A stretch of DNA of 64,000 nt from Bolinopsis microptera. Taxonomy: Eukaryota; Ctenophora; Tentaculata; Lobata; Bolinopsidae. The position numbers and the translations under genes were made by a program. Of this stretch, positions 1 through 64,000 are shown piece after piece; positions within the stretch are counted from its first letter, which is position 1, and each line of letters begins with the position of its first letter. A model generated the notes under the pieces. It worked only from the letters and a program-made list of their open reading frames with translations, was not told where the DNA came from and ran no database searches. Location: assembly GCF_026151205.1 (NCBI RefSeq), contig NC_087074.1, positions 1,426,001 to 1,490,000 of the forward strand. The letters run 5' to 3'.

Positions 1-911
1 GTTTTCAATTGTTTCTTGTTGATGCATGACAGAAATGTAACCTTAAACCTGTAATTTGGGAAGTTCCCAGTGTGGACTCTAGATGTTATTTGTAGATGGA
101 CATAATAATAATAATAATAATAAATTAATGTTATTTTGATACAGCACCAAAAGGTTAAATAATTTAAATTTAACCCTTATGCTCAGCTGTAAATGATACT
201 TAAATGACAGTAGAGATCGTGCATCTCGCCTTGGACTGGAGTAAAAACGGAAGTTTATAGCTGCAAGTTAAATCCTGACTAAATAAGGCAGAAACACCTT
301 TAACAAGAAGATATCCAAGAAAGGTTAGCAGGTTTTCTAACAAAACATATGAAAAATAGATGATGACCACAAGAAATCTATGTATGAGACTCAAGAGACT
401 AACAAAAAGATATACAAGATAATAAAGATGAAAAATCATAAAATATTAAAATTTCTGTAAGAATCTATAGAACTCCAAATATACAAACAATCTGAATACT
501 TCAATATACAATACAAAATTATTAAAAAAGCTTACTGCAGAACAGTAACTGATGTTACAGAAAATCCAATACAGTCATGTTAAATTATCTGGGCAACATA
601 CAAGTCTAGAGACGGTGAAATAAACAGAGTGGTAGAAGACGCTAAAATACTTGAGACAAAATACAAAGAATAAGGCAGCTTTCTCCTGGGTGCCAACCCA
701 AAAAATGTTGGTGTCCCGGGATAGAGCCTCCTTTTCTGACCTACACTACAATTTTGTTGGCAGAAACAGTGAAACACGGAAAATAATAATATCTCGAATG
801 TTGCCCGAAAATCCTGAAAAATTAGTAGCCTAAAATAATTTAATTTAAAGCGTAAAATTGACCTGCTATAGGATGAAGATTTTAAAAATCTTCTGATAAT
901 GTATTATTTAC
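1..911. other. No gene seen; 3' flank of a LINE and an (AAT)n tract
   Basis: No convincing coding exon. An (AAT)n microsatellite lies at about 103-123. The part next to 911 is probably the 3' UTR of the minus-strand LINE whose ORF ends at 912. The short open frames here show no recognisable family. Confidence 0.5.
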
Positions 912-3466
912 TCAGTACATATCAAAGGACTTTCTAAACAGATGAGCTTTTAGTTTTCCCTTAAAGTCATTGATGTTTACACATTTCCTGATTTCTTGAG
1001 GAAGGTTGTTCCATAATCTTGGAGCAGATGAAGAGAAGGCTCTTGGTGGTCTGTTTATAGGGCAATGAAGAGACACATCTCTGCCACCACTGGGATTGTA
1101 CTTGACAAGGTTTGACAGGTATGAAGGTGCTAGTCCATGGAGCAATTTGAAAGTTAGCAGGAGTATTTTAAATTCAATACGTTCTTGTACCTTGAGCCAA
1201 TGAAGTTCTTTTATGTAGGGCTCAACTTCTTCTCTCCTCTTTAGACCTTTAACTAAGCGACATGCTCTGTTTTGCAGAGATTGTAGCTGTTTCAAAACAG
1301 AATGATTAGTACCATAGTAAAGTGCATTGCAGTAGTCAAGGGAACTAATAACAAGAGATTGTACGATGATTTGCATTTGATCTTCAGAGAGGAATGGTTT
1401 CATCTTTGCAATATTCCGCATCTTGTGGCAGTTTGCAGCTTTAAGCTTCTTTATCTGAGGATTTAGAGTCAGAGAGGAATCCAATGTAAAGCCAAGGTTT
1501 TTGGTAACGTTAACAAGTCTTTTACAGACAGAAGATTTTAGGAAGACACCACCAATTTCTAATTCTGACAATAAACGTTTTGAACCAAAAACAATAATTT
1601 CAGTTTTAGTTGGATTCAGAAGAAGGAAGTGATTCGTCATCCAGGTCTCGATTTCTCTAAAACAGGAGGGCAGGTCTTCGCTGAGGACTTGATATTCTGT
1701 AGCGGATGAAAATGACTTGTAGATCTGGTGATCATCAGCATAGCCATGGATCAGAAATTGCTTTGATTTTACAGAAGAGTAAATTGAGCGGATGTAGATA
1801 TTGAACAACACAGGGCCAAGGACAGAGCCCTGTGGGACACCAAACTTTATTACAATTTCTTCAGATTCTAGGTCACCTATCTTGACTTTTTGACAACGAC
1901 CACGGATGAAGCTGGTGAACCATTTCAAGGCTGTTCCCGCAATCCCAATCTCACACTTCAATATATTGATCAGTTTGATATGGTCAACTGTGTCGAATGC
2001 AGCACTCAGGTCTAAAAGCATTACAACTGTTGCTGTGTTTTCATTAGTGGCTATGAGGAGGTCATTGACTATGGTAATGAGGAGTGTTTCTGTGCTGTGA
2101 TGCTTTTTGTAACCAGACTGGTGGTCGATGTTGAGATTATTCTTGGCTAGATGTTCATTGAGGCATTTTAATACAAAGCGCTCAATGAGTTTACCGATGA
2201 ATGTAAGATTAGAGATGGGTCTATAATTCTTTAAGTTCTCAGTGTCTAGAGAATCTCCTTTGATCAGGGGAGTGAGATGTGCTAACTTGATCCCCTCCAT
2301 ACTTCCGGTTGAAAGAGAAACGTTGATAATATCACAAAGGGTAGGGAGGATTAGCTCAAGGTGCTCTGACAAGAGTTCTTTAGGTAGTGGATCAATCGAT
2401 GAGGTTTTCATGCCAGATTCTTTGATCAATTCTCTTACTTCAAAAATAGTAGCTTTTCTAAATTCAGATAATTCCTGGCCATTGAAGTTTGGAGAACTAT
2501 TAGTCACAGTAGTGTTGGGAAATGATGTTCGGATTTTCTCAATTTTTTCAGTAAAATACTGGTTAAAGGCATTTACAGTTTCCTGAAGATTTTCTGAAGA
2601 TGGTAAAGTGAGGTTCTTTTCTTTATCCAGGAAAGTGTCTACAAATTTGTAAAGGCTCTTTTGTGAGTGTTTGTATTTTTGGAAAGTATTAGAGAAAAAC
2701 AGTTTTTTCTTTTTGAGAGTCAGCTCTGAACAGTGCTCTCGCAAATGAACAAAGATAGAATGATCAATTTCGAGACTTGACTTTTTCCAGGCTTTCTCAG
2801 CCTTTCTTCTGTCGGCTCTTGCAACTTTGTATTCGCCATCAAACCAGGGAGCAGTGGGAATGTCTTTGATGGTTTTGGAATATTCTGGAGCATGTACATT
2901 TAGTATATGTTGACACCCATTGTTAAATTGAGTCACAACATCAGAGAAGCTCTTTTCTTCAAAAACCAACTCAGATAGAGCAACAGATAAATCACCTTTA
3001 AATTGTTCCTGATCTATGTCTCTGATCTTTCTAAAGCCTATGACTTTCTCACATTTGTCGATGTCAGGAGGCTTATGAAGCTGAAATATAATCGGATAGT
3101 GGTCACAGGATGGGAAGCTTTTGGCCATGTTTTGCATTACCTCAACAGAAGTTTGATCTACTACTTTGTGCGAAGAAATAACAGGATCAAGGATGTGACC
3201 TTTTTTATGTGTTGGTGAGTAGACAAGTTGATGAAGCCCAAAAGATGATAGTATGGTGCTCCACTCGCTCACATGAGCAGAGATTCTGTCTAGGTGCATA
3301 TTAACATCTCCGCATAGCAAGAAATGCTTGTATTTTGAGAATGCATCCGCCAGGAAATCTTCAAAATCAGAGAGGAAATTTCCCAAGGACCCAGGTGGAC
3401 GGTAGATACAGGAGCAGAAGACGACAGACCCATCAACGAGTTTTGTAACAACGATCTGTTCCCCAT
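912..3466 (-). mobile_element. 5'-truncated non-LTR retrotransposon, ORF2 (endonuclease remnant + reverse transcriptase)
   Basis: The minus-strand frame is open from about 3466 down to a stop at 912. It starts inside the apurinic-like endonuclease: the block CIYRPPGS, then LLCGDVNMH and the C-terminal part with KGHILD and SSH. A linker with PWFDGEY and a reverse transcriptase follow, with YRPISNL, DLSAAFDTVDH, GVPQGSVLGP and the catalytic YADD box. The C-terminal region ends with the family-typical APRLWNNLP and HLFRKS blocks. The N-terminal part of the endonuclease is missing and the frame meets a stop at about 3467, as expected for 5' truncation during target-primed reverse transcription. 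It belongs to the same family as the complete element at 30-34.4 kb (same order, motif wording and C-terminus), so CR1/Jockey-like is the likely clade. No RNase H domain is visible. The RT frame itself is intact, so the insertion is fairly young. Confidence 0.9.
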
Positions 3467-4019
3467 GTCAAATCAAATATGGTTTACATATTATAGATCC
3501 TTAGTCCGTTATCACTATATATGTTAGGGGTGGAATTTTCAGCATACCTTCAGATTTTAAGAGAAAAGAATATTCAAACAATATACACATAATATAGCAA
3601 TGGCCAATTGGCTGACTATAAGGTCATGGCCTGAACAAACAATTTTTTTTAATAGTCAAGTGATGCTAAAGCAGAGCACAAATGTGTAATAAGTTAATAG
3701 ATAAAAATACTGATTCAATGATTAAAATTATAGCTGTGAGTGTCAATAAATTACTGTGTCATAAAAAAAGGAACGATGTACACATGATCTGAGATACCAA
3801 TATCTCAATATTAAAAGGATCTAGTGTCTAGAAACATTCATAGTCCATTGTGGCAGGTATCAAGTTAAACGAAGTTACACTGACTGGCAATGTATACGAT
3901 TGCCGTCTCCCTCTCTCACCCCTGACCGCTATCAGGGTGCTCCTGAGGATTGAGAATCTAATCCTGGTGCGCATGTAACACATAACACATACCTTCAGAT
4001 TGATCACCGATCTAGTCTA
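3467..4019. other. Intergenic, nothing recognised
   Basis: AT-rich sequence with no exon-like frame and no clear repeat, lying between the truncated LINE and the MITE. Confidence 0.4.
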
Positions 4020-4813
4020 CCTTACTCGGGATTATTACGACGGGTTTATTAACGACCGGTTAAAATATGGTTCGGGAAAAATATGGCGAAATTGCTCAAA
4101 ACCCACCACATTTTCCCGGTCGCCATTTTACCGGTGTCCAACCTTTCAATTTTAGATTCAAAAATTTTGTCTCAGATGTAAATTTCCTTATTAGCAAGTT
4201 TAGAAATTTTCGCATTGCTAAAACTTGTGAAACAAGTTGAATTATCAATAATTGTTGAAAGTAGACAGAAATAATGACTCATGGTTAATCAAACTAGATG
4301 GAAAATAATTTCTAACATTTGAAGCGTAACAACCAGATCGATATTAAGATAAAGGGAGAGCTGTTTAGTCTTCCAATAAGTTGTAATCATCTTCGTTATC
4401 TTCATCTGGATCATCGCTTTCATCAGTTTTAATTAATTCAAGTTTTAATTTAACTGTTACTTTTACTTTGAGTCCTATTTCATTATGTAGAGATAGTCAA
4501 TACCTAAGAAATTAAAAATTGGCCTATTTAAATCAAATTTGACAATAAGGATATATGACAAGAATTGGGCAAAAAGGTGAATTTTTTGCAATTTTAGCCA
4601 AATGAAGTCGAAAAACCTACAACAAGTGTCCCAATAGTCTTCTTTAGTGAATATAAGACAACGATTAAAATATGAGCACCCATACCCCTTGGGAACCCTA
4701 AAAGCTGAGTAGGCGGGTTTATTAACGACCGGTGAAAATGTGGTTCGGGAAAAATATGGCGAAATTACCCTAAACCCACCACTTTATCCCGGTCATAATA
4801 ATCCCGAGTAAGG
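4020..4813. mobile_element. TIR element (MITE) with TA target duplication
   Basis: The left end reads CCTTACTCGGGATTATTACG and the right end is its reverse complement with one difference over about 25 bp. A TA dinucleotide flanks both ends (4018-4019 and 4814-4815), as for the Tc1/mariner superfamily. Just inside the ends lies a direct repeat of about 80-90 bp (4040-4130 and 4713-4792) that contains GGTTCGGGAAAAATATGGCG. No transposase is encoded, so it is non-autonomous. Confidence 0.8.
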
Positions 4814-4888
4814 TATATAATTGCATAGTTTACTTTAAAGTGTACAACAAATACATAATGTAACTGATAGTTTATAGGTGTCAACAAG

Positions 4889-5338
4889 ATGGAAAAAGCA
4901 CCTGCTACACAAAAGAAATCAGGGGAAAAAGCTGTAAAAAGGAAAGAGGCATCTGGTGAGAAAGTTTCTGCTGAAAAGTCAAGCAAACAAGTCCGGAACG
5001 TTCCAGTGAAGAAAATCGTAAAGAAGAAAGAGTTTTGGGTGAAATCATACACAACCTCCCATGGTACTCGTATCATGTTCTCTGATGAAGCTCTTGGTCC
5101 ATACCAAACCAAAGAAGAAGTTGTTGAAGCTATGAATGAGAAGATTGAAGAAATAGAGAACAATTGTGGCATTGATGTTTCAGAAGAAAATGATAATATT
5201 CTAGTTGATCGCAGGGACAAGCTACCAGCCAATGGAAAAATCCTTGTCATCGAGAATGACAGAGAAAAGTACCACTTCCAGATATCAACAAAGAAACCAA
5301 AGATATTTGATGGTAGTTCAGAAAGATGGCCATGTTAA
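4889..5338 (+). CDS. Uncharacterised 149-residue basic protein (ORF)
   Basis: A single ATG-to-stop frame of 149 codons. The first 50 residues are rich in Lys, Glu and Ser and look disordered. The remainder is better ordered, with an FWVKSY block, a GPYQTKEEVVEAMNEKIEEI stretch likely to be helical, and a C-terminal part with ILVIEND and YHFQIS that looks like beta strands. I do not recognise the family. A TATA-like TATATAA lies at about 4814-4820, some 70 bases before the ATG, right at the edge of the neighbouring MITE. The frame has no introns and an AT-rich tail. It could be a real single-exon gene, a retrocopy or a LINE-associated ORF. The length and balanced composition favour coding. Confidence 0.5.
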   Translation: MEKAPATQKKSGEKAVKRKEASGEKVSAEKSSKQVRNVPVKKIVKKKEFWVKSYTTSHGTRIMFSDEALGPYQTKEEVVEAMNEKIEEIENNCGIDVSEENDNILVDRRDKLPANGKILVIENDREKYHFQISTKKPKIFDGSSERWPC

Positions 5339-5973
5339 ACTATAATTTGTTAAACTGAATTTTCATGAGAAAATTGCTGACAACTAATCTGTAATGAACT
5401 AAACAAACCATTTTTATATTAATAATATTGTTACTTTACTTTTTAGTACTTTTGATAAAATTAAATATTGATAATAATCTGGATTAATCAAAGGTGAATA
5501 TGTTTTTAATTTACAGCGTTTGACTTATTTTTTACTGTAGCTTCCTAACATCAAATTGGACATTTTATTTTAAACTTTTAAACATTTTTAACAGTTTTTA
5601 TAAACAGGATTTTTATAATTTTACAAAATTGTGTTTTTAAATTTATACCGCTATTATATTTCTTGATACTTAAGGGTTACAACAGTTTATATTAATGTAT
5701 TTACATTTTACATCAACTGCGTAGTTACTTTTATCATTATCCTGTGCATTGGTTATATGAGCAAATAGTCAACAAGTCAGATGATTGTTTGTAAGTTTGA
5801 AGTCTTAGTCTATGAAACCTTCGTCATATTAATAACTATTATTTTCTACCTATTCGTTTAACCTGTTTTGTGATCTATTTACCTGATAACCTTGACATCA
5901 GCTTCTCTCTATAGCTCCAGTCAATACAGAATAAAGTTTTTATCGGTAACAACAGAAAGTTACAAGTCCGATC
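5339..5973. other. AT-rich intergenic, nothing recognised
   Basis: Very AT-rich, with no exon-like frame. It probably holds the 3' UTR of the preceding ORF and the 5' region of the LOTUS gene. Confidence 0.4.
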
Positions 5974-6487
5974 ATGGCAGACGTGGATCACATAAAAGCC
6001 ATGATTCGGAGTGTCCTTATGACAGCCAGTTACGGGGTCCTGGCAACGAAGTTCCCCAAGGAGTACGAGGACACTACAGGATCCGTGAGTAGATACTTGG
6101 GGGAAATGTATTGAACTATTGTATTTTATTTAGGTTATTTTATTCTCGATTTTTTGAGGCATTTTAGATCTTCGTTTGTTTAGTACTAATTAAACTAACC
6201 AACTTAATTCCATTGTAGCTAATGATGTAATCTTACGAAGTATACACTACATTTGCGTGTTTCACTGTCTAGCCCATCAACCATAATGTATTGAACTCTT
6301 TAGCCTTTAAGTTTTGTAGGTTAATTTTGATGTTCACTGTCAAGCGTTTCATTAAATCATCGATATGTTTCTTCGACTGAATGGTTGATGTTTTCAGGTA
6401 CTCCCTTTGAAGGCCATGGGTGTTAAGTCCATCAATGACTTAGCAAGATTGATGCCTGACGTTATCAAAGCAGAGAGAAATGCCCAG
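5974..6487 (+). CDS. LOTUS (OST-HTH) domain protein, first two exons
   Basis: Exon 1 is 5974-6084 (37 codons from ATG, donor GTGAGT) and exon 2 is 6398-6487 (30 codons, acceptor TTTTCAG, donor GTATGT). Both junctions are phase 0. The joined residues read as an N-terminal LOTUS/OST-HTH domain: a start MADVDHIKAMIRSVLM, then YGVLATKFPKEYEDTTG, VLPLKAMGVKSINDLARL and MPDVIKAE. This follows the pattern of the first LOTUS domain of TDRD5, TDRD7 and MARF1-type germ-granule proteins (helix, 'Y..LTG' turn, 'PLK.LG..S...L', 'PDV'). LOTUS domains bind Vasa-type helicases or G-quadruplex RNA in germ-cell regulation; that is known for the family, not shown here. Later exons were not found before the KIFBP gene on the other strand, so the gene is incomplete as seen. 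A Tudor-domain gene of the kind often fused to LOTUS domains lies at 59-60.4 kb on the opposite strand. Confidence 0.75.
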
Positions 6488-9026
6488 GTATGTGATTGAT
6501 CTTTTTTATTTTAATCTTAAGCTTCTCATTTTGTATTTGTGGTTCTAATCTTAAATGAAATTCAGATCATAGAAAGCTACATTTGTGATTTAGTATTTTT
6601 AATCTTACCTTGGGCTGTTAAGTTAACAAAAGTATAAACCCGCCTATTCTATACGAAAACTCGCATTACAGTGTCGTAATTTGGTGCAAAAGTATGAACT
6701 CACTTAGTCCAAACAGACAACAATTTCATTCTGAGGGCCCCCTAATAAGCTTATAGTATTACATAGCAAGTAATCTTGCGGATGATCCACTGCCAAATAA
6801 CCTAATTGTTTAATATCACATTTGTGGTACAAAATTACATCAAATAAACCACTTACCATCGGCCGATTTATGAAAACTTAAGCTGTTACATCGCTGAAAA
6901 TGTGTGTGCAATTCTAACGAATTGCGTGAGTTATTAAAGGGTTGCGTGTGGACAGGTACTTCTGGGCCACCCTTTATATCTAAAAATAGGTTTATTGCAC
7001 TATCAGTGCTGTAATGTTATAAATACTTTGAATTGTGACATAACTAAAATAATATTTTTTTTATTATCTGAATATTTGTTTATTCTGAAAGTTATAAAAT
7101 ATATAACGAACCTACTACCCCGTAGCATAGCAAATTTTATTGTTCCATGCAATAAACTTTGTTTTAAAACTATAATAAAATACTTGACCTAATGTACATT
7201 TTAATTCGAAAGGAGTCACGGAATATATAAAACAAACTATATTAGAGACACAAATGTTTAATAAAACAAACATCAATTATGAAAAAAGAAAAACTGAAGT
7301 GCTACTGAAAGAAAACCAATCCGTGCACAGAGAACAAAATACATTTTTTCGATATTAAATGAGTAAATTAATTTTATTAAACGATGAGCTTTTTCATCAA
7401 AAACAAATTACCCAATACTCACATAGTCAAATGTGTCTACGCGTACTGGCGAGAACGCGCCTTGTTGCAAGCGCGTGTCGCGCTACTATACAGCAATCGA
7501 CAGAGCTCTGGCCGAGAGCAAAACCCAAAGACCAAAATTTTTAATTAATCAGATTTTGTATTTTTTGTAGCGCAATACACTATTGGGATGCGCTTGTATT
7601 CACGTTTCATGCCCGTAGCTGTATTGACGAAAAAATAAAAATTTTACTGGAAGAAATATAGACAAGTAACATTCGTCAATGGTGCAGTCTATATTTCCTC
7701 CCGCCATGAGGACTTCACTGCTCGCCGCTCCGCGCGAACTAGCATTATGCTTTCGGATCGTCGTCGATCGTGCTGGGGCGGCCGCATAGCTGTCAATCCC
7801 CCGAATCTTTTGTCAACTTGTATGACCTACCCCCGCGCACTTCGTTCTCGGCTTCCCCCAGTATCGTACTTAGTGAAACGCGAACGACTCGTTCCGAACC
7901 ATTTACCGCCTCGCAAAGATCACGATGCACACCAACGAACCAATAAAAAAGAAGTGACGTATGCTTTATAAAAGCCGCGCGCTTAGTTAGATTGTAAAAT
8001 CTGATTTAGTTGATTGTAAAATCGCATAAACGCGCCTATAGAGCGTTTTAGAGGATTCAAATACGCCAGGCTATGTTATGAAAAAATAGCTTGCTGGCTC
8101 AAGTATTAAAGGTAACGCCGCACGTACACCAAATATCAACTCATATTTTATTGAATTGTCATACGTAATTGTAACCATTGTATAACCCTGCACGTTGTAT
8201 CGTTGAAACTACTTAGTGAAACGACAAGGTGCCCGGTCACGACCGTAATAACAAAATTTTTGTACGAACGATAAAAAAAACAATAAAACATTTGTTCAGA
8301 ATATTATTGCTTATTAAAATTTAAAAATAAAATTTCCATTTCTTCATTATTGGTAAATTTGTTCAATTGAAATTATTTTCAATATAATACGTTTCGATGC
8401 TCAATAGCTGTTACATGCACAAAAAATATATATATGATATTTATTAAATTGTAATAATGTAAATATCATAAGTCAGTTTAGTACTCATAAAGTTTGCATA
8501 TCTTTAATGGGAATGAATGTGCCCGTCACTAATTTATTGACCAATATTCTTAATCATAAAATTTAATTTAATTTTTTTGCTTACTGTGAACTGAATTTTT
8601 CATTTCGTCATTACATTTATATTAATAGTTTTAAGAAAGATTAGTAGTTTGTGCTTTTTTAATTCGCGAAAAAATAAAGATAATATGTCTGGTCTTATGA
8701 TGAGGAAAAAGTGCCAACATGATTGAACGTGCTTCATATACATTTCCACATGTATATACATTCATAACACAACTCATGCTTTTATCTGTCTAAATGATGC
8801 ATGAAATGATAATGGGTACTGACATGGGTAGAGCATTAATACATGCTCTGGACTCAATCCGAAAATCGTCAGTCATAGTTTTTAAGTTACACGCCGATGC
8901 ATACCCTTAAAAGTGTATTCCGTCAGTAGGTATATATAGTTATAATTAGTATCCTAAATATCCCTACAACAATAGTAAATAATTAGAATTGCGTTCTTTA
9001 ATTTATTATCTAATTAACCAACTATT
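6488..9026. other. Intron or intergenic with a mariner TIR relic
   Basis: No further LOTUS exon recognised. At about 6905-6972 there is a diverged copy of the terminal inverted repeat of the mariner-like element at 15.2 kb (GAGTTATTAA, GGTTGCGTGTGG, GGGCCACCCT). The rest is AT-rich without a clear exon. Short open frames at about 7.4 and 7.75-7.97 kb have no recognisable family. Confidence 0.45.
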
Positions 9027-9059
9027 GTGTACTCAATACAGATAATTTTCAACTTCTGG

Positions 9060-9200
9060 CACTGTATCCCTGTATCCTTGTATCCTTTTATACCTTGTAT
9101 CCTTATATCCCTTGTAACCTTTTATCCTTGTAATCCTTGTATCCTTTGTATCCTTAAACCTTGTATCCCTTTGTATCCATGTAACCTTGATCATGTAACC
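9060..9200. repeat. Degenerate CTTGTATCC tandem repeat
   Basis: A run of about 14 imperfect copies of a 9-10 base unit, CTTGTATCC, with small length changes. The open frame across it is a by-product of the repeat. Confidence 0.75.
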
Positions 9201-9684
9201 TTATCCGTGCTGTCAAGCTTCTTCATTTTGTGTTTTGTAACACCCGTTACGAATGTTTTTGATCCGAACAAACTACAACTTAAATAAAATTATTTGAGTT
9301 TCGAAACATTTCCTAGTATACATGTAAAAAAAGATGTGAAACTAATACTTGAAAGTAGGTGTAGTTAAAAAGTTTAAAGATAAAAAGCCTGGTGTTATAA
9401 AGTTTGAATTTCTGTTGTTAAGTTTTTTTATTTCTTGTAATGTTTAAAGCACAGTTTCGTCCTCTCCAATTAATTACACAGTAACACTAGGTCCCTAGCC
9501 CTCCATTGGGTTCAGATTGTTGCTATTAGACTGCTTGTGTTTTTTTGAACTCTTATTCAATAATAATTAAGAATCAATTTAGATAAAAACAAGAGCCAAC
9601 AAATTGAATTGGCTACTAACTACTTGAAGGGTTTATTTAAAAAAATTTACTAAGATTTAAATTAATTTTAATATCGGGTCAATG

Positions 9685-9980
9685 CAGTGGCGTAACATTG
9701 CCTGTTGGTGCCCCCCACCTAAAAGGTGCCCCCCTGGTTGGTGCCCCCCTCCCCTTTTTGTAGCCCCCTCCCTAAAAATGACTGAAATTAGGTGATTTAA
9801 AAGGAAACGCGGTAAAATCCTCTAAAAAAGTGTGTGTATCTAGAGCAAACGCGCAGTTTTTGCAAGAACATTTAGTTAAGTTTTCGAAATTGTCCCATTC
9901 AACACGACGATTTTCGTCCCCTAAGACGGCGCCCCCCTGCACAGCGGGTCAGCGGGGACCCTATGCGTTACTCCACAATG
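9685..9980. mobile_element. Old copy of the CAGTGGCGTAAC hAT-like MITE
   Basis: It begins CAGTGGCGTAAC and ends near GCGTTACTCCAC. The interior holds the same blocks as the well-preserved copy at 60564-60827 (C-rich GCCCCCC tracts, AATTGTCCCA, ACGACGATTT). The right end is decayed and no clean target duplication is visible. Confidence 0.6.
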
Positions 9981-10596
9981 TTCATTGGGCTATATATTGT
10001 ATATTGTTTGAATTCCTCTCAATTTCTGTTACATTTTATCGATGAATTTGTTTAAAAAATTTAAAAATCGATTGTTTGGGCTCTCTTGAATAATTCGAGC
10101 CAACCAGAGTTGTCAAAATAATGGGCACAATAAAATAATATCACTCTTATCATTAGTCTTCTAACCTTCTTTGGCCTTCGAGGTTATTTTCATTTATGGC
10201 ATTTATTCCTGTGGATTACATTACATCACCATTTTCACCTGACTGGGTGGTACAGAACATTAATTAAAGATACCCTAATGTTTTGTCAACTGAAGAAAAT
10301 CCTCATAAGATCAGGATGCTATAGAGCAGACTGCCCCTCTATTTATTTTTGCGTCGACCGAAATGTTTGAAATGCAATATGTACCAATCGGGACTTTTTG
10401 TAAAACAGATAGGCCTAATCTTCCATAATAATTGCCCTTAGGTAAGGTAATTTTGTCACTGGTTTTAATGCCTTTGTCACGATTTTATTCAACAGTCGCA
10501 AAACGTTTTGAAAGGAAAAATCTTACAGAAACAGATACACAATAATTTTTATAAGTTAAGTCAGAAAACTCAAATGTTCAATCTACCAGGTAACCA

Positions 10597-10869
10597 GGTA
10601 TGTGAGGTTTTAAGTAGTCTTACCCTTGACATTGTGCACATGGAGAAGCAAGCTTATGTTATATTTGTTGACCGGATAACCAGGTAACCAGGTAACCAGG
10701 TAACCAGGTAACCAGGTAACCAGGTAACCAGGTAACCAGGTAACCAGGTAACCAGGTAACCAGGTAACCAGGTAACCAGGTAACCAGGTGTGTGAGGTTT
10801 AAGTAGTCTTACCCTTGACATTGTGCACATGGAGAAGCAAGCTTATGTTATATTTGTTGACCGGTTCCA
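10597..10869 (-). repeat. Duplicated 3' half of KIFBP exon 2 with its donor, split by an 8-bp array
   Basis: The segment from GACCGG through the end of exon 2, the donor and the first intron bases is present twice (10793-10866 and 10597-10676). Between the copies, about 14 tandem repeats of the 8-mer AACCAGGT fill 10675-10789. On the coding (-) strand the second copy lies in intron 2, so the gene shows the exon end plus GTAAGA donor twice in a row. Copy similarity is very high, so the event is recent. Confidence 0.85.
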
Positions 10870-13800
10870 GAGCCAGAACGTCCACACAAGACTGGAAACT
10901 CTTGACAGCTTCCTTTGGTTCCTCTACCTCCACACCGACTTGTCCTGTAAATAACAGTGTTTACAGCTAGACTGTGACGTATTATATCAGACGTATTAAT
11001 ATCAGAGGTATATACTATATGGACACGTTCATTTGAGTTTGAGGATATTGGTAAACAAAAATAATAGCGTTTTTGACGATAGTGGCTTAATTTTGACATC
11101 TATTAACCTAGCACGTTCAGAAGTTCTAAACATTAGACACGTAACCCATACTCCCATATGCACCGCTCAGAAAGAAAATCTATTGTTGTTAGGCACTATA
11201 ATGTTTCAAATGTCACATTTTGTGTGACTTAGTTAACTGCAGTTGTCTAATTATCATTCCTTGGTCTGAAATATAGTAAATTAGGTCAATCTAACAATTA
11301 TGATACAACATTGGTTAATGGGCACGGATCGAACGGTTACAAGGCAATATTTGGGTAACTTTGTCACACTCATGATACCATACCTCTATTCTACTGTGAG
11401 GTGTCCTAAAAACCCTTTCAACTCATTATTTTATGGTTGCTCTACCAAGCATAGCCCTATTTATTTTGAATAGTTAGCTAATACAGGCACTTGGTTATTG
11501 GGAAATGAGGTTAATTCTGTCACAATATATGAAATTTAAAATTTTGGGCGAATAATTTATATCTGATTTTGGTTTGAAAGGCGGGAAAATTTTATATGAT
11601 GACAATGTAGTTGATGCAAGTTAAGATCAGTTGATGTTTACATTGTCACAAAAAAATTATACGAAATCGTATATAGATTAAAAACAATGATTATAGAATG
11701 AAATAGTCTCTTATAATAACTCTTATAATAACTGATGTGACAAAGTAAACATGTCTTGCCCCTATTTTGAAGATCTATATTCTATACCTCTATTAGAATA
11801 TTGTCCAGAACATCAGAGCTTAAGTTTAACAATTTTAGGTTAAATTTGTCAAAGTCACTAAAAATGTGACAAAATTAACTTTTCATGCCCCAACAATTTC
11901 AAGATAGTGTGTAAAAATTAGCATAGGCTGCTTTATTACCTATATAAATCAATCCAAACTACAAAAAATATATTTTTATGTGATGACGATTACCTAACAC
12001 TTATAATAACTGATGTGACAAAGTAAACATGTCTTGCCCCTATTTTGAAGATCTATAACTCTATTAGAATTCAACATTCTTTCAGAAACGATTGGAAGAA
12101 TATTGTCCAGAACATAAGAACTCAATTTTTAAAATTTAGATTAATTTGTCAAAGACATTGAAAATGTGACAAAAATAACTTTCCCTGCCCCAACAGTATC
12201 AAGATAGTGTGTTAAAATTGGCATAGGATTTATTACAGGTATATTAAAGTATTAATCGATCCAAACTACGAAAAATATCTTTTAATCTGATGACGATTAC
12301 CTAACTCTTATAATAACTGATGTGACAAAGTAAACATGTCTTCCCCCTATTTTGAAGAACTATACCTCTATTAGAATACTATGTAACTTTATCATCAAAA
12401 AAATTTCGATAAACTAGTTATTTTGCCAGCAAGGAGCTAACAGAGTTATAATAATTTTGTGTGACGAAATTACCCTATTTTTGACCATGTAGCGGTAGTT
12501 TAATTGTGACACTGTTAACATATTACCACCTGATAATGATTTATGTGACTGGTGCATGTAGGGCCTGTCGTGATATCATGTATCACGACAGTACAGCTGT
12601 ACTTACTGTACAGCTGTACTTACACCCACTTTCACAAGCATGCAAGCTCACCTGGTCCAAAGAGTAGGAAACGGAGAACGAGCTCTGGTGACGTCATAGT
12701 CACGTGACCTCAGGCTCATAATCACGTGACCTCAGACCCAATCAATTGGGTTCTGGCCTGTTCAGCCCCCTGTCACCCGATCTTGAGGTAACGTACGACA
12801 ACTCGTTGACCCAATCAACGTCTGGAAGGCTGCAAATTTTCACATGCTAAACTCACAACGGTTTTTCGGAGTTGTGCGAGATGACGATACATAGAGGCCG
12901 CAGAATTATGAGGACTACCAGATCTTGGTGGAACCTAAGCGATCCATGATATCACGACAGGCCCTATGGTGCATGGTACTAGCAGTGTTGTTTGATCCAT
13001 AGTATGTATAATATAAGGGGTTTAAGCTGGTATATCATTATTTGTTCAATTTCACACATGTTCAGATATTATCAAGATTATGTGACAAAGTAAGCTTGGT
13101 TGTGCCTTCTGTGTTTTAATTCCTTACGACTATATGATATAATAACAATTCCCAGCACTTCCAGGCCATCAAATAAACTTACACTACTCAGCATTGCTTA
13201 TCAGGGTGCCCTAAACATTCATCACATATTTTCTTTAATGTGTGACAGAGTAAACCTGAATGCACCATCTAACGAAAAAAGTCGTCAAATATGTAGGTAA
13301 TGGTCATATGTACCCATCCAATCAACTGGACACTCAAAAATTTGGTCAAAAATGGCAGCAAGGGGTCCATATTTACTCCGTCACATGTTTATAGTGTGAC
13401 AATGTAACCATTTCCGTGCCGGCCGTATTTAAGCGATATCTTATCACCTGATTAAGATATCGTTATGTGACAAAGTTAGCCTAGAGGATGAGACGATTAT
13501 CCTAACCATCAAGGGTTTAAGTAATTTCATAGTGTGACAAAGTCAACTACACTGTGCCTTTTAATAGGGTCACTTATATTTACCAATATCCTCAAACTCA
13601 AATGAACGTGTCCATATAACAGTAACATTATATATTTGTAGGGTTCATGTTGTCATATCGAATGTGCACCCTTGTCTTGGAAACGTTATGAAATTTCTAA
13701 AGAATAAACAATATGAAATAAAAAGGCACGCACCGATGTAGAACATTATTGTAGCTTGAGCACATCTTATTCTAGATATCTCCTGATCAGTTGAGGGATT

Positions 13801-13995
13801 GAAAGACTGAGCTCTCTGCAGTGCTGACTGAAGCATGCTCCTCCCTGCATATTTAGATTTGAAGGGTTCTGTAGGAGGATCCTCTTTGGACAGCTCCTCA
13901 ATTACCCTCCTTGATTCGGCCACGTGGGAACAGATTGACAGGAACCATTCGCTTATGTTCTGAGGAGCTTTAGCAAGCTCATCCAGGGACGGCAT
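10813..13995 (-). CDS. KIFBP: KIF-binding protein homologue, first two exons
   Basis: Exon 1 is 13734-13995 (ATG at 13995, donor GTGCGT, phase 1) and exon 2 is 10813-10944 (acceptor TTTACAG, donor GTAAGA, phase 1). The phases match and the join gives 131 codons. Residues PFKSKYAGRSMLQ align with the PYKSKYSARALLE block of human KIFBP/KBP. The following FYIGQVGVEVEEPKEAVKSF, CVDVLALEP and ISLLLHVHN match its first TPR-like helices (FHLGVN, EEHLVKCL, IQAQNN). KBP (about 620 residues) binds kinesin motor domains and regulates their microtubule attachment. Only the N-terminal fifth is seen; no further exon was found to the left before the LOTUS gene. Either intron 2 is very long and leaves the window, or the copy is truncated. 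Intron 1 is almost filled by a 2.6-kb TIR element. Confidence 0.75.
11018..13616. mobile_element. 2.6-kb non-autonomous TIR element in KIFBP intron 1
   Basis: Perfect inverted ends of about 38 bp start TATGGACACGTTCATTTGAG and end with its complement at 13616. TA flanks each side (11016-11017 and 13617-13618), so a Tc1/mariner-type target duplication. No transposase frame is present. The interior is built of diverged repeats around the motif TGTGACAAAGTAAAC, including three copies of a longer block (about 11720-11790, 12000-12065 and 12300-12370) with CATGTCTT and CCCCTATTTTGAAGA. A second TIR element is nested at 12559-12966. Confidence 0.85.
12559..12966. mobile_element. Nested 408-bp TIR element with 9-bp target duplication
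   Basis: The ends are a perfect 22-bp inverted repeat beginning TAGGGCCTGTCGTGATATCA. The 9-mer TGGTGCATG directly flanks both ends (12550-12558 and 12967-12975). A 9-bp duplication fits Mutator-like (MULE) or Merlin-type elements, not mariner. There is no coding capacity. The interior has two CACGTGACCTCAG copies and CTGTACAG palindromes. Confidence 0.9.
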
Positions 13996-13999
13996 TTAG

Positions 14000-15227
14000 T
14001 CAGCAGTAGTACTTTCTCTAGCTATAAAAGGTAGTTTTATTATTATAACTCTGATGCAATAATTATTCGCGATAACATGAATTGTGATTTAAACTATGTG
14101 TCTGATGTGATAAATATGCTTTGAAAAAAATAACAAAGTTCAAAAGAAATTAGATTAGACTAAGGTTAGCTAATTTTCACAAGACAGTAACTGAATGCAC
14201 GAGAATTGTCAATAATATAACCAATAGTAATTTAAAGAATGCTTTACTCAATGTTAGGAAACCTTATTTTTTCAATAATTTTTCTGCCTTCAGAGCTTTA
14301 AGTCACAACTTAATTCTCTATCACATTATATTTATAGAAACAGAAATTCCAAGAAATAAAGTACAAAGCAAACCCGGAAGTACGAGAATTCTCCACAGAA
14401 AAGCAAAATAAACGACCTGTAAGCTCAAAGAGAAAAGACGGTGCAATGACAGCAAAGCATGTAATACACTGTTAGAACTACCCAACAGATCACCTCTATA
14501 TATATTTATATACAGTAAGTATCATTGCATTATGTCCATGTTAGGCCTGATTTACCTCGCTAATTAAAGCTATGTGACCATTATGTATTTCCTACACCCG
14601 TACGATCCAAACATTCTAACATTACTCTGAAGCACCAGTTACGAAAGCAACAGACGTAAGTGGTATGAGGTTAGCTGATGATGCTATCAGTTTGTAATTG
14701 TGGTACAGCAGAATGGGAGTAACAGTAATTACAGTATATTCTTAGTAATTAGTACAGTAATTACAGTACATTCTTAGTGCATGCACTGTGTGGGAATATT
14801 ATTGTGTAACTTTAAAAGCTCTTAAATTATTACAATAAGTTACTTTGTACTGTGTAGTACTTACAACATTGGGGAGTTTCAATTACGCAATTAACGGTTC
14901 ACCTTAGCCAGTTTGTAGTCAACATCATTGTTTAAGCTTATGTTTTATCGATTAAAAACTTAATTGTTAACAATTATACATGAATGAGAGGCTATGGTTT
15001 GGTTGATGATTGCATATTAATAACAGATAATTTATTGTTCCAGTAACTAATACTTGTTCAGATACCTTTCTGTAAATGTACATTAATAACTGCATTAAAG
15101 CAATAAGCTAGATTTTTGATAAAAACCAACGCATTACAGAAGACAGAATACCGCGCCGGAAATGAAAAATTATTATCAACGCAACCTGATCCTAAAACAT
15201 AACTACAAAATCGCAAGCACACATAAA
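14000..15227. other. Intergenic, nothing recognised
   Basis: Presumed 5' region of KIFBP on the minus strand. AT-rich, with no exon-like frame. Short direct repeats ACAGTAATTACAGTA and CATTCTTAGT occur around 14710-14780. Confidence 0.4.
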
Positions 15228-15229
15228 TA

Positions 15230-16750
15230 CAGGGTGGCCAATAAGTGACTACCCACACGCAACCTCTTAATAACTCACGTAATTCGTCTCCAAATTGCAC
15301 CAAAATTTCAGAGATTATAGATATGGGTCAAACTTAGATTTCCTGAAAGTTTCGTAAGCCACGCCCAATTACAGTGGGCGTGGCGTGACACTCCCTCTTT
15401 TTCACTATTGTCTTCATAAAATGAGAACGCTTTAAGCTAAGAACTCCAAATTTTTTGCACACATTTGGCTTGATAATTGAAAACCTTTCCCAAAGTTTCA
15501 AGTTCATTGGTTAAAATATGGCTAAGTTATGACCATTTCAAAACTCATCAGATACGTGATCCGAGCACTCAGTCAGTGATCTCATCACTTGGTTAATGGC
15601 CTGTTTGGCTCACATGCACCGCTTGATTGGTTGCAGCCTGCTTATGGGCCGGCCTATACAGCTGACAGCACCTAAAACGCTATCACACGAATTTATGGTG
15701 GTGTCACCATTTCAGGGCTTGTTAGCCCTGCTAGTCACAGGTTCCTTACAATCAATAAAAATGGTTCACTATCCTCCCTTTACTGCAGAACAACGATCTT
15801 GTTCGTCTACCTGAAGAAAGAAAATGGGGAGTTCTACCCTCAGATTAAACGACAATTTCAGATGAAATTCAACCGACCACCCCCTTGCCGGAAAAGCTGC
15901 TTTGACATTCATCACAAGATCAAGTTTACGTTTTCTGCACATGATCGGCGAAGAGTCGGCAGAAGACGAACTGCGAGAACTGTAGAAAACATCACGATGG
16001 TTGTTGGTGACGTGATGGACACACCTAAGATTGGCACCCGGAAACGAGCTCCTGCCTTAGACATCAGCAGAACAACCCTTCAGCGAATCCTAAAGCAAGA
16101 CCTTTCTAACCGGGCCTACAGAATCACAAAGAAACACAAACTTTTGGACCGTGATTTCCAATCGAGGATAGATTTCGCCAACACATTCCTTGAACATCTT
16201 AATTGAAATTATTGAATTGTTTTTGTGTGGGAATTTTTATTAGTTGATTTCATTTATTGATTTATCCTTAAAATTTGTGTTTTCCTTTCTAGCAAAGACA
16301 TCATCGGTATCCAATCAAAGCCTAATGAACCTCATTAATACACGCTAACACCTTACTCTTGATCAGATTGGGTGACGAGATCACTAATTGAGTGCAAATA
16401 TCACTGACTGAGTGCTCGGATCACATATCCGATGGATTTTAAAATGGTCATAACTCAGCCATATTTTAACCAATGAACTTGAAACTTTTGGAAAAGTTTT
16501 CAATTATCAAGCCAAATGTGTGCAAAAAATTTTGAGTTCTTAGCTTAAAGCGTTCTCATTTTATGAAGACAATAGTGAAAAAGAGGGAGTGTCACGCCAC
16601 GCCCACTGTAATTGGGCGTGGCTTACGAAACTTTCAGGAAATCTAAGTTTGACCCATATCTATAATCTCTGAAATTTTGGTGCAATTTGGAGACGAATTA
16701 CGTGAGTTATTAAGAGGTTGCGTGTGGGTAGTCACTTATGGGCCACCCTG
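15230..16750 (+). mobile_element. Mariner-like element with ~355-bp inverted repeats and gutted transposase
   Basis: It starts CAGGGTGGCCAATAAGTGAC and ends with the inverse, flanked by TA on both sides (15228-15229, 16751-16752). The inverted repeats run about 355 bp (15230-15585 and 16400-16750), unusually long for the superfamily. The remaining centre carries only the N-terminal DNA-binding part of a transposase (15758-16206), with no DDE/D catalytic domain. Relics of the same end occur at about 6.9 kb, and the 155-bp MITE at 45.8 kb shares the CAGGGTGG terminus. Confidence 0.9.
15758..16206 (+). pseudogene. Truncated, frameshifted Tc/mariner-type transposase N-terminus
   Basis: A start MVHYPPFTAEQRS at 15760 is out of frame with the continuation VYLKKENGEFYPQIKRQFQ, which begins about 15799; one indel near 15800 explains this. 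The continuing frame shows a first helix-turn-helix with RPPPCRKS, a Gly-Arg rich linker GRRRTART, and a second helix-turn-helix with ISRTTLQRILKQDL, the bipartite DNA-binding layout of Tc1/mariner transposases. Translation stops after FLEHLN, with nothing of the catalytic DDE/D domain. It cannot catalyse transposition. Confidence 0.8.
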
Positions 16751-16827
16751 TAGTTATAACTAGTATAAATACTATTATTTAAATACTAAAATAGAACAGT
16801 AATTGCTGCTCTGAGATGTCACTATTT

Positions 16828-17502
16828 TCACGGATCAGTAACACTGTGATCTGACTCCAAGGATCGTTTCATAACAGTTATTCTTCTCGTCCTATTGACT
16901 TTCTGCCCACAAATTTCAGCAACGTTAGGCAAAATTTCATGAGTGTATTTGTACCTTATATCATCAGACATGATGTACACAGAAAAGCGAGGAATCAATA
17001 CATCTGCATAATTACCTTCATCAAGCTGTAGTCTCATTACTGCATCTGATAAAAGGGACAAACCACTAACAAGGGCACCACAGAACTTGATACTGTCAAT
17101 GTGCGGTTTAATGTAACCATCTTCAGAAAGATCAAGTACATGTGTAGCGGAAATAGAACTGTCTTTACGCCCAAAAACATGCTCCTCAAATTTGTTCATG
17201 ATGGTGGTGTTAGGTGTGTTCCACTCCAATTTTTCCATTTCCCGGTATAATACTATTGCTCCATCCCAGTGGCCAGAGTTGTATTTCCTTCTTAGGAACC
17301 TATGATTCACCTCACCAAGTATTTGTTCCTCCTCTTCTTCTGTGAGGAAATTTTCTTTCAGATTAAAGCCTTGTTTTAGTTGAGATTCGACAAGCTCAGA
17401 TGAGGCTTTATAAAGAAGATTACGGGATTGAATATATGATTTCAGGCAGTGATTACAAGAGTTTGTGTTGAGCTTAGAAAGCAATCTCCCAGCTAGATAC
17501 AT
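16828..17502 (-). CDS. ALKBH7: Alpha-ketoglutarate-dependent dioxygenase AlkB homologue 7
   Basis: 224 codons from ATG at 17502; human ALKBH7 has 221. The frame stays open 25 codons further upstream, but an acceptor-like CGTGTTCAG just before this ATG suggests that extension is intron or UTR. The N-terminal 40 residues are basic and hydroxylated, consistent with a mitochondrial presequence. The body matches ALKBH7: FLTEEEEEQIL, a GHWDGAI block, then HVLDLSEDGYIKPHIDSIKF, which holds the Fe(II)-binding H-x-D, LSLLSDAVMRL, a distal iron-ligand His in YKYTHEIL, and the 2-oxoglutarate-binding Arg in RRITV. The family acts in the mitochondrial matrix in programmed necrosis and RNA or protein oxidation. 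No intron interrupts the domain. It lies on the same strand as KIFBP. Confidence 0.92.
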   Translation of the reverse strand: MYLAGRLLSKLNTNSCNHCLKSYIQSRNLLYKASSELVESQLKQGFNLKENFLTEEEEEQILGEVNHRFLRRKYNSGHWDGAIVLYREMEKLEWNTPNTTIMNKFEEHVFGRKDSSISATHVLDLSEDGYIKPHIDSIKFCGALVSGLSLLSDAVMRLQLDEGNYADVLIPRFSVYIMSDDIRYKYTHEILPNVAEICGQKVNRTRRITVMKRSLESDHSVTDP

Positions 17503-17577
17503 GGACCTGAACACGGTTAAATTAATGACAGGGAATAGAACTAACCAGGTTTGTATATAATATTTACAAATATTCAA

Positions 17578-18333
17578 ATAATCAGAATCGAGAATTGATT
17601 TTTCATATTGATATAAATAAATAAATACATTCTAACATTTATTACACGCTTCGACATTAAAATATATCCAATAAAGATGTACATTTAAGTCTTTCAAGCG
17701 AGATTTAGTGTGGAAATATCAGGATTATGCACTTCTTCATTACTTTATTAGTTCACAATTTATGGACAAATATTGGTATAAAATTACCAATTTAATTATG
17801 CACTTTCATATCAGTTCAGACATTATAGACAAATATTAGGAATATTGTCAAAAGCTAGGTGGAAATAAAATGTCTTTAGGGCATTTTAAAAACATTCTAC
17901 TGATGATAATGAACCCACTAAGTAGATATTCAATCATGAGTTTGAATATGGGTATAGTTGGAATATTGGTAGGGTTGGAATATTGGTAGGGTTTGAATAT
18001 TAGTAGAGTTTGAATATGGTAGAGTTTAAATATGGTATAGTTTGAATTGTATTACAAATATTGTTATTTTTGTGAGAATGGGGCTTTTAAGAAAGACAAA
18101 ATTTGGTTTTATAAAGGGGCAGTTGTGATGTTGAATTGTATAATGTTGATTGATTATATTTTTGACTGGTGTTTTTTTTTGACATATCAATATGATTATA
18201 ATATACATTGTTGATTTTGGCTTCAGTTAAATAATAATAATAATAATTTAAACTTTTATATTATAGTGGCACAAAAACAGCTCAAAAACAGCTCAGGACA
18301 CAATAAAACCTGAAAAAGCAACCGACATTTATA
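17578..18333. other. AT-rich intergenic, nothing recognised
   Basis: Upstream of ALKBH7. Short imperfect repeats of TTTGAATAT(T)GGTAGGGT occur at about 17940-18050 and an (AAT)n tract at about 18228-18246. No exon-like frame. Confidence 0.45.
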
Positions 18334-18341
18334 TTCTAAAC

Positions 18342-18822
18342 CAGGAATCGACCGGGACATGATTTCAAGCCTGACCGGGACCAAGAATCCTGAATTAACC
18401 GGGACCGGGATCATAAATCAGCAATTGTGACTTGACCGGGACCTGGACCGGACCGGGATAGCTCAAAATTGCCAATCCCGGTACCGGGATTCCCGGTACC
18501 GGGAATTCCGGTCGATTACTGGTTAATTCATGATCATAATTTATTACTCAAACTTGTTTAGCAATTGTAAACATTGTTTTATTTGGCTCAGAGGATGTTT
18601 AAAGCTGAAATTCACAATGAATGAAAGGAAAAACTTAAAATCACAGTGAATGAAATTATGTAAAAGATCCTGGTAAAAATCCCGGCAAATTTGAGTGATT
18701 GACCGGGACCGGGACCACGAATCCCGAATTAACCGGGACCGGGATCATAAATCAGCATTTGACCGGGACCGGGATAGCTCAAAATTGCCAATCCCGGTAC
18801 CGGGAATCCTGGTCGATTCCTG
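18342..18822. mobile_element. 481-bp hAT-type MITE rich in CCGGGA
   Basis: Inverted ends CAGGAATCGACC are flanked by an exact 8-bp duplication TTCTAAAC (18334-18341 and 18823-18830), the hAT hallmark. Inside, GACCGGGACCGGGAT-type blocks occur in direct and inverted orientation, including a GGTACCGGGAATTCCGG junction near 18490-18515, so the element looks like two shorter copies joined. No coding capacity. Confidence 0.9.
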
Positions 18823-18830
18823 TTCTAAAC

Positions 18831-19838
18831 CAGGTAATGGTAAATAGACTTGATACACTAAATAAACGATAATGTGTATGCATTTTCCAGTAAGAACAAT
18901 TAAGGAAAACTAGGATTGAAAAATGTTAAGATTTTGATTGAAATAAATTTTCGTGCACATACAGAATGAATGGTTAATAATTTAATATATATGTAGACCA
19001 AGGTCTGTGCACGGGATGCTTCCTGGAAGAATCCAGTTCTTTTAGCGGGGCACCCTACCTAAAGCCAAATTGAGATATAATAATCATATTCCTAAGAAAT
19101 AATCAGAAATCGAATACCAATCAAATAATATGATATATATGAGTAGTAACCATATTTACTATGCAAAATGCCCCAACCACATAGTGTAAATTTATATAGA
19201 ATTCAAATTCCATATCATCATTAAACCTCAATACCTAGTCAATATAATAGCCCAAGCAAAATTGAATAACTTCTTATATACCTTACTGTCATACTACAAA
19301 TTAATTAAACATTTGAAATCTGTTGACCAGAGAATAAATTCTAAGCCTAATGCAAGTGAAATAATTTAGATGCAATAATGAACGCCTAATGTGAGTATCA
19401 TTTGTCAATGTCCTTGTAAAAAAGTCTGTACAAGAGATATGAGTAACTAATATAGAAGAAAAAACAGGAAGTTGTCGTCTGTTGTAAAATAAATAAAATA
19501 TCTAGAATATAAATTAGAATATAAAATAACATTCAGTCAATGTGTCGTCAATAAACTGTACAATTATCAAATGTTAAAACTGGGTGATACAGTCACCAAA
19601 AATAAATACTAAGTATGATAAGTTAATAAATTAAATGTGGTCTATAAAACTACCACTAAGTATAATAGGTCAATAAATTAAAAGTGGTTTATAAAACTAC
19701 CACTGTGGGAACCCCTTCTCCAGTTAAAACATGTCAGTCATGTGCAAAATCAATCAGAATGGTAAGGTGGTAAAAAAGGGAATATCTTTTCGATACATCA
19801 ATTATATATGCCTCAGATTTAAAAGAATTAGAAGTTAA
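18831..19838. other. Intergenic / LINE 3' flank
   Basis: No exon. A direct repeat around 19620-19700 (GTGGT(C/T)TATAAAACTACCACT) lies just beyond the stop of the minus-strand LINE and is probably its 3' UTR. Confidence 0.45.
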
Positions 19839-21998
19839 TTAGTTATCGTCGACTATGATTGCAGTGTAAAATTTTTCATATGAATTGTCGACGGTATAAT
19901 TAGGGTCTGTTGTTATAGATGATAGTAGCTGTTTCTTATACGAATCACTAAAGCTTTTAACATCGGGCAGATTTCGTAGATCTGTTGGAACATTATTCCA
20001 ACATTTTGCCCCCAAGTATTGAAAGTTTTTATGTGATGTTGATCTATTGACATAAAGGTTGCAGCTTTCGCCGCTCCTACTACCTCCTGATATGTAACTA
20101 AATTTGTTCATAAAGTTTGTAGGACAATTGTCATGGATGATTCTAAACATATAATTTGACAGATGGAGTTGTCGTCTAAGATGGAGTGGTAACCATTTCA
20201 TGTCTCTATAAACATTAAGGCTGCTCTCTGTTTTTGGAACGTTGAGAGCTATTTTGGCTACCTTTTTGTACAGAGTGTCAAGTTCAGCAAGTTTTGTCTT
20301 GCCAGCTCTACAATAGATCGTGTCTAAATAATCGAATTGTGGCAACATGAGTGCATTGGCAAACATTTTCCTATATTTAATGGGTAGCAGTGCTTTACTT
20401 CTATACATGGCACCAATTCTCTTCATGACCTTCCTAATAATATAATCTACATGGCTTTTGAAGTTTAATTTACTATCTAGAATGAGGCCAAGATATTTTG
20501 TCTCTTTGCACTCCTTGATTGTGAAAGTTACCTCATTACAATCAATGGTTATTTCATCATGTTGGTCAACAGAATCAAACAATAGGAATTCAGTCTTCTT
20601 TTCATTGAGTGATAATTTATTAACACTGAGCCATTTAAAGATTGTCATAAGTTCTATTTTCATGTTTATAAATGTGCTTCTGCAGGTTTGATCAAAGAAT
20701 AGTGCACCATCATCTGCAAATAGAAAGGGCTTAGATAGGTTACAGGCATAAATGATGTCATTTATGAAGATACTAAATAATATAGGCCCAATGATGCTTC
20801 CTTGTGGTACACCACTCAGAACTTCTAAAAATGAGCTTAGATTGCCATTGATCCTAGTGCATTGATATCTACAAGATAAGAAGTTTTTAAACCAGGTTAA
20901 AGCAATGCCACCAATTCCATAATATGCCAATTTTTGAAGCAATATTTCATGATTCACTGTGTCAAAGGCCTTCTTAAGATCAAGAAAGATGATTCCTGGT
21001 TTATAAGACTTAGATTTACTCATATATATTTCGTCCATCAGATCGTACATCAGATAAGTTGTGGAGTGATTTTTCCGAAAGCCATATTGATGCCGGATGA
21101 AAAGTTTGTTCTCTTCCATGTAATCAGTGAGTTGCTTGCCGACAAAATATTCTATAAGTTTTCCTACAAGTGGAAGGATGGATATTGGCCTGTAATTATT
21201 AGGATCATCTTTCATTCCTGCCTTATGGATGGGAGTTACTCTAGCTTTTTTACAAAGGGTTGGTACAACACCTGTATTAAGGCTCAGATTGACAATGTGG
21301 GTCAGTGGCTCAACTATGTGTGGTACAGCTTGCTTAAGTAAAAATAGAGGCACATTGTCATATGAGGCCTTGTCATTCTTGAGCGTTTCGACATACATTA
21401 GGATATCAGTTTCATTTATTTCTTGGAATCTATCAAATGAGATATTAGAAGTTCTAGGAGGTAAAAAATCAGTAAAACTAACTCTTTCAATATTGGGGGC
21501 CTGATTTTGTAATCTTGATCCAACATTTGCAAAATGAAAGTTAAATAGCTCAGGATCATTCTCATTGATAGTTTGACAATTAGTTGTACCAGGGGTCATA
21601 TTTGATGCCAGTTTGATAGTTTTCCATATCCCTTTAAGATCATTCTTGGCACTTTTAACTTGTAGATCATCGATTACATTAGCCTTTTTGCAGGTTTTAG
21701 CTAATTTATTTCTAATATTTCTCTGAATCTTGTAGCAATCCCAGGCCTCATTACACTTTATACATTTGCTACATGTACCACATTCATTGCAATTTCCATT
21801 GTCTCTCTTATCCTTCTTTTTACGGAATTTCTTTAGAAGAAAATGTGTATGATTAATGGCATTTAAAAGTTCAGTAGAAGGTTTATGTATGAACTTTTCA
21901 TGCCTTTCTATGGTCTTGCAAGGGAAGAAGGTTGCATATGCCTGTTCAATATGATGACAAAGGCCAGCAGTGATAGCTTCAACATCTGTACTTTCCAA
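19839..21998 (-). mobile_element. Non-LTR retrotransposon reverse transcriptase (EN-less, 719 codons)
   Basis: One intact frame covers the linker, the reverse transcriptase and the C-terminal region. RT motifs in order are NYRPISILPLVGKLIE, GFRKNHSTT, FLDLKKAFDTVNH, SGVPQGSIIGPILFSIFIND and the catalytic FADD box, then a KYLGLILD thumb block. The tail has the CWNNVP and LRNLPD blocks seen at LINE C-termini. No endonuclease precedes it, so the copy is 5'-truncated. The linker near residues 70-90 has an unusual Cys cluster (CNECGTCSKCIKC) that could bind zinc. It differs in sequence from the LINEs at 0.9 kb and 31 kb, so it is a second family (CR1/Jockey group or relative). Confidence 0.88.
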
Positions 21999-22033
21999 TA
22001 GTGGACTGTAATCAGAACAGGTATCTAGATAGT

Positions 22034-22165
22034 CTAAGAATTGTTTAACAATACAACATTATGAGCACGTTTGAAAAGAAATGTTTTCAGATAAACTTTT
22101 AAAAAGTCCAATGTTGTACAATTCTTAATTTCAAATGGTAGTTCATTCCATAATTTAGGGCCAAC
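22034..22165 (-). pseudogene. C-terminal fragment of a third LINE RT
   Basis: Minus-strand frame with GPKLWNELPFEIKNC, then LDFLKVYLKTFLFKRA, ending at a stop at 22034. This is the C-terminal signature of LINE ORF2 proteins, here without the polymerase. It lies just upstream, in element orientation, of the 719-codon RT and may be a separate older insertion. Confidence 0.75.
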
Positions 22166-22169
22166 TTAT

Positions 22170-23330
22170 GTTATGTTATGTTGCCCCACTAAAAGAACAG
22201 GATTCTTATAGGAAACATCTTGGAACATAAGCACCATTTTATTTCTAAATTATTGAATATTTGAATCCCTGCTGGGAAGTTTAATAATTTCATTCAATTC
22301 GATTGATTGATTAATTGGAATTAATTCACTCATATGATAACTATTTTATACCAATTTTAAAAGAGGTTTCTGTTTGATATTCATGCCACAAATTGGAACA
22401 TATACTGTAGGAATTCTAAGGTTGATCTCCTTACTCTTAAGACATGTTAGATTGGTCCCCTTAAAGGTGGTTTGATTTCAAGGTAACAAGGTTTCCATGA
22501 TTTAGGTTTAATAATAATAATAAATCAAGGTTTAATAACACCATTTTTAAGATAAAACTTATACTCAGCAGTGTTTAATCTAAACAGAAAAGTACTTGAA
22601 TAAGATAAGGACTGGTAATGAATGCTTGAAAATATATCGCTCAGGGTAAAGGTGACAAGAATACCTGGGCCCCTTTGGCAAACTTTCTGAACTCAGGCAG
22701 CTTGAACAACTAAATTTGAAAAAGTAAAACTTCTTGTCTGAATGAACTATTAGAACCTCAAGAAGCTGATCCGCATGTCTCCGCTACTAAAATGTTTAAT
22801 GAGCCCAATCACTCATCACTTAACAGTTTAATCTTCAAAGTGAGTTGTACAATCTAGGTTGTTTTAAGTAGCTGTTGATAGTGTAAAACAGGAGTGACTT
22901 GATCGTTTTCATAACTTCGATTTACAATTTGTACCATAATAAAACTAGCACTGCCATGGGGTTCAAAAAGGGTCATTGTAAGCCTCCAGCGTAATGGTCC
23001 TAAGTCTCTGCCCCATGCAGTGCCTGTCAGCATCAGCTAACAGAATAGCCCTAACATAACGATCAAGCCACAAATTAGGTTCTATAATGATTTAATATTG
23101 TTGAATAAAGAGATTTGAATATAATATTTGTTTTAATATTTGTTTTATTCTGAAGACTAATGACAGAAAATGATACTTATATGTAAAAATCGAACACCAA
23201 CATTGACCAAAATAGATTATCGATAAAGTTTTTCAAGTTCATGAAGGGGCAGTTTAAACAGAAAAGTATCCTGTAAAAAGGAAAGGTACATATCGTGTCA
23301 ATGAGTCTGAACTCTTTGAGAGAAGCAAGG
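22170..23330. other. Repeat-derived intergenic, nothing specific
   Basis: No coding exon recognised. Sequence with TATGTTATGTTATGTTG next to the LINE fragment suggests more decayed retroelement. Confidence 0.35.
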
Positions 23331-23339
23331 TGTTCAGAT

Positions 23340-23793
23340 AAAACCTCCTGCTCCCTGTCAATCCAAATGACTTCCGTGCTAGAACCAATGCAATACAGCA
23401 GGTCAAGGTGGTACTAGACTGGATATATCTGCTTGTTGAGTACAGTAAACCTGCAATGGCCTTGTATTCTCGACCACCGGAGGTATGGGCCCACAGGCTA
23501 CCATGTTCCTTAAACGAGTGGCAACACTTCTGGCAGCCAAGACCAGCCAGGACAAAAGCCTCATCATGGCAAATCTTAGACGTCGTTTGCGATTTGAGCT
23601 ACTCAAAACAGTTTTGATTGCAGTGAGAGGACACAGAGGACGGTATTATGAGAAAGCAATACCTGTTGATGAACTGGACCTAAATCTCGCACACACCACC
23701 AGCGATGAAGACAGGGGTGATGATGTTGATGATGAAGATGAGGAAGTTGGAGATGAGGTTGAGAATGTAGAGGAAGAGGTTTCAGAAGAGTGA
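23340..23793 (+). pseudogene. Fragment of a transposon-associated protein (TTGG..KR.A family)
   Basis: The frame from about 23479 reads GGMGPQATMFLKRVATLLAA, then LRRRLRFELLKTVLIAVRG, and ends in an acidic tail (DDEDEEVGDEVENVEEE). I recognise this GG.G....FLKR.A pattern from C-termini of uncharacterised proteins encoded by repeats in cnidarian and other invertebrate genomes, but cannot name the element. The upstream part continues in other frames (VVLDWIYLLVEYSKP), so it is frameshifted. A related fragment follows at 24.0 kb. Confidence 0.5.
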
Positions 23794-23989
23794 GCTGAAA
23801 AGAAGACAAGTTTCTATTCTAATTTACTGATTATTATATTTATTGAAATAAACATACAATATCCATTACTCCAGGAGTGATGACAGGATATGAAAAAATG
23901 TTGAGTACAGTCAGCATTTGAGCACACTTTCATTTATGTAAGGTATCATCCATATACAGCATCAAATGTTTCTGTAAGTCTTCCTGCAC

Positions 23990-24190
23990 TATATGCGAGA
24001 TACGAGAAAAGAGACCTTTATCAAGATGAAGTCTTGAAAACTGAGAAAGGATTATTTGAACCTCTTGTCTCTTTGACTACAGGAGGCTCAGGACCTATCT
24101 GCACCAAGGTCATAAAGCGGTTGGCAGCCAAAAAAGGTGCCAGCAATAATCAATATGCTCATGTGATGGGCTTCTATCCTTTTTTGAAAA
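23990..24190 (+). pseudogene. Second fragment of the same transposon-associated family
   Basis: The open frame reads YEKRDLYQDEV, then FEPLVSLTTGGSGPICTKVI, KRLAAKKGASNNQYAHVMGF, and decays after that. The TTGG.GP......KRLA..K pattern matches the fragment at 23.48 kb, so two relatives of one protein lie in tandem about 300 bp apart. Confidence 0.5.
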
Positions 24191-24399
24191 CTGGCCACGG
24201 GCCTAAATATTACATATCAATCAATTACAATTCATTAACATTACCAATATTAAAAACTATCGAAAATATTCAAGAAAGTATTCTCTAGCCAAAGGGCTCA
24301 ATATTTAAATCTAAATCTACAATAATGTTGTTGGGCTTCTATCCTAACTGTTCGATGATCGAGGTGTCAGGAGGAAGCAGTTAACAAATACAAATGCTT

Positions 24400-25418
24400 T
24401 GTATCACGTCATGACCCCCATCGTTGTTTCACTACCCCTGTAGAGTTTCTACGATACAGGGGAGCCGCGCACTCGTGCGCGGCGAATCATACAACGTAAG
24501 ACAAAAAATGTTCACGCTGCAGGTTCATTCCTTTCAACTTGTTTCCATCGTATAAATTTAATGATTATTGACATTATTCCTGGTACCACATTTAAAATGT
24601 TATCAATTATTTGTAAAATCATGTAACATGCAAATATTGTATTTTAATTTAGCATTTATAAACCAGCAGACTGCCAGAACAGCTGAACATTTTTTAAATA
24701 ATTTAAGTGCAGCGCGAGCGTCGTTACATTATCATATTTGGAGGACTTCGCCATATTTGGAGGACTTCGCAGCATAGCGAACTAGCAATCCGTCGTCAAT
24801 CGTTGCTTTGCTTCGCAGAGCAACGATCCCGACGGATTGACATCGTCAATCAATATCATATCAATTGACTGTTTGTTTATATTTACCTAATCTGCTAATC
24901 TATTGCTCGCTTCTATCACGAGAAGCTCGAAAAGAGCTCGAAAAGAGCTCGAAAAGAGCACTGCGCATTATATTAGGATTGGCGTGCTAGGTATTTCAAT
25001 TGTTTTACGCTCTAGTTCATTTAATATAATTGACTAAAATGTTTTTTTTTAAAATTTTTAAAACTTGCGCGGGGCTCATTTACAGCGTTTTGCCTAATAA
25101 TAAGATAATTCAAAAATCAATTTAGTTAGTATAGTAGGAGTCAACAAGTCTTTTATTAATTTTTGAAAATTGTTCTACCCACAAACAAAGAGTACGACCT
25201 TAAGTTTAAAAAATAAAAAATTTGTTGTAAATGCAATTTATAACTGATGCAAAAAAACATTGTTAATCAATTAAAACCCACATACTGTACATTAGAGACA
25301 AATTTAGAGTCAGTATCGTAACTATTGACGGATAGTACTTGCAAAATATTTGTTTCAAGACCGTGATCGACGAGTCCAACTCGGTGCGCGTCTTTGTAGG
25401 TTATAAACCTACAACGTA
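24400..25418. repeat. Dispersed element, long copy (shared ends with 52.0-52.5 kb)
   Basis: The left end GTATCACGTC(A/G)TGACCCCC and the right end CGACGAGTCCAACTCGG ... AAACCTACAAC recur at 52010-52535 with a shorter interior. Inside are strong hairpins: GCCGCGCAC TC GTGCGCGGC at about 24464-24484 and a larger one at 24786-24840. No coding capacity. Confidence 0.55.
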
Positions 25419-25818
25419 ACTAATATAAATTTTTAAAAGTGATAAGATCGGAGAGCTAGTGATCATTCATAAACTTTAGTTTATGAAGACGTACCGTTAC
25501 TGTTAAACAAAATTCAAACCTGTGTGTCGTGGTAAGTCCCCTTTTTAAGTTATTTATTTTATTATTAATTGTAAATTTTAAGTCTTTGGTCTTGATCATA
25601 TATAGGAATTCAAACAATATTTCACATAATATAGCAATGACCCTATATAAAAATTCAATATAAAAATTCAATAAAAATCTTTGTAAATTTTATAGAAACC
25701 TTTTAAGTAGTAAAAGTAGCCAATTCATTAAGTTATTAATAATTAAAATATCAATATCCTTAATTTAACCTGCAATCATGTATTATGCCATTTTATTTAT
25801 AATTTTCATTTACCGTTA

Positions 25819-26865
25819 CTGCATGCTGCATTTTAAATCTTGAATATCTTGAAAACACGGCAACTGTCTGGTGATGACTTAAGGTTTAAGGTTAGTAGAC
25901 CCAGTAAAATCAGGCTAGGTGATAAGAGGTTTAGCAACGCAGCCCCAAAACTCTGGAACTTGCTACCGTATACGGTAAGAAAAGCTAACAGCATTGATAC
26001 TTTTAAACGGGCTTTAAAAACCCATTTTTTCAATCATTTAGAACATACCTAGTCGTATTTATATTTGTGTTCTTTTTTAGAAAGTTCCTAGAACCTGACC
26101 TTAGTTTGTAGATTATTCCATGGGATTTTTAACTGCCATGAGTTTTGTGTATAGTTACACTTACACGGAGTCTGGAGAGACTAGACTGCCATTTGCCATG
26201 CCCTGGCTTGTTTTTATTTTTTATTTTTATAACCTGTATCCTTGGCCGGTACCACATGATTGCAGAGTTGGTAGCACATGCTTCGGCAATCTACCTGTAC
26301 CTCAGTGAACCGGTTGGTGAACGGCAACTTGCTTGCAAGCTGTTGGGTACAGGGTGATGTAGTGTGCAAGTTCCCTTAATTGGGTGCGACAATTATACTC
26401 AGGGAAATCGGACTGGGGATCCGTCGGCCTGGTCTACTACCTTGAGCAACTCATTAAATGATTGTGTGGTATTGACGGGGATGCAGGCCACAGTTTGTGT
26501 TTGTTGTTTTGATCTACAAATAAAGAAGAGTGTATAATAAAGTTCAATTAATTAAATTCTTTTGAACAAATAAAGGCAACCAATATGTGTCGAGATTATT
26601 ATTTTTCTCTTATAGTATATTCCATCTGATGTCTGATTGTACCACCATGTCTGTCGTATAATATAGTTTTTAGACGTTAGTGTTACTAATAAGCAGTTTA
26701 AAGGAAAATGAGAATTTTTTGTTGGAGAATTCTAAATTATTATAGTTTTATCTTTGTTTGGACAACCGCTCTGACATTAGTAGCTAGTACCATTCTTGGT
26801 TACTAGTTGCTAATATGAGCGGGATATAAATACTTTGTTATTATTATTATTATTATTATATAAAT
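25819..26865 (+). mobile_element. 5'-truncated LINE: RT C-terminus, 3' UTR and (ATT)n tail
   Basis: The open frame 25840-26052 reads RPSKIRLGDKRFSNAAPKLW, NLLPYTVRKA and FKRALKTHFFNHL, the standard C-terminal end of a LINE ORF2, followed by a stop. About 780 bp of 3' UTR-like sequence follows and ends in an (ATT)n run at 26839-26861, typical of LINE 3' ends. The rest of the element is missing by 5' truncation. Confidence 0.75.
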
Positions 26866-27511
26866 TTTTAAATCCTATATCGATATAATTAACAGTACGC
26901 TCTTGTATACGTCACATGTGTCATGTGTCTACTGAATGATTTAATACCCTGACAAGATTCAACACCCCCCTTTTTATTCAAACATCGATTCCGATCTTTT
27001 GATCGTTCGACTGGCTCGATAGTGGTGCTGCATAATGTATTTTAAGCAAGGTACTGAGTTTAAATTGTCTTTGTGACTATGTTCCTCTCTTTCTTATGAG
27101 AACGGTGCATTCTGCATATATACAGTATAAGTAAGAATACGATATCAATTTGCATTTCGTTGACAGTTGTTAGGGTTGTAATATAAATACAGTATGGCTG
27201 TAATAATGTACAAATGGTTAATTAAAGTAAAATAAAGTAAAATTTATGGCATCACATCATCACACATGTCTACAAAATATCATCGCACTATGTGAAAAAA
27301 TAAATATTTCCCCACCAACATTAAATATTTATCAAATACAATATTTAAAAAAATTTATCAAAACATTATCCTATTTTAAAAACCTAATCAAACTTCCCAG
27401 TGGAATAAAGATTTATAAATCACTTCTTTGCCACATGCACATAAGGATGAAACCAAAGATAATCGTTATCTTTCTCTTTATTACTGACATAACTGGCTCC
27501 CTCAATTCTTA

Positions 27512-27946
27512 CTAAAACTTCATTAGAAACATTCCAAAAAAGCACTCATTTGTAATACTTTTAGAAATCATATCTTTCTTAAATTTTTCTAATTTAATTT
27601 TAAAGCCTAAAACTGTCACAGAGTTCTTGACGTCCGGAGGGAGTTTGTTCCAATATGGAATAACTCTATCTGGGAGAGAAGACTTCTGGACATTTTTGAT
27701 TTTAGTTAAACTTCTACTACATCTTTTGCTTGAAACAAGATTAAGACCGAATCTGCTAATTCTAAACATCCCCAATCCATAATCAGTCAAACCACTTGTT
27801 ACTGTAAAAGCTTCTATTAGGTCCTCACGTATTCGCTGCTCTGCCAGTGTTGTCAAATTGAGAATTGCCAGTCTAGGGCTGTAAGGAAGAGTACCCACCT
27901 CGTCAATCAGACAGGTAAACCGCCTCTGGACGCTATTCAGCTCCAA
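27512..27946 (-). pseudogene. C-terminal fragment of another LINE RT
   Basis: A 144-codon frame with LNSVQRRFTCLIDE, LPYSPRLAILNLTTLAEQRI and REDLIEAFTV, then VIPYWNKLPPDV. This is the 'E.VQRRFT ... LPY..RL..L.L..L..RR.R.D' pattern found after the polymerase domain of Jockey/RTE-type LINE proteins. No RT core is present. It ends 135 bases before the TBCCD1 start codon, on the opposite strand. Confidence 0.8.
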
Positions 27947-28081
27947 AACAGTCTCTCAACTTCCATGAGCCCCAATCTGACAGATTAAATCACATAATGT
28001 TACTCTTAGCAATGGGTACCAACACTTAGTTCCACTAAGTTCGTGGTGGATCAGGTCAAGTGTTAAACAAGACCAGATACG

Positions 28082-31000
28082 ATGCATGTTGACACGCCAA
28101 GGGTGTTGGTGTGGCCAAATCAGGACATATTCAAGCATGGAATACTGGCTGGATTTCCTGCCTCTTTTGGCACAGCTGAAAACCTCTCAAAATTCCTCAT
28201 GTACTGTAGAACAAAAGGAAAGAATGGCTGGCCAAATGTGTGGTAAGTAATCAAATTTTTAAAATTTCTTACTTACAACTTTACATCCGATTATTTGCAT
28301 TGTTTCTTGAAAATAATATGCCTTGAATGCTCTGGTAGGATATAAATCAATCCTAATTTGTTTCAGTTATGCTATTTGGGAAAGCTATGCTCAGCGTAAT
28401 TTCAACATGACATCAGATTTAGCCTGCCTGTTTTTTGAGTCTTGTCGTCACATTTGCATGCCAACAAAAGACACTTCAGCGTGGGATGACAGGTATGAGC
28501 AAAGTAACTATTCAATAATAATTACATTGATAGTTGGATTGATAGTTGGAAAATATCCGGTTGAGAGACAAGGACAACCGGATGTCTCTCAACCGGATAT
28601 TATCCAACTATCAGTATTTCAATCATGAGACTAATAAACAGCGAACTATTCCATCATTTAACAATTACATTTTAATGAATATTGTTATCTCCTTTGCCTA
28701 CTTAGGTAAATTAAAGCAAATGTAACAAAGCTCTTATAAACTGTATTCCAGATACTCAGCAAATGTAACAAAGCGCTTATAAAATGTATTCCAGATACTC
28801 AGCAAATGAAACAAAGCTCTTATGAAATGTATTCCAGATACTCAGCATGCTCATCAGAAGACACAAAGAGCAGGATGAGAGACAAAGTGAGTGTTAACAC
28901 TGTCCATCTTGCACTTTACATGTACTCTCAGAATGTTACTCTCATGCAGACTCAGAAGTTTTCACTTAGATCAGGTAAATTGGACGAATTTCACTGTTGC
29001 TGTGTATTCTATAGCTTATTTTTCGAATCTAATTTTCCGCATAGATACTGAGTATATATTCTGAAAAATAAAAAATCATTTAGTTCGTAACCAATACATC
29101 GTGTGCCAATATAAGTGTTACGGTTAATATCTTATCCATTATTCCGAGAAGTCTACTAAACTCACAAAATCTCAGAGGAGTTCCCGACAGACCGCAAGGC
29201 TAAGAAGAAAAGTATAGACGTCAGGTTTATTGAAACTTTCCTCTCTGATATTATCAAAATACTATCAGAGCCTGATAGCAAAGGACTCCCTCTTGATAAG
29301 GTTTTATAAATGATTTATATCTCTTTAATGTTAAAATGGTTGCCATAATAGCTAATTGTATGGACTTAGTTTTCTCCCAACTCTTTTAAAAGTAAACAAA
29401 CCCTAACAAACACATTTCAGCAACCAATGAGTGTAGCAAACGTTTCCTCGCTCGGTGTTATGTTTACAGTGTACACAGAGAACTCTATTCGTCCTTTACA
29501 TGAAGTATTACAGCAACAAGCCCACGCTACAGTCTGCTCCTTCAGCAAGGTTTGTGTGTTGCTAATCTGTGACGACAGGAGAGTGCAGTGTGAAAGAGAA
29601 CCTTCTTCAGGATTAATACTTGTTGTTAAAAAATGTAATTATGAAAGATGTAGAATAGTGTGATCACGACAGTTGTTAACAACCGGATAGATGCAGCCTC
29701 GGTTACCACAGCTACAGGGCCAGGAGTACACTCAATTGCTCCTACCTACTTTAGTACTTTGAGTCGGAAAAAACCGAACATTTTAAATTCCTGTAATTTT
29801 ATATCCTTTTTGGGGGTTGGAACTTCTACTTCCATCTCAGTTTTGATATTGCCGTACTGTAGCTGGTACTGTAAGATTATTCATATTAATATAACAGTAC
29901 CTGCTACCTGCCCGTGTGGGTAAGCTGGTGTCTCCTATCCGCAATTAAACTCCCATTGGAAGGCACTGGGCCTCTACTACTTTTAATACTTTCAACACTA
30001 CTATATAACAAATAATTTGAGGACCCCGAACTCAATTTTGATTCTCTACTGACTCTGCTGATCTGCACTGTTTCACTTTGTAAAAGAAGTGCGCAATGAT
30101 CGGAGAAGGTGGTTTTGATGATGAGGGTAACAGGTCCTCAATCTCGTTACAGGATGATACGCCAAAGAATGACAGGAATGTTAGCGAAGATATGTTATCC
30201 CCGCAACGTTTCACACCTACCCTGAACTCATCCACATCCTCTGAAAGTACTCAACAGCGACAAGGTAACATTCTTCAATACCAGTTTGCCTACATCAAAG
30301 ACGGCACTTGTAACACCTGTAATGATGTTCAAGCTAATGACACTGCTCTTACCTGCTTTTTGTGTAAATCGTCATTTCATGCTGTTTGTCGAGATGCTGA
30401 TAAAGATAGGATCAATAATGCTGTAATCTGTCCTCGCACTTTCTTCAAAGCATACTCCGACAGAAACGCAACCAAGGGTGTTAACAGTTCCAGATTTGGG
30501 ACTTTTACGTTTGTGTGTAATGTCTGCAAGACACACTCTGAACAGAACTCCGCAGTCAGTGCCGAAAGTAAAGTCGACCTGATTGACAGGCGAGTAGATA
30601 ATCTGACCCAATCTATGGAGGACATGAAGGGTTTACTTATGAAAGTTGTGAATATGAAAACATCTCCGGACAAAACTGAAATTTCTTCTCCTCCATCTCC
30701 AGCACCAGTTGCCCCTTCATATCGCTCTGTATTAATCATGTCCAGCAAAACACCAGAAAATCAAGCAAAAGATCACCAAGAAGAAGTTGACAAAATCATC
30801 AAAGACAACGCCATTCATGCTGACAAACGGTATGTCAACAAGAACGGGGACATTGTGGTTGTGTGTCCGACAACGGCTGACAGGGAAAATCTTGTCAAGA
30901 AAGTATCCCAGCAACTTCCAGAAATGAAAACGCACCAGCCACCAGAACGTTTGCCCACAATCTCTGTTGCTAACCTTGCTGATAATTATTCTGAAGAAGA

Positions 31001-34000
31001 TCTAGAAGACCTGCTCCTTCAAGCTCACCCCAACATTAAGGCATTAAAATCCCAGGGTGAAACATTTTCTGTACTAAAAGTTAAACCTCAGATCAAAAAC
31101 AGCAGCAAGCATCAAGCTACTATACGAGTTAGTAACAATATCAGGAAAATCATAGAACAACAGGGAGATCGGCTATACATCAGTTCGTTTAGTTGCAAAG
31201 TTTATGATCAATTTCATGTAAAACGATGCAACAACTGCCAAGGTTTTGGACACTACAGGTCGGAGTGCGAATCAGAAAAAGCTATTTGTGGTTATTGTTC
31301 CAAGAATCATACGTCAGAAGATTGTCCAGAAAAGAAAACTAATAGTCGTATTTCATGCTGCATTAACTGCTCTAAGGGCAAGTATCGGGATGAAAGAAAC
31401 ACACACACGGCATTTGATAGGACATGTCCAGCTTATGTTGCTGAACAGCAGCATCTCCGCAAAACTATCAATTACTACAGTTCAAAAAACTTGTAAGCAG
31501 TGGTCTGAAATCCTCTCCGGCGGAGATTCTTGGCTGTTGCTGGAATGTGAGATCTCTCAATAATAAGATTCAACCAATCATGGAATCTATAATCGACCAA
31601 GGAATCTCTGTCCTTTTTGTCACTGAGACTTGGCTCACCAGCATGAAGAATGATGTTACTGCTACCATCAAGTCTTACGGCTATAACTTGATTCACTACA
31701 TCAGGAAAGACTCCGCTAAATGCAGAGGCGGAGGAGTTGGAATTATTTACAATTCAAGTGATTTGAACCTTACTCCTGTGTTTGATAAGTGTGGAGATAC
31801 GTTTGAAGCAGTTTTAGGCAAATTTCGAGACTCATCGGGTGATACTGTCCTCTGTGCTTGTGTTTACCGACCAGGGTCATTGACTGATGTATTTTTTGAA
31901 GATTTGGATGAGTTTATTGGGAACATATTCATGAAATACAAGAAGTTTTTAATCTGTGGTGATCTTAATATTCATTTGGATGATCATAAATCAAGAAACA
32001 CGGCCAAACTGACTGAAGTATTGGCCAGCTATGGACTGCATCAATACGTGAGAGATCCAACTCACAACAAAGGACATATTCTGGATGTTGTAATCTCCTC
32101 CCATCAGATAGTCAATCCAAAGAGTGTCACAGTAGACTCGCACACCTCGGAAATGTTCCCAAACTGTGACCATTTCCCGGTTACTTTTAGCCTCACAAAA
32201 ACAGTTGCAAGCAATCTCAACAAGAAAAAAGTTATCACATTCAGAAATGTCAAAGAAATTGACAAAAATTGTTTTGCGGATAATCTTGCTGAGGAATTGG
32301 TTACTGTAATGGATCCTGAGGGTCTATCACAAGCTGAAATGCCGTCATTTGAAAGCCGCATCAGCCTATACAACTCTAAGTGCCTAACTGTGCTGAATAA
32401 CCATGCTCCTCTCCTCACAAAGGAAATCAAAGAACGTAAGTCTGCCCCTTGGTTCGATGGTGAATATAAAGCACTTAGAAGCCAAAGAAGAAAAGCCGAG
32501 ACAAAGTGGAAAATCTCCGGATCTTTAACTGACAAGAAACACTATGAATCAATCAGAGAGCAGTGCACAGAACTCTCAGACAGGAAGAAACATGAGTTTT
32601 TCAAAGTCGAATTCATAAAGCATTCCTATTCTTCTAAGAGTCTTTTTAGATTTGTGGACACCTTTCTTGATCGGGATAAAAGCATTGTGTTGCCTTCGTC
32701 GGAGTCTCTCAAGGACACAGTCGAAAACTTTAACGTATATTTTCAGGAGAAAATAAAGGCAATACGAAATAACTTTGATCATGTGGAGTCTGACGATCAA
32801 ACGCCCTCTTACTGCGGAGAAAAACTAGCTGAGTTCTCTCCAACTACTCTAGAAGAACTAGAGGAGATAATCAAGGCATCTGAGATCAAGTCTTCTTCAA
32901 TTGACCCTCTACCTGCAAACATCTTTAAAGAAAACCTTGAGGTTCTACTACCCGTCTTAGTTGACATAGTAAATGCTTCATTATCTTCTGGCAGTATTGA
33001 TGGCGCTAAACTAGCTCATATCACACCCCTGATCAAGGGCCAGGGATTAGATAGTGATAATCTCAAGAATTACAGACCAATATCTAATCTTAGTTTTGTG
33101 GGCAAGTTGATAGAAAGAGTAGTCCTCAGGCGTCTAAATGAACATCTCGAAAACAACAACCTGAACATCCCACAGCAGTCTGGATACAAATCAAAACACA
33201 GCACCGAGACTCTGCTTGTGAGAGTTGTTAACGATCTACTCATTGCATCTACAGAAAGCAAGGCAACTGTTGTTCTTCTCCTAGATCTCAGCGCAGCTTT
33301 TGATACAGTTGACCACTGCAAACTACTGAACATCCTCAGAAATGAGTTGGGAATAACAGGGACAGCTTGGAAATGGTTCAGCAGCTTCCTCACAGGTAGA
33401 TGTCAAACGATTAAAGTTGGAAATGAGGAATCTTATGAGATAGTGATTAAGTTTGGAGTCCCACAAGGCTCTGTGCTGGGTCCGGTCCTGTTCAACATCT
33501 ACATTCGCTCTTTGTACTCAGCAGCACATGATTTGAACTTCTCCATCCAGGGTTACGCCGACGATCATCAGCTGTATAAAAGTTTCAAGCCAAACGAGGA
33601 GCCCACCGTCCTTATCAACGATGTTCCCAAATGTTTCCAAGAAATTAATGACTGGATGAAAAAACATTATCTACAGCTCAATGCAGGAAAAACTGAGATT
33701 CTTGTCTTTGGGACACCGCTTGTTCTCCAGCAGCTGTCCATAGGGGGCGTGTTTGTTAACTCTGAGACGTGTGTCAGGCTGTCACCTGTTGCAAAGAACC
33801 TCGGATTTCGTCTCGACTCTCAACTAAACTTTGGTGAGCAAATCAAGCAACTTAAAACATCGTGTTTTCTGAAACTAAGAGACCTTGCTAAGATGAAAAC
33901 TTTCCTCACAACCAAACAGATGGGAACACTGACTCAAGCAATTGTAATCTCATCGCTTGACTACTGCAATGCACTTTACTACGGTTGTAGTCAAGCCTCA

Positions 34001-37000
34001 ATTACGCAGCTGCAGAACATTCAGAACCGAGCATGCCGTCTGGTTTTTGGATTAAAGAAGAGAGACTCAGTCGAGGAGAAGCTCAAATCCCTTCATTGGC
34101 TCAAGGTGAAGGAGAGGATTGAGTTTAAGTTATGCTTACTGATTTTCGAAGCAGTCAATGGTGTTGCTCCTGCATATCTGTGTGATCTAGTAACATTTGT
34201 TAGTTCGAGTAGCAGAAGAACTTCCTCCTTACACCTACCCGTCGGATCTACAAGATCACACCCAAGAGCATTTCAGACTGTTGCTCCGAAAATCTGGAAC
34301 CAACTACCAATTGAAATTAAGACTTGTTCCGATGTTGATCTGTTCAAAACATTATTAAAAACTCACCTGTTTAAGAAAAGTTATGGCATGAGCGATTAAT
34401 TGACAATATAATAACTTTATGTTATTTGCTTAAACTGTTTAGGATGCAACCTAATGTCATGATCTTTTTGAACTTATTAGCAATTAGACTGTTAGCTCGC
34501 TTCACAAGCATGTCATCTTCGTTCCAAAACTTTTTATGTCCTATGCATACACTCCTTGATAATTATCTTGATCTAGCATCTTTGTTTCACACAATAGAGC
34601 ATAAGTTTTGTGGTTTATCCACTGGGCTTAGAGTTTGTGTTTAAGCTACCAAATTTTATTATTATTATTTATTACTAGTAAAATTAGTGGGCCTGGTGGG
34701 TATTAATTCCAGGCTTCCCCTCGCCCCAGATATGGCTTCCATTGTTAATCTGTGCACAAATCCGCAATCTCCGTGACAAAATCTGCGCTGGACTCCTCGG
34801 TTTGGAGGCGACATATTTAAAAAGAAAAAGAAAGAAATAAAGAATTTTACATATTATAAGGATTCAAATTTTTCATATGGAAGTCCTATATTTTGTTGCC
34901 ATAAAAATGTGAAGCCTTACGACCATTTTCCTGCCAATGGAATCCAGTGAACTGTGAACTATACGGATCATTAATTTCTCTGAGTCACTAATCTCTTTCA
35001 CATACTTACTGATATATTCAGTCGTACTTGAACATAATTACGAAATTTTACCCACACACTATCTATGAAAAGGTATTATATAGATATAGTGGCATTGTGC
35101 TGTATAAAAGGTAAATGTTTAATTTTATCCACTCAGATCTATATTCAGCACAATTACCCTCACAATCTGCGTTTCAGTTGACACAGACGTACAACACACA
35201 ACAAGTTCGCACGTGGTTACTGGATCACATGCACGCTAACCCCTTTACCAGTAAGCGGTGTCTGATGCACGGTAAAACAGTCTATCAGAAACCTGGGAGA
35301 CCACTCCGGAGATCTTCAGATATCAGTCTCGAGTAAGTAACTAGTAGTGTAACTATGGTTACTAGTTGTGAAACCAGGGAGACCCCTCAGGAGATCTTCA
35401 GATATCAGTCTCGAGTAAGTAACTAGTAGTGTAACTATGGTTACTAGTTGTGAAACCAGGGAGACCGCTCAGGAGATCTTCAGATATCTGTCTCGAGTAA
35501 GTAACTAGTAGTGTAACTATGGTAACTAGTTGTGAAACCAGGGAGACCGCTCAGGAGATCTTCAGATATCTGTCTCGAGTAAGTAACTAGTAGTGTAACT
35601 ATGGTAACTAGTTGTGAAACCAGGGAGACCGCTCAGGAGATCTTCAGATATCTGTCTCGAGTATGTGCTGTGAAGTGTGCAGTGATCATGATATAATATG
35701 GCACATGGGTTATGATTTAAGGCACATGATTTTAAGACCCTATTTTTTAGGGCACATGATTTTCCTGTGAAGACTGTGAATTACAACTTTGAGTAGAAAT
35801 TTAATTTCACTCTTTCCATCAATATATTTTGTTGGTACATCTTATTGTAAGATTCACAAACAAATCAGCAGTGAACTTTCAAGCACATCCCTACCTTTAT
35901 TTCCCTACTTTTATTTTCTAAACCTACATATCGTATATATCATATAACGTTGAAAAGGACTTTGAGGGGGTCTGTAGCATAGTATGTTTGTGTTTCACTG
36001 ATTTGTAAACTGAAGACGTAAATACAGCTAACAAACCATATCTCCCTAGGAACGGGTCCTCCAACACCCTGACACGGTGCAGGATAACAGTAAACAGTAG
36101 CTAACAAACCATCTCTCCCTAGGAACGGGTCCTCCAACACCCTGACACGGTGCAGGATAACAGTAAACAGTAGCTAACAAACCTCTCCCTAGGAACGGGT
36201 CCTCCAACACCCTGACACGGTGCAGGATAACAGTAAACAGTAGCTAACAAACCATCCCTCCCTAGGAACGGGTCCTCCAACACCCTGACACGGTGCAGGA
36301 TAACAGTAAACAGTAGCTAACAAACCATCTCTCCCTAGGAACGGGTCCTCCAACACCCTGACACGGTGCAGGATAACAGTAAACAGTAGCTAACAAACCA
36401 TCTCTCCCTAGGAACGGGTCCTCCAACACCCTGACACGGTGCAGGATAACAGTAAACAGTAGCTAACAAACCTCTCCCTAGGAACGGGTCCTCCAACACC
36501 CTGACACGGTGCAGGATAACAGTAAACAGTAGCTAACAAACCATCCCTCCCTAGGAACGGGTCCTCCAACACCCTGACACGGTGCAGGATAACAGTAAAC
36601 ACTACTAGTTACTATAGTTACACTTCATATATAGCTAACAAACCATCTCTCCCTAGGAACGGGTCCTCCAACACCCTGACACGGTGCAGGATAACAGTAA
36701 ACACTACTAGTTACTATAGTTACACTTCATATATAGCTAACAAACCATCTCTCCCTAGGAACGGGTCCTCCAACACCCTGACACGGTGCAGGATAACAGT
36801 AAACGACCACGAAACACCCAAAGAACACCGGCTACTTGCCATGCAGTACGTTTCCCGCCAAATCTCGGTCCTGAGCCCTGAAACACTGCTGAACCACCGT
36901 GTCCACGTGACCCATTGTAATGACGCCTCTATCTACCTGCTGTCCTCTATGAAGTGTGTATCTGTGAAGCAGTGTTCTAGGACTACCCTGGTTACTGGAC

Positions 37001-40000
37001 CTGTAGCTGGGACTTTGTACCTGACTGGGTGTATTAATATGAGGATTATCTCTATCGCTAGACGTGTGGTGCTCAGGTAGATTTGTGTTCTATTTTCTTT
37101 TTAGTAGAGCTGATTGTTGATTATGTATTTCTGTAACATTGGTTTAGCCGAGTAAGGTAAGTTTGTCCTGTAATAACGGTAAACAAATTAAAGTTACAAC
37201 CAAGAGAAATTAGAAAAACCCTATTTCTTCTTGAGCCAGTGCAGTGGTAAAGAACATCTTGAGCGTTTTTCCAAGACATTTAAAAGTTTCGGTCTTGTAA
37301 TGGCTTAAGGTGAAAGGACAATGAGTATACAATTCTCTTCAATATCATTTTTATCCCCCTACAGTTCTTGGGAATAGAAGTTTGACTGTATTTTGACTTT
37401 CGCTTTCCGACACAATGCGCATCCTGATATATAAATAAAGTTAAGGAAACAGATTGTAGTTCCGCAGATTTGCTGGTCATTAACTTCTACAAAAATAGAA
37501 ATATTTGAGCTACTCAAAGTCCACATATCATCATAATATTATAGTTATAGTATTCAACATAAATGTCATGTGCTACGAACTAAAACCTATGAAAGTGCAG
37601 TGTGACTTACAGTCGTGTGTCACATGACCCGTAACATGAGTATTAAAACAGAGTCGGTAAACAAAAGACGAAATGACTAACTATAATAGTTTTATTTCTG
37701 AAGAAAGTGACTTGTCAATAACATCTTGTAATACTATTTATCGTTATCAGAGGAACACAATTTATAACAATGATTATATTACATGTTAACGATATTTTAT
37801 CAATAAATACGAACAGCAACAGAAGGATATATATCCCCAGGAACTGTCACAGTTGTAAGCTCTACATCCTGACCCCTACCCTCCCCAGGAACTGTCACAG
37901 TTGTAAGCTCTACATCCTGACCCCTACCCTCCCCAGGAACTGTCACAGTTGTAAGCTCTACATCCTGACCCCTACCCTCCCCAGGAACTGTCACAGTTGT
38001 AAGCTCTACATCCTGACCCCTACCCTCCCCAGGAACTGTCACAGTTGTAAGCTCTACATCCTGACCCCTACCCTCCCCAGGAACTGTCACAGTTGTAAGC
38101 TCTACATCCTGACCCCTACCCTCCCCAGGAACTGTCACAGTTGTAAGCTCTACATCCTGACCCCTACCCTCCCCAGGAACTGTCACAGTTGTAAGCTCTA
38201 CATCCTGACCCCTACCCTCCCCAGGAACTGTCACAGTTGTAAGCTCTACATCCTGACCCCTACCCTCCCCAGGAACTGTCACAGTTGTAAGCTCTACATC
38301 CTGACCCCTACCCTCCCCAGGAACTGTCACAGTTGTAAGCTCTACATCCTGACCCCTACCCTCCCCAGGAACTGTCATAGTTGTAAGCTCTACATCCTGA
38401 CCCCTACCCTCCCCAGGAACTGTCACAGTTGTAAGCTCTACATCCTTGATCCAGACCCCTACCCTCCCCAGGAACTGTCACAGTTGTAAGCTCTACATCC
38501 TGACCCCTACCCTCCCCAGGAAGTGTCACAGTTGTAAGCTCTACATCCTGACCCCTACCCTCCCCAGGAAGTGTCACAGTTGTAAGCTCTACATCCTGAC
38601 CCCTACCCTCCCCAGGAACTGTCACAGTTGTAAGCTCTACATCCTGACCCCTACCCTCCCCAGGAACTGTCACAGTTGTAAGCTCTACATCCTGACCCCT
38701 ACCCTCCCAAGGAACTGTCACAGTTGTAGGCTCTACATCCTGACCCCTACCCTCCCCAGGAACTGTCACAGTTGTAAGCTCTACATCCTGACCCCTACCC
38801 TCCCCAGGAACTGTCACAGTTGTAAGCTCTACATCCTGACCCCTACCCTCCCCAGGAACTGTCACAGTTGTAAGCTCTACATCCTGACCCCTACCCTCCC
38901 CAGGAACTGTCACAGTTGTAAGCTCTACATCCTGACCCCTACCCTCCCCAGGAACTGTCACAGTTGTAAGCTCTACATCCTGACCCCTACCCTCCCCAGG
39001 AACTGTCACAGTTGTAGGCTCTACATCCTGACCCCTACCCTCCCCAGGAACTGTCACAGTTGTAAGCTCTACATCCTGACCCCTACCCTCCCCAGGAACT
39101 GTCACAGTTGTAAGCTCTACATCCTGACCCCTACCCTCCCCAGGAACTATCACAGTTGTAAGCTCTACATCCTGACCCCTACCCTCCCCAGGAACTGTCA
39201 CAGTTGTAAGCTCTACATCCTGACCCCTACCCTCCCCAGGAACTGTCACAGTTGTAAGCTCTGCATCCTGACCCCTACCCTCCCCAGGAACTGTCACAGT
39301 TGTAAGCTCTACATCCTGACCCCTACCCTCCCCAGGAACTGTCACAGTTGTAAGCTCTGCATCCTGACCCCTACCCTCCCCAGGAACTGTCACAGTTGTA
39401 AGCTGTACATCCTGACCCCTACCCTCCCCAGGAACTGTCACAGTTGTAAGCTCTACATCCTGACCCCTACCCTCCCCAGGAACTGTCACAGTTGTAAGCT
39501 CTACATCCTGACCCCTACCCTCCCCAGGAACTGTCACAGTTGTAAGCTCTACATCCTGACCCCTACCCTCCCCAGGAACTGTCACAGTTGTAAGCTCTAC
39601 ATCCTGACCCCTACCCTCCCCAGGAACTGTCACAGTTGTAAGCTCTACATCCTGACCCCTACCCTCCCCAGGAACTGTCACAGTTGTAAGCTCTACATCC
39701 TGACCCCTACCCTCCCCAGGAAGTGTCACAGTTGTAAGCTCTACATCCTGACCCCTACCCTCCCCAGGAACTGTCACAGTTGTAAGCTCTACATCCTGAC
39801 CCCTACCCTCCCCAGGAACTGTCACAGTTGTAAGCTCTACATCCTGACCCCTACCCTCCCCAGGAACTGTCACAGTTGTAAGCACTACATCCTGACCCCT
39901 ACCCTCCCCAGGAACTGTCACAGTTGTAAGCTCTACATCCTGACCCCTACCCTCCCCAGGAACTGTCACAGTTGTAAGCTCTACATCCTGACCCCTACCC

Positions 40001-43000
40001 TCCCCAGGAACTGTCACAGTTGTAAGCTCTACATCCTGACCCCTACCCTCCCCAGGAACTGTCACAGTTGTAAGCTCTACATCCTGACCCCTACCCTCCC
40101 CAGGAACTGTCACAGTTGTAAGCTCTACATCCTGACCCCTACCCTCCCCAGGAACTGTCACAGTTGTAAGCTCTACATCCTGACCCCTACCCTCCCCAGG
40201 AACTGTCACAGTTGTAAGCTCTACATCCTGACCCCTACCCTCCCCAGGAACTGTCACAGTTGTAAGCTCTACATCCTGACCCCTACCCTCCCCAGGAACT
40301 GTCACAGTTGTAAGCTCTACATCCTGACCCCTACCCTCCCCAGGAACTGTCACAGTTGTAAGCTCTACATCCTGACCCCTACCCTCCCCAGGAACTATCA
40401 CAGTTGTAAGCTCTACATCCTGACCCCTACCCTCCCCAGGAACTGTCACAGTTGTAAGCTCTACATCCTGACCCCTACCCTCCCCAGGAAGTGTCACAGT
40501 TGTAAGCTCTACATCCTGACCCCTACCCTCCCCAGAAACTGTCACAGTTGTAAGCTCTACATCCTGACCCCTACCCTCCCCAGGAACTGTCACAGTTGTA
40601 AGCTCTACATCCTGACCCCTACCCTCCCCAGGAACTGTCACAGTTGTAAGCTCTACATCCTGACCCCTACCCTCCCCAGGAACTGTCACAGTTGTAAGCT
40701 GTACATCCTGACCCCTACCCTCCCCAGGAACTGTCACAGTTGTAAGCTCTACATCCTGACCCCTACCCTCCCCAGGAACTGTCACAGTTGTAAGCTCTAC
40801 ATCCTGACCCCTACCCTGGCCCTCCCCAGGAACTGTCACAGGATTAAGCTCTACATCCTGACCCCTACCCTCCCCAGGAACTGTCACAGTTGTAAGCTCT
40901 ACATCCTGACCCCTACCCTCCCCAGGAAGTGTCACAGTTGTAAGCTCTACATCCTGACCCCTACCCTCCCCAGGAACTGTCACAGTTGTAAGCTCTACAT
41001 CCTGACCCCTACCCTCCCCAGGAACTGTCACAGTTGTAAGCTCTACATCCTGACCCCTACCCTCCCCAGGAACTGTCACAGTTGTAAGCTCTACATCCTG
41101 ACCCCTACCCTCCCCAGGAACTGTCACAGTTGTAAGCTCTACATCCTGACCCCTACCCTCCCCAGGAACTGTCACAGTTGTAAGCTCTACATCCTGACCC
41201 CTACCCTCCCCAGGAACTGTCACAGTTGTAAGCTCTACATCCTGACCCCTACCCTCCCTAGGAACTGTCACAGTTGTAAGCTCTACATCCTGACCCCTAC
41301 CCTCCCCAGGAACTGTCACAGTTGTAAGCTCTACATCCTGACCCCTACCCTCCCCAGGAACTGTCACAGTTGTAAGCTCTACATCCTGACCCCTACCCTC
41401 CCCAGGAACTGTCACAGTTGTAAGCTCTACATCCTGACCCCTACCCTCCCCAGGAACTGTCACAGTTGTAAGCTCTACATCCTGACCCCTACCCTCCCCA
41501 GGAACTGTCACAGTTGTAAGCTCTACATCCTGACCCCTACCCTCCCCAGGAACTGTCACAGTTGTAAGCTCTACATCCTGACCCCTACCCTCCCCAGGAA
41601 GTGTCACAGTTGTAAGCTCTACATCCTGACCCCTACCCTCCCCAGGAACTGTCACAGTTGTAAGCTCTACATCCTGACCCCTACCCTCCCCAGGAACTGT
41701 CACAGTTGTAAGCTCTACATCCTGACCCCAACCCTCCCCAGGAACTGTCACAGTTGTAAGCTCTACATCCTGACCCCTATCCTCCCCAGGAACTGTCACA
41801 GTTGTAAGCTCTACATCCTTGATCCAGACCCCTACCCTCCCCAGGAACTGTCACAGTTGTAAACTCTACATCCTGACCCCTACCCTCCCCAGGAACTGTC
41901 ACAGTTGTAAGCTCTACATCCTGACCCCTACCCTCCCCAGGAACTGTCACAGTTGTAAGCTCTACATCCTGATCCCTACCCTCCCCAGGAACTGTCACAG
42001 TTGTAAGCTCTACATCCTGACCCCTACCCTCCCCAGGAACTGTCACAGTTGTAAGCTCTACATCCTGACCCCTACCCTCCCCAGGAACTGTCACAGTTGT
42101 AAGCTCTACATCCTGACCCCTACCCTCCCCAGGAACTGTCACAGTTGTAAGCTCTACATCCTGACCCCTACCCTCCCCAGGAACTGTCACAGTTGTAAGC
42201 TCTACATCCTGACCCCTACCCTCCCCAGGAACTGTCACAGTTGTAAGCTCTACATCCTGACCCCTACCCTCCCCAGGAACTGTCACAGTTGTAAGCTCTA
42301 CATCCTGATCCCTACCCTCCCCAGGAACTGTCACAGTTGTAAGCTCTACATCCTGACCCCTACCCTCCCCAGGAACTGTCACAGTTGTAAGCTCTACATC
42401 CTGACCCCTACCCTCCCCAGGAACTGTCACAGTTGTAAGCTCTACATCCTGACCCCTACCCTCCCCAGGATCTGTCACAGTTGTAAGCTCTACATCCTGA
42501 CCCCTACCCTCCCCAGGAACTGTCACAGTTGTAAGCTCTACATCCTGACCCCTACCCTCCCCAGGAACTGTCACAGTTGTAAGCTCTACATCCTGACCCC
42601 TACCCTCCCCAGGAACTGTCACAGTTGTAAGCTCTACATCCTGACCCCTACCCTCCCCAGGAACTGTCACAGTTGTAAGCTCTACATCCTGACCCCTACC
42701 CTCCCCAGGAACTGTCACAGTTGTAAGCTCTACATCCTGACCCCTACCCTCCCCAGGAACTGTCACAGTTGTAAGCTCTACATCCTGACCCCTACCCTCC
42801 CCAGGAACTGTCACAGTTGTAAGCTCTACATCCTGACCCCTACCCTCCCCAGGAACTGTCACAGTTGTAAGCTCTACATCCTGACCCCTACCCTCCCCAG
42901 GAACTGTCACAGTTGTAAGCTCTACATCCTGATCCCTACCCTCCCCAGGAACTGTCACAGTTGTAAGCTCTACATCCTGACCCCTACCCTCCCCAGGAAC

Positions 43001-45380
43001 TGTCACAGTTGTAAGCTCTACATCCTGACCCCTACCCTCCCCAGGAACTGTCACAGTTGTAAGCTCTACATCCTGACCCCTACCCTCCCCAGGAACTGTC
43101 ACAGTTGTAAGCTCTACATCCTGACCCCTACCCTCCCCAGGAACTGTCACAGTTGTAAGCTCTACATCCTGACCCCTACCCTCCCCAGGAACTGTCACAG
43201 TTGTAAGCTCTACATCCTGACCCCTACCCTCCCCAGGAACTGTCACAGTTGTAAGCTCTACATCCTGACCCCTACCCTCCCCAGGAACTGTCACAGTTGT
43301 AAGCTCTACATCCTGATCCCTACCCTCCCCAGGAACTGTCACAGTTGTAAGCTCTACATCCTGACCCCTACCCTCCCCAGGAACTGTCACAGTTGTAAGC
43401 TCTACATCCTGACCCCTACCCTCCCCAGGAACTGTCACAGTTGTAAGCTCTACATCCTGACCCCTACCCTCCCCAGGAACTGTCACAGTTGTAAGCTCTA
43501 CATCCTGACCCCTACCCTCCCCAGGAACTGTCACAGTTGTAAGCTCTACATCCTGACCCTTACCCTCCCCAGGAACTGTCACAGTTGTAAGCTCTACATC
43601 CTGACCCCTACCCTCCCCAGGAAGTGTCACAGTTGTAAGCTCTACATCCTGACCCCTACCCTCCCCAGGAACTGTCACAGTTGTAAGCTCTACATCCTGA
43701 CCCCTACCCTCCCCAGGAACTGTCACAGTTGTAAGCTCTACATCCTGACCCCTACCCTCCCCAGGAACTGTCACAGTTGTAAGCTCTACATCCTGACCCC
43801 TACCCTCCCCAGGAACTGTCACAGTTGTAAGCTCTACATCCTGACCCTTACCCTCCCCAGGAACTGTCACAGTTGTAAGCTCTACATCCTGACCCCTACC
43901 CTCCCCAGGAACTGTCACAGTTGTAAGCTCTACATCCTGACCCCTACCCTCCCCAGGAACTGTCACAGTTGTAAGCTCTACATCCTGACCCCTACCCTCC
44001 CCAGGAACTGTCACAGTTGTAAACTCTACATCCTGACCCCTACCCTCCCCAGGAACTGTCACAGTTGTAAGCTCTACATCCTGACCCCTACCCTCCCCAG
44101 GAACTGTCACAGTTGTAAGCTCTACATCCTGACCCCTACCCTCCCCAGGAACTGTCACAGTTGTAAGCTCTACATCCTGACCCCTACCCTCCCCAGGAAC
44201 TGTCACAGTTGTAAGCTCTACATCCTGACCCCTACCCGACCTCTCCTACTGGCAGGTTGTAACGATATCACCCTGGCTCCGTACAACACTTATTACAGAG
44301 GATTAGCAGGACATCTGTCTCACGCCACCTTCAGTGTGGTTAAGAACTTCTGGGATCAGCCCGCCTCCCCCATGTGCCTGGATGGTGGGTCTCTTCTAGG
44401 TGACGTACTTTTAATCTAAGTAATTTACCTGATAGTTAATTTCTAAGTAATTTAGATCTGATCTCGTGATATAGAGCTGATCTCGTGATATAGAGCTGAT
44501 GACGTGATATAGAGCTGATGACGTGATATAGATCTGATCACGTGATATACAGCTAATCACGTGTTATAGAGCTGATCACGTGTTACAGAGCTGATCACGT
44601 GATATAGATCTGATCATGTGTTACAGAGCTGATCACGTGATATAGATCTGATCACGTGTTATAGAGCTGATCACGTGTTACAGAGCTGATCACGTGTTAT
44701 AGAGCTGATCACGTGATATAGATCTGATCATGTGTTACAGAGCTGATCACGTGTTATAGAGCTGATCACGTGTTACAGAGCTGATCACGTGTTATAGAGC
44801 TGATCACGTGATAAATGATGAATGTGTAACACGTGATGATCAGGTGACAGTGGTAAAGTGTACCAGAAACTCCCTCCAGAACAGTTCCACCTCTTCTCCA
44901 TTCCCTTTAACACGGAGGGCACCACTACGGTACGTTTTCTTCCCTTGTTCAACTTAAATATTCGAGTTTGTATTGTGCGTTGAGAATTGTATGCGAGTAC
45001 TACACGACAGTGTACTCCACTACAATGTACTGTACTGCACTACAGTGTACTTTATTACACAGTGCTTTGCTGTATTTGTTATTGTCCTTTGGTACATGTT
45101 CATCTCCAAATAAGGACAGCAGATTAACATAACACTTATTTCACACGTAAACCATTCATAGGGCCTGGTGAACAAGTTACCTCCCGAATACGAAGAAGGC
45201 ACGATGCGCGCACGTGACCGCGTCAACAAGTGGTACGACAACGTGCAGAAATGCGAGTTGTCAGAAACACAAACGGTGCAACTAGCCGCCACCTTGCAGG
45301 CCCGCTTCCATGACTGGCTCGAAACCACCGGTCATCATAAGGAGTTGGAGGCCTTGATCAGACTGCGTGATAAATCTTAG
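28082..45380 (+). CDS. TBCCD1: TBCC domain-containing protein 1, complete, 10 exons
   Basis: Exons: 28082-28242, 28367-28492, 28838-28974, 29176-29300, 29421-29549, 35178-35332, 36759-37076, 44197-44384, 44844-44929, 45162-45380. All phases match and the total is 547 codons plus stop; human TBCCD1 has 557. Matches run the whole length: TPRVLVWPNQDIFKHGIL at the N-terminus, SDLACLFFES, RSEEFPTDR, RPLHEVL, TWLLDHMHANPF, then the C-CAP/TBCC beta-helix (about residues 285-440) with SIYLLSSMKCVSVKQC, VTGPVAGTLYLTGC, CKLYILTPTRPLLLAGC, ITLAPYNTYY, and FSIPFNTEGTTT and FHDWLETTGHHKEL at the end. TBCCD1 is a centrosome/basal-body and Golgi-positioning protein. Two donors fit exon 8 (44384 or 44399, both phase 1). 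Intron 5 holds a LINE; four junctions lie in tandem repeats. Confidence 0.93.
28540..28613 (+). repeat. Long hairpin in TBCCD1 intron 2
   Basis: The two arms are TGATAGTTGGA plus ATATCCGGTTGAGAGACA and their exact complements, separated by small AA/TA mismatches and a 12-base loop. That makes about 29 paired bases. It could be a tiny MITE or a miRNA-precursor-like stem. Confidence 0.75.
28716..28844 (+). repeat. 43-bp x3 tandem repeat containing the TBCCD1 exon 3 acceptor
   Basis: Unit starts at 28716, 28759 and 28802, each carrying TGTATTCCAG then ATACTCA. The third copy's AG at 28837 is the acceptor that keeps phase with exon 2. The upstream copies place equivalent AGs 43 and 86 bases earlier (exon starts 28795 and 28752). 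Since 43 is not a multiple of three, use of the nearer upstream copy would shift the frame. Confidence 0.88.
30096..31496 (+). CDS. LINE ORF1 protein with PHD-like finger and zinc knuckles
   Basis: 466 codons. Near residues 70-100 there is a PHD-like zinc finger (CNTCNDVQANDTALTCFLC then FHAVC). A predicted coiled coil follows at about 165-190 (DRRVDNLTQSMEDMKGLL). The C-terminal third has CCHC knuckles: CNNCQGFGHYRSEC, CGYCSKNHTSEDC and a third Cys-rich motif CCINC...CPAY. This order is known from ORF1 proteins of CR1/Jockey-group LINEs, which coat the element RNA. The last codons before the stop form an A_AAA_AAC heptamer (31484-31490) suited to -1 frameshifting into ORF2. Confidence 0.88.
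   Translation: MIGEGGFDDEGNRSSISLQDDTPKNDRNVSEDMLSPQRFTPTLNSSTSSESTQQRQGNILQYQFAYIKDGTCNTCNDVQANDTALTCFLCKSSFHAVCRDADKDRINNAVICPRTFFKAYSDRNATKGVNSSRFGTFTFVCNVCKTHSEQNSAVSAESKVDLIDRRVDNLTQSMEDMKGLLMKVVNMKTSPDKTEISSPPSPAPVAPSYRSVLIMSSKTPENQAKDHQEEVDKIIKDNAIHADKRYVNKNGDIVVVCPTTADRENLVKKVSQQLPEMKTHQPPERLPTISVANLADNYSEEDLEDLLLQAHPNIKALKSQGETFSVLKVKPQIKNSSKHQATIRVSNNIRKIIEQQGDRLYISSFSCKVYDQFHVKRCNNCQGFGHYRSECESEKAICGYCSKNHTSEDCPEKKTNSRISCCINCSKGKYRDERNTHTAFDRTCPAYVAEQQHLRKTINYYSSKNL
31484..31490 (+). promoter_or_regulatory. Candidate -1 ribosomal frameshift site A_AAA_AAC
   Basis: In the ORF1 frame the codons are TCA AAA AAC TTG TAA, so the heptamer is in the correct register with the stop one codon later. 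The -1 frame is open from here straight through ORF2. A short hairpin (TCTCC-GGC-GGAGA) starts about 23 bases downstream, which is further than usual for a stimulator. Confidence 0.65.
31490..34399 (+). CDS. LINE ORF2 polyprotein: endonuclease + reverse transcriptase
   Basis: The frame is open from the slippery site to 34399 (about 969 codons). The endonuclease begins ILGCCWNVRSLNNK, with the catalytic Asn before any ATG, then VTETWL (catalytic Glu), CGDLNIHLDD, KGHILDVVISS and NCDHFPV (the DH pair). Linker: APWFDGEYK. RT: NYRPISNLSFVGKLIE, SGYKSKHSTETLL, DLSAAFDTVDH, GVPQGSVLGPVLFNIYI and the catalytic YADD. The C-terminal region includes LDYCNALYYG, NIQNRACRLV and IWNQLP. The first 19 codons contain no ATG; the first GTG is 31547 and the first in-frame ATG lies inside the endonuclease. 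This makes independent initiation unlikely. CR1/Jockey group; no RNase H seen. Confidence 0.93.
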   Translation, partial: LVSSGLKSSPAEILGCCWNVRSLNNKIQPIMESIIDQGISVLFVTETWLTSMKNDVTATIKSYGYNLIHYIRKDSAKCRGGGVGIIYNSSDLNLTPVFDKCGDTFEAVLGKFRDSSGDTVLCACVYRPGSLTDVFFEDLDEFIGNIFMKYKKFLICGDLNIHLDDHKSRNTAKLTEVLASYGLHQYVRDPTHNKGHILDVVISSHQIVNPKSVTVDSHTSEMFPNCDHFPVTFSLTKTVASNLNKKKVITFRNVKEIDKNCFADNLAEELVTVMDPEGLSQAEMPSFESRISLYNSKCLTVLNNHAPLLTKEIKERKSAPWFDGEYKALRSQRRKAETKWKISGSLTDKKHYESIREQCTELSDRKKHEFFKVEFIKHSYSSKSLFRFVDTFLDRDKSIVLPSSESLKDTVENFNVYFQEKIKAIRNNFDHVESDDQTPSYCGEKLAEFSPTTLEELEEIIKASEIKSSSIDPLPANIFKENLEVLLPVLVDIVNASLSSGSIDGAKLAHITPLIKGQGLDSDNLKNYRPISNLSFVGKLIERVVLRRLNEHLENNNLNIPQQSGYKSKHSTETLLVRVVNDLLIASTESKATVVLLLDLSAAFDTVDHCKLLNILRNELGITGTAWKWFSSFLTGRCQTIKVGNEESYEIVIKFGVPQGSVLGPVLFNIYIRSLYSAAHDLNFSIQGYADDHQLYKSFKPNEEPTVLINDVPKCFQEINDWMKKHYLQLNAGKTEILVFGTPLVLQQLSIGGVFVNSETCVRLSPVAKNLGFRLDSQLNFGEQIKQLKTSCFLKLRDLAKMKTFLTTKQMGTLTQAIVISSLDYCNALYYGCSQASITQLQNIQNRACRLVFGLKKRDSVEEKLKSLHWLKVKERIEFKLCLLIFEAVNGVAPAYLCDLVTFVSSSSRRTSSLHLPVGSTRSHPRAFQTVAPKIWNQLPIEIKTCSDVDLFKTLLKTHLFKKSYGMSD
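34400..35177. other. LINE 3' UTR and rest of TBCCD1 intron 5
   Basis: Contains the probable LINE 3' end and then about 300 bp of host intron leading to the acceptor TGCGTTTCAG at 35177. The last 60 bases are open in several frames, but the phase-0 acceptor at 35177/35178 joins FSK to LTQT exactly as in the human protein. Confidence 0.6.
35293..35665 (+). repeat. 82-bp x~4.5 repeat containing the TBCCD1 exon 6 donor
   Basis: The exon 6 end with its donor (CAGATATC(A/T)GTCTCGA|GTAAGT) is repeated at exact 82-base steps: CTCGA at 35328, 35410, 35492, 35574 and 35656. The first four keep GTAAGT; the fifth has GTATGT. Each unit holds about 40 bases of exon end and about 40 of intron start (AACTAGTAGTGTAACTATGG). 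Confidence 0.92.
36030..36830 (+). repeat. 73-bp x10 repeat containing the TBCCD1 exon 7 acceptor
   Basis: CTCTCCCTAG|GAACGGGTCC recurs with the exon base A of GAACGGG at 36051, 36124, 36194, 36267, 36340, 36413, 36483, 36556, 36658 and 36760. Spacing is mostly 73, twice 70, and 102 for the last two units, which carry a 29-base insert with ACTACTAGTTACTATAGTTA. The tenth copy runs on into the rest of exon 7. Each unit contains the pyrimidine tract, the AG and about 43 exon bases. Confidence 0.93.
37077..37840. other. Unique part of TBCCD1 intron 7
   Basis: From the donor CAG|GTAGAT at 37077 to the start of the 48-bp array. AT-rich, with nothing recognised. Confidence 0.5.
37841..44237 (+). 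repeat. 48-bp x133 minisatellite carrying the TBCCD1 exon 8 acceptor
   Basis: The unit is GAACTGTCACAGTTGTAAGC, then TCTACATCCTGACCCCTACC, then CTCCCCAG (48 bases). Start-to-start distances are exact multiples of 48 except for three length variants: 7-base insertions in the units starting at 38417 and 41790, and a 6-base insertion near 40816. That gives 12 + 1 + 69 + 1 + 49 units plus the last copy, which is exon 8 itself from 44197. Each unit holds a branchpoint-like CTGAC, a C/T tract and an AG directly followed by the exon 8 start (G|AAC TGT CAC). Units are nearly identical, with a few recurrent single-base variants. The plus frame reads RNCHSCKLYILTPTLP and the minus frame TVPGEGRGQDVELTTV. 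Confidence 0.97.
44460..44815 (+). repeat. 19-bp x~18.7 repeat of E-box-like CACGTG in TBCCD1 intron 8
   Basis: The unit is GATCACGTGTTATAGAGCT, with variants TCTCGTG, GACGTG and CATGTG. About 13 units carry the palindrome CACGTG, several within TCACGTGA. The array fills most of intron 8, ending about 28 bases before the exon 9 acceptor; one more CACGTG follows at about 44830. Confidence 0.92.
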
Positions 45381-46125
45381 ATAATCAGATAGAATTAACT
45401 TGATAAGTGTAAATAGTTTGTTATTATTATAATGCTTTATTATGGGAAAATTTATAGATTAGGCAATATATTTGACTTATTAGTAGTATAGTATTACCGT
45501 GGTTTGGTAATCATTTTGTATAAATTTCTATGTTTTAGGTTGTAGTTGTTATATTTAATACTGATATGAGGCAGTTTTACATGACATATAATCATAATAA
45601 GGTTACATAACCAACATTTTGTAGCCATTTAAGTAAAGATACTCAATAAATTTAGGTTTTGGCTTTGTACAGAGTGATGTCAAAGGTCAACCTTTGAAAG
45701 GTGACATATTTGGATTTTTGCATTCGTTTTTTTTATGGCAAGCTTTTTTGCCACTACTTTAATGTTTGATTTATTTAAGCCTATGACACACAGGGTGGAC
45801 AGAAAGTAATGAAATATCGACATAAACAATATACCAACGCCACTGTGTTCCAACTTTATAAATTACAAAGCCTGACTTCTTAAACCACAAAACCTGAACA
45901 CAAATACAATATCTGAACACATTTCATTAATTCTAGTCCATCCTGTAGTAATGTGTAGCAGAATATTGTATTTATGTGTTGTATCATTTATCATAAATTG
46001 TGACCTGTATAATATAAATATAAAATTGTAATTATTATTAACCCAGTTTACTGTGATATTATTCATCTTTATGTTAAATTATTTATAGTAGATGTAACTT
46101 TTTTTGATTCCAGAATAAATTAAAG
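45381..46125. other. TBCCD1 3' region and intergenic
   Basis: AT-rich with no exon recognised. Probably holds the TBCCD1 3' UTR (AATAAA at about 45645). Contains the 155-bp MITE listed separately. Confidence 0.45.
45791..45945. mobile_element. 155-bp mariner-like MITE
   Basis: It starts CAGGGTGGACAGAAAGTAAT and ends with an imperfect inverse (ATTTCATTAATTCTAGTCCA then TCCTG), about 25 bp of inverted repeat. TA follows on the right side only. The CAGGGTGG end matches the mariner-like element at 15.2 kb. Confidence 0.6.
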
Positions 46126-46129
46126 TTAA

Positions 46130-46854
46130 GGGGGCAGGGGGGGTCTTCATGGAAATTTTCTCAAAATCGACTTTTTAGTTGTTTCTGATAGAGGGGAGTG
46201 ATATCTATCAGATGCTTTTAATCCGATAGAAAAATATTGTTCCTTGCCGAAATTATCGCCGGTAAAAGGTCAGCGCTTGTGTGTAATTGTATTGCGCGAG
46301 CGATTTTTGATCGCGTGCCCTGAAAATCGAGTCTAAAAATCTATCTTCTCCTACATTTTTTGAGCAATCACCCTCAAACTTTCAGGATATGTTCTAGGGA
46401 TCATTTAGAAGAGATTGTCCGGGCAAAATTTTGAGATAGGCCTTTAAACATTTTTTATTCGATTTTAAAAATCTTGGACCTCGAAAAATCGTCAAAAAAC
46501 CAGGTCCAAGACTTTCAAAATCGAATAAAAAATGTTTAAAGGCCTATCTCAAAATTTTGCCCGGACAATCTCTTCTAAATGATCCCTAGAACATATCCTG
46601 AAAGTTTGAGGGTGATTGCTCAAAAAATGTAGGAGGAGATAGATTTTTAGACTCGATTTTCAGGGCAAGCGATCAAAAATCGCTCGCGCAATACAATTAC
46701 ACACAAGCGCTGACCTTCTACCGGCGATAATTTCTGATAGGAACAATATTTTTCTATCGGATTAAAAGCATCTGATAGATATCACTCTCATCTATCAGAA
46801 ACAGCTAAAAAGTCGATTTTGAGAAAATTTCCATGAAGACCCCCCCCTGCCCCC
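46130..46854. mobile_element. 725-bp foldback element with TTAA target site
   Basis: A nearly perfect palindrome: arms of about 355 bp (from GGGGGCAGGGGG and TCTTCATGGAAATTTTCTC inward) meet at a short loop near 46490-46500. TTAA flanks both ends (46126-46129 and 46855-46858), the target site of piggyBac and Kolobok-type transposons. No coding capacity. It lies 150 bp before the first kinase ORF. Confidence 0.92.
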
Positions 46855-47008
46855 TTAAGTTTAAGGAATAACTAAATATCCTGTCACAATTGACTTCAGA
46901 CCAACCAAAAGACTTTTCGTAAACCCAGTTTCATAGATAAAATAATTACTTTATTACCTAATTACCTAATTATCTAATTACTAATTAACCGCTCACTCCA
47001 ATTAGGGT

Positions 47009-48067
47009 ATGAGTTTGTACGCGCGGTTAGGAGCCACCAGACCAGCTGTAACAGAGATATCCGACTTTACAGACCCTACTACTGGGGAGACAGTTGATGT
47101 GAAGCGGAGTGATTTTATCCACGATAGCAGTGGGAAAAGAGGCGAGTCAAGCTGGGGCACTGTTTATGAAGCTGAATACAGAGATGACCGTTATGCTATC
47201 AAAAAGATAGACAGGATAGATTTCGATGACGAAAGCAATCGCCCAAAGCTTGCGTTTAAGAGGGAAATGGACTTTTTGAAGGAAGCAACTGGGTGGAAGT
47301 GCCCAAATATAGTTCGGTTTCATGGCTACATTCAGTTTTCCAAATCAGCCTGGCTGATCCTAGATCTTATGGACAAAGACTTATTAGAAATCATGCGCAG
47401 AGATAACTTCTATTCAGATTTAGCAAGGTTGAATGTTGAAGAGCGAACTTGTTTAGGATACATGATGCTGAGAGACATTAGCAATGGATTACGGTTGGCT
47501 CACGGGGCCTATCGTCAGGGTAGAGCGTACATGCACCGAGACATCAAACCAAACAACATCATGGTGAAATGCAAGGAACGGCGGCTGGCCATCATCGACT
47601 TCGGTTCTACCAAAGAAATATCCAAGGAAGAACTTAAGATCCACTCAGTTGCGGCCGGTCATCAACTGTATCTTGCACCCGAATGTATGGTGGGTCCTGC
47701 CACTTATAATGAGTTAGTTGATATCTGGTCTCTGGGGATTACCATCATTCGTTTCTTTTCTGGAAAGCACCCGATATACGATGACAGTGCCGACCAAGCC
47801 TCTTCCAGCAACGACCATCAGAAAAATTGTGAAATATACTGTAGAATCCTTGGTGAGGATATCGATGGTGATAAATACGACTGGCCTATTCAGCTAGTTT
47901 CAGATGAACTGGATCAAGACTTCACAAGACTAATTAACCGGTGTGTTGATAGGGTTCCATCTCAGCGCCCCTCTGCTCAGGATATCTACAATATTGCTTC
48001 ACCAGTAGTCAATCGAATGGATCCTAATCTTGCTGTTAGCTTGTTTGACAAGTTTTTTTGTAGCTAA
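47009..48067 (+). CDS. Divergent Ser/Thr protein kinase, copy 1
   Basis: A single ORF of 352 codons with a complete kinase domain: glycine loop GESSWGTVYEAE, the ATP-anchoring Lys in YAIKKI, catalytic loop MHRDIKPNNIM, DFGST metal-binding motif, APEC, DIWSLGITII and the RPSAQDI subdomain XI Arg. The catalytic Lys, Asp and DFG Asp are all present, so it should be active. The activation segment (KEELKIHSVAAGHQLYLAPE) is unlike standard MAP2Ks. It is a paralogue of the kinase at 50.1 kb (shared IKKIDGI/DRI, NRP.LAF.REM.FL, STK/TTK.I and KHPI.DDS blocks). An acceptor-like TCCAATTAG lies right before the ATG, so an upstream exon is possible, but none was found; the TTAA foldback element occupies that space. 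Confidence 0.85.
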   Translation: MSLYARLGATRPAVTEISDFTDPTTGETVDVKRSDFIHDSSGKRGESSWGTVYEAEYRDDRYAIKKIDRIDFDDESNRPKLAFKREMDFLKEATGWKCPNIVRFHGYIQFSKSAWLILDLMDKDLLEIMRRDNFYSDLARLNVEERTCLGYMMLRDISNGLRLAHGAYRQGRAYMHRDIKPNNIMVKCKERRLAIIDFGSTKEISKEELKIHSVAAGHQLYLAPECMVGPATYNELVDIWSLGITIIRFFSGKHPIYDDSADQASSSNDHQKNCEIYCRILGEDIDGDKYDWPIQLVSDELDQDFTRLINRCVDRVPSQRPSAQDIYNIASPVVNRMDPNLAVSLFDKFFCS

Positions 48068-49057
48068 TAGCAAAAGATCTTAAACTCAGATTAATTAATC
48101 CTCAGAAGAGATATTTCAAGCGATTTTTTAAAGCTCTGTTTCATTTGATGACCGGGAAGTTGGTGAAGTAAAGAAAAACTGATTGAGTGAGTGTTGAATG
48201 GTAAATTAAATATTGTTTGTCTTTTGAGTTATTAATTATGTGGCAAGATGTTTGGATGAATTGTTATTTTAACTGTTTTTTATACGTTTTAACGGTTTAT
48301 CAGCTTTCAGATCAAGTAAGTTTTGATTTTGTACTTTATGGGTTATATGGTTAGGCTCGGGAATCGGGATGTACGACATTTATTAGTTTATTAACAGTTA
48401 CAGTGACGACATGATTAATGGCATTCAGCCATGCACCGTGCAATATACCTTTCTTATACATCTTCTCTCGCACAGGAATAGTTAAAGTTGGCAATTATTC
48501 CGTTAATTATACTGTTAATAGTCGTTGAAAGAAGCTTGTCAAGAGAGATGACGTTACTTTAGAATAAATAAAAAATATGTGTCTAACATTCCCATTCTTA
48601 ACCAGGTCAATTGTGCGAAAGTTTTTACTCAATCACATTGATTGTAGAAATGTTTGGTTTTTGATAGCGGTATGTTATGTAATAATAAGTTCTTCATATA
48701 AATGCAACTCAGTTTCTTAGTCTTTGTAAATAGCCACTGTAGAGTGTATATGTTCTTATTATATAATATTTTTATGGTTTTAAATTGACAATGTCGGTAA
48801 GATTTTTGTGTTTTCCAAAATCTAGAATTTCTATCGAGTTTCTTGTCGTATTACTTTGAAAACTGGTACTAAACATTCAATTTCAACACAGTTTTCAATT
48901 TCTCATGTTCTTGTATTACATTATTATGTATTATGTAAGTATTCTGACCAATCAACACAATGTAGGGGAGAATGAAAAGATGTGGCTCCGACCATTTGTA
49001 ACGACAATGTGAAGCTAACTAACGTGTATATATACACTGTATCTAGATATCCCTAAC
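48068..49057. other. Intergenic between the two kinase genes
   Basis: AT-rich with no exon recognised. A TATATATA tract lies at about 49026-49033, some 25 bases before the start codon of the second gene, and may be its TATA box or 5' UTR. Confidence 0.4.
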
Positions 49058-51186
49058 ATGGCCACATCTACCCTTTGGCTACATGCCAGCTTCTCAACCA
49101 ACCTTTCAAGGAAGAAGAAACTGAAAATAACATTTCCAGACGGTGATTATAAAGAAGCCTTTGATATCCTTTGCAGAACTGTGAATAAGATGTTGAAACA
49201 TAATCCAGATGCCGAGGTTTTAAAGCCAGAGATGGTGTATAAGCCAGAGGATGAGATGAACGGGGCAGGAAACTCTCTGGAGGATGAAATCGATTTTGAA
49301 GGAATGCTTGAGGGGCGTTCTAAAGGGGAGGGAGTCAGAGTAATCGTTACCACGACAGGTTTGTTTAAATAATGTTATTTAATGACAAATCAAAGTTGAA
49401 TTGTCTCCTTATATTTTGACCAGACATTAAAACCCCTACTAAGAATTAACCCTAAGTCCTAACCGTACAATTCCACTTCAGAAATGGGTAGTTTCGATAT
49501 GAGATCCTCGTCTGTTGGATCCTCATCACAAATTGCCCCATTGACCCCAGGCTCAATAACCAGGTATGTAGGTTGTGCTCATCACAAATTGCCCCATTGA
49601 CCCCAGGCTCAATAACCAGGTGTGTAGGTTGTGCTTATTAAACTGAGACTATGTAATACTAATTACTAAATTACGTGAATTAGTAGACAGTTTTTGGCAG
49701 TTCCAAATAATTTCTGATTATTCTGATTTTTGCGACAAATGCACTGTTACGTGAATAAGGTTCTCTTTCTATTAACAGATTAAGATCTCAGCGTCAATGA
49801 ATGATCAATGTAAAACCGTAGCAAGGACATCATTAATATTTGAGTAAATTTGTATTTTCTAAACCTGAAAGTTTTCGGATGAAACTACAATTTTCATAAC
49901 ATATATCTTGCCACCATTTAACTTTAAACTGTAATATTTTCATAACATATATCTTGCCACCATTTAACTTTAAACTGTAATATTTTCATAACATATATCT
50001 TGCCACCATTTAACTTTAAACTGTAATATTTTCATAACATATATCTTGCCACCATTTAACTTTAAACTGTAATATTTTCAGATCTGCATCATTCAATTTG
50101 AAAAGCATATACGAATCTCTGAGTAAAGCAGCTAAAAAACCTGGTTTAGATTCGTCATATTTTGTAAATCCCCTTACAAATAAAGTTCAAGATGTGCGAC
50201 TTGTAGATTTTAAATTTGAGGACGGTTCAGCGAGGGGAGGAGATTCCTGTTACGCCAGGGTTTTTGAAGCTACTTATAATGATAACCGCTTTGCTATCAA
50301 GAAAATTGATGGGATATTAATGGACTGCGAGAACAATCGACCCGCACTGGCTTTTGAAAGGGAAATGAAGTTCTTAAGAAAAACAACGGATTGGAAGTGC
50401 GAAAACATCGTCCAATTTCATGGTTTCATTCGAACTGGTGAAACAGCTCGACTAATTCTGGAGCTGATGGATAAGGACCTGTCGCAAACCATAGAGTCTC
50501 TTAAGAGGTCGGGATTATACAACAGAATGGTGGAAGAGAGCAAGGATTTTGAGGATATGGGGTACATTGTCTTAAGAGATGTCAGTAATGGACTGCGTTT
50601 CACTCATGGCCACAATCCTGAGAAAGAAATTTTCATGCATCGAGACATAAAATCGTCGAACATCATGTTCAAAAGAGCTGAACACCGATTTGCTATCATT
50701 GACTTTGGAACTACCAAAAAGATCACAGGAGAAGAAAATAAGTTGCACTCCGCAGGAGCAGGACAGCGGTACTATGAAGCTCCTGAGTGCACGGAGTTTA
50801 AACCAACCTACTGTGAGTCCTGTGACATTTGGTCAATGGGAATCACGTTGATAAAGTTCATAACCGGCAAGCATCCTATCTGGGATGATTCTTCTGAAGA
50901 ATCATCTTCAAGTGACGAACATATGAGGAACATCAAAAAGGACAATATCATATCTGAAAGAATAACAGGCAAAGGAATGGACGGTGAGAAGATTGATTAT
51001 CCTATTGGTCTCACCTCTCAATTTCTATCCCAGGAATTTAAAGATATGATCAACTCTTGTGTTAACCGGGATCCAACCGGTCGACCCTCTGCGCAAAATA
51101 TTCACAATTTTGCCAAAAATAGAGCTGATTCAATCGACCCACTTCGTGTTGAGGAACTTTTTGCCAAATTCTGTGGAAGTCGATAA
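49058..51186 (+). CDS. Divergent Ser/Thr protein kinase, copy 2, with N-terminal extension
   Basis: Three exons: 49058-49358, 49482-49563 and 50082-51186, with phases 1 and 2 that match, giving 495 codons. Exon 1 encodes about 100 residues with a basic start and KKKLKITFPDGDYKEAFDIL, then ...EIDFEGMLEGR and GVRVIVTTT; the alternation of strands and an acidic patch resembles a PB1-like domain (inference). Exon 2 is Ser-rich (MRSSSVGSSSQIAPLTPGS). Exon 3 is the kinase: FAIKKI, MHRDIKSSNIM, DFGTTK, YYEAPEC, DIWSMGITLI. The glycine loop is degraded (GGDSCYARVFEA). PB1 plus a STE7-like kinase is the MAP2K5 layout, but the catalytic domain is too divergent to name. The exon 2 donor and exon 3 acceptor lie next to tandem repeats. 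Confidence 0.85.
49510..49622 (+). repeat. 56-bp x2 repeat containing the kinase-2 exon 2 donor
   Basis: CATCACAAATTGCCCCATTG ... CTCAATAACCAG|GT(A/G)TGTAGG is present twice, with donors at 49564 and 49620. Using the second adds 56 bases and brings in a stop (CAT TGA), so the first is the productive donor. Confidence 0.88.
49891..50081 (+). repeat. 46-bp x4 repeat ending at the kinase-2 exon 3 acceptor
   Basis: TTTTCAT at 49891, 49937, 49983 and 50029 recurs at 46-base steps, followed by AACATATATCTTGCCACCAT. The next step falls at 50075 and reads TTTTCAG, the real acceptor. The four upstream copies therefore have AT where the splice site has AG. Confidence 0.88.
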
Positions 51187-51949
51187 TCTACCACGTGCGA
51201 GTGGAAAGAAACCCACCTTAAGATTATTGTTAGGATTAGGTTTAAGGTTATGGTGCCATAATATGGCAGTTTTTGTTTTTCTGTTGGGATAATATCCCAC
51301 CAAGCTTTGTTTTTGTTCTTGGTCATTGTGAATAATCAAATATTACGTACCAACTGACATAATATGGTTACTATGTAATTTCGTTTTGTTTCGTTATTGG
51401 GGCTGATTTATTAACAGCTTTTTTGTTGTCGGCTGATTATATGTTCCGTTTTTAAGAGTGTTCTTTTATTCTTTTTAACACTATATTCTTACACTTTATT
51501 TTTTGTACGATTGAAAGACGATGATAGTAAAGCTGAATATCTATTTTAGTTAAATTGATAAGTATTGTTTGTTTTTTATTCATTTTTCAAGCAACCCCAG
51601 GCTATTTAATTGATTGTTAGTCGTTCTTCAAATAATGTATTCTTTACATTACAACCATAAGTATTCGTTGAACCCAAAATACATATGTCGTCACAACAAC
51701 TTGCACTGTATTGCTAGAAAATAGCGTTCAGTTCTGTTAAAAGTAGTTTTGCGCGCACGTACTTATTTTATGCATGCATTGCATATATTATTACGGTTGG
51801 TTGATGAGAAAAGTTGCCCCATTAGTCCTGAAACCTTGATGCTTGGTCCCTCATCTCTGGACCCCGGAGATGAAGTCCGGGCCCCTTGGAAAGGTCATAA
51901 CTCCAATAATATGAGATAAACTCAACTTATTCCCCAGTCCCCTTTCCTG
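51187..51949. other. Kinase-2 3' region, nothing recognised
   Basis: Probable 3' UTR and intergenic sequence. No exon-like frame with a known family. Confidence 0.4.
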
Positions 51950-52535
51950 ATGCTAAGCGCCACTTTAGATAGGGGGCGCAAAATCGTCGTTTGAATGTGG
52001 GACAATTTTGTATCACGTCGTGACCCCCACGGTCGTTTCCTGACGATACAGGCGGGTCATTTTTTAATTTTTTAGAGAGGCTGGGCCAAGATAGCCCACA
52101 TACGAGAGGATAGCATTAGGTTGCTCTGCCTACCTCTGGGGTGTGGCAACCCTGGGGAAGGTTGCCGGTGAAATCAGAGTGAATGGTGGAGGATGGTGTA
52201 AGAAGTGATATGAGTCAAAATGATACGCTTAAATGCCAGCTGGGTTTGGGAAAGTAAAACGAGACGAGACAGCATATGAAATAATAGTTTAAGTCACCCC
52301 GGTCTGATCCAGCTCTTCCGGTACAATTAAGCGTTTGGTGCGGGTCATACAAAGTATGACAAAGTCAATTTTGAAAAACTTAACGAGATTATACTGGCGA
52401 AACTGCGCGTTTTGATCTAGGAACACACTTTTTTTAACGGGTGATACTCGTAAAATATCTGTTCCATATATTGGACCGTCGACGAGTCCAACTCGGCGCG
52501 CGTCCTGGTACGGTAGGTTGTAAACCTACAACAGG
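51950..52535. repeat. hAT-MITE fragment followed by the short copy of the 24.4-kb dispersed element
   Basis: 51970-52007 (AATCGTCGTTTGAATGTGGG then ACAATTTT) is the reverse complement of the interior of the CAGTGGCGTAAC MITE. 52010-52535 begins TATCACGTCGTGACCCCCAC and ends CGACGAGTCCAACTCGG ... AAACCTACAAC, the same ends as 24400-25418 with a shorter interior. Confidence 0.55.
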
Positions 52536-55500
52536 ATATCAAAAATGTGATCCTCGCCTTAAATGGTAAGAATTTTTTTCCCTACTCTTGCCGAAGGCAA
52601 AAAGATCGTTGGGAATAAGTAATCGGGTTTGGATATATGAGGTGGCCCGATGGACCTGCGATGATGACAAAAGTCTGCTCCTTCGAAATATAGACCACTC
52701 CCCTAATAATTAAGTGTATAGGAAGCGTCTGTTATGCTGCGCGCGACGCTAGCCATGTGTTAATTAATTACAGTGAAATTCCTCCTTCGCAAAGTTATTT
52801 TCCGCAATTTTCTGGATTCATTTATTGTTGATGCGCGGCGCTGCATTGGTCAAATAAATCGTCAATTTTTACCATGCACGAATCCCACTCATTTATAAAA
52901 AACATAGTATGTAAATATGGTGCACTTTTTTCCAGTCACACTTTTCACTCAAAAGAATTAATGGTACAAGTACATGGTAGGGAAAATTGATCGTGCGTGG
53001 TTTAACCGCGGCGAAATTCTTGTTTGTATAAAATATAACTATGAACTTTGACGAATCTATTCAAACAAGCTTAATAAATCGAGATGCTAGCAATTAACAT
53101 TTAACGCAATCCTAACTTTTGTTTATGTATAGGTTGTAACTTACAAAACTAAGACATGCTCGTTAATTCATATTTCAGAGGGTTAAAGTTTGAACATAGT
53201 TTCCCACGGAGATGATGAAACCTACAGAATCAGGCTAAAGAGAATTAAGATGAATTTGAATTTATAAAAAAGTAAGTTACTTTACAGTTCACATATACAA
53301 TTTTGTTTCTCGGTATAATTTGTTATGAATTTATTAAAAGTAAGTTACTTTACATAGTCTAAAATAGTAGAATATTTATTACCAAATAGCTCCTATCACT
53401 CGGCTGTAGTATAAACAGTAGAAACAGGTCCAGCAAAGATATTATTATTAATTAAAAAAACTAGTCGTAAAATTAAACCTATTCGGTAAACTCTTAGGCC
53501 GGACACAAATATTTAGATAATCATGCAATTCAAGCCTAGTCGGTCCATCAGGATTTAACGTTAGATTAAACCTAGCATATCGCCCAACATCGAAATATAA
53601 TTTAAATTCGCAATATTCTCAAGTTTTGAGTTGCCACGGAATAAGTTGGTTACCAGCAGATATAGCCAAATTGTTGTTGTTGTGATCGGGCAATGAATAC
53701 GCTCACGTTAATCTTCAGAGAAACTAGGTGACCATTAACTCGATGGTCGATCTTCATTGGGGTGTTTTTTTAGTTTTACTGATTGGGACTTTTACACTGG
53801 TGGGAAATCTGAAATAATGTGTTTATAGTGAGAGTAATCCACTGATTCACTGATTGTAGGTTACTAATTCGTAAGTTGTTAGCGGTTCTGTTCTAAATTA
53901 TTATATTATTATTATATTATTCAATTATTATATTATAACCGTGCGTCCTTCAGTTATTATGTTATTATATTATCATATGGAATATGAGTATCATTTCAAG
54001 ATATGAAAAATGATTTATCAACCGAAACGTTATCGATTTAAGGAGAAGTGAATGTTCCTAAATAAGATTAATAAAGATTAATATCCTACCCTGAGGGCAA
54101 CCGTTATCTATCGTGAATTTCTGTACTTCTGTTAACTCGGCTGAAGTTAAAATGTGATTATTGATAAGTCAGGTGAATATTTTTAATACTTTGAGCACCA
54201 TTAGAGGATGAGAGTAAAAGCAAGGCAAATTTCCAAAGAACAAGGCACACCAAATTAATTCGTACCATTATAGTAAACAATAAAACATTTTTTTACATGA
54301 GGTAACCGTACATTTCAATTGCCCTCACCCATTTAGTAGCTACTAATGAAGTTACCAATAGCAGATTGAATTGAAACGGCAAACTTAAACTAATCGCAAA
54401 TTGGTTTGCTGTCCAACACAAGCTTTCTGCTGGGATAGATCCTAATAATTTCTTAACATGCGCGATGCACGCGCGAACATGTCGTACGGTCGCGGTTAAT
54501 CTAGTCAGTGTAATAAGCGCCAAGCGCGAGCACAGAATTTTTTTTCTCCGATTGTACAAAATTTTATACCAATGTTTTAGTCAAGATGTAAATAATTTTT
54601 ATCCACCGGGTAGCAATGTTAGCTCAGCGTTCATCAAGATCGCGATTTTTACGCCGCGCACTCGTAAAACGCATGAAAAAATCGAATTGACGATAGAAAT
54701 CGAGCGCTATGCGCATATTATTCGCTTTTTCACTGTTATTTTCTGGTTGATTTCATAAACGTTTTAATTTTGTTTGAAACTCTCGAAACCAAGGATTGTC
54801 CACTATTTTACTGCAATTATCTACTTGAAGTTTCTTTTGTTTTATCAAACAGTTTAAAGTGGAATATTTTCTGTGCTTGATTATACACTGTAATTACATG
54901 ATAGGGCCTTGCTAATGTAAATTGGCAATTACAGATCACTTAAGTTTCCAAATTTATCGGTCAGGTTATGACCTATCTTAAAGTTCAACTGCTTGGTTAA
55001 ATTAAAGCTGGGCACAAATATCATTTTTGCAAAGAATTCATTCAAAGACATTTTAAAGCAAGTAAAGTAAGTAAGTACAGCACCTAGAATATCCTAGAAC
55101 TTAGAAGTATATTGTTATTCACTTGATCTTTGATTTTATTCTGTGTTTCGGAGTTTTTGTTAAGTAGCAGGGTCCCCTGTGTTTTACTGACCAAATTAAG
55201 CCGCAAGTCTATGACTGCCTACCTCATTTTAACTTAATTAAAGAAGTATAGAACTGTATGACGTATGTCTCTCTTACTTTATCCGTTTACCACGTCTGAC
55301 CGGTTGCCATTTTTCACTCTATGGTTATATACTTCTCTATACATAATTCTGACAGCAAATATAAAAGTGCCAAGTGGGTATCTATGTAATTTTCGTATCA
55401 TTTTGAATTTAATGGTTACCTTCATACCCAAAGTTTAATGTTAAATCTCACTGTACCATATATTCATTAACTTATAGCTTATAACATATTATATGTTTTG

Positions 55501-55808
55501 ATTTTATGTCCCTATACTAGAAGGGTATTCTTCTAACAGTTTTTGACTGACTTGAATGTCCTGCACAGCAGTTTGAAGCTTCTTTAAATTATTTTTATTC
55601 TTATCGTATTGCTGTGTAAATTTAATTCTAATTCTAATTCATTTCTAATTCTCACTTTAATTAATTCTCACTTCGTTACTTTTCATAATGAATGTTTTTG
55701 GCACATCAGAATGAGCAAATGAATCGGGAGAAATGCTTCCTCTGACTCTGTCAAGTAAGTACATTATTTCCAATGTATTTGTTGTTTTGATAATCTTTCT
55801 TCGCTCTT
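52536..55808. other. Intergenic, nothing recognised
   Basis: About 3.3 kb of AT-rich sequence. Short frames near 54.3-54.76 kb overlap on both strands and show no family. The block AAAGTAAGTTACTTTACA occurs at about 53270 and 53336. Confidence 0.4.
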
Positions 55809-56057
55809 ATGAGTGGGTCAATCCTTTGTTTTGATGATATTGTTGACGAAGTGAGAATCTCCACTCAGTGTTTTGAAAACACTGAGTTGAGATTCTCACC
55901 TTGTCTCAGAATAGATAAAGGGAACCATCAGAAAATAATTTGGCTTCGATGGAATGAGAAAATTCGAAACAACTTCTGGCCGGGGTTGGAGACCTGGAAC
56001 GGTTCAAGGGATCCACCAAAAACAAATCTGGCTTTGGCAGACTTTCTGAATATCTAA
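55809..56057 (+). CDS. Doubtful 82-codon ORF containing a perfect hairpin
   Basis: Open frame with IIWLRWNEKIRNNFWPGLET near the C-terminus; no family recognised. Bases 55851-55899 form a 49-base palindrome (GTGAGAATCTC ... GAGATTCTCAC) with a single mismatch per arm, so part of the frame is dictated by an inverted repeat. It may be repeat-derived and not a gene. Confidence 0.2.
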   Translation: MSGSILCFDDIVDEVRISTQCFENTELRFSPCLRIDKGNHQKIIWLRWNEKIRNNFWPGLETWNGSRDPPKTNLALADFLNI

Positions 56058-56086
56058 ACACACACACTCATCTCCACTTCTGATAT

Positions 56087-56680
56087 AACTCGGTTTCTGT
56101 TTGGAGTAAGGAGCTAATTTTGGGCATCAGGCTGTTGAGTTATTAGCCCAAGACATATTTTTACGCTCTCGCGAGTAGCAATTACAACAGCTAAAATCAA
56201 ATTAACTCGGTTTCTGATTGGACTTTGGAGTATAAAAGAGCTAAATTTGGGCATAAAATCATCATATTAAGTAGAGCGTAATTAACTCCTCAGACTTCAG
56301 GTTAATCAGTTACTACTGTTATATGACCACACCCTTTTGAGCTCTCGTGAGTAACAATAACAGCACTTACAATCAAAATAACTCAGTTTCTGATTAGAGT
56401 AAGGAGCTAAACTTGGGCATTGAAGTGTTCTAAATCATCACATTGAGTAGGTAGAATGTTATTTAAAAATCTCAGACATCAGGTTATTGAGCTATAATAG
56501 CCCAAAAACTATTCTTACGCTCTTGCGAGTAGCAATTGCTGCACTTCATACTAACTGTTCATCTTGGACATGAAATTGTTCAAAATTATCATATTAAGTG
56601 GGGTAGAGCATGGTTTTAAAGTCAACATGCTTTAGATTGTTGAGTTATTAGTCCATATCCTATTTTACGGATCATCACAT
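56087..56680. repeat. Diverged ~176-bp tandem repeat, about 3.3 copies
   Basis: The marker ACGCTCTCGCGAGTAGCAAT recurs at about 56163, 56339 and 56517 (diverged). Other shared blocks are AACTCGGTTTCTG, GGAGCTAA and TTGGGCAT. Copies differ by indels, so this is an old array. Confidence 0.6.
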
Positions 56681-56892
56681 TGAGTGTCGTAGAACATGGT
56701 ATTAAAATCTTCAGACTTTATGCTGTTGCATTTAAGAAAATATATATATTGAAATGTGGTATTTATATCCCGACAACACAAGTAAGGTGGTTAACCATGT
56801 CAGAGCGGCTGACTGTGAGTGATGTGAGCAAATGTGTAAAAATGAACAAAAGTATTATAACTCATCATAAGGCAAATAATGTTTTAGATAAT

Positions 56893-57425
56893 TATATTAA
56901 TATTATAAATCAAAGTCTTATGATATTGTTATTATCTTAACAGTTACTGTTGTAACTTACAATTTTAAATTTATATTCCTTGTATTCCTTGTATTCCTTG
57001 TATTCCTTGTATTCCAGTACGTAATATAGGGTGTTAAAGCTGGTATTTCAATATTTGCTCAAGTTTCACAGATATCATCAATTGAGTATTGTGACAAAGT
57101 AAACTTATTTGTGCGACTGTATGATATTATCATAATTCCCAGTACTTCCAGATCATCAAGTAATCCTACTGCACTACTCAGCATTCCTTGTCAGGGTGCC
57201 CTAAACATTCCTCATATATTTTCTTAAATGCAACAATATAAAGTCTGAAGATTTTAAAACCAAAATTGAGCAAATATTGAAATACCATGGCTTAAACACC
57301 CTATATTACGTACTGGAATACAAGGAATACAAGGAATACGAGGAATATAAATTTAAAATCTTAAGTTACAACAGTAACTGTTAAGATGATAACAATATTA
57401 TAAGGTTTTGATTTATAATATTAAA
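56893..57425. mobile_element. Foldback element with ~160-bp arms
   Basis: The left arm (to about 57065) and right arm (from about 57262) are inverse copies, with CAGTTACTGTTGTAACTTA, tandem TTCCTTGTA units and AGTACGTAATATAGGGTGTT. The centre carries GTGACAAAGTAAAC and a block (CACTACTCAGCATTCCTTGT) also found at about 13.1-13.2 kb inside the KIFBP intron element. Confidence 0.8.
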
Positions 57426-57857
57426 GGACCAGTTAACTGAAAAAAAAGTTATCCTCATATTTTGACAGATTGTGACAAATAGCAAACTAAGCAACGAGTC
57501 GAAATTCCTAAATCTCTAACTGCTCTCTAACGCGTGTAAATAGCGTTTGTATTATTTTGGCGATGACGTCATAAAGTCCCTCTTGCGCGCAGAGTAGCTC
57601 GTGAGACTGTATTTTACAGGTAAAAAATGGACATAATACAATCTTTTCCCCCGAATAACTCGAAAAGTAAGTAATTTAGGGTACATGTTGCTTCATAAGT
57701 TGTATATAAACATGGCCATTCTGCACAATTTGCACACATTCAAAAACCTTTAGGGCCTTCATAGCCCAATTAACCAGATACCCATAGTTTTGCATGATTT
57801 CTGGAACCGAAAATCAGTTTTTCGCCAATAACTGAAAAAGTAAGCACTTTAAGGCAT

Positions 57858-58654
57858 ATGTTTGTTCGTAATAGAATGGTGCTTAATAGGATCCAGCCGG
57901 CTATAGAGGGGGTACTTAGGGACACTCAGAATGGTTTTCGGGAAGGACGGTCCACTACTAGTCACATCTTGGCACTCAGAAGGATTCTAGAGGGGGCTAG
58001 ACAAAGAAATTTACCTGTAGCTATGGTGTTTGTTGATTTTAAGAAGGCCTTTGATTCACTTCACCGGGGAATTTTGATGCAAATACTAAAGGCCTATGGA
58101 ATACCGGACAGTATTGTAGATATCATTAATCTTCTCTATGTCAACACGAAGGGCAAAGTTATAACACCAGATGGGGATACCGAGCTTTTTGATATCCTGG
58201 CAGGAGTTCTTCAAGGGGATACATTAGCACCATACTTGTTCATTATAGCCCTTGACTATTGCATGAGACAAGCCTTAAGCAAGCATCCTGAAATAGGATT
58301 TACCATTAAGCCTTATCGGAGTAGGAGAGTCAAGGCGGAGAAGATAACAGACACTGGTTTTGCAGATGACATTGCTCTGATAGCAGATACTGTAAAGGAG
58401 GCAGAGATGCTGATGCTAGAGGTAGAAAGAGTTGCTGCTACAGTGGGACTTAGAATGAATGAAGGGAAAACCAAATTCATTACTCAGAACATCGAGAACC
58501 CTGATACCATCAAGTCCCTGGGTAACAACACAATAGAGCACGTGGAAGACTTTACCTATCTTGGTTCTAGAATCAGAGACAGTGAGAGTGATATCAGGGT
58601 TAGGAAAGGAAGAGCATGGGGAGCATGCCACACTCTCAAAAAACTTTGGAAATC
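57858..58654 (+). mobile_element. LINE reverse transcriptase fragment cut by an assembly gap
   Basis: Frame with NGFREGRSTTSHILALRRIL, FVDFKKAFDSLHR, LQGDTLAPYLFIIALDYCM, TGFADDIALIA (catalytic FADD) and a thumb with FTYLGSRI. This wording differs from the other LINEs here and fits an RTE-like or related group. The frame runs into 100 N at 58655. The 5' part is missing; sequence before 57858 is not recognisably RT. Confidence 0.85.
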
Positions 58655-58754
58655 NNNNNNNNNNNNNNNNNNNNNNNNNNNNNNNNNNNNNNNNNNNNNN
58701 NNNNNNNNNNNNNNNNNNNNNNNNNNNNNNNNNNNNNNNNNNNNNNNNNNNNNN
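58655..58754. other. Assembly gap (100 N)
   Basis: Exactly 100 undetermined bases, the usual placeholder for a gap of unknown size. Sequence after it does not continue the RT frame. Confidence 0.99.
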
Positions 58755-59098
58755 TATTTAATTATTCATTACATTTATCACACTGTACGTCATAACATCA
58801 ACTGTATTTAGTTAACTATAAGTATTATAACGTTACCACACATTTAATACTGCAGTAGTTAATTATTAATATTATTTAAATTTAATTATGATTACATTAT
58901 TCCCTGACATCCGTCACCCTTCATATCCACTCCTGCTAATCTCAGCTAGCATCAAGTCTACAACAAATCAATCAATGAAACTAAACATTAAAAAAGGAGT
59001 CTAACGAAAAAAACTCCACTAAACGCGGAGACAATCATAAATGTCGCAAAGAAATCTCCAAAAAACACATGTCAATCAATCATGGATTAATCCCAAAG

Positions 59099-60428
59099 TT
59101 AAGAAGAGATCTGTGGCGGCGGGTGTATCGCGAGACCTTTCTCCACAAGCGAGTTGGAGATGTACACATCAGTATCGTCGTGACCAGTGTCTATGATACT
59201 GAAATTTTGTAAATATTCAGATAATCAGCCTGATACGAAATAGGCTTTATTTTATTTTAAACAATTTATTAATCATGATCGGAATTGTATGGAAACAAGT
59301 AAACTGATATGATTTTAGTTTGTTGAAGTGACTGGTAAATGGTAAGTTAACTCACTGCATCCAGAGGATTTGAGAAGCAGGATCTTGGGCCATTAGTTTA
59401 ACCCACAACATTCTCTCAGAAACAGCGGCAGAGAAGAACTTCTTAGCTTCCTCACTCCAGACCGTAGAGCCGTCAACCGGCATTACTCCTGACAGAGCGG
59501 GAGGTTACTGTAACCGGCGTGAAATTCAATTCAAAATAAAATAACACCTTGGCTTAGTATCGTGACGGGCTCGCCCTCCGCTAAGGCGTCGGGCATTATC
59601 GCCTGTAACACTCAATAGCCAAGGTATTGTTGACTTTTAATTTTGTATTTTTGGTATAATTTCAACTAACAGTAACATCTAAACAGCGATAAATTCACAC
59701 AGCCAGATTCTAAAATATTATTGATTATATTCAATAATATAATATAAGCATGTTTTACTGCCTCCAGGTTCACTGACTCCAGGTTTATTTAAATGACCAG
59801 TGGGTGCTCTGTTCTCTGTGTGCCAGTCACTTTGCTCTGTGTGCCAGTCACTTTGGCAACACGCCGCAGACTAATAATTATCTAAATTTAAGCGACATTT
59901 ACAATTTAACACGATAACCCTTTACAATTTAACACGATAACCCTTTACAATTTAACACGATAACCCTTTACAATTTAACACGATAACCCTTTACAATTTA
60001 ACACGATAACCCTTTACAATTTAACACGATAACCTTCACATAACTCACGACTGAGATGCTTACGTCACGAAATGCAATTTAAGTTTAATATGGCAAAAAA
60101 TGGTGCATCGACATCGTCGATAAGATTCAAAAATTGTTTAGAAATACAATCAAATAATACTATATCTGGTGCTTTTAGGTTTGGATTATATCTCTTCTGT
60201 GATACAAATCACTTGAAACTTAGCGTATTCTAGACTTAGGCATGAATCCATTGTAGTGACCAAATAAAGTCAAAATATGCAACATCTCAAAACAACGTCA
60301 AACTCACCACAGAGAGCAGCCCGACAGGCCTGTATAGGCAGGGCAGCGAACTGTTTAGTGAGAGGTCGCACGCTGGACAGGGGGATCTTCTGAACGTCTC
60401 CGTAATCTACCATCGAGCATTGCAGTAC
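59099..60428 (-). CDS. Tudor-domain protein, last three exons
   Basis: Exons on the minus strand: 60308-60428 (acceptor ATTTCAG, donor GTGAGT), 59356-59488 (acceptor CTCTGTCAG, donor GTGAGT) and 59099-59198 (acceptor AATTTCAG, stop TAA). Phases 1 and 2 match. The joined residues follow an extended Tudor domain: MVDYGDVQKIPLSSVRPL, then FAALPIQACRAALCGVMPVD, WSEEAKKFF, then IDTGHDDTDVYISNSLVEKG, LAIHPPPQISS and stop. The VDYG...V...LR.L and FA.LP.QA.R..L.G pattern is diagnostic for Tudor proteins of germ granules (TDRD family), which bind dimethylarginine on Piwi proteins. Aromatic-cage residues of the core lie mostly in exons further upstream, which were not found in this window. The member (TDRD1/5/7 type) cannot be named. 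Confidence 0.85.
59537..59630. repeat. Short GC-rich inverted-repeat insertion in the Tudor gene intron
   Basis: AATAACACCTTGGCT and AGCCAAGGTATT bracket a GC-rich core of about 65 bases (GACGGGCTCGCCCTCCGC). It looks like a tiny MITE. Confidence 0.4.
59889..60035. repeat. 23-24-bp x~6 tandem repeat in the Tudor gene intron
   Basis: Unit TTTACAATTTAACACGATAA followed by CCC, about six near-identical copies. It is not at a splice junction. Confidence 0.85.
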
Positions 60429-60563
60429 CTGAAATAGAGGTCACGTGATGAGAACAGGAAAACACACGTGATATTGTTTAGTGTAGCACGCGGGAAAGAA
60501 TCTTGGGTAAACTCGTTTGAAGTTTCAATGAAAGTCTCTGCAACAACATTTTTGGTTTGATTA

Positions 60564-60827
60564 CAGTGGCGTAACGTTGCCTTTTGACCCACCCCCCCCC
60601 CCTCCGCCGAAATAGAGCTCCCTCCCCTCTTAAAGTAGAAACGTAAAATTGGACAAATTAGGTGATTTTAGAGGATACGCCGATAAAACCTCTACTAAAG
60701 TGTGTTTCTAGAGCAAAACGCGCAGTTTTGCTAGTACCTTAGTGAAGTTTTTCAAAATTGTCCCACATTCAAACGACGATTTGCCCCCCGCACAGGCGGC
60801 TGCGGGGGGCCCTTCGTTACGCCACTG
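60564..60827. mobile_element. 264-bp hAT MITE with 8-bp target duplication
   Basis: The ends CAGTGGCGTAAC and GTTACGCCACTG are perfect inverses. TTTGATTA flanks both sides (60556-60563, 60828-60835), an 8-bp hAT duplication. No coding capacity. Relatives lie at 9.7 kb and 51.97 kb. Confidence 0.93.
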
Positions 60828-60835
60828 TTTGATTA

Positions 60836-62610
60836 ATTTGCTGGTCAGGTTTTTATATTCATTAGCCCCAAAAAACATTTTGTTCACAAATATAGTTGAA
60901 TCGTGAATGCCATAAAAATATATTTCTTTATCAGGTTCGGTTTCTTCATTACGGGTTCATAAATTTCATATTCCAGTAAAATTCTCAAGCCCTTGATTTT
61001 ATGGCAGTTGTAACCATGCCAAGCTTTTTGTTTACTGCATTTATTATATATTAAACTGAATATGGCGTTTCTCAATGTTCGACAAAACTTAGCCACATAT
61101 CATGACACATAGCAGATTACAACTTAGTCTGTATACGTCAAGTTAGCTTTCTCTTATAATATTGTAGGTTTATTGCCAGCTGACGCACATTTCTATTAGA
61201 GCTGATTCTCTTCGCTGAAGTTAATTTCGAAGAGATGTCAAATTTATATAGCTAGATTAGCCGCACGCGAAATAGTTCTTGTTTTAAAACAACTTATTTG
61301 GAGTCGAATGAGATGAGTTCTGGAGGTCAATTTAACAGAGTCTTAATGAAAAAACAAATGGTTATAGGTGAAGCCGTGAAGGATACAGACTGATGAGGAT
61401 TGGAGAAGGAGACACCAAAGTACTTTAACTTTAAAGTGCCACCATATTTAGTGCAACCAAGTGCTCCTTAGCATTGACAATTTCACCACCCAGACATCTA
61501 CGATTCTGCCACTCAGACATCTTACAACCTTCCACCGCGACAAACAACATAACTCCAAGTAGTTAACCTATGCTATGAACAATATGAAGTTTATCATTAT
61601 CTGCGGATTAGATCTTTACATATCCACTGTAGTAAGTAAACAGCGCGCGGCTCAAAAGACATGCACGAGGAGAGTACAGAGACACGGAGACTGAAACTTA
61701 ACTTATAAACTTAAAACCGGGCAAAACTCAAACAGAAATTCTGTGACAGGCTCTTTGCCATCACTAAGTAATGGCCAGATAAGTGGGATATGAGTTAATT
61801 GTTGTAACTGAAAAGCTGCGTCATGCATAATTACCTTAATTGGGAAGCTGCGTCAAGGACGAGAGCTTCAACTAATGAACTCTACGGCCTCCCTTTAAAG
61901 GAGCCACTCGGATTCCTGCAGAATGACCTGCCGCTAATCAGAACAAAGTAGCTTTCATATCCTTAGATACTTGTATTACAGTTGTGGATACTGTGTGTAT
62001 CGTGGTGAGTGGTGAGTGGTGAGTGGGTGAGTGGTGAGCGGGTGAGTGGTGCCACGTGCTTCGTGGTAGTGCTTGATAGTAATACTTTTACAGTATGTTA
62101 TAATAAGTCGGGATTGTGTAGTCTGTACTGTAGTAATTTTACTTTTATTTAATTACAGTTATAGTATAAATAGCACAATCGTTGAAGTATAATTTTAATG
62201 TTAAGCTGTATTTTCAATTTTCTATAGTGCGTAGCTAGCTAAGTTGTATGCATTAACGAAGAGTAGCGATCAATATTAGAAAAGTGACTACTAAACTGCA
62301 CAATTTTGGGGCAGACGATTTTATGTCACACGAAGAGGTGGTATTTCTCAGTGCAAGTGTGTCGGAGTTCTTAAATTAAAGATTAATTATCTTATATCTT
62401 AATGAAAGGAGAGAGAGCTGTCAGTATTGAACGGGAGCGGAATGGAGAAACTTGTTACGTCGTTCAGAAGATCTGTAGTGTGCATTTTGTGTATGATGCA
62501 GTGAAGCAGGCAACTCCAACGACTAGGAGGAGACCTCTTCATGTAGCATGTATGTAGGTAGCTGCCAACTCTAACCATTTTTTGTTTAAGCAGTTCTTGG
62601 TTTGGTGTTT
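60836..62610. other. Intergenic / upstream Tudor gene region, nothing recognised
   Basis: No Tudor exon could be identified on the minus strand. GTGGTGAGTGGTGAGTGGT-type short repeats lie at 62004-62050. Confidence 0.35.
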
Positions 62611-62679
62611 CAGTCGAACCTCTATATACCGTGCGCTTTTCGTTTCCCTCGAGAGGCCCGGTATATAGAGGTTTTACTG
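62611..62679. mobile_element. Tiny pogo/Tigger-like MITE
   Basis: It starts CAGTCGAACCTCTATATACC and ends GGTATATAGAGGTTTTACTG, about 20 bp of inverted ends in 69 bp. The CAGT..AACCTCTATATACCG terminus is typical of pogo-type MITEs. TA follows on the right. Confidence 0.6.
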
Positions 62680-62913
62680 TAAATAGTGAGTAAGGGACTA
62701 CAGTACGTTTGCCGGTACTGAACACACTGTGACCTGTGACTTTTGTCATCATGACTTTTGACACGAGTACTGGCGTCTGGCACGACCTCAAACACACTGC
62801 ACTGTGACCAAATTCATAGTGGGACTAGAAGTTTAAGTGCAAATGACCCACCTATAATCACCTGTAACTAAACCATTATCTAATTATTGATTATGTGATA
62901 AGCAGCTATTATG

Positions 62914-63135
62914 TCAGGAAGTGTTTAAATACCAGAGTTTATTTACAAAGTACTTGAACCACGTGTAATCGACACTAAAGATACCGTGTAATGATCTTAA
63001 CTCTGAGAAGCCATGACTTTCATTTCCTGTTGGCGACTTTAAACAGATATAATGTAGCGTCACAGCAATTACAGACCCCATTATTAAGACCCAGCCTACC
63101 AACCTGGTCCAATAGTCCCTCTCCGGAGAGGACAT
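62914..63135 (-). CDS. Putative small single-pass membrane protein
   Basis: 73 codons from ATG at 63135. A polar start MSSPERDYWTRL is followed by a hydrophobic segment VGWVLIMGSVIAVTLHYICL (about residues 13-32) that could span a membrane, then a polar tail. No family recognised. A possible donor (ACACG|GTATCT) near the middle means the tail may be intron read-through. It is divergent from the 57-codon gene at 63.5 kb with about 410 bases between the starts, so the two could share a promoter. Confidence 0.4.
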   Translation of the reverse strand: MSSPERDYWTRLVGWVLIMGSVIAVTLHYICLKSPTGNESHGFSELRSLHGIFSVDYTWFKYFVNKLWYLNTS

Positions 63136-63546
63136 TAGCCTTGACTCCGAGTTTACTGACCAAGCATTAATAAAACTTTTATACTAAAGAGTTTGCTTTT
63201 CTTATATCTTTAACTTTCATCTTTATCTGATAAAGTTTATCAATCATTTATCTGTTAGCCACTTAAAGTGTCTAAACTTGTGCTTAGGTTTGAGGTTTGT
63301 GTCTTTAACCGATTATAATTGGTAAGAAGACGTCGAAAATCTCCCCTTATGACGGCCGTAATCATTTAAAAGACCGTTTTATGTTGACAAAAGACGGCGG
63401 AGGAGTAAGTGAAGGGCTGAGTGCTGACTTTAAATACCTTTATTATCTCATCTTCCGGTACCTACAGGGTTTAGGATGAGCTCGTAACGAGCAATTCCAT
63501 TTAACTACGAGAGTGACACGTTTGTTGGTTGAGGAGGCTTGGTGGC

Positions 63547-63994
63547 ATGACTCGGGGCAACAATTACGATTATGAGGAGGAGCCGAAGCGAAACGAATTA
63601 GAGTTCAGACTTTATATGGTGAGTTTTATTCCCTAAGTACTGTACCTGTTTCATTCTATTTAGCATATAAAGCTGCTTCAGCTTTAAAGTTTTTATTTCC
63701 CTATGAAAGTTAAAGTTTGTCTTTCTTTAATATATATCGGCAAACCAATTTATCAGTTTTATTAACATTTTGAGCTATCATCAGCATTGTTAGGAATCTG
63801 ATTGCTGATTACATATTAATAAACTCTTCTACATTCTACAGTTACAATCTGATTGCTGATTACATATTAATAAACTCCTCTACATTCTACAGTTAGAGAG
63901 GAAGCTGGATGTTTATCTGAGATCGGTGGAGAGATACCGGCTAATAGTGGCGGAGATAAAGGACGTCAACTCTAAATACTCCATGGGAATGTAG
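63547..63994 (+). CDS. Putative 57-residue protein, two exons
   Basis: Exon 1 is 63547-63618 (ATG, 24 codons, donor GTGAGT) and exon 2 is 63893-63994 (acceptor ACATTCTACAG, 33 codons and TAG). Both ends are phase 0. The product is acidic at the start (NYDYEEEPKRNE), then a predicted helix or coiled coil LEFRLYMLERKLDVYLRSVE that continues to YRLIVAEIKDVNSKYS. No family recognised. It could be a complete small coiled-coil protein or the start of a longer gene, since the window ends soon after. The acceptor region is duplicated (51 bp x2). Confidence 0.55.
63791..63892 (+). repeat. 51-bp x2 repeat containing an exon acceptor
   Basis: AATCTGATTGCTGATTACAT ... CTACATTCTACAG|TTA occurs twice, with AG at 63841 and 63892. 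Use of the upstream AG would read TTA CAA TCT GAT TGC TGA, a stop, so the downstream one is the productive acceptor. Confidence 0.85.
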
Positions 63995-64000
63995 CTCTGG

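Follow-up and report, generated by a model that had tools for sequence, protein, structure and literature searches.

Minisatellites that extend over exon-intron boundaries have been described in amphioxus as 'mirages', and the available portions of the two reports (PMC3087553, PMC3902484) place them in Adh3, the globin genes BflGb6 and BflGb9, TnC and PGBD5. According to the same portions, regular splicing of these genes is undisturbed, and the length of the repeats varies between haplotypes, as in BflGb6, which has haplotypes with 3 and 6 units (PMC3087553, PMC3902484). Variable internal repeats of minisatellite size were also found at exon-intron boundaries in human segmental-duplication paralogues; as far as the available text of that report goes, they have 30-bp units and 4 repeats on average and can create novel introns or alternative transcripts (PMC2812944). 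The available part of PMC3087553 also names the Rogers model, in which introns are gained by tandem duplication.

We analyzed a stretch of 64,000 nucleotides (C3:1426001-1490000 of the 264.65-Mb genome), here called the window, from Bolinopsis microptera, whose phylum is Ctenophora according to the taxonomy record. The window contains a TBCCD1 gene in which a 48-bp unit carrying the acceptor of exon 8 is repeated 133 times. This array has in common with the amphioxus mirages, as these are described in the available text, that tandem direct repeats span an exon-intron boundary (5' or 3' in the mirages), that the authentic copy stands at the end of the cluster and that the repeats bear AG or GT. 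We consider the array, with a probability of roughly 0.78, to be a splice-junction minisatellite of the mirage kind, in which the decoy acceptors are intronic and drift neutrally and the true exon is chosen most likely by exon definition.

Identity and exon structure of the gene

When the joined exons were used as a protein query, three proteins matched, the best of them being 'TBCC domain-containing protein 1-like isoform X1 [Bolinopsis microptera]'. The array-bearing gene has both the TBCC domain (PF07986) and a match to a TBCCD1 protein, so that the assignment to TBCCD1 in the sequence-only reading was confirmed by the domain. The ten spliced exons of the window translate letter for letter to the NCBI protein P0001 (552 aa). 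The exons are as follows, all on the plus strand:

28082..28242, exon 1, exact match to P0001
28367..28492, exon 2, P0001
28838..28974, exon 3, P0001
29176..29300, exon 4, P0001
29421..29549, exon 5, P0001; donor single in the window, in a 69-bp x6 array in the paralogue
35178..35332, exon 6, P0001
36759..37076, exon 7, part of the TBCC domain; donor doubled (78 bp x2) in the paralogue only
44197..44399, exon 8, last array copy plus 162 nt, required by P0001; donor GTGACG
44844..44929, exon 9, P0001
45162..45380, exon 10 with the stop codon, P0001

P0001 equals the splice product in which the last array copy alone serves as exon 8, which bears out the earlier view that this copy is exon 8 itself; the feature had been drawn to end at 44384, whereas P0001 places the end of exon 8 at 44399. 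We found a single strand of the CKLYILTPTRP type in P0001, a database model, and one each in P0002 and P0003, both from other organisms, as had been expected of TBCCD1. P0002 derives from a 1296-bp public contig that appears to be cDNA-like, and P0003 derives from EukProt; judging by its name style, we take P0003 to be a Pleurobrachia model.

Anatomy of the 48-bp array

The array lies in the 3' part of intron 7 and reaches into exon 8:

37834..44237, plus strand, 48-bp minisatellite of 133 copies (132 decoy acceptors and the start of exon 8)

TRF reported the interval 37834-44237 with a period of 48, 133.0 copies and 98% matches, and a per-copy count, in which the spacing was exactly 48 in 129 of 132 intervals, 55 in two and 54 in one, agreed with it, so that the array first noticed from the sequence alone is real. 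Of the unit, 7 nt (TCCCCAG) come from the intron, and the other 41 nt are those with which exon 8 begins. Identity to the consensus was found in 99 of the 133 copies, and the array holds 20 distinct copy sequences. As for the content ascribed to each unit beforehand, the 41 exon bases and the AG, kept in 133/133 copies, held up, but CTGAC was present in 127 of 133 rather than in each.

A 28-base piece of the unit occurs at 180 exact places in the 264.65-Mb genome and at none when it is read backwards. Since 112 of these places lie in the window array and the other 68 in the array of the paralogue described below, the piece occurs nowhere else in the genome; the unit does not resemble an introner, as dispersed copies elsewhere are absent among the exact matches of this piece. 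The earlier proposal that the array arose when a stretch bridging intron 7 and exon 8 was duplicated in tandem is supported, the last copy being exon 8. Copies 13 and 83 have an identical 55-bp variant; from this and the length differences, we infer that the array grew by slippage or unequal exchange.

Splice signals and reading frame

Exon makes up most of the unit; upstream of acceptors 2-133, both the pyrimidine tract and the branchpoint-like CTGAC therefore belong to the exon sequence of the preceding copy. Acceptor 1 lacks both signals, with a pyrimidine fraction of 0.41 and no yUnAy free of an intervening AG. At acceptors 2-133, the pyrimidine fraction is 0.76-0.82, and a yUnAy without an AG in between is present at 130 of the 132. 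Each copy thus supplies the signals to the next, and all decoys except the first locally resemble the true acceptor.

Acceptors 84-133 would give 0-49 extra repeats, as the reading frame behind them stays open throughout exon 8; behind acceptors 1-83 it does not. The statement of the sequence-only reading that the last 50 acceptors are in frame with 0-49 extra repeats was correct. All 88 acceptors of the paralogue array are open and in frame, so in-frame variants could arise silently.

A second TBCCD1 gene

A Pfam search revealed a second TBCCD1 on the minus strand at C3:1217566-1222985. By the same pattern as in the window, its array has 88 acceptors (89 copies by TRF), with the AG present in 85/88. 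Inverted homology extends over about 23.9-51.9 kb of the window (23901-51945) against the minus strand of C3:1201001-1261000, which gives a duplicated segment of about 28 kb that holds TBCCD1 and two kinase ORFs (Pkinase), the two segments lying about 250 kb apart on one chromosome. The 60 kb of the paralogue region contain no N gaps. The second copy could in principle be a misplaced allele, but the homology is confined to about 28 kb, is inverted and is free of N gaps; we therefore take the pair, as judged from the assembly, to be a segmental duplication. Introns 1, 2, 4 and 9 showed 93-97% identity between the paralogues, intron 5 measures 5628 nt in the window vs 1283 nt in the paralogue, and P0001 matches both gene copies equally. 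An ORF at 31445-34399, within TBCCD1 intron 5, resembles by eye a LINE reverse transcriptase/endonuclease, and other LINE-like ORFs were seen by eye at window 912-3467 and 19839-22058 and at 7944-10000 of L014, one of the random stretches described below.

Coding constraint and variation among the copies

The encoded protein is identical between the two paralogues at 552/552 residues. Their coding sequences differ by 38 nucleotides in 37 codons, with no residue changed (NG86 dS 0.106 and dN 0.0008, the latter from one codon with two changes), and the chance of 38 silent changes was about 3e-25 by a simple site-fraction estimate. The array copies revealed a different pattern. Relative to the unit, we found 12 nonsynonymous and 7 synonymous substitution types in the window and 11 and 1 in the paralogue; counted per array, these are 31 types, 23 nonsynonymous and 8 synonymous, and as 5 types are common to both arrays, there are 26 different types. 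These types fit the neutral expectation (p = 1.0) and are unlike the coding sequence with its 0/38 nonsynonymous differences (Fisher 6.6e-12), in a test that is small (31 types), omits copies of odd length (3 from the window array and 1 from that of the paralogue) and is compatible with rare or weakly selected translation. A function for an extra-strand protein was rejected by this test (23 nonsynonymous/8 synonymous). From the neutral copy variation set against the silent coding differences, the decoys are most likely spliced out and not translated.

A search for public proteins with the repeat, made with an 874-aa query from the last open frame and scoring the best 7990 candidates, found none, and the matches of the query were P0001 and fish TBCCD1. 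One course that had been envisaged, in which the cell tolerates or uses extra-strand variants, thus appears unsupported, given the neutral copies, the 38 silent differences and the lack of a repeat-bearing protein in this search. Exon 8 itself showed 0 differences between the paralogues in its first 41 nt and 4 in the other 162 nt. Divergence of the copies from the unit amounts to 0.5-0.7% per site; as this is below the 3-7% by which the paralogue introns differ, the arrays are probably being homogenised.

Other junction arrays in the TBCCD1 pair

Junction-spanning arrays lie on six exon edges of TBCCD1, in one or both gene copies:

28715..28847, plus strand, 43-bp x3.1 array over the exon 3 acceptor; acceptors: window 3, paralogue 2
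in the paralogue, 69-bp x6 array over the exon 5 donor; donors: window 1, paralogue 6
35288..35663, plus strand, 82-bp x4.6 array over the exon 6 donor; donors: window 5, paralogue 1
36026..36804, plus strand, 73-bp and 102-bp arrays over the exon 7 acceptor; acceptors: window 10, paralogue 2 (a regular-expression match at 41255, inside the 48-bp array, is excluded)
in the paralogue, 78-bp x2 over the exon 7 donor; donors: window 1, paralogue 2
48-bp array over the exon 8 acceptor; acceptors: window 133, paralogue 88

As evident from the 88-acceptor array of the paralogue and the arrays on the five other edges, all of which the sequence-only reading had overlooked, this is a recurrent kind of structure. 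Use of exon 6 donors 2-5 of 5 or of exon 7 acceptors 1-7 of 10 would lead to a stop, and exon 7 acceptors 8 and 9 are open. Each of the six distinct arrays in the gene pair whose period is at least 25 bp spans a junction; with arrays placed at random in a collapsed 4.6-kb gene, the probability of this is 2.4e-4 if any position is allowed and 1.1e-3 if positions wholly within an exon are excluded, under a null whose 25-bp cut-off was picked after inspection of the data and whose collapsed gene is our own reconstruction. A shorter repeat in intron 8 spans no junction:

44453..44810, plus strand, 19-bp x18.8 array whose end lies 33 bp from exon 9; the paralogue has 44 copies

Beyond TBCCD1, the window contains a probable seventh case, in which the exon is predicted from the reading frame:

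49522..49635, plus strand, 56-bp x2 duplication over a probable donor (SITR|GTATGT); single in the paralogue

This doublet lies between a 117-aa ORF at 49019-49372 and the downstream kinase ORF. A 46-bp x4.2 array with 100% matches at 49890-50080 ends at a probable acceptor of the kinase ORF (TTTTCAG|ATCTGC), with the AG unrepeated. By eye, the two ends of intron 6 (35333-36758) show related sequences in inverted orientation, TAACTAGTAGTGTAACTATGGTTACTAGT within the donor array and ACTACTAGTTACTATAGTTACACTTC within the acceptor array, and these could pair in the RNA. Simple repeats of 8 bp that resemble splice signals, TAACCAGG (x14.1) and ACCAGGTA (x121.9), are present at window 10677-10789 and in the paralogue region.

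Arrays elsewhere in the genome

Twenty random 10-kb stretches (L014-L033, 200 kb) contained 39 arrays with a period of at least 25. For most of them, judged without gene models, no junction was identified; in the arrays of L023, L024 and L028 and the first array of L033, no exon was recognisable by eye. Two others in these stretches, and one array in a stretch adjoining the window, lie on confirmed or candidate junctions:

L033 6331-6533, minus strand, 52-bp x3.9 array that covers an exon donor in a gene for a YME1L1-like protease (NCBI protein P0005)
L014 6766-7941, 60-bp x19.6 array with 20 donor-like words, a candidate donor array
L013 about 1844-2330, minus strand, seven acceptor copies (GCTTTGTATTTCAG|TTCGTG) spaced by 60-61 or 85 bp, with a reading frame immediately after them

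In L033, the database model P0005 reads across the array as from the first donor, which confirmed the junction, and the GT is lost in copies 2 and 4 of 4. The YME1L1-like identity rests on P0005, and the N-terminal piece matched no Pfam family above the cut-off. In L014, a donor-like CTC|GTGAGT (ENYL|GTGAGT) ends a short open frame, and the intron-like part is similar to TBCCD1 intron 6 (GTGTTACTATGGTTAC). The ORF downstream of this array resembles by eye a retroelement ORF, with a sub-threshold Pfam match (17.1 bits vs a cut-off of 33.1). The L014 array may lie over a junction. The L013 stretch adjoins the window and is not one of the random stretches; an assembly gap lies beside its acceptor copies, and its reading frame has a sub-threshold F5/8 type C match (19.7 bits vs a cut-off of 27).

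Word counts gave a further view. The word CAGGTAAGT has 2462 occurrences and 505 close pairs, and the reversed word has 1212 and 2; among the first 100 pairs listed, we found 14 clusters, some with a period of 11-20 bp. One cluster at G000:C1:6658351-6667021 repeats the word CAGGTAAGT every 57 bp for about 8 kb, and its first 700 bases (L034) form a degenerate CCAGGTAAGC minisatellite with units of about 57-60 bp and two CCAGGTAAGY words. No exon was seen in these 700 bases, and we rejected counts of tandem-donor words as proof of junction arrays. An automated exon-edge screen of 101 arrays was likewise set aside: several of its 16 flags were senseless as exons and it missed the arrays at 28715, 35288 and 49522 and in L014, so that it gives no rate. 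At G000:C8:7268823-7269127, the units of a 37-bp array (TTATTTCAG|GTAAGT) have an acceptor followed directly by a donor; this arrangement presumably resembles a recursive splice site.

The arrays suggest a genome-wide bias towards splice junctions. That an active process in Bolinopsis preferentially seeds junction arrays in many genes, with the spliceosome reliably picking the exon-proximal site among up to 133, is a tentative and somewhat doubtful extension.

Choice of the true acceptor and alternative explanations

A short piece straddling the boundary between intron 7 and exon 8 would have been tandemly duplicated and would then have grown by repeat instability, the exonic half of each copy (CTGAC and the C/T tract) serving as putative branchpoint and pyrimidine tract for the next copy. 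The last copy alone is joined to the full 203-nt exon, its putative enhancers and the donor at 44399, whereas each decoy has 41 nt of exon. Since a full exon with a donor follows the last acceptor only, we infer that its choice is most simply explained by exon definition; the decoys would then be intron and drift neutrally. The same duplication process has acted at other TBCCD1 junctions and in at least one other gene of the genome.

The array could instead vary the length of the protein, if alternative acceptors were used and the beta-helix of TBCCD1 thereby gained extra 16-aa strands, 1-49 of them from the window gene or up to 88 from the paralogue. The unit of 48 bp is a multiple of three, and the last 50 acceptors of the window and all 88 of the paralogue are open and in frame, as such a role would have it. 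However, the copies are neutral at the protein level (23 nonsynonymous, 8 synonymous) while the coding differences are silent in 38/38 cases, the 874-aa query found no repeat-bearing public protein among the best 7990 candidates scored, and P0002 and P0003, from other organisms with or without an array, have one strand each, which together make this explanation very unlikely. Somewhat less improbable, though still unlikely, is a regulatory role, in which competing acceptors would slow the removal of intron 7 or retain the transcript in the nucleus and the copy number would tune the level of TBCCD1. It would agree with the pyrimidine tract at all acceptors but the first, the branchpoint-like motif at nearly all and the different copy numbers of the paralogues (133 vs 88), but we found no sign of constraint on the decoy signals, and the AG is lost in 3/88 paralogue copies.

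An ordinary intronic minisatellite may also overlap an exon edge by chance in a repeat-rich genome. The 39 arrays in 200 kb of random sequence, most of them without a junction shown, speak for it, as does the fact that, when placed at random in the collapsed 4.6-kb gene, a unit of about 70 bp covers a junction in 27-36% of cases. Nevertheless, all six arrays of the gene pair with a period of at least 25 span a junction (2.4e-4 to 1.1e-3 under the null above, with its cut-off set after inspection), and three of the six are private to one gene copy, so we regard chance overlap as improbable, if not strikingly so. The assembly was made from long reads with wtdbg2, and Iso-Seq and RNA-seq of B. 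microptera went into its annotation, as stated in the available part of its report (PMC10232365). That the array is an artefact of this assembly, the single one examined, is hardly credible: long repeats are hard to assemble, but two separate loci show different variants and lengths, and the window array alone has its 20 distinct copy sequences. A mirage-like array, with the exon-proximal acceptor chosen by its exon, thus remains our preferred explanation.

Comparison with known systems

Regular mRNA is described in the available text for the amphioxus genes with mirages; at TBCCD1, the protein model P0001 and the 552/552 identity of the paralogues with its 38 silent differences would agree with a regular mRNA. 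In the mirages, length varies between haplotypes, according to the same text; the numbers compared for TBCCD1 are those of the two paralogues, which differ (133/88, 10/2, 5/1, 1/6, 1/2 and 3/2). The scale and host differ: the TBCCD1 arrays belong to a ctenophore and have 133 and 88 acceptors, whereas the mirages belong to a cephalochordate, with the 3 and 6 units reported for BflGb6. In TBCCD1, six junctions are involved in one gene pair, and both the constraint on the coding sequence and the neutral pattern of the copies were measured. In contrast to the human boundary minisatellites, as far as the available text describes them, no new intron was seen at TBCCD1. Intron gain by tandem duplication was reportedly also treated by Zhuo et al. 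in 2007. The intron-gain model and TBCCD1 share the duplication of a segment with splice signals; unlike in the model, an existing intron has been lengthened and its boundary multiplied in TBCCD1, with no new intron position seen. Within the titles and abstract openings that our literature search covered, which included few subscription papers, no report of such arrays in ctenophores was found.

With 133 near-equal local signals of which one is to be used, and the 88-acceptor paralogue as a replicate, the locus is a natural experiment in splice-site choice, and its arrays test whether the exon context, not the acceptor itself, decides. They raise the question of whether splice junctions are hot spots for the birth of minisatellites. 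The TBCCD1 arrays, as an extreme, multi-junction variant, extend the mirage phenomenon from amphioxus to a ctenophore.
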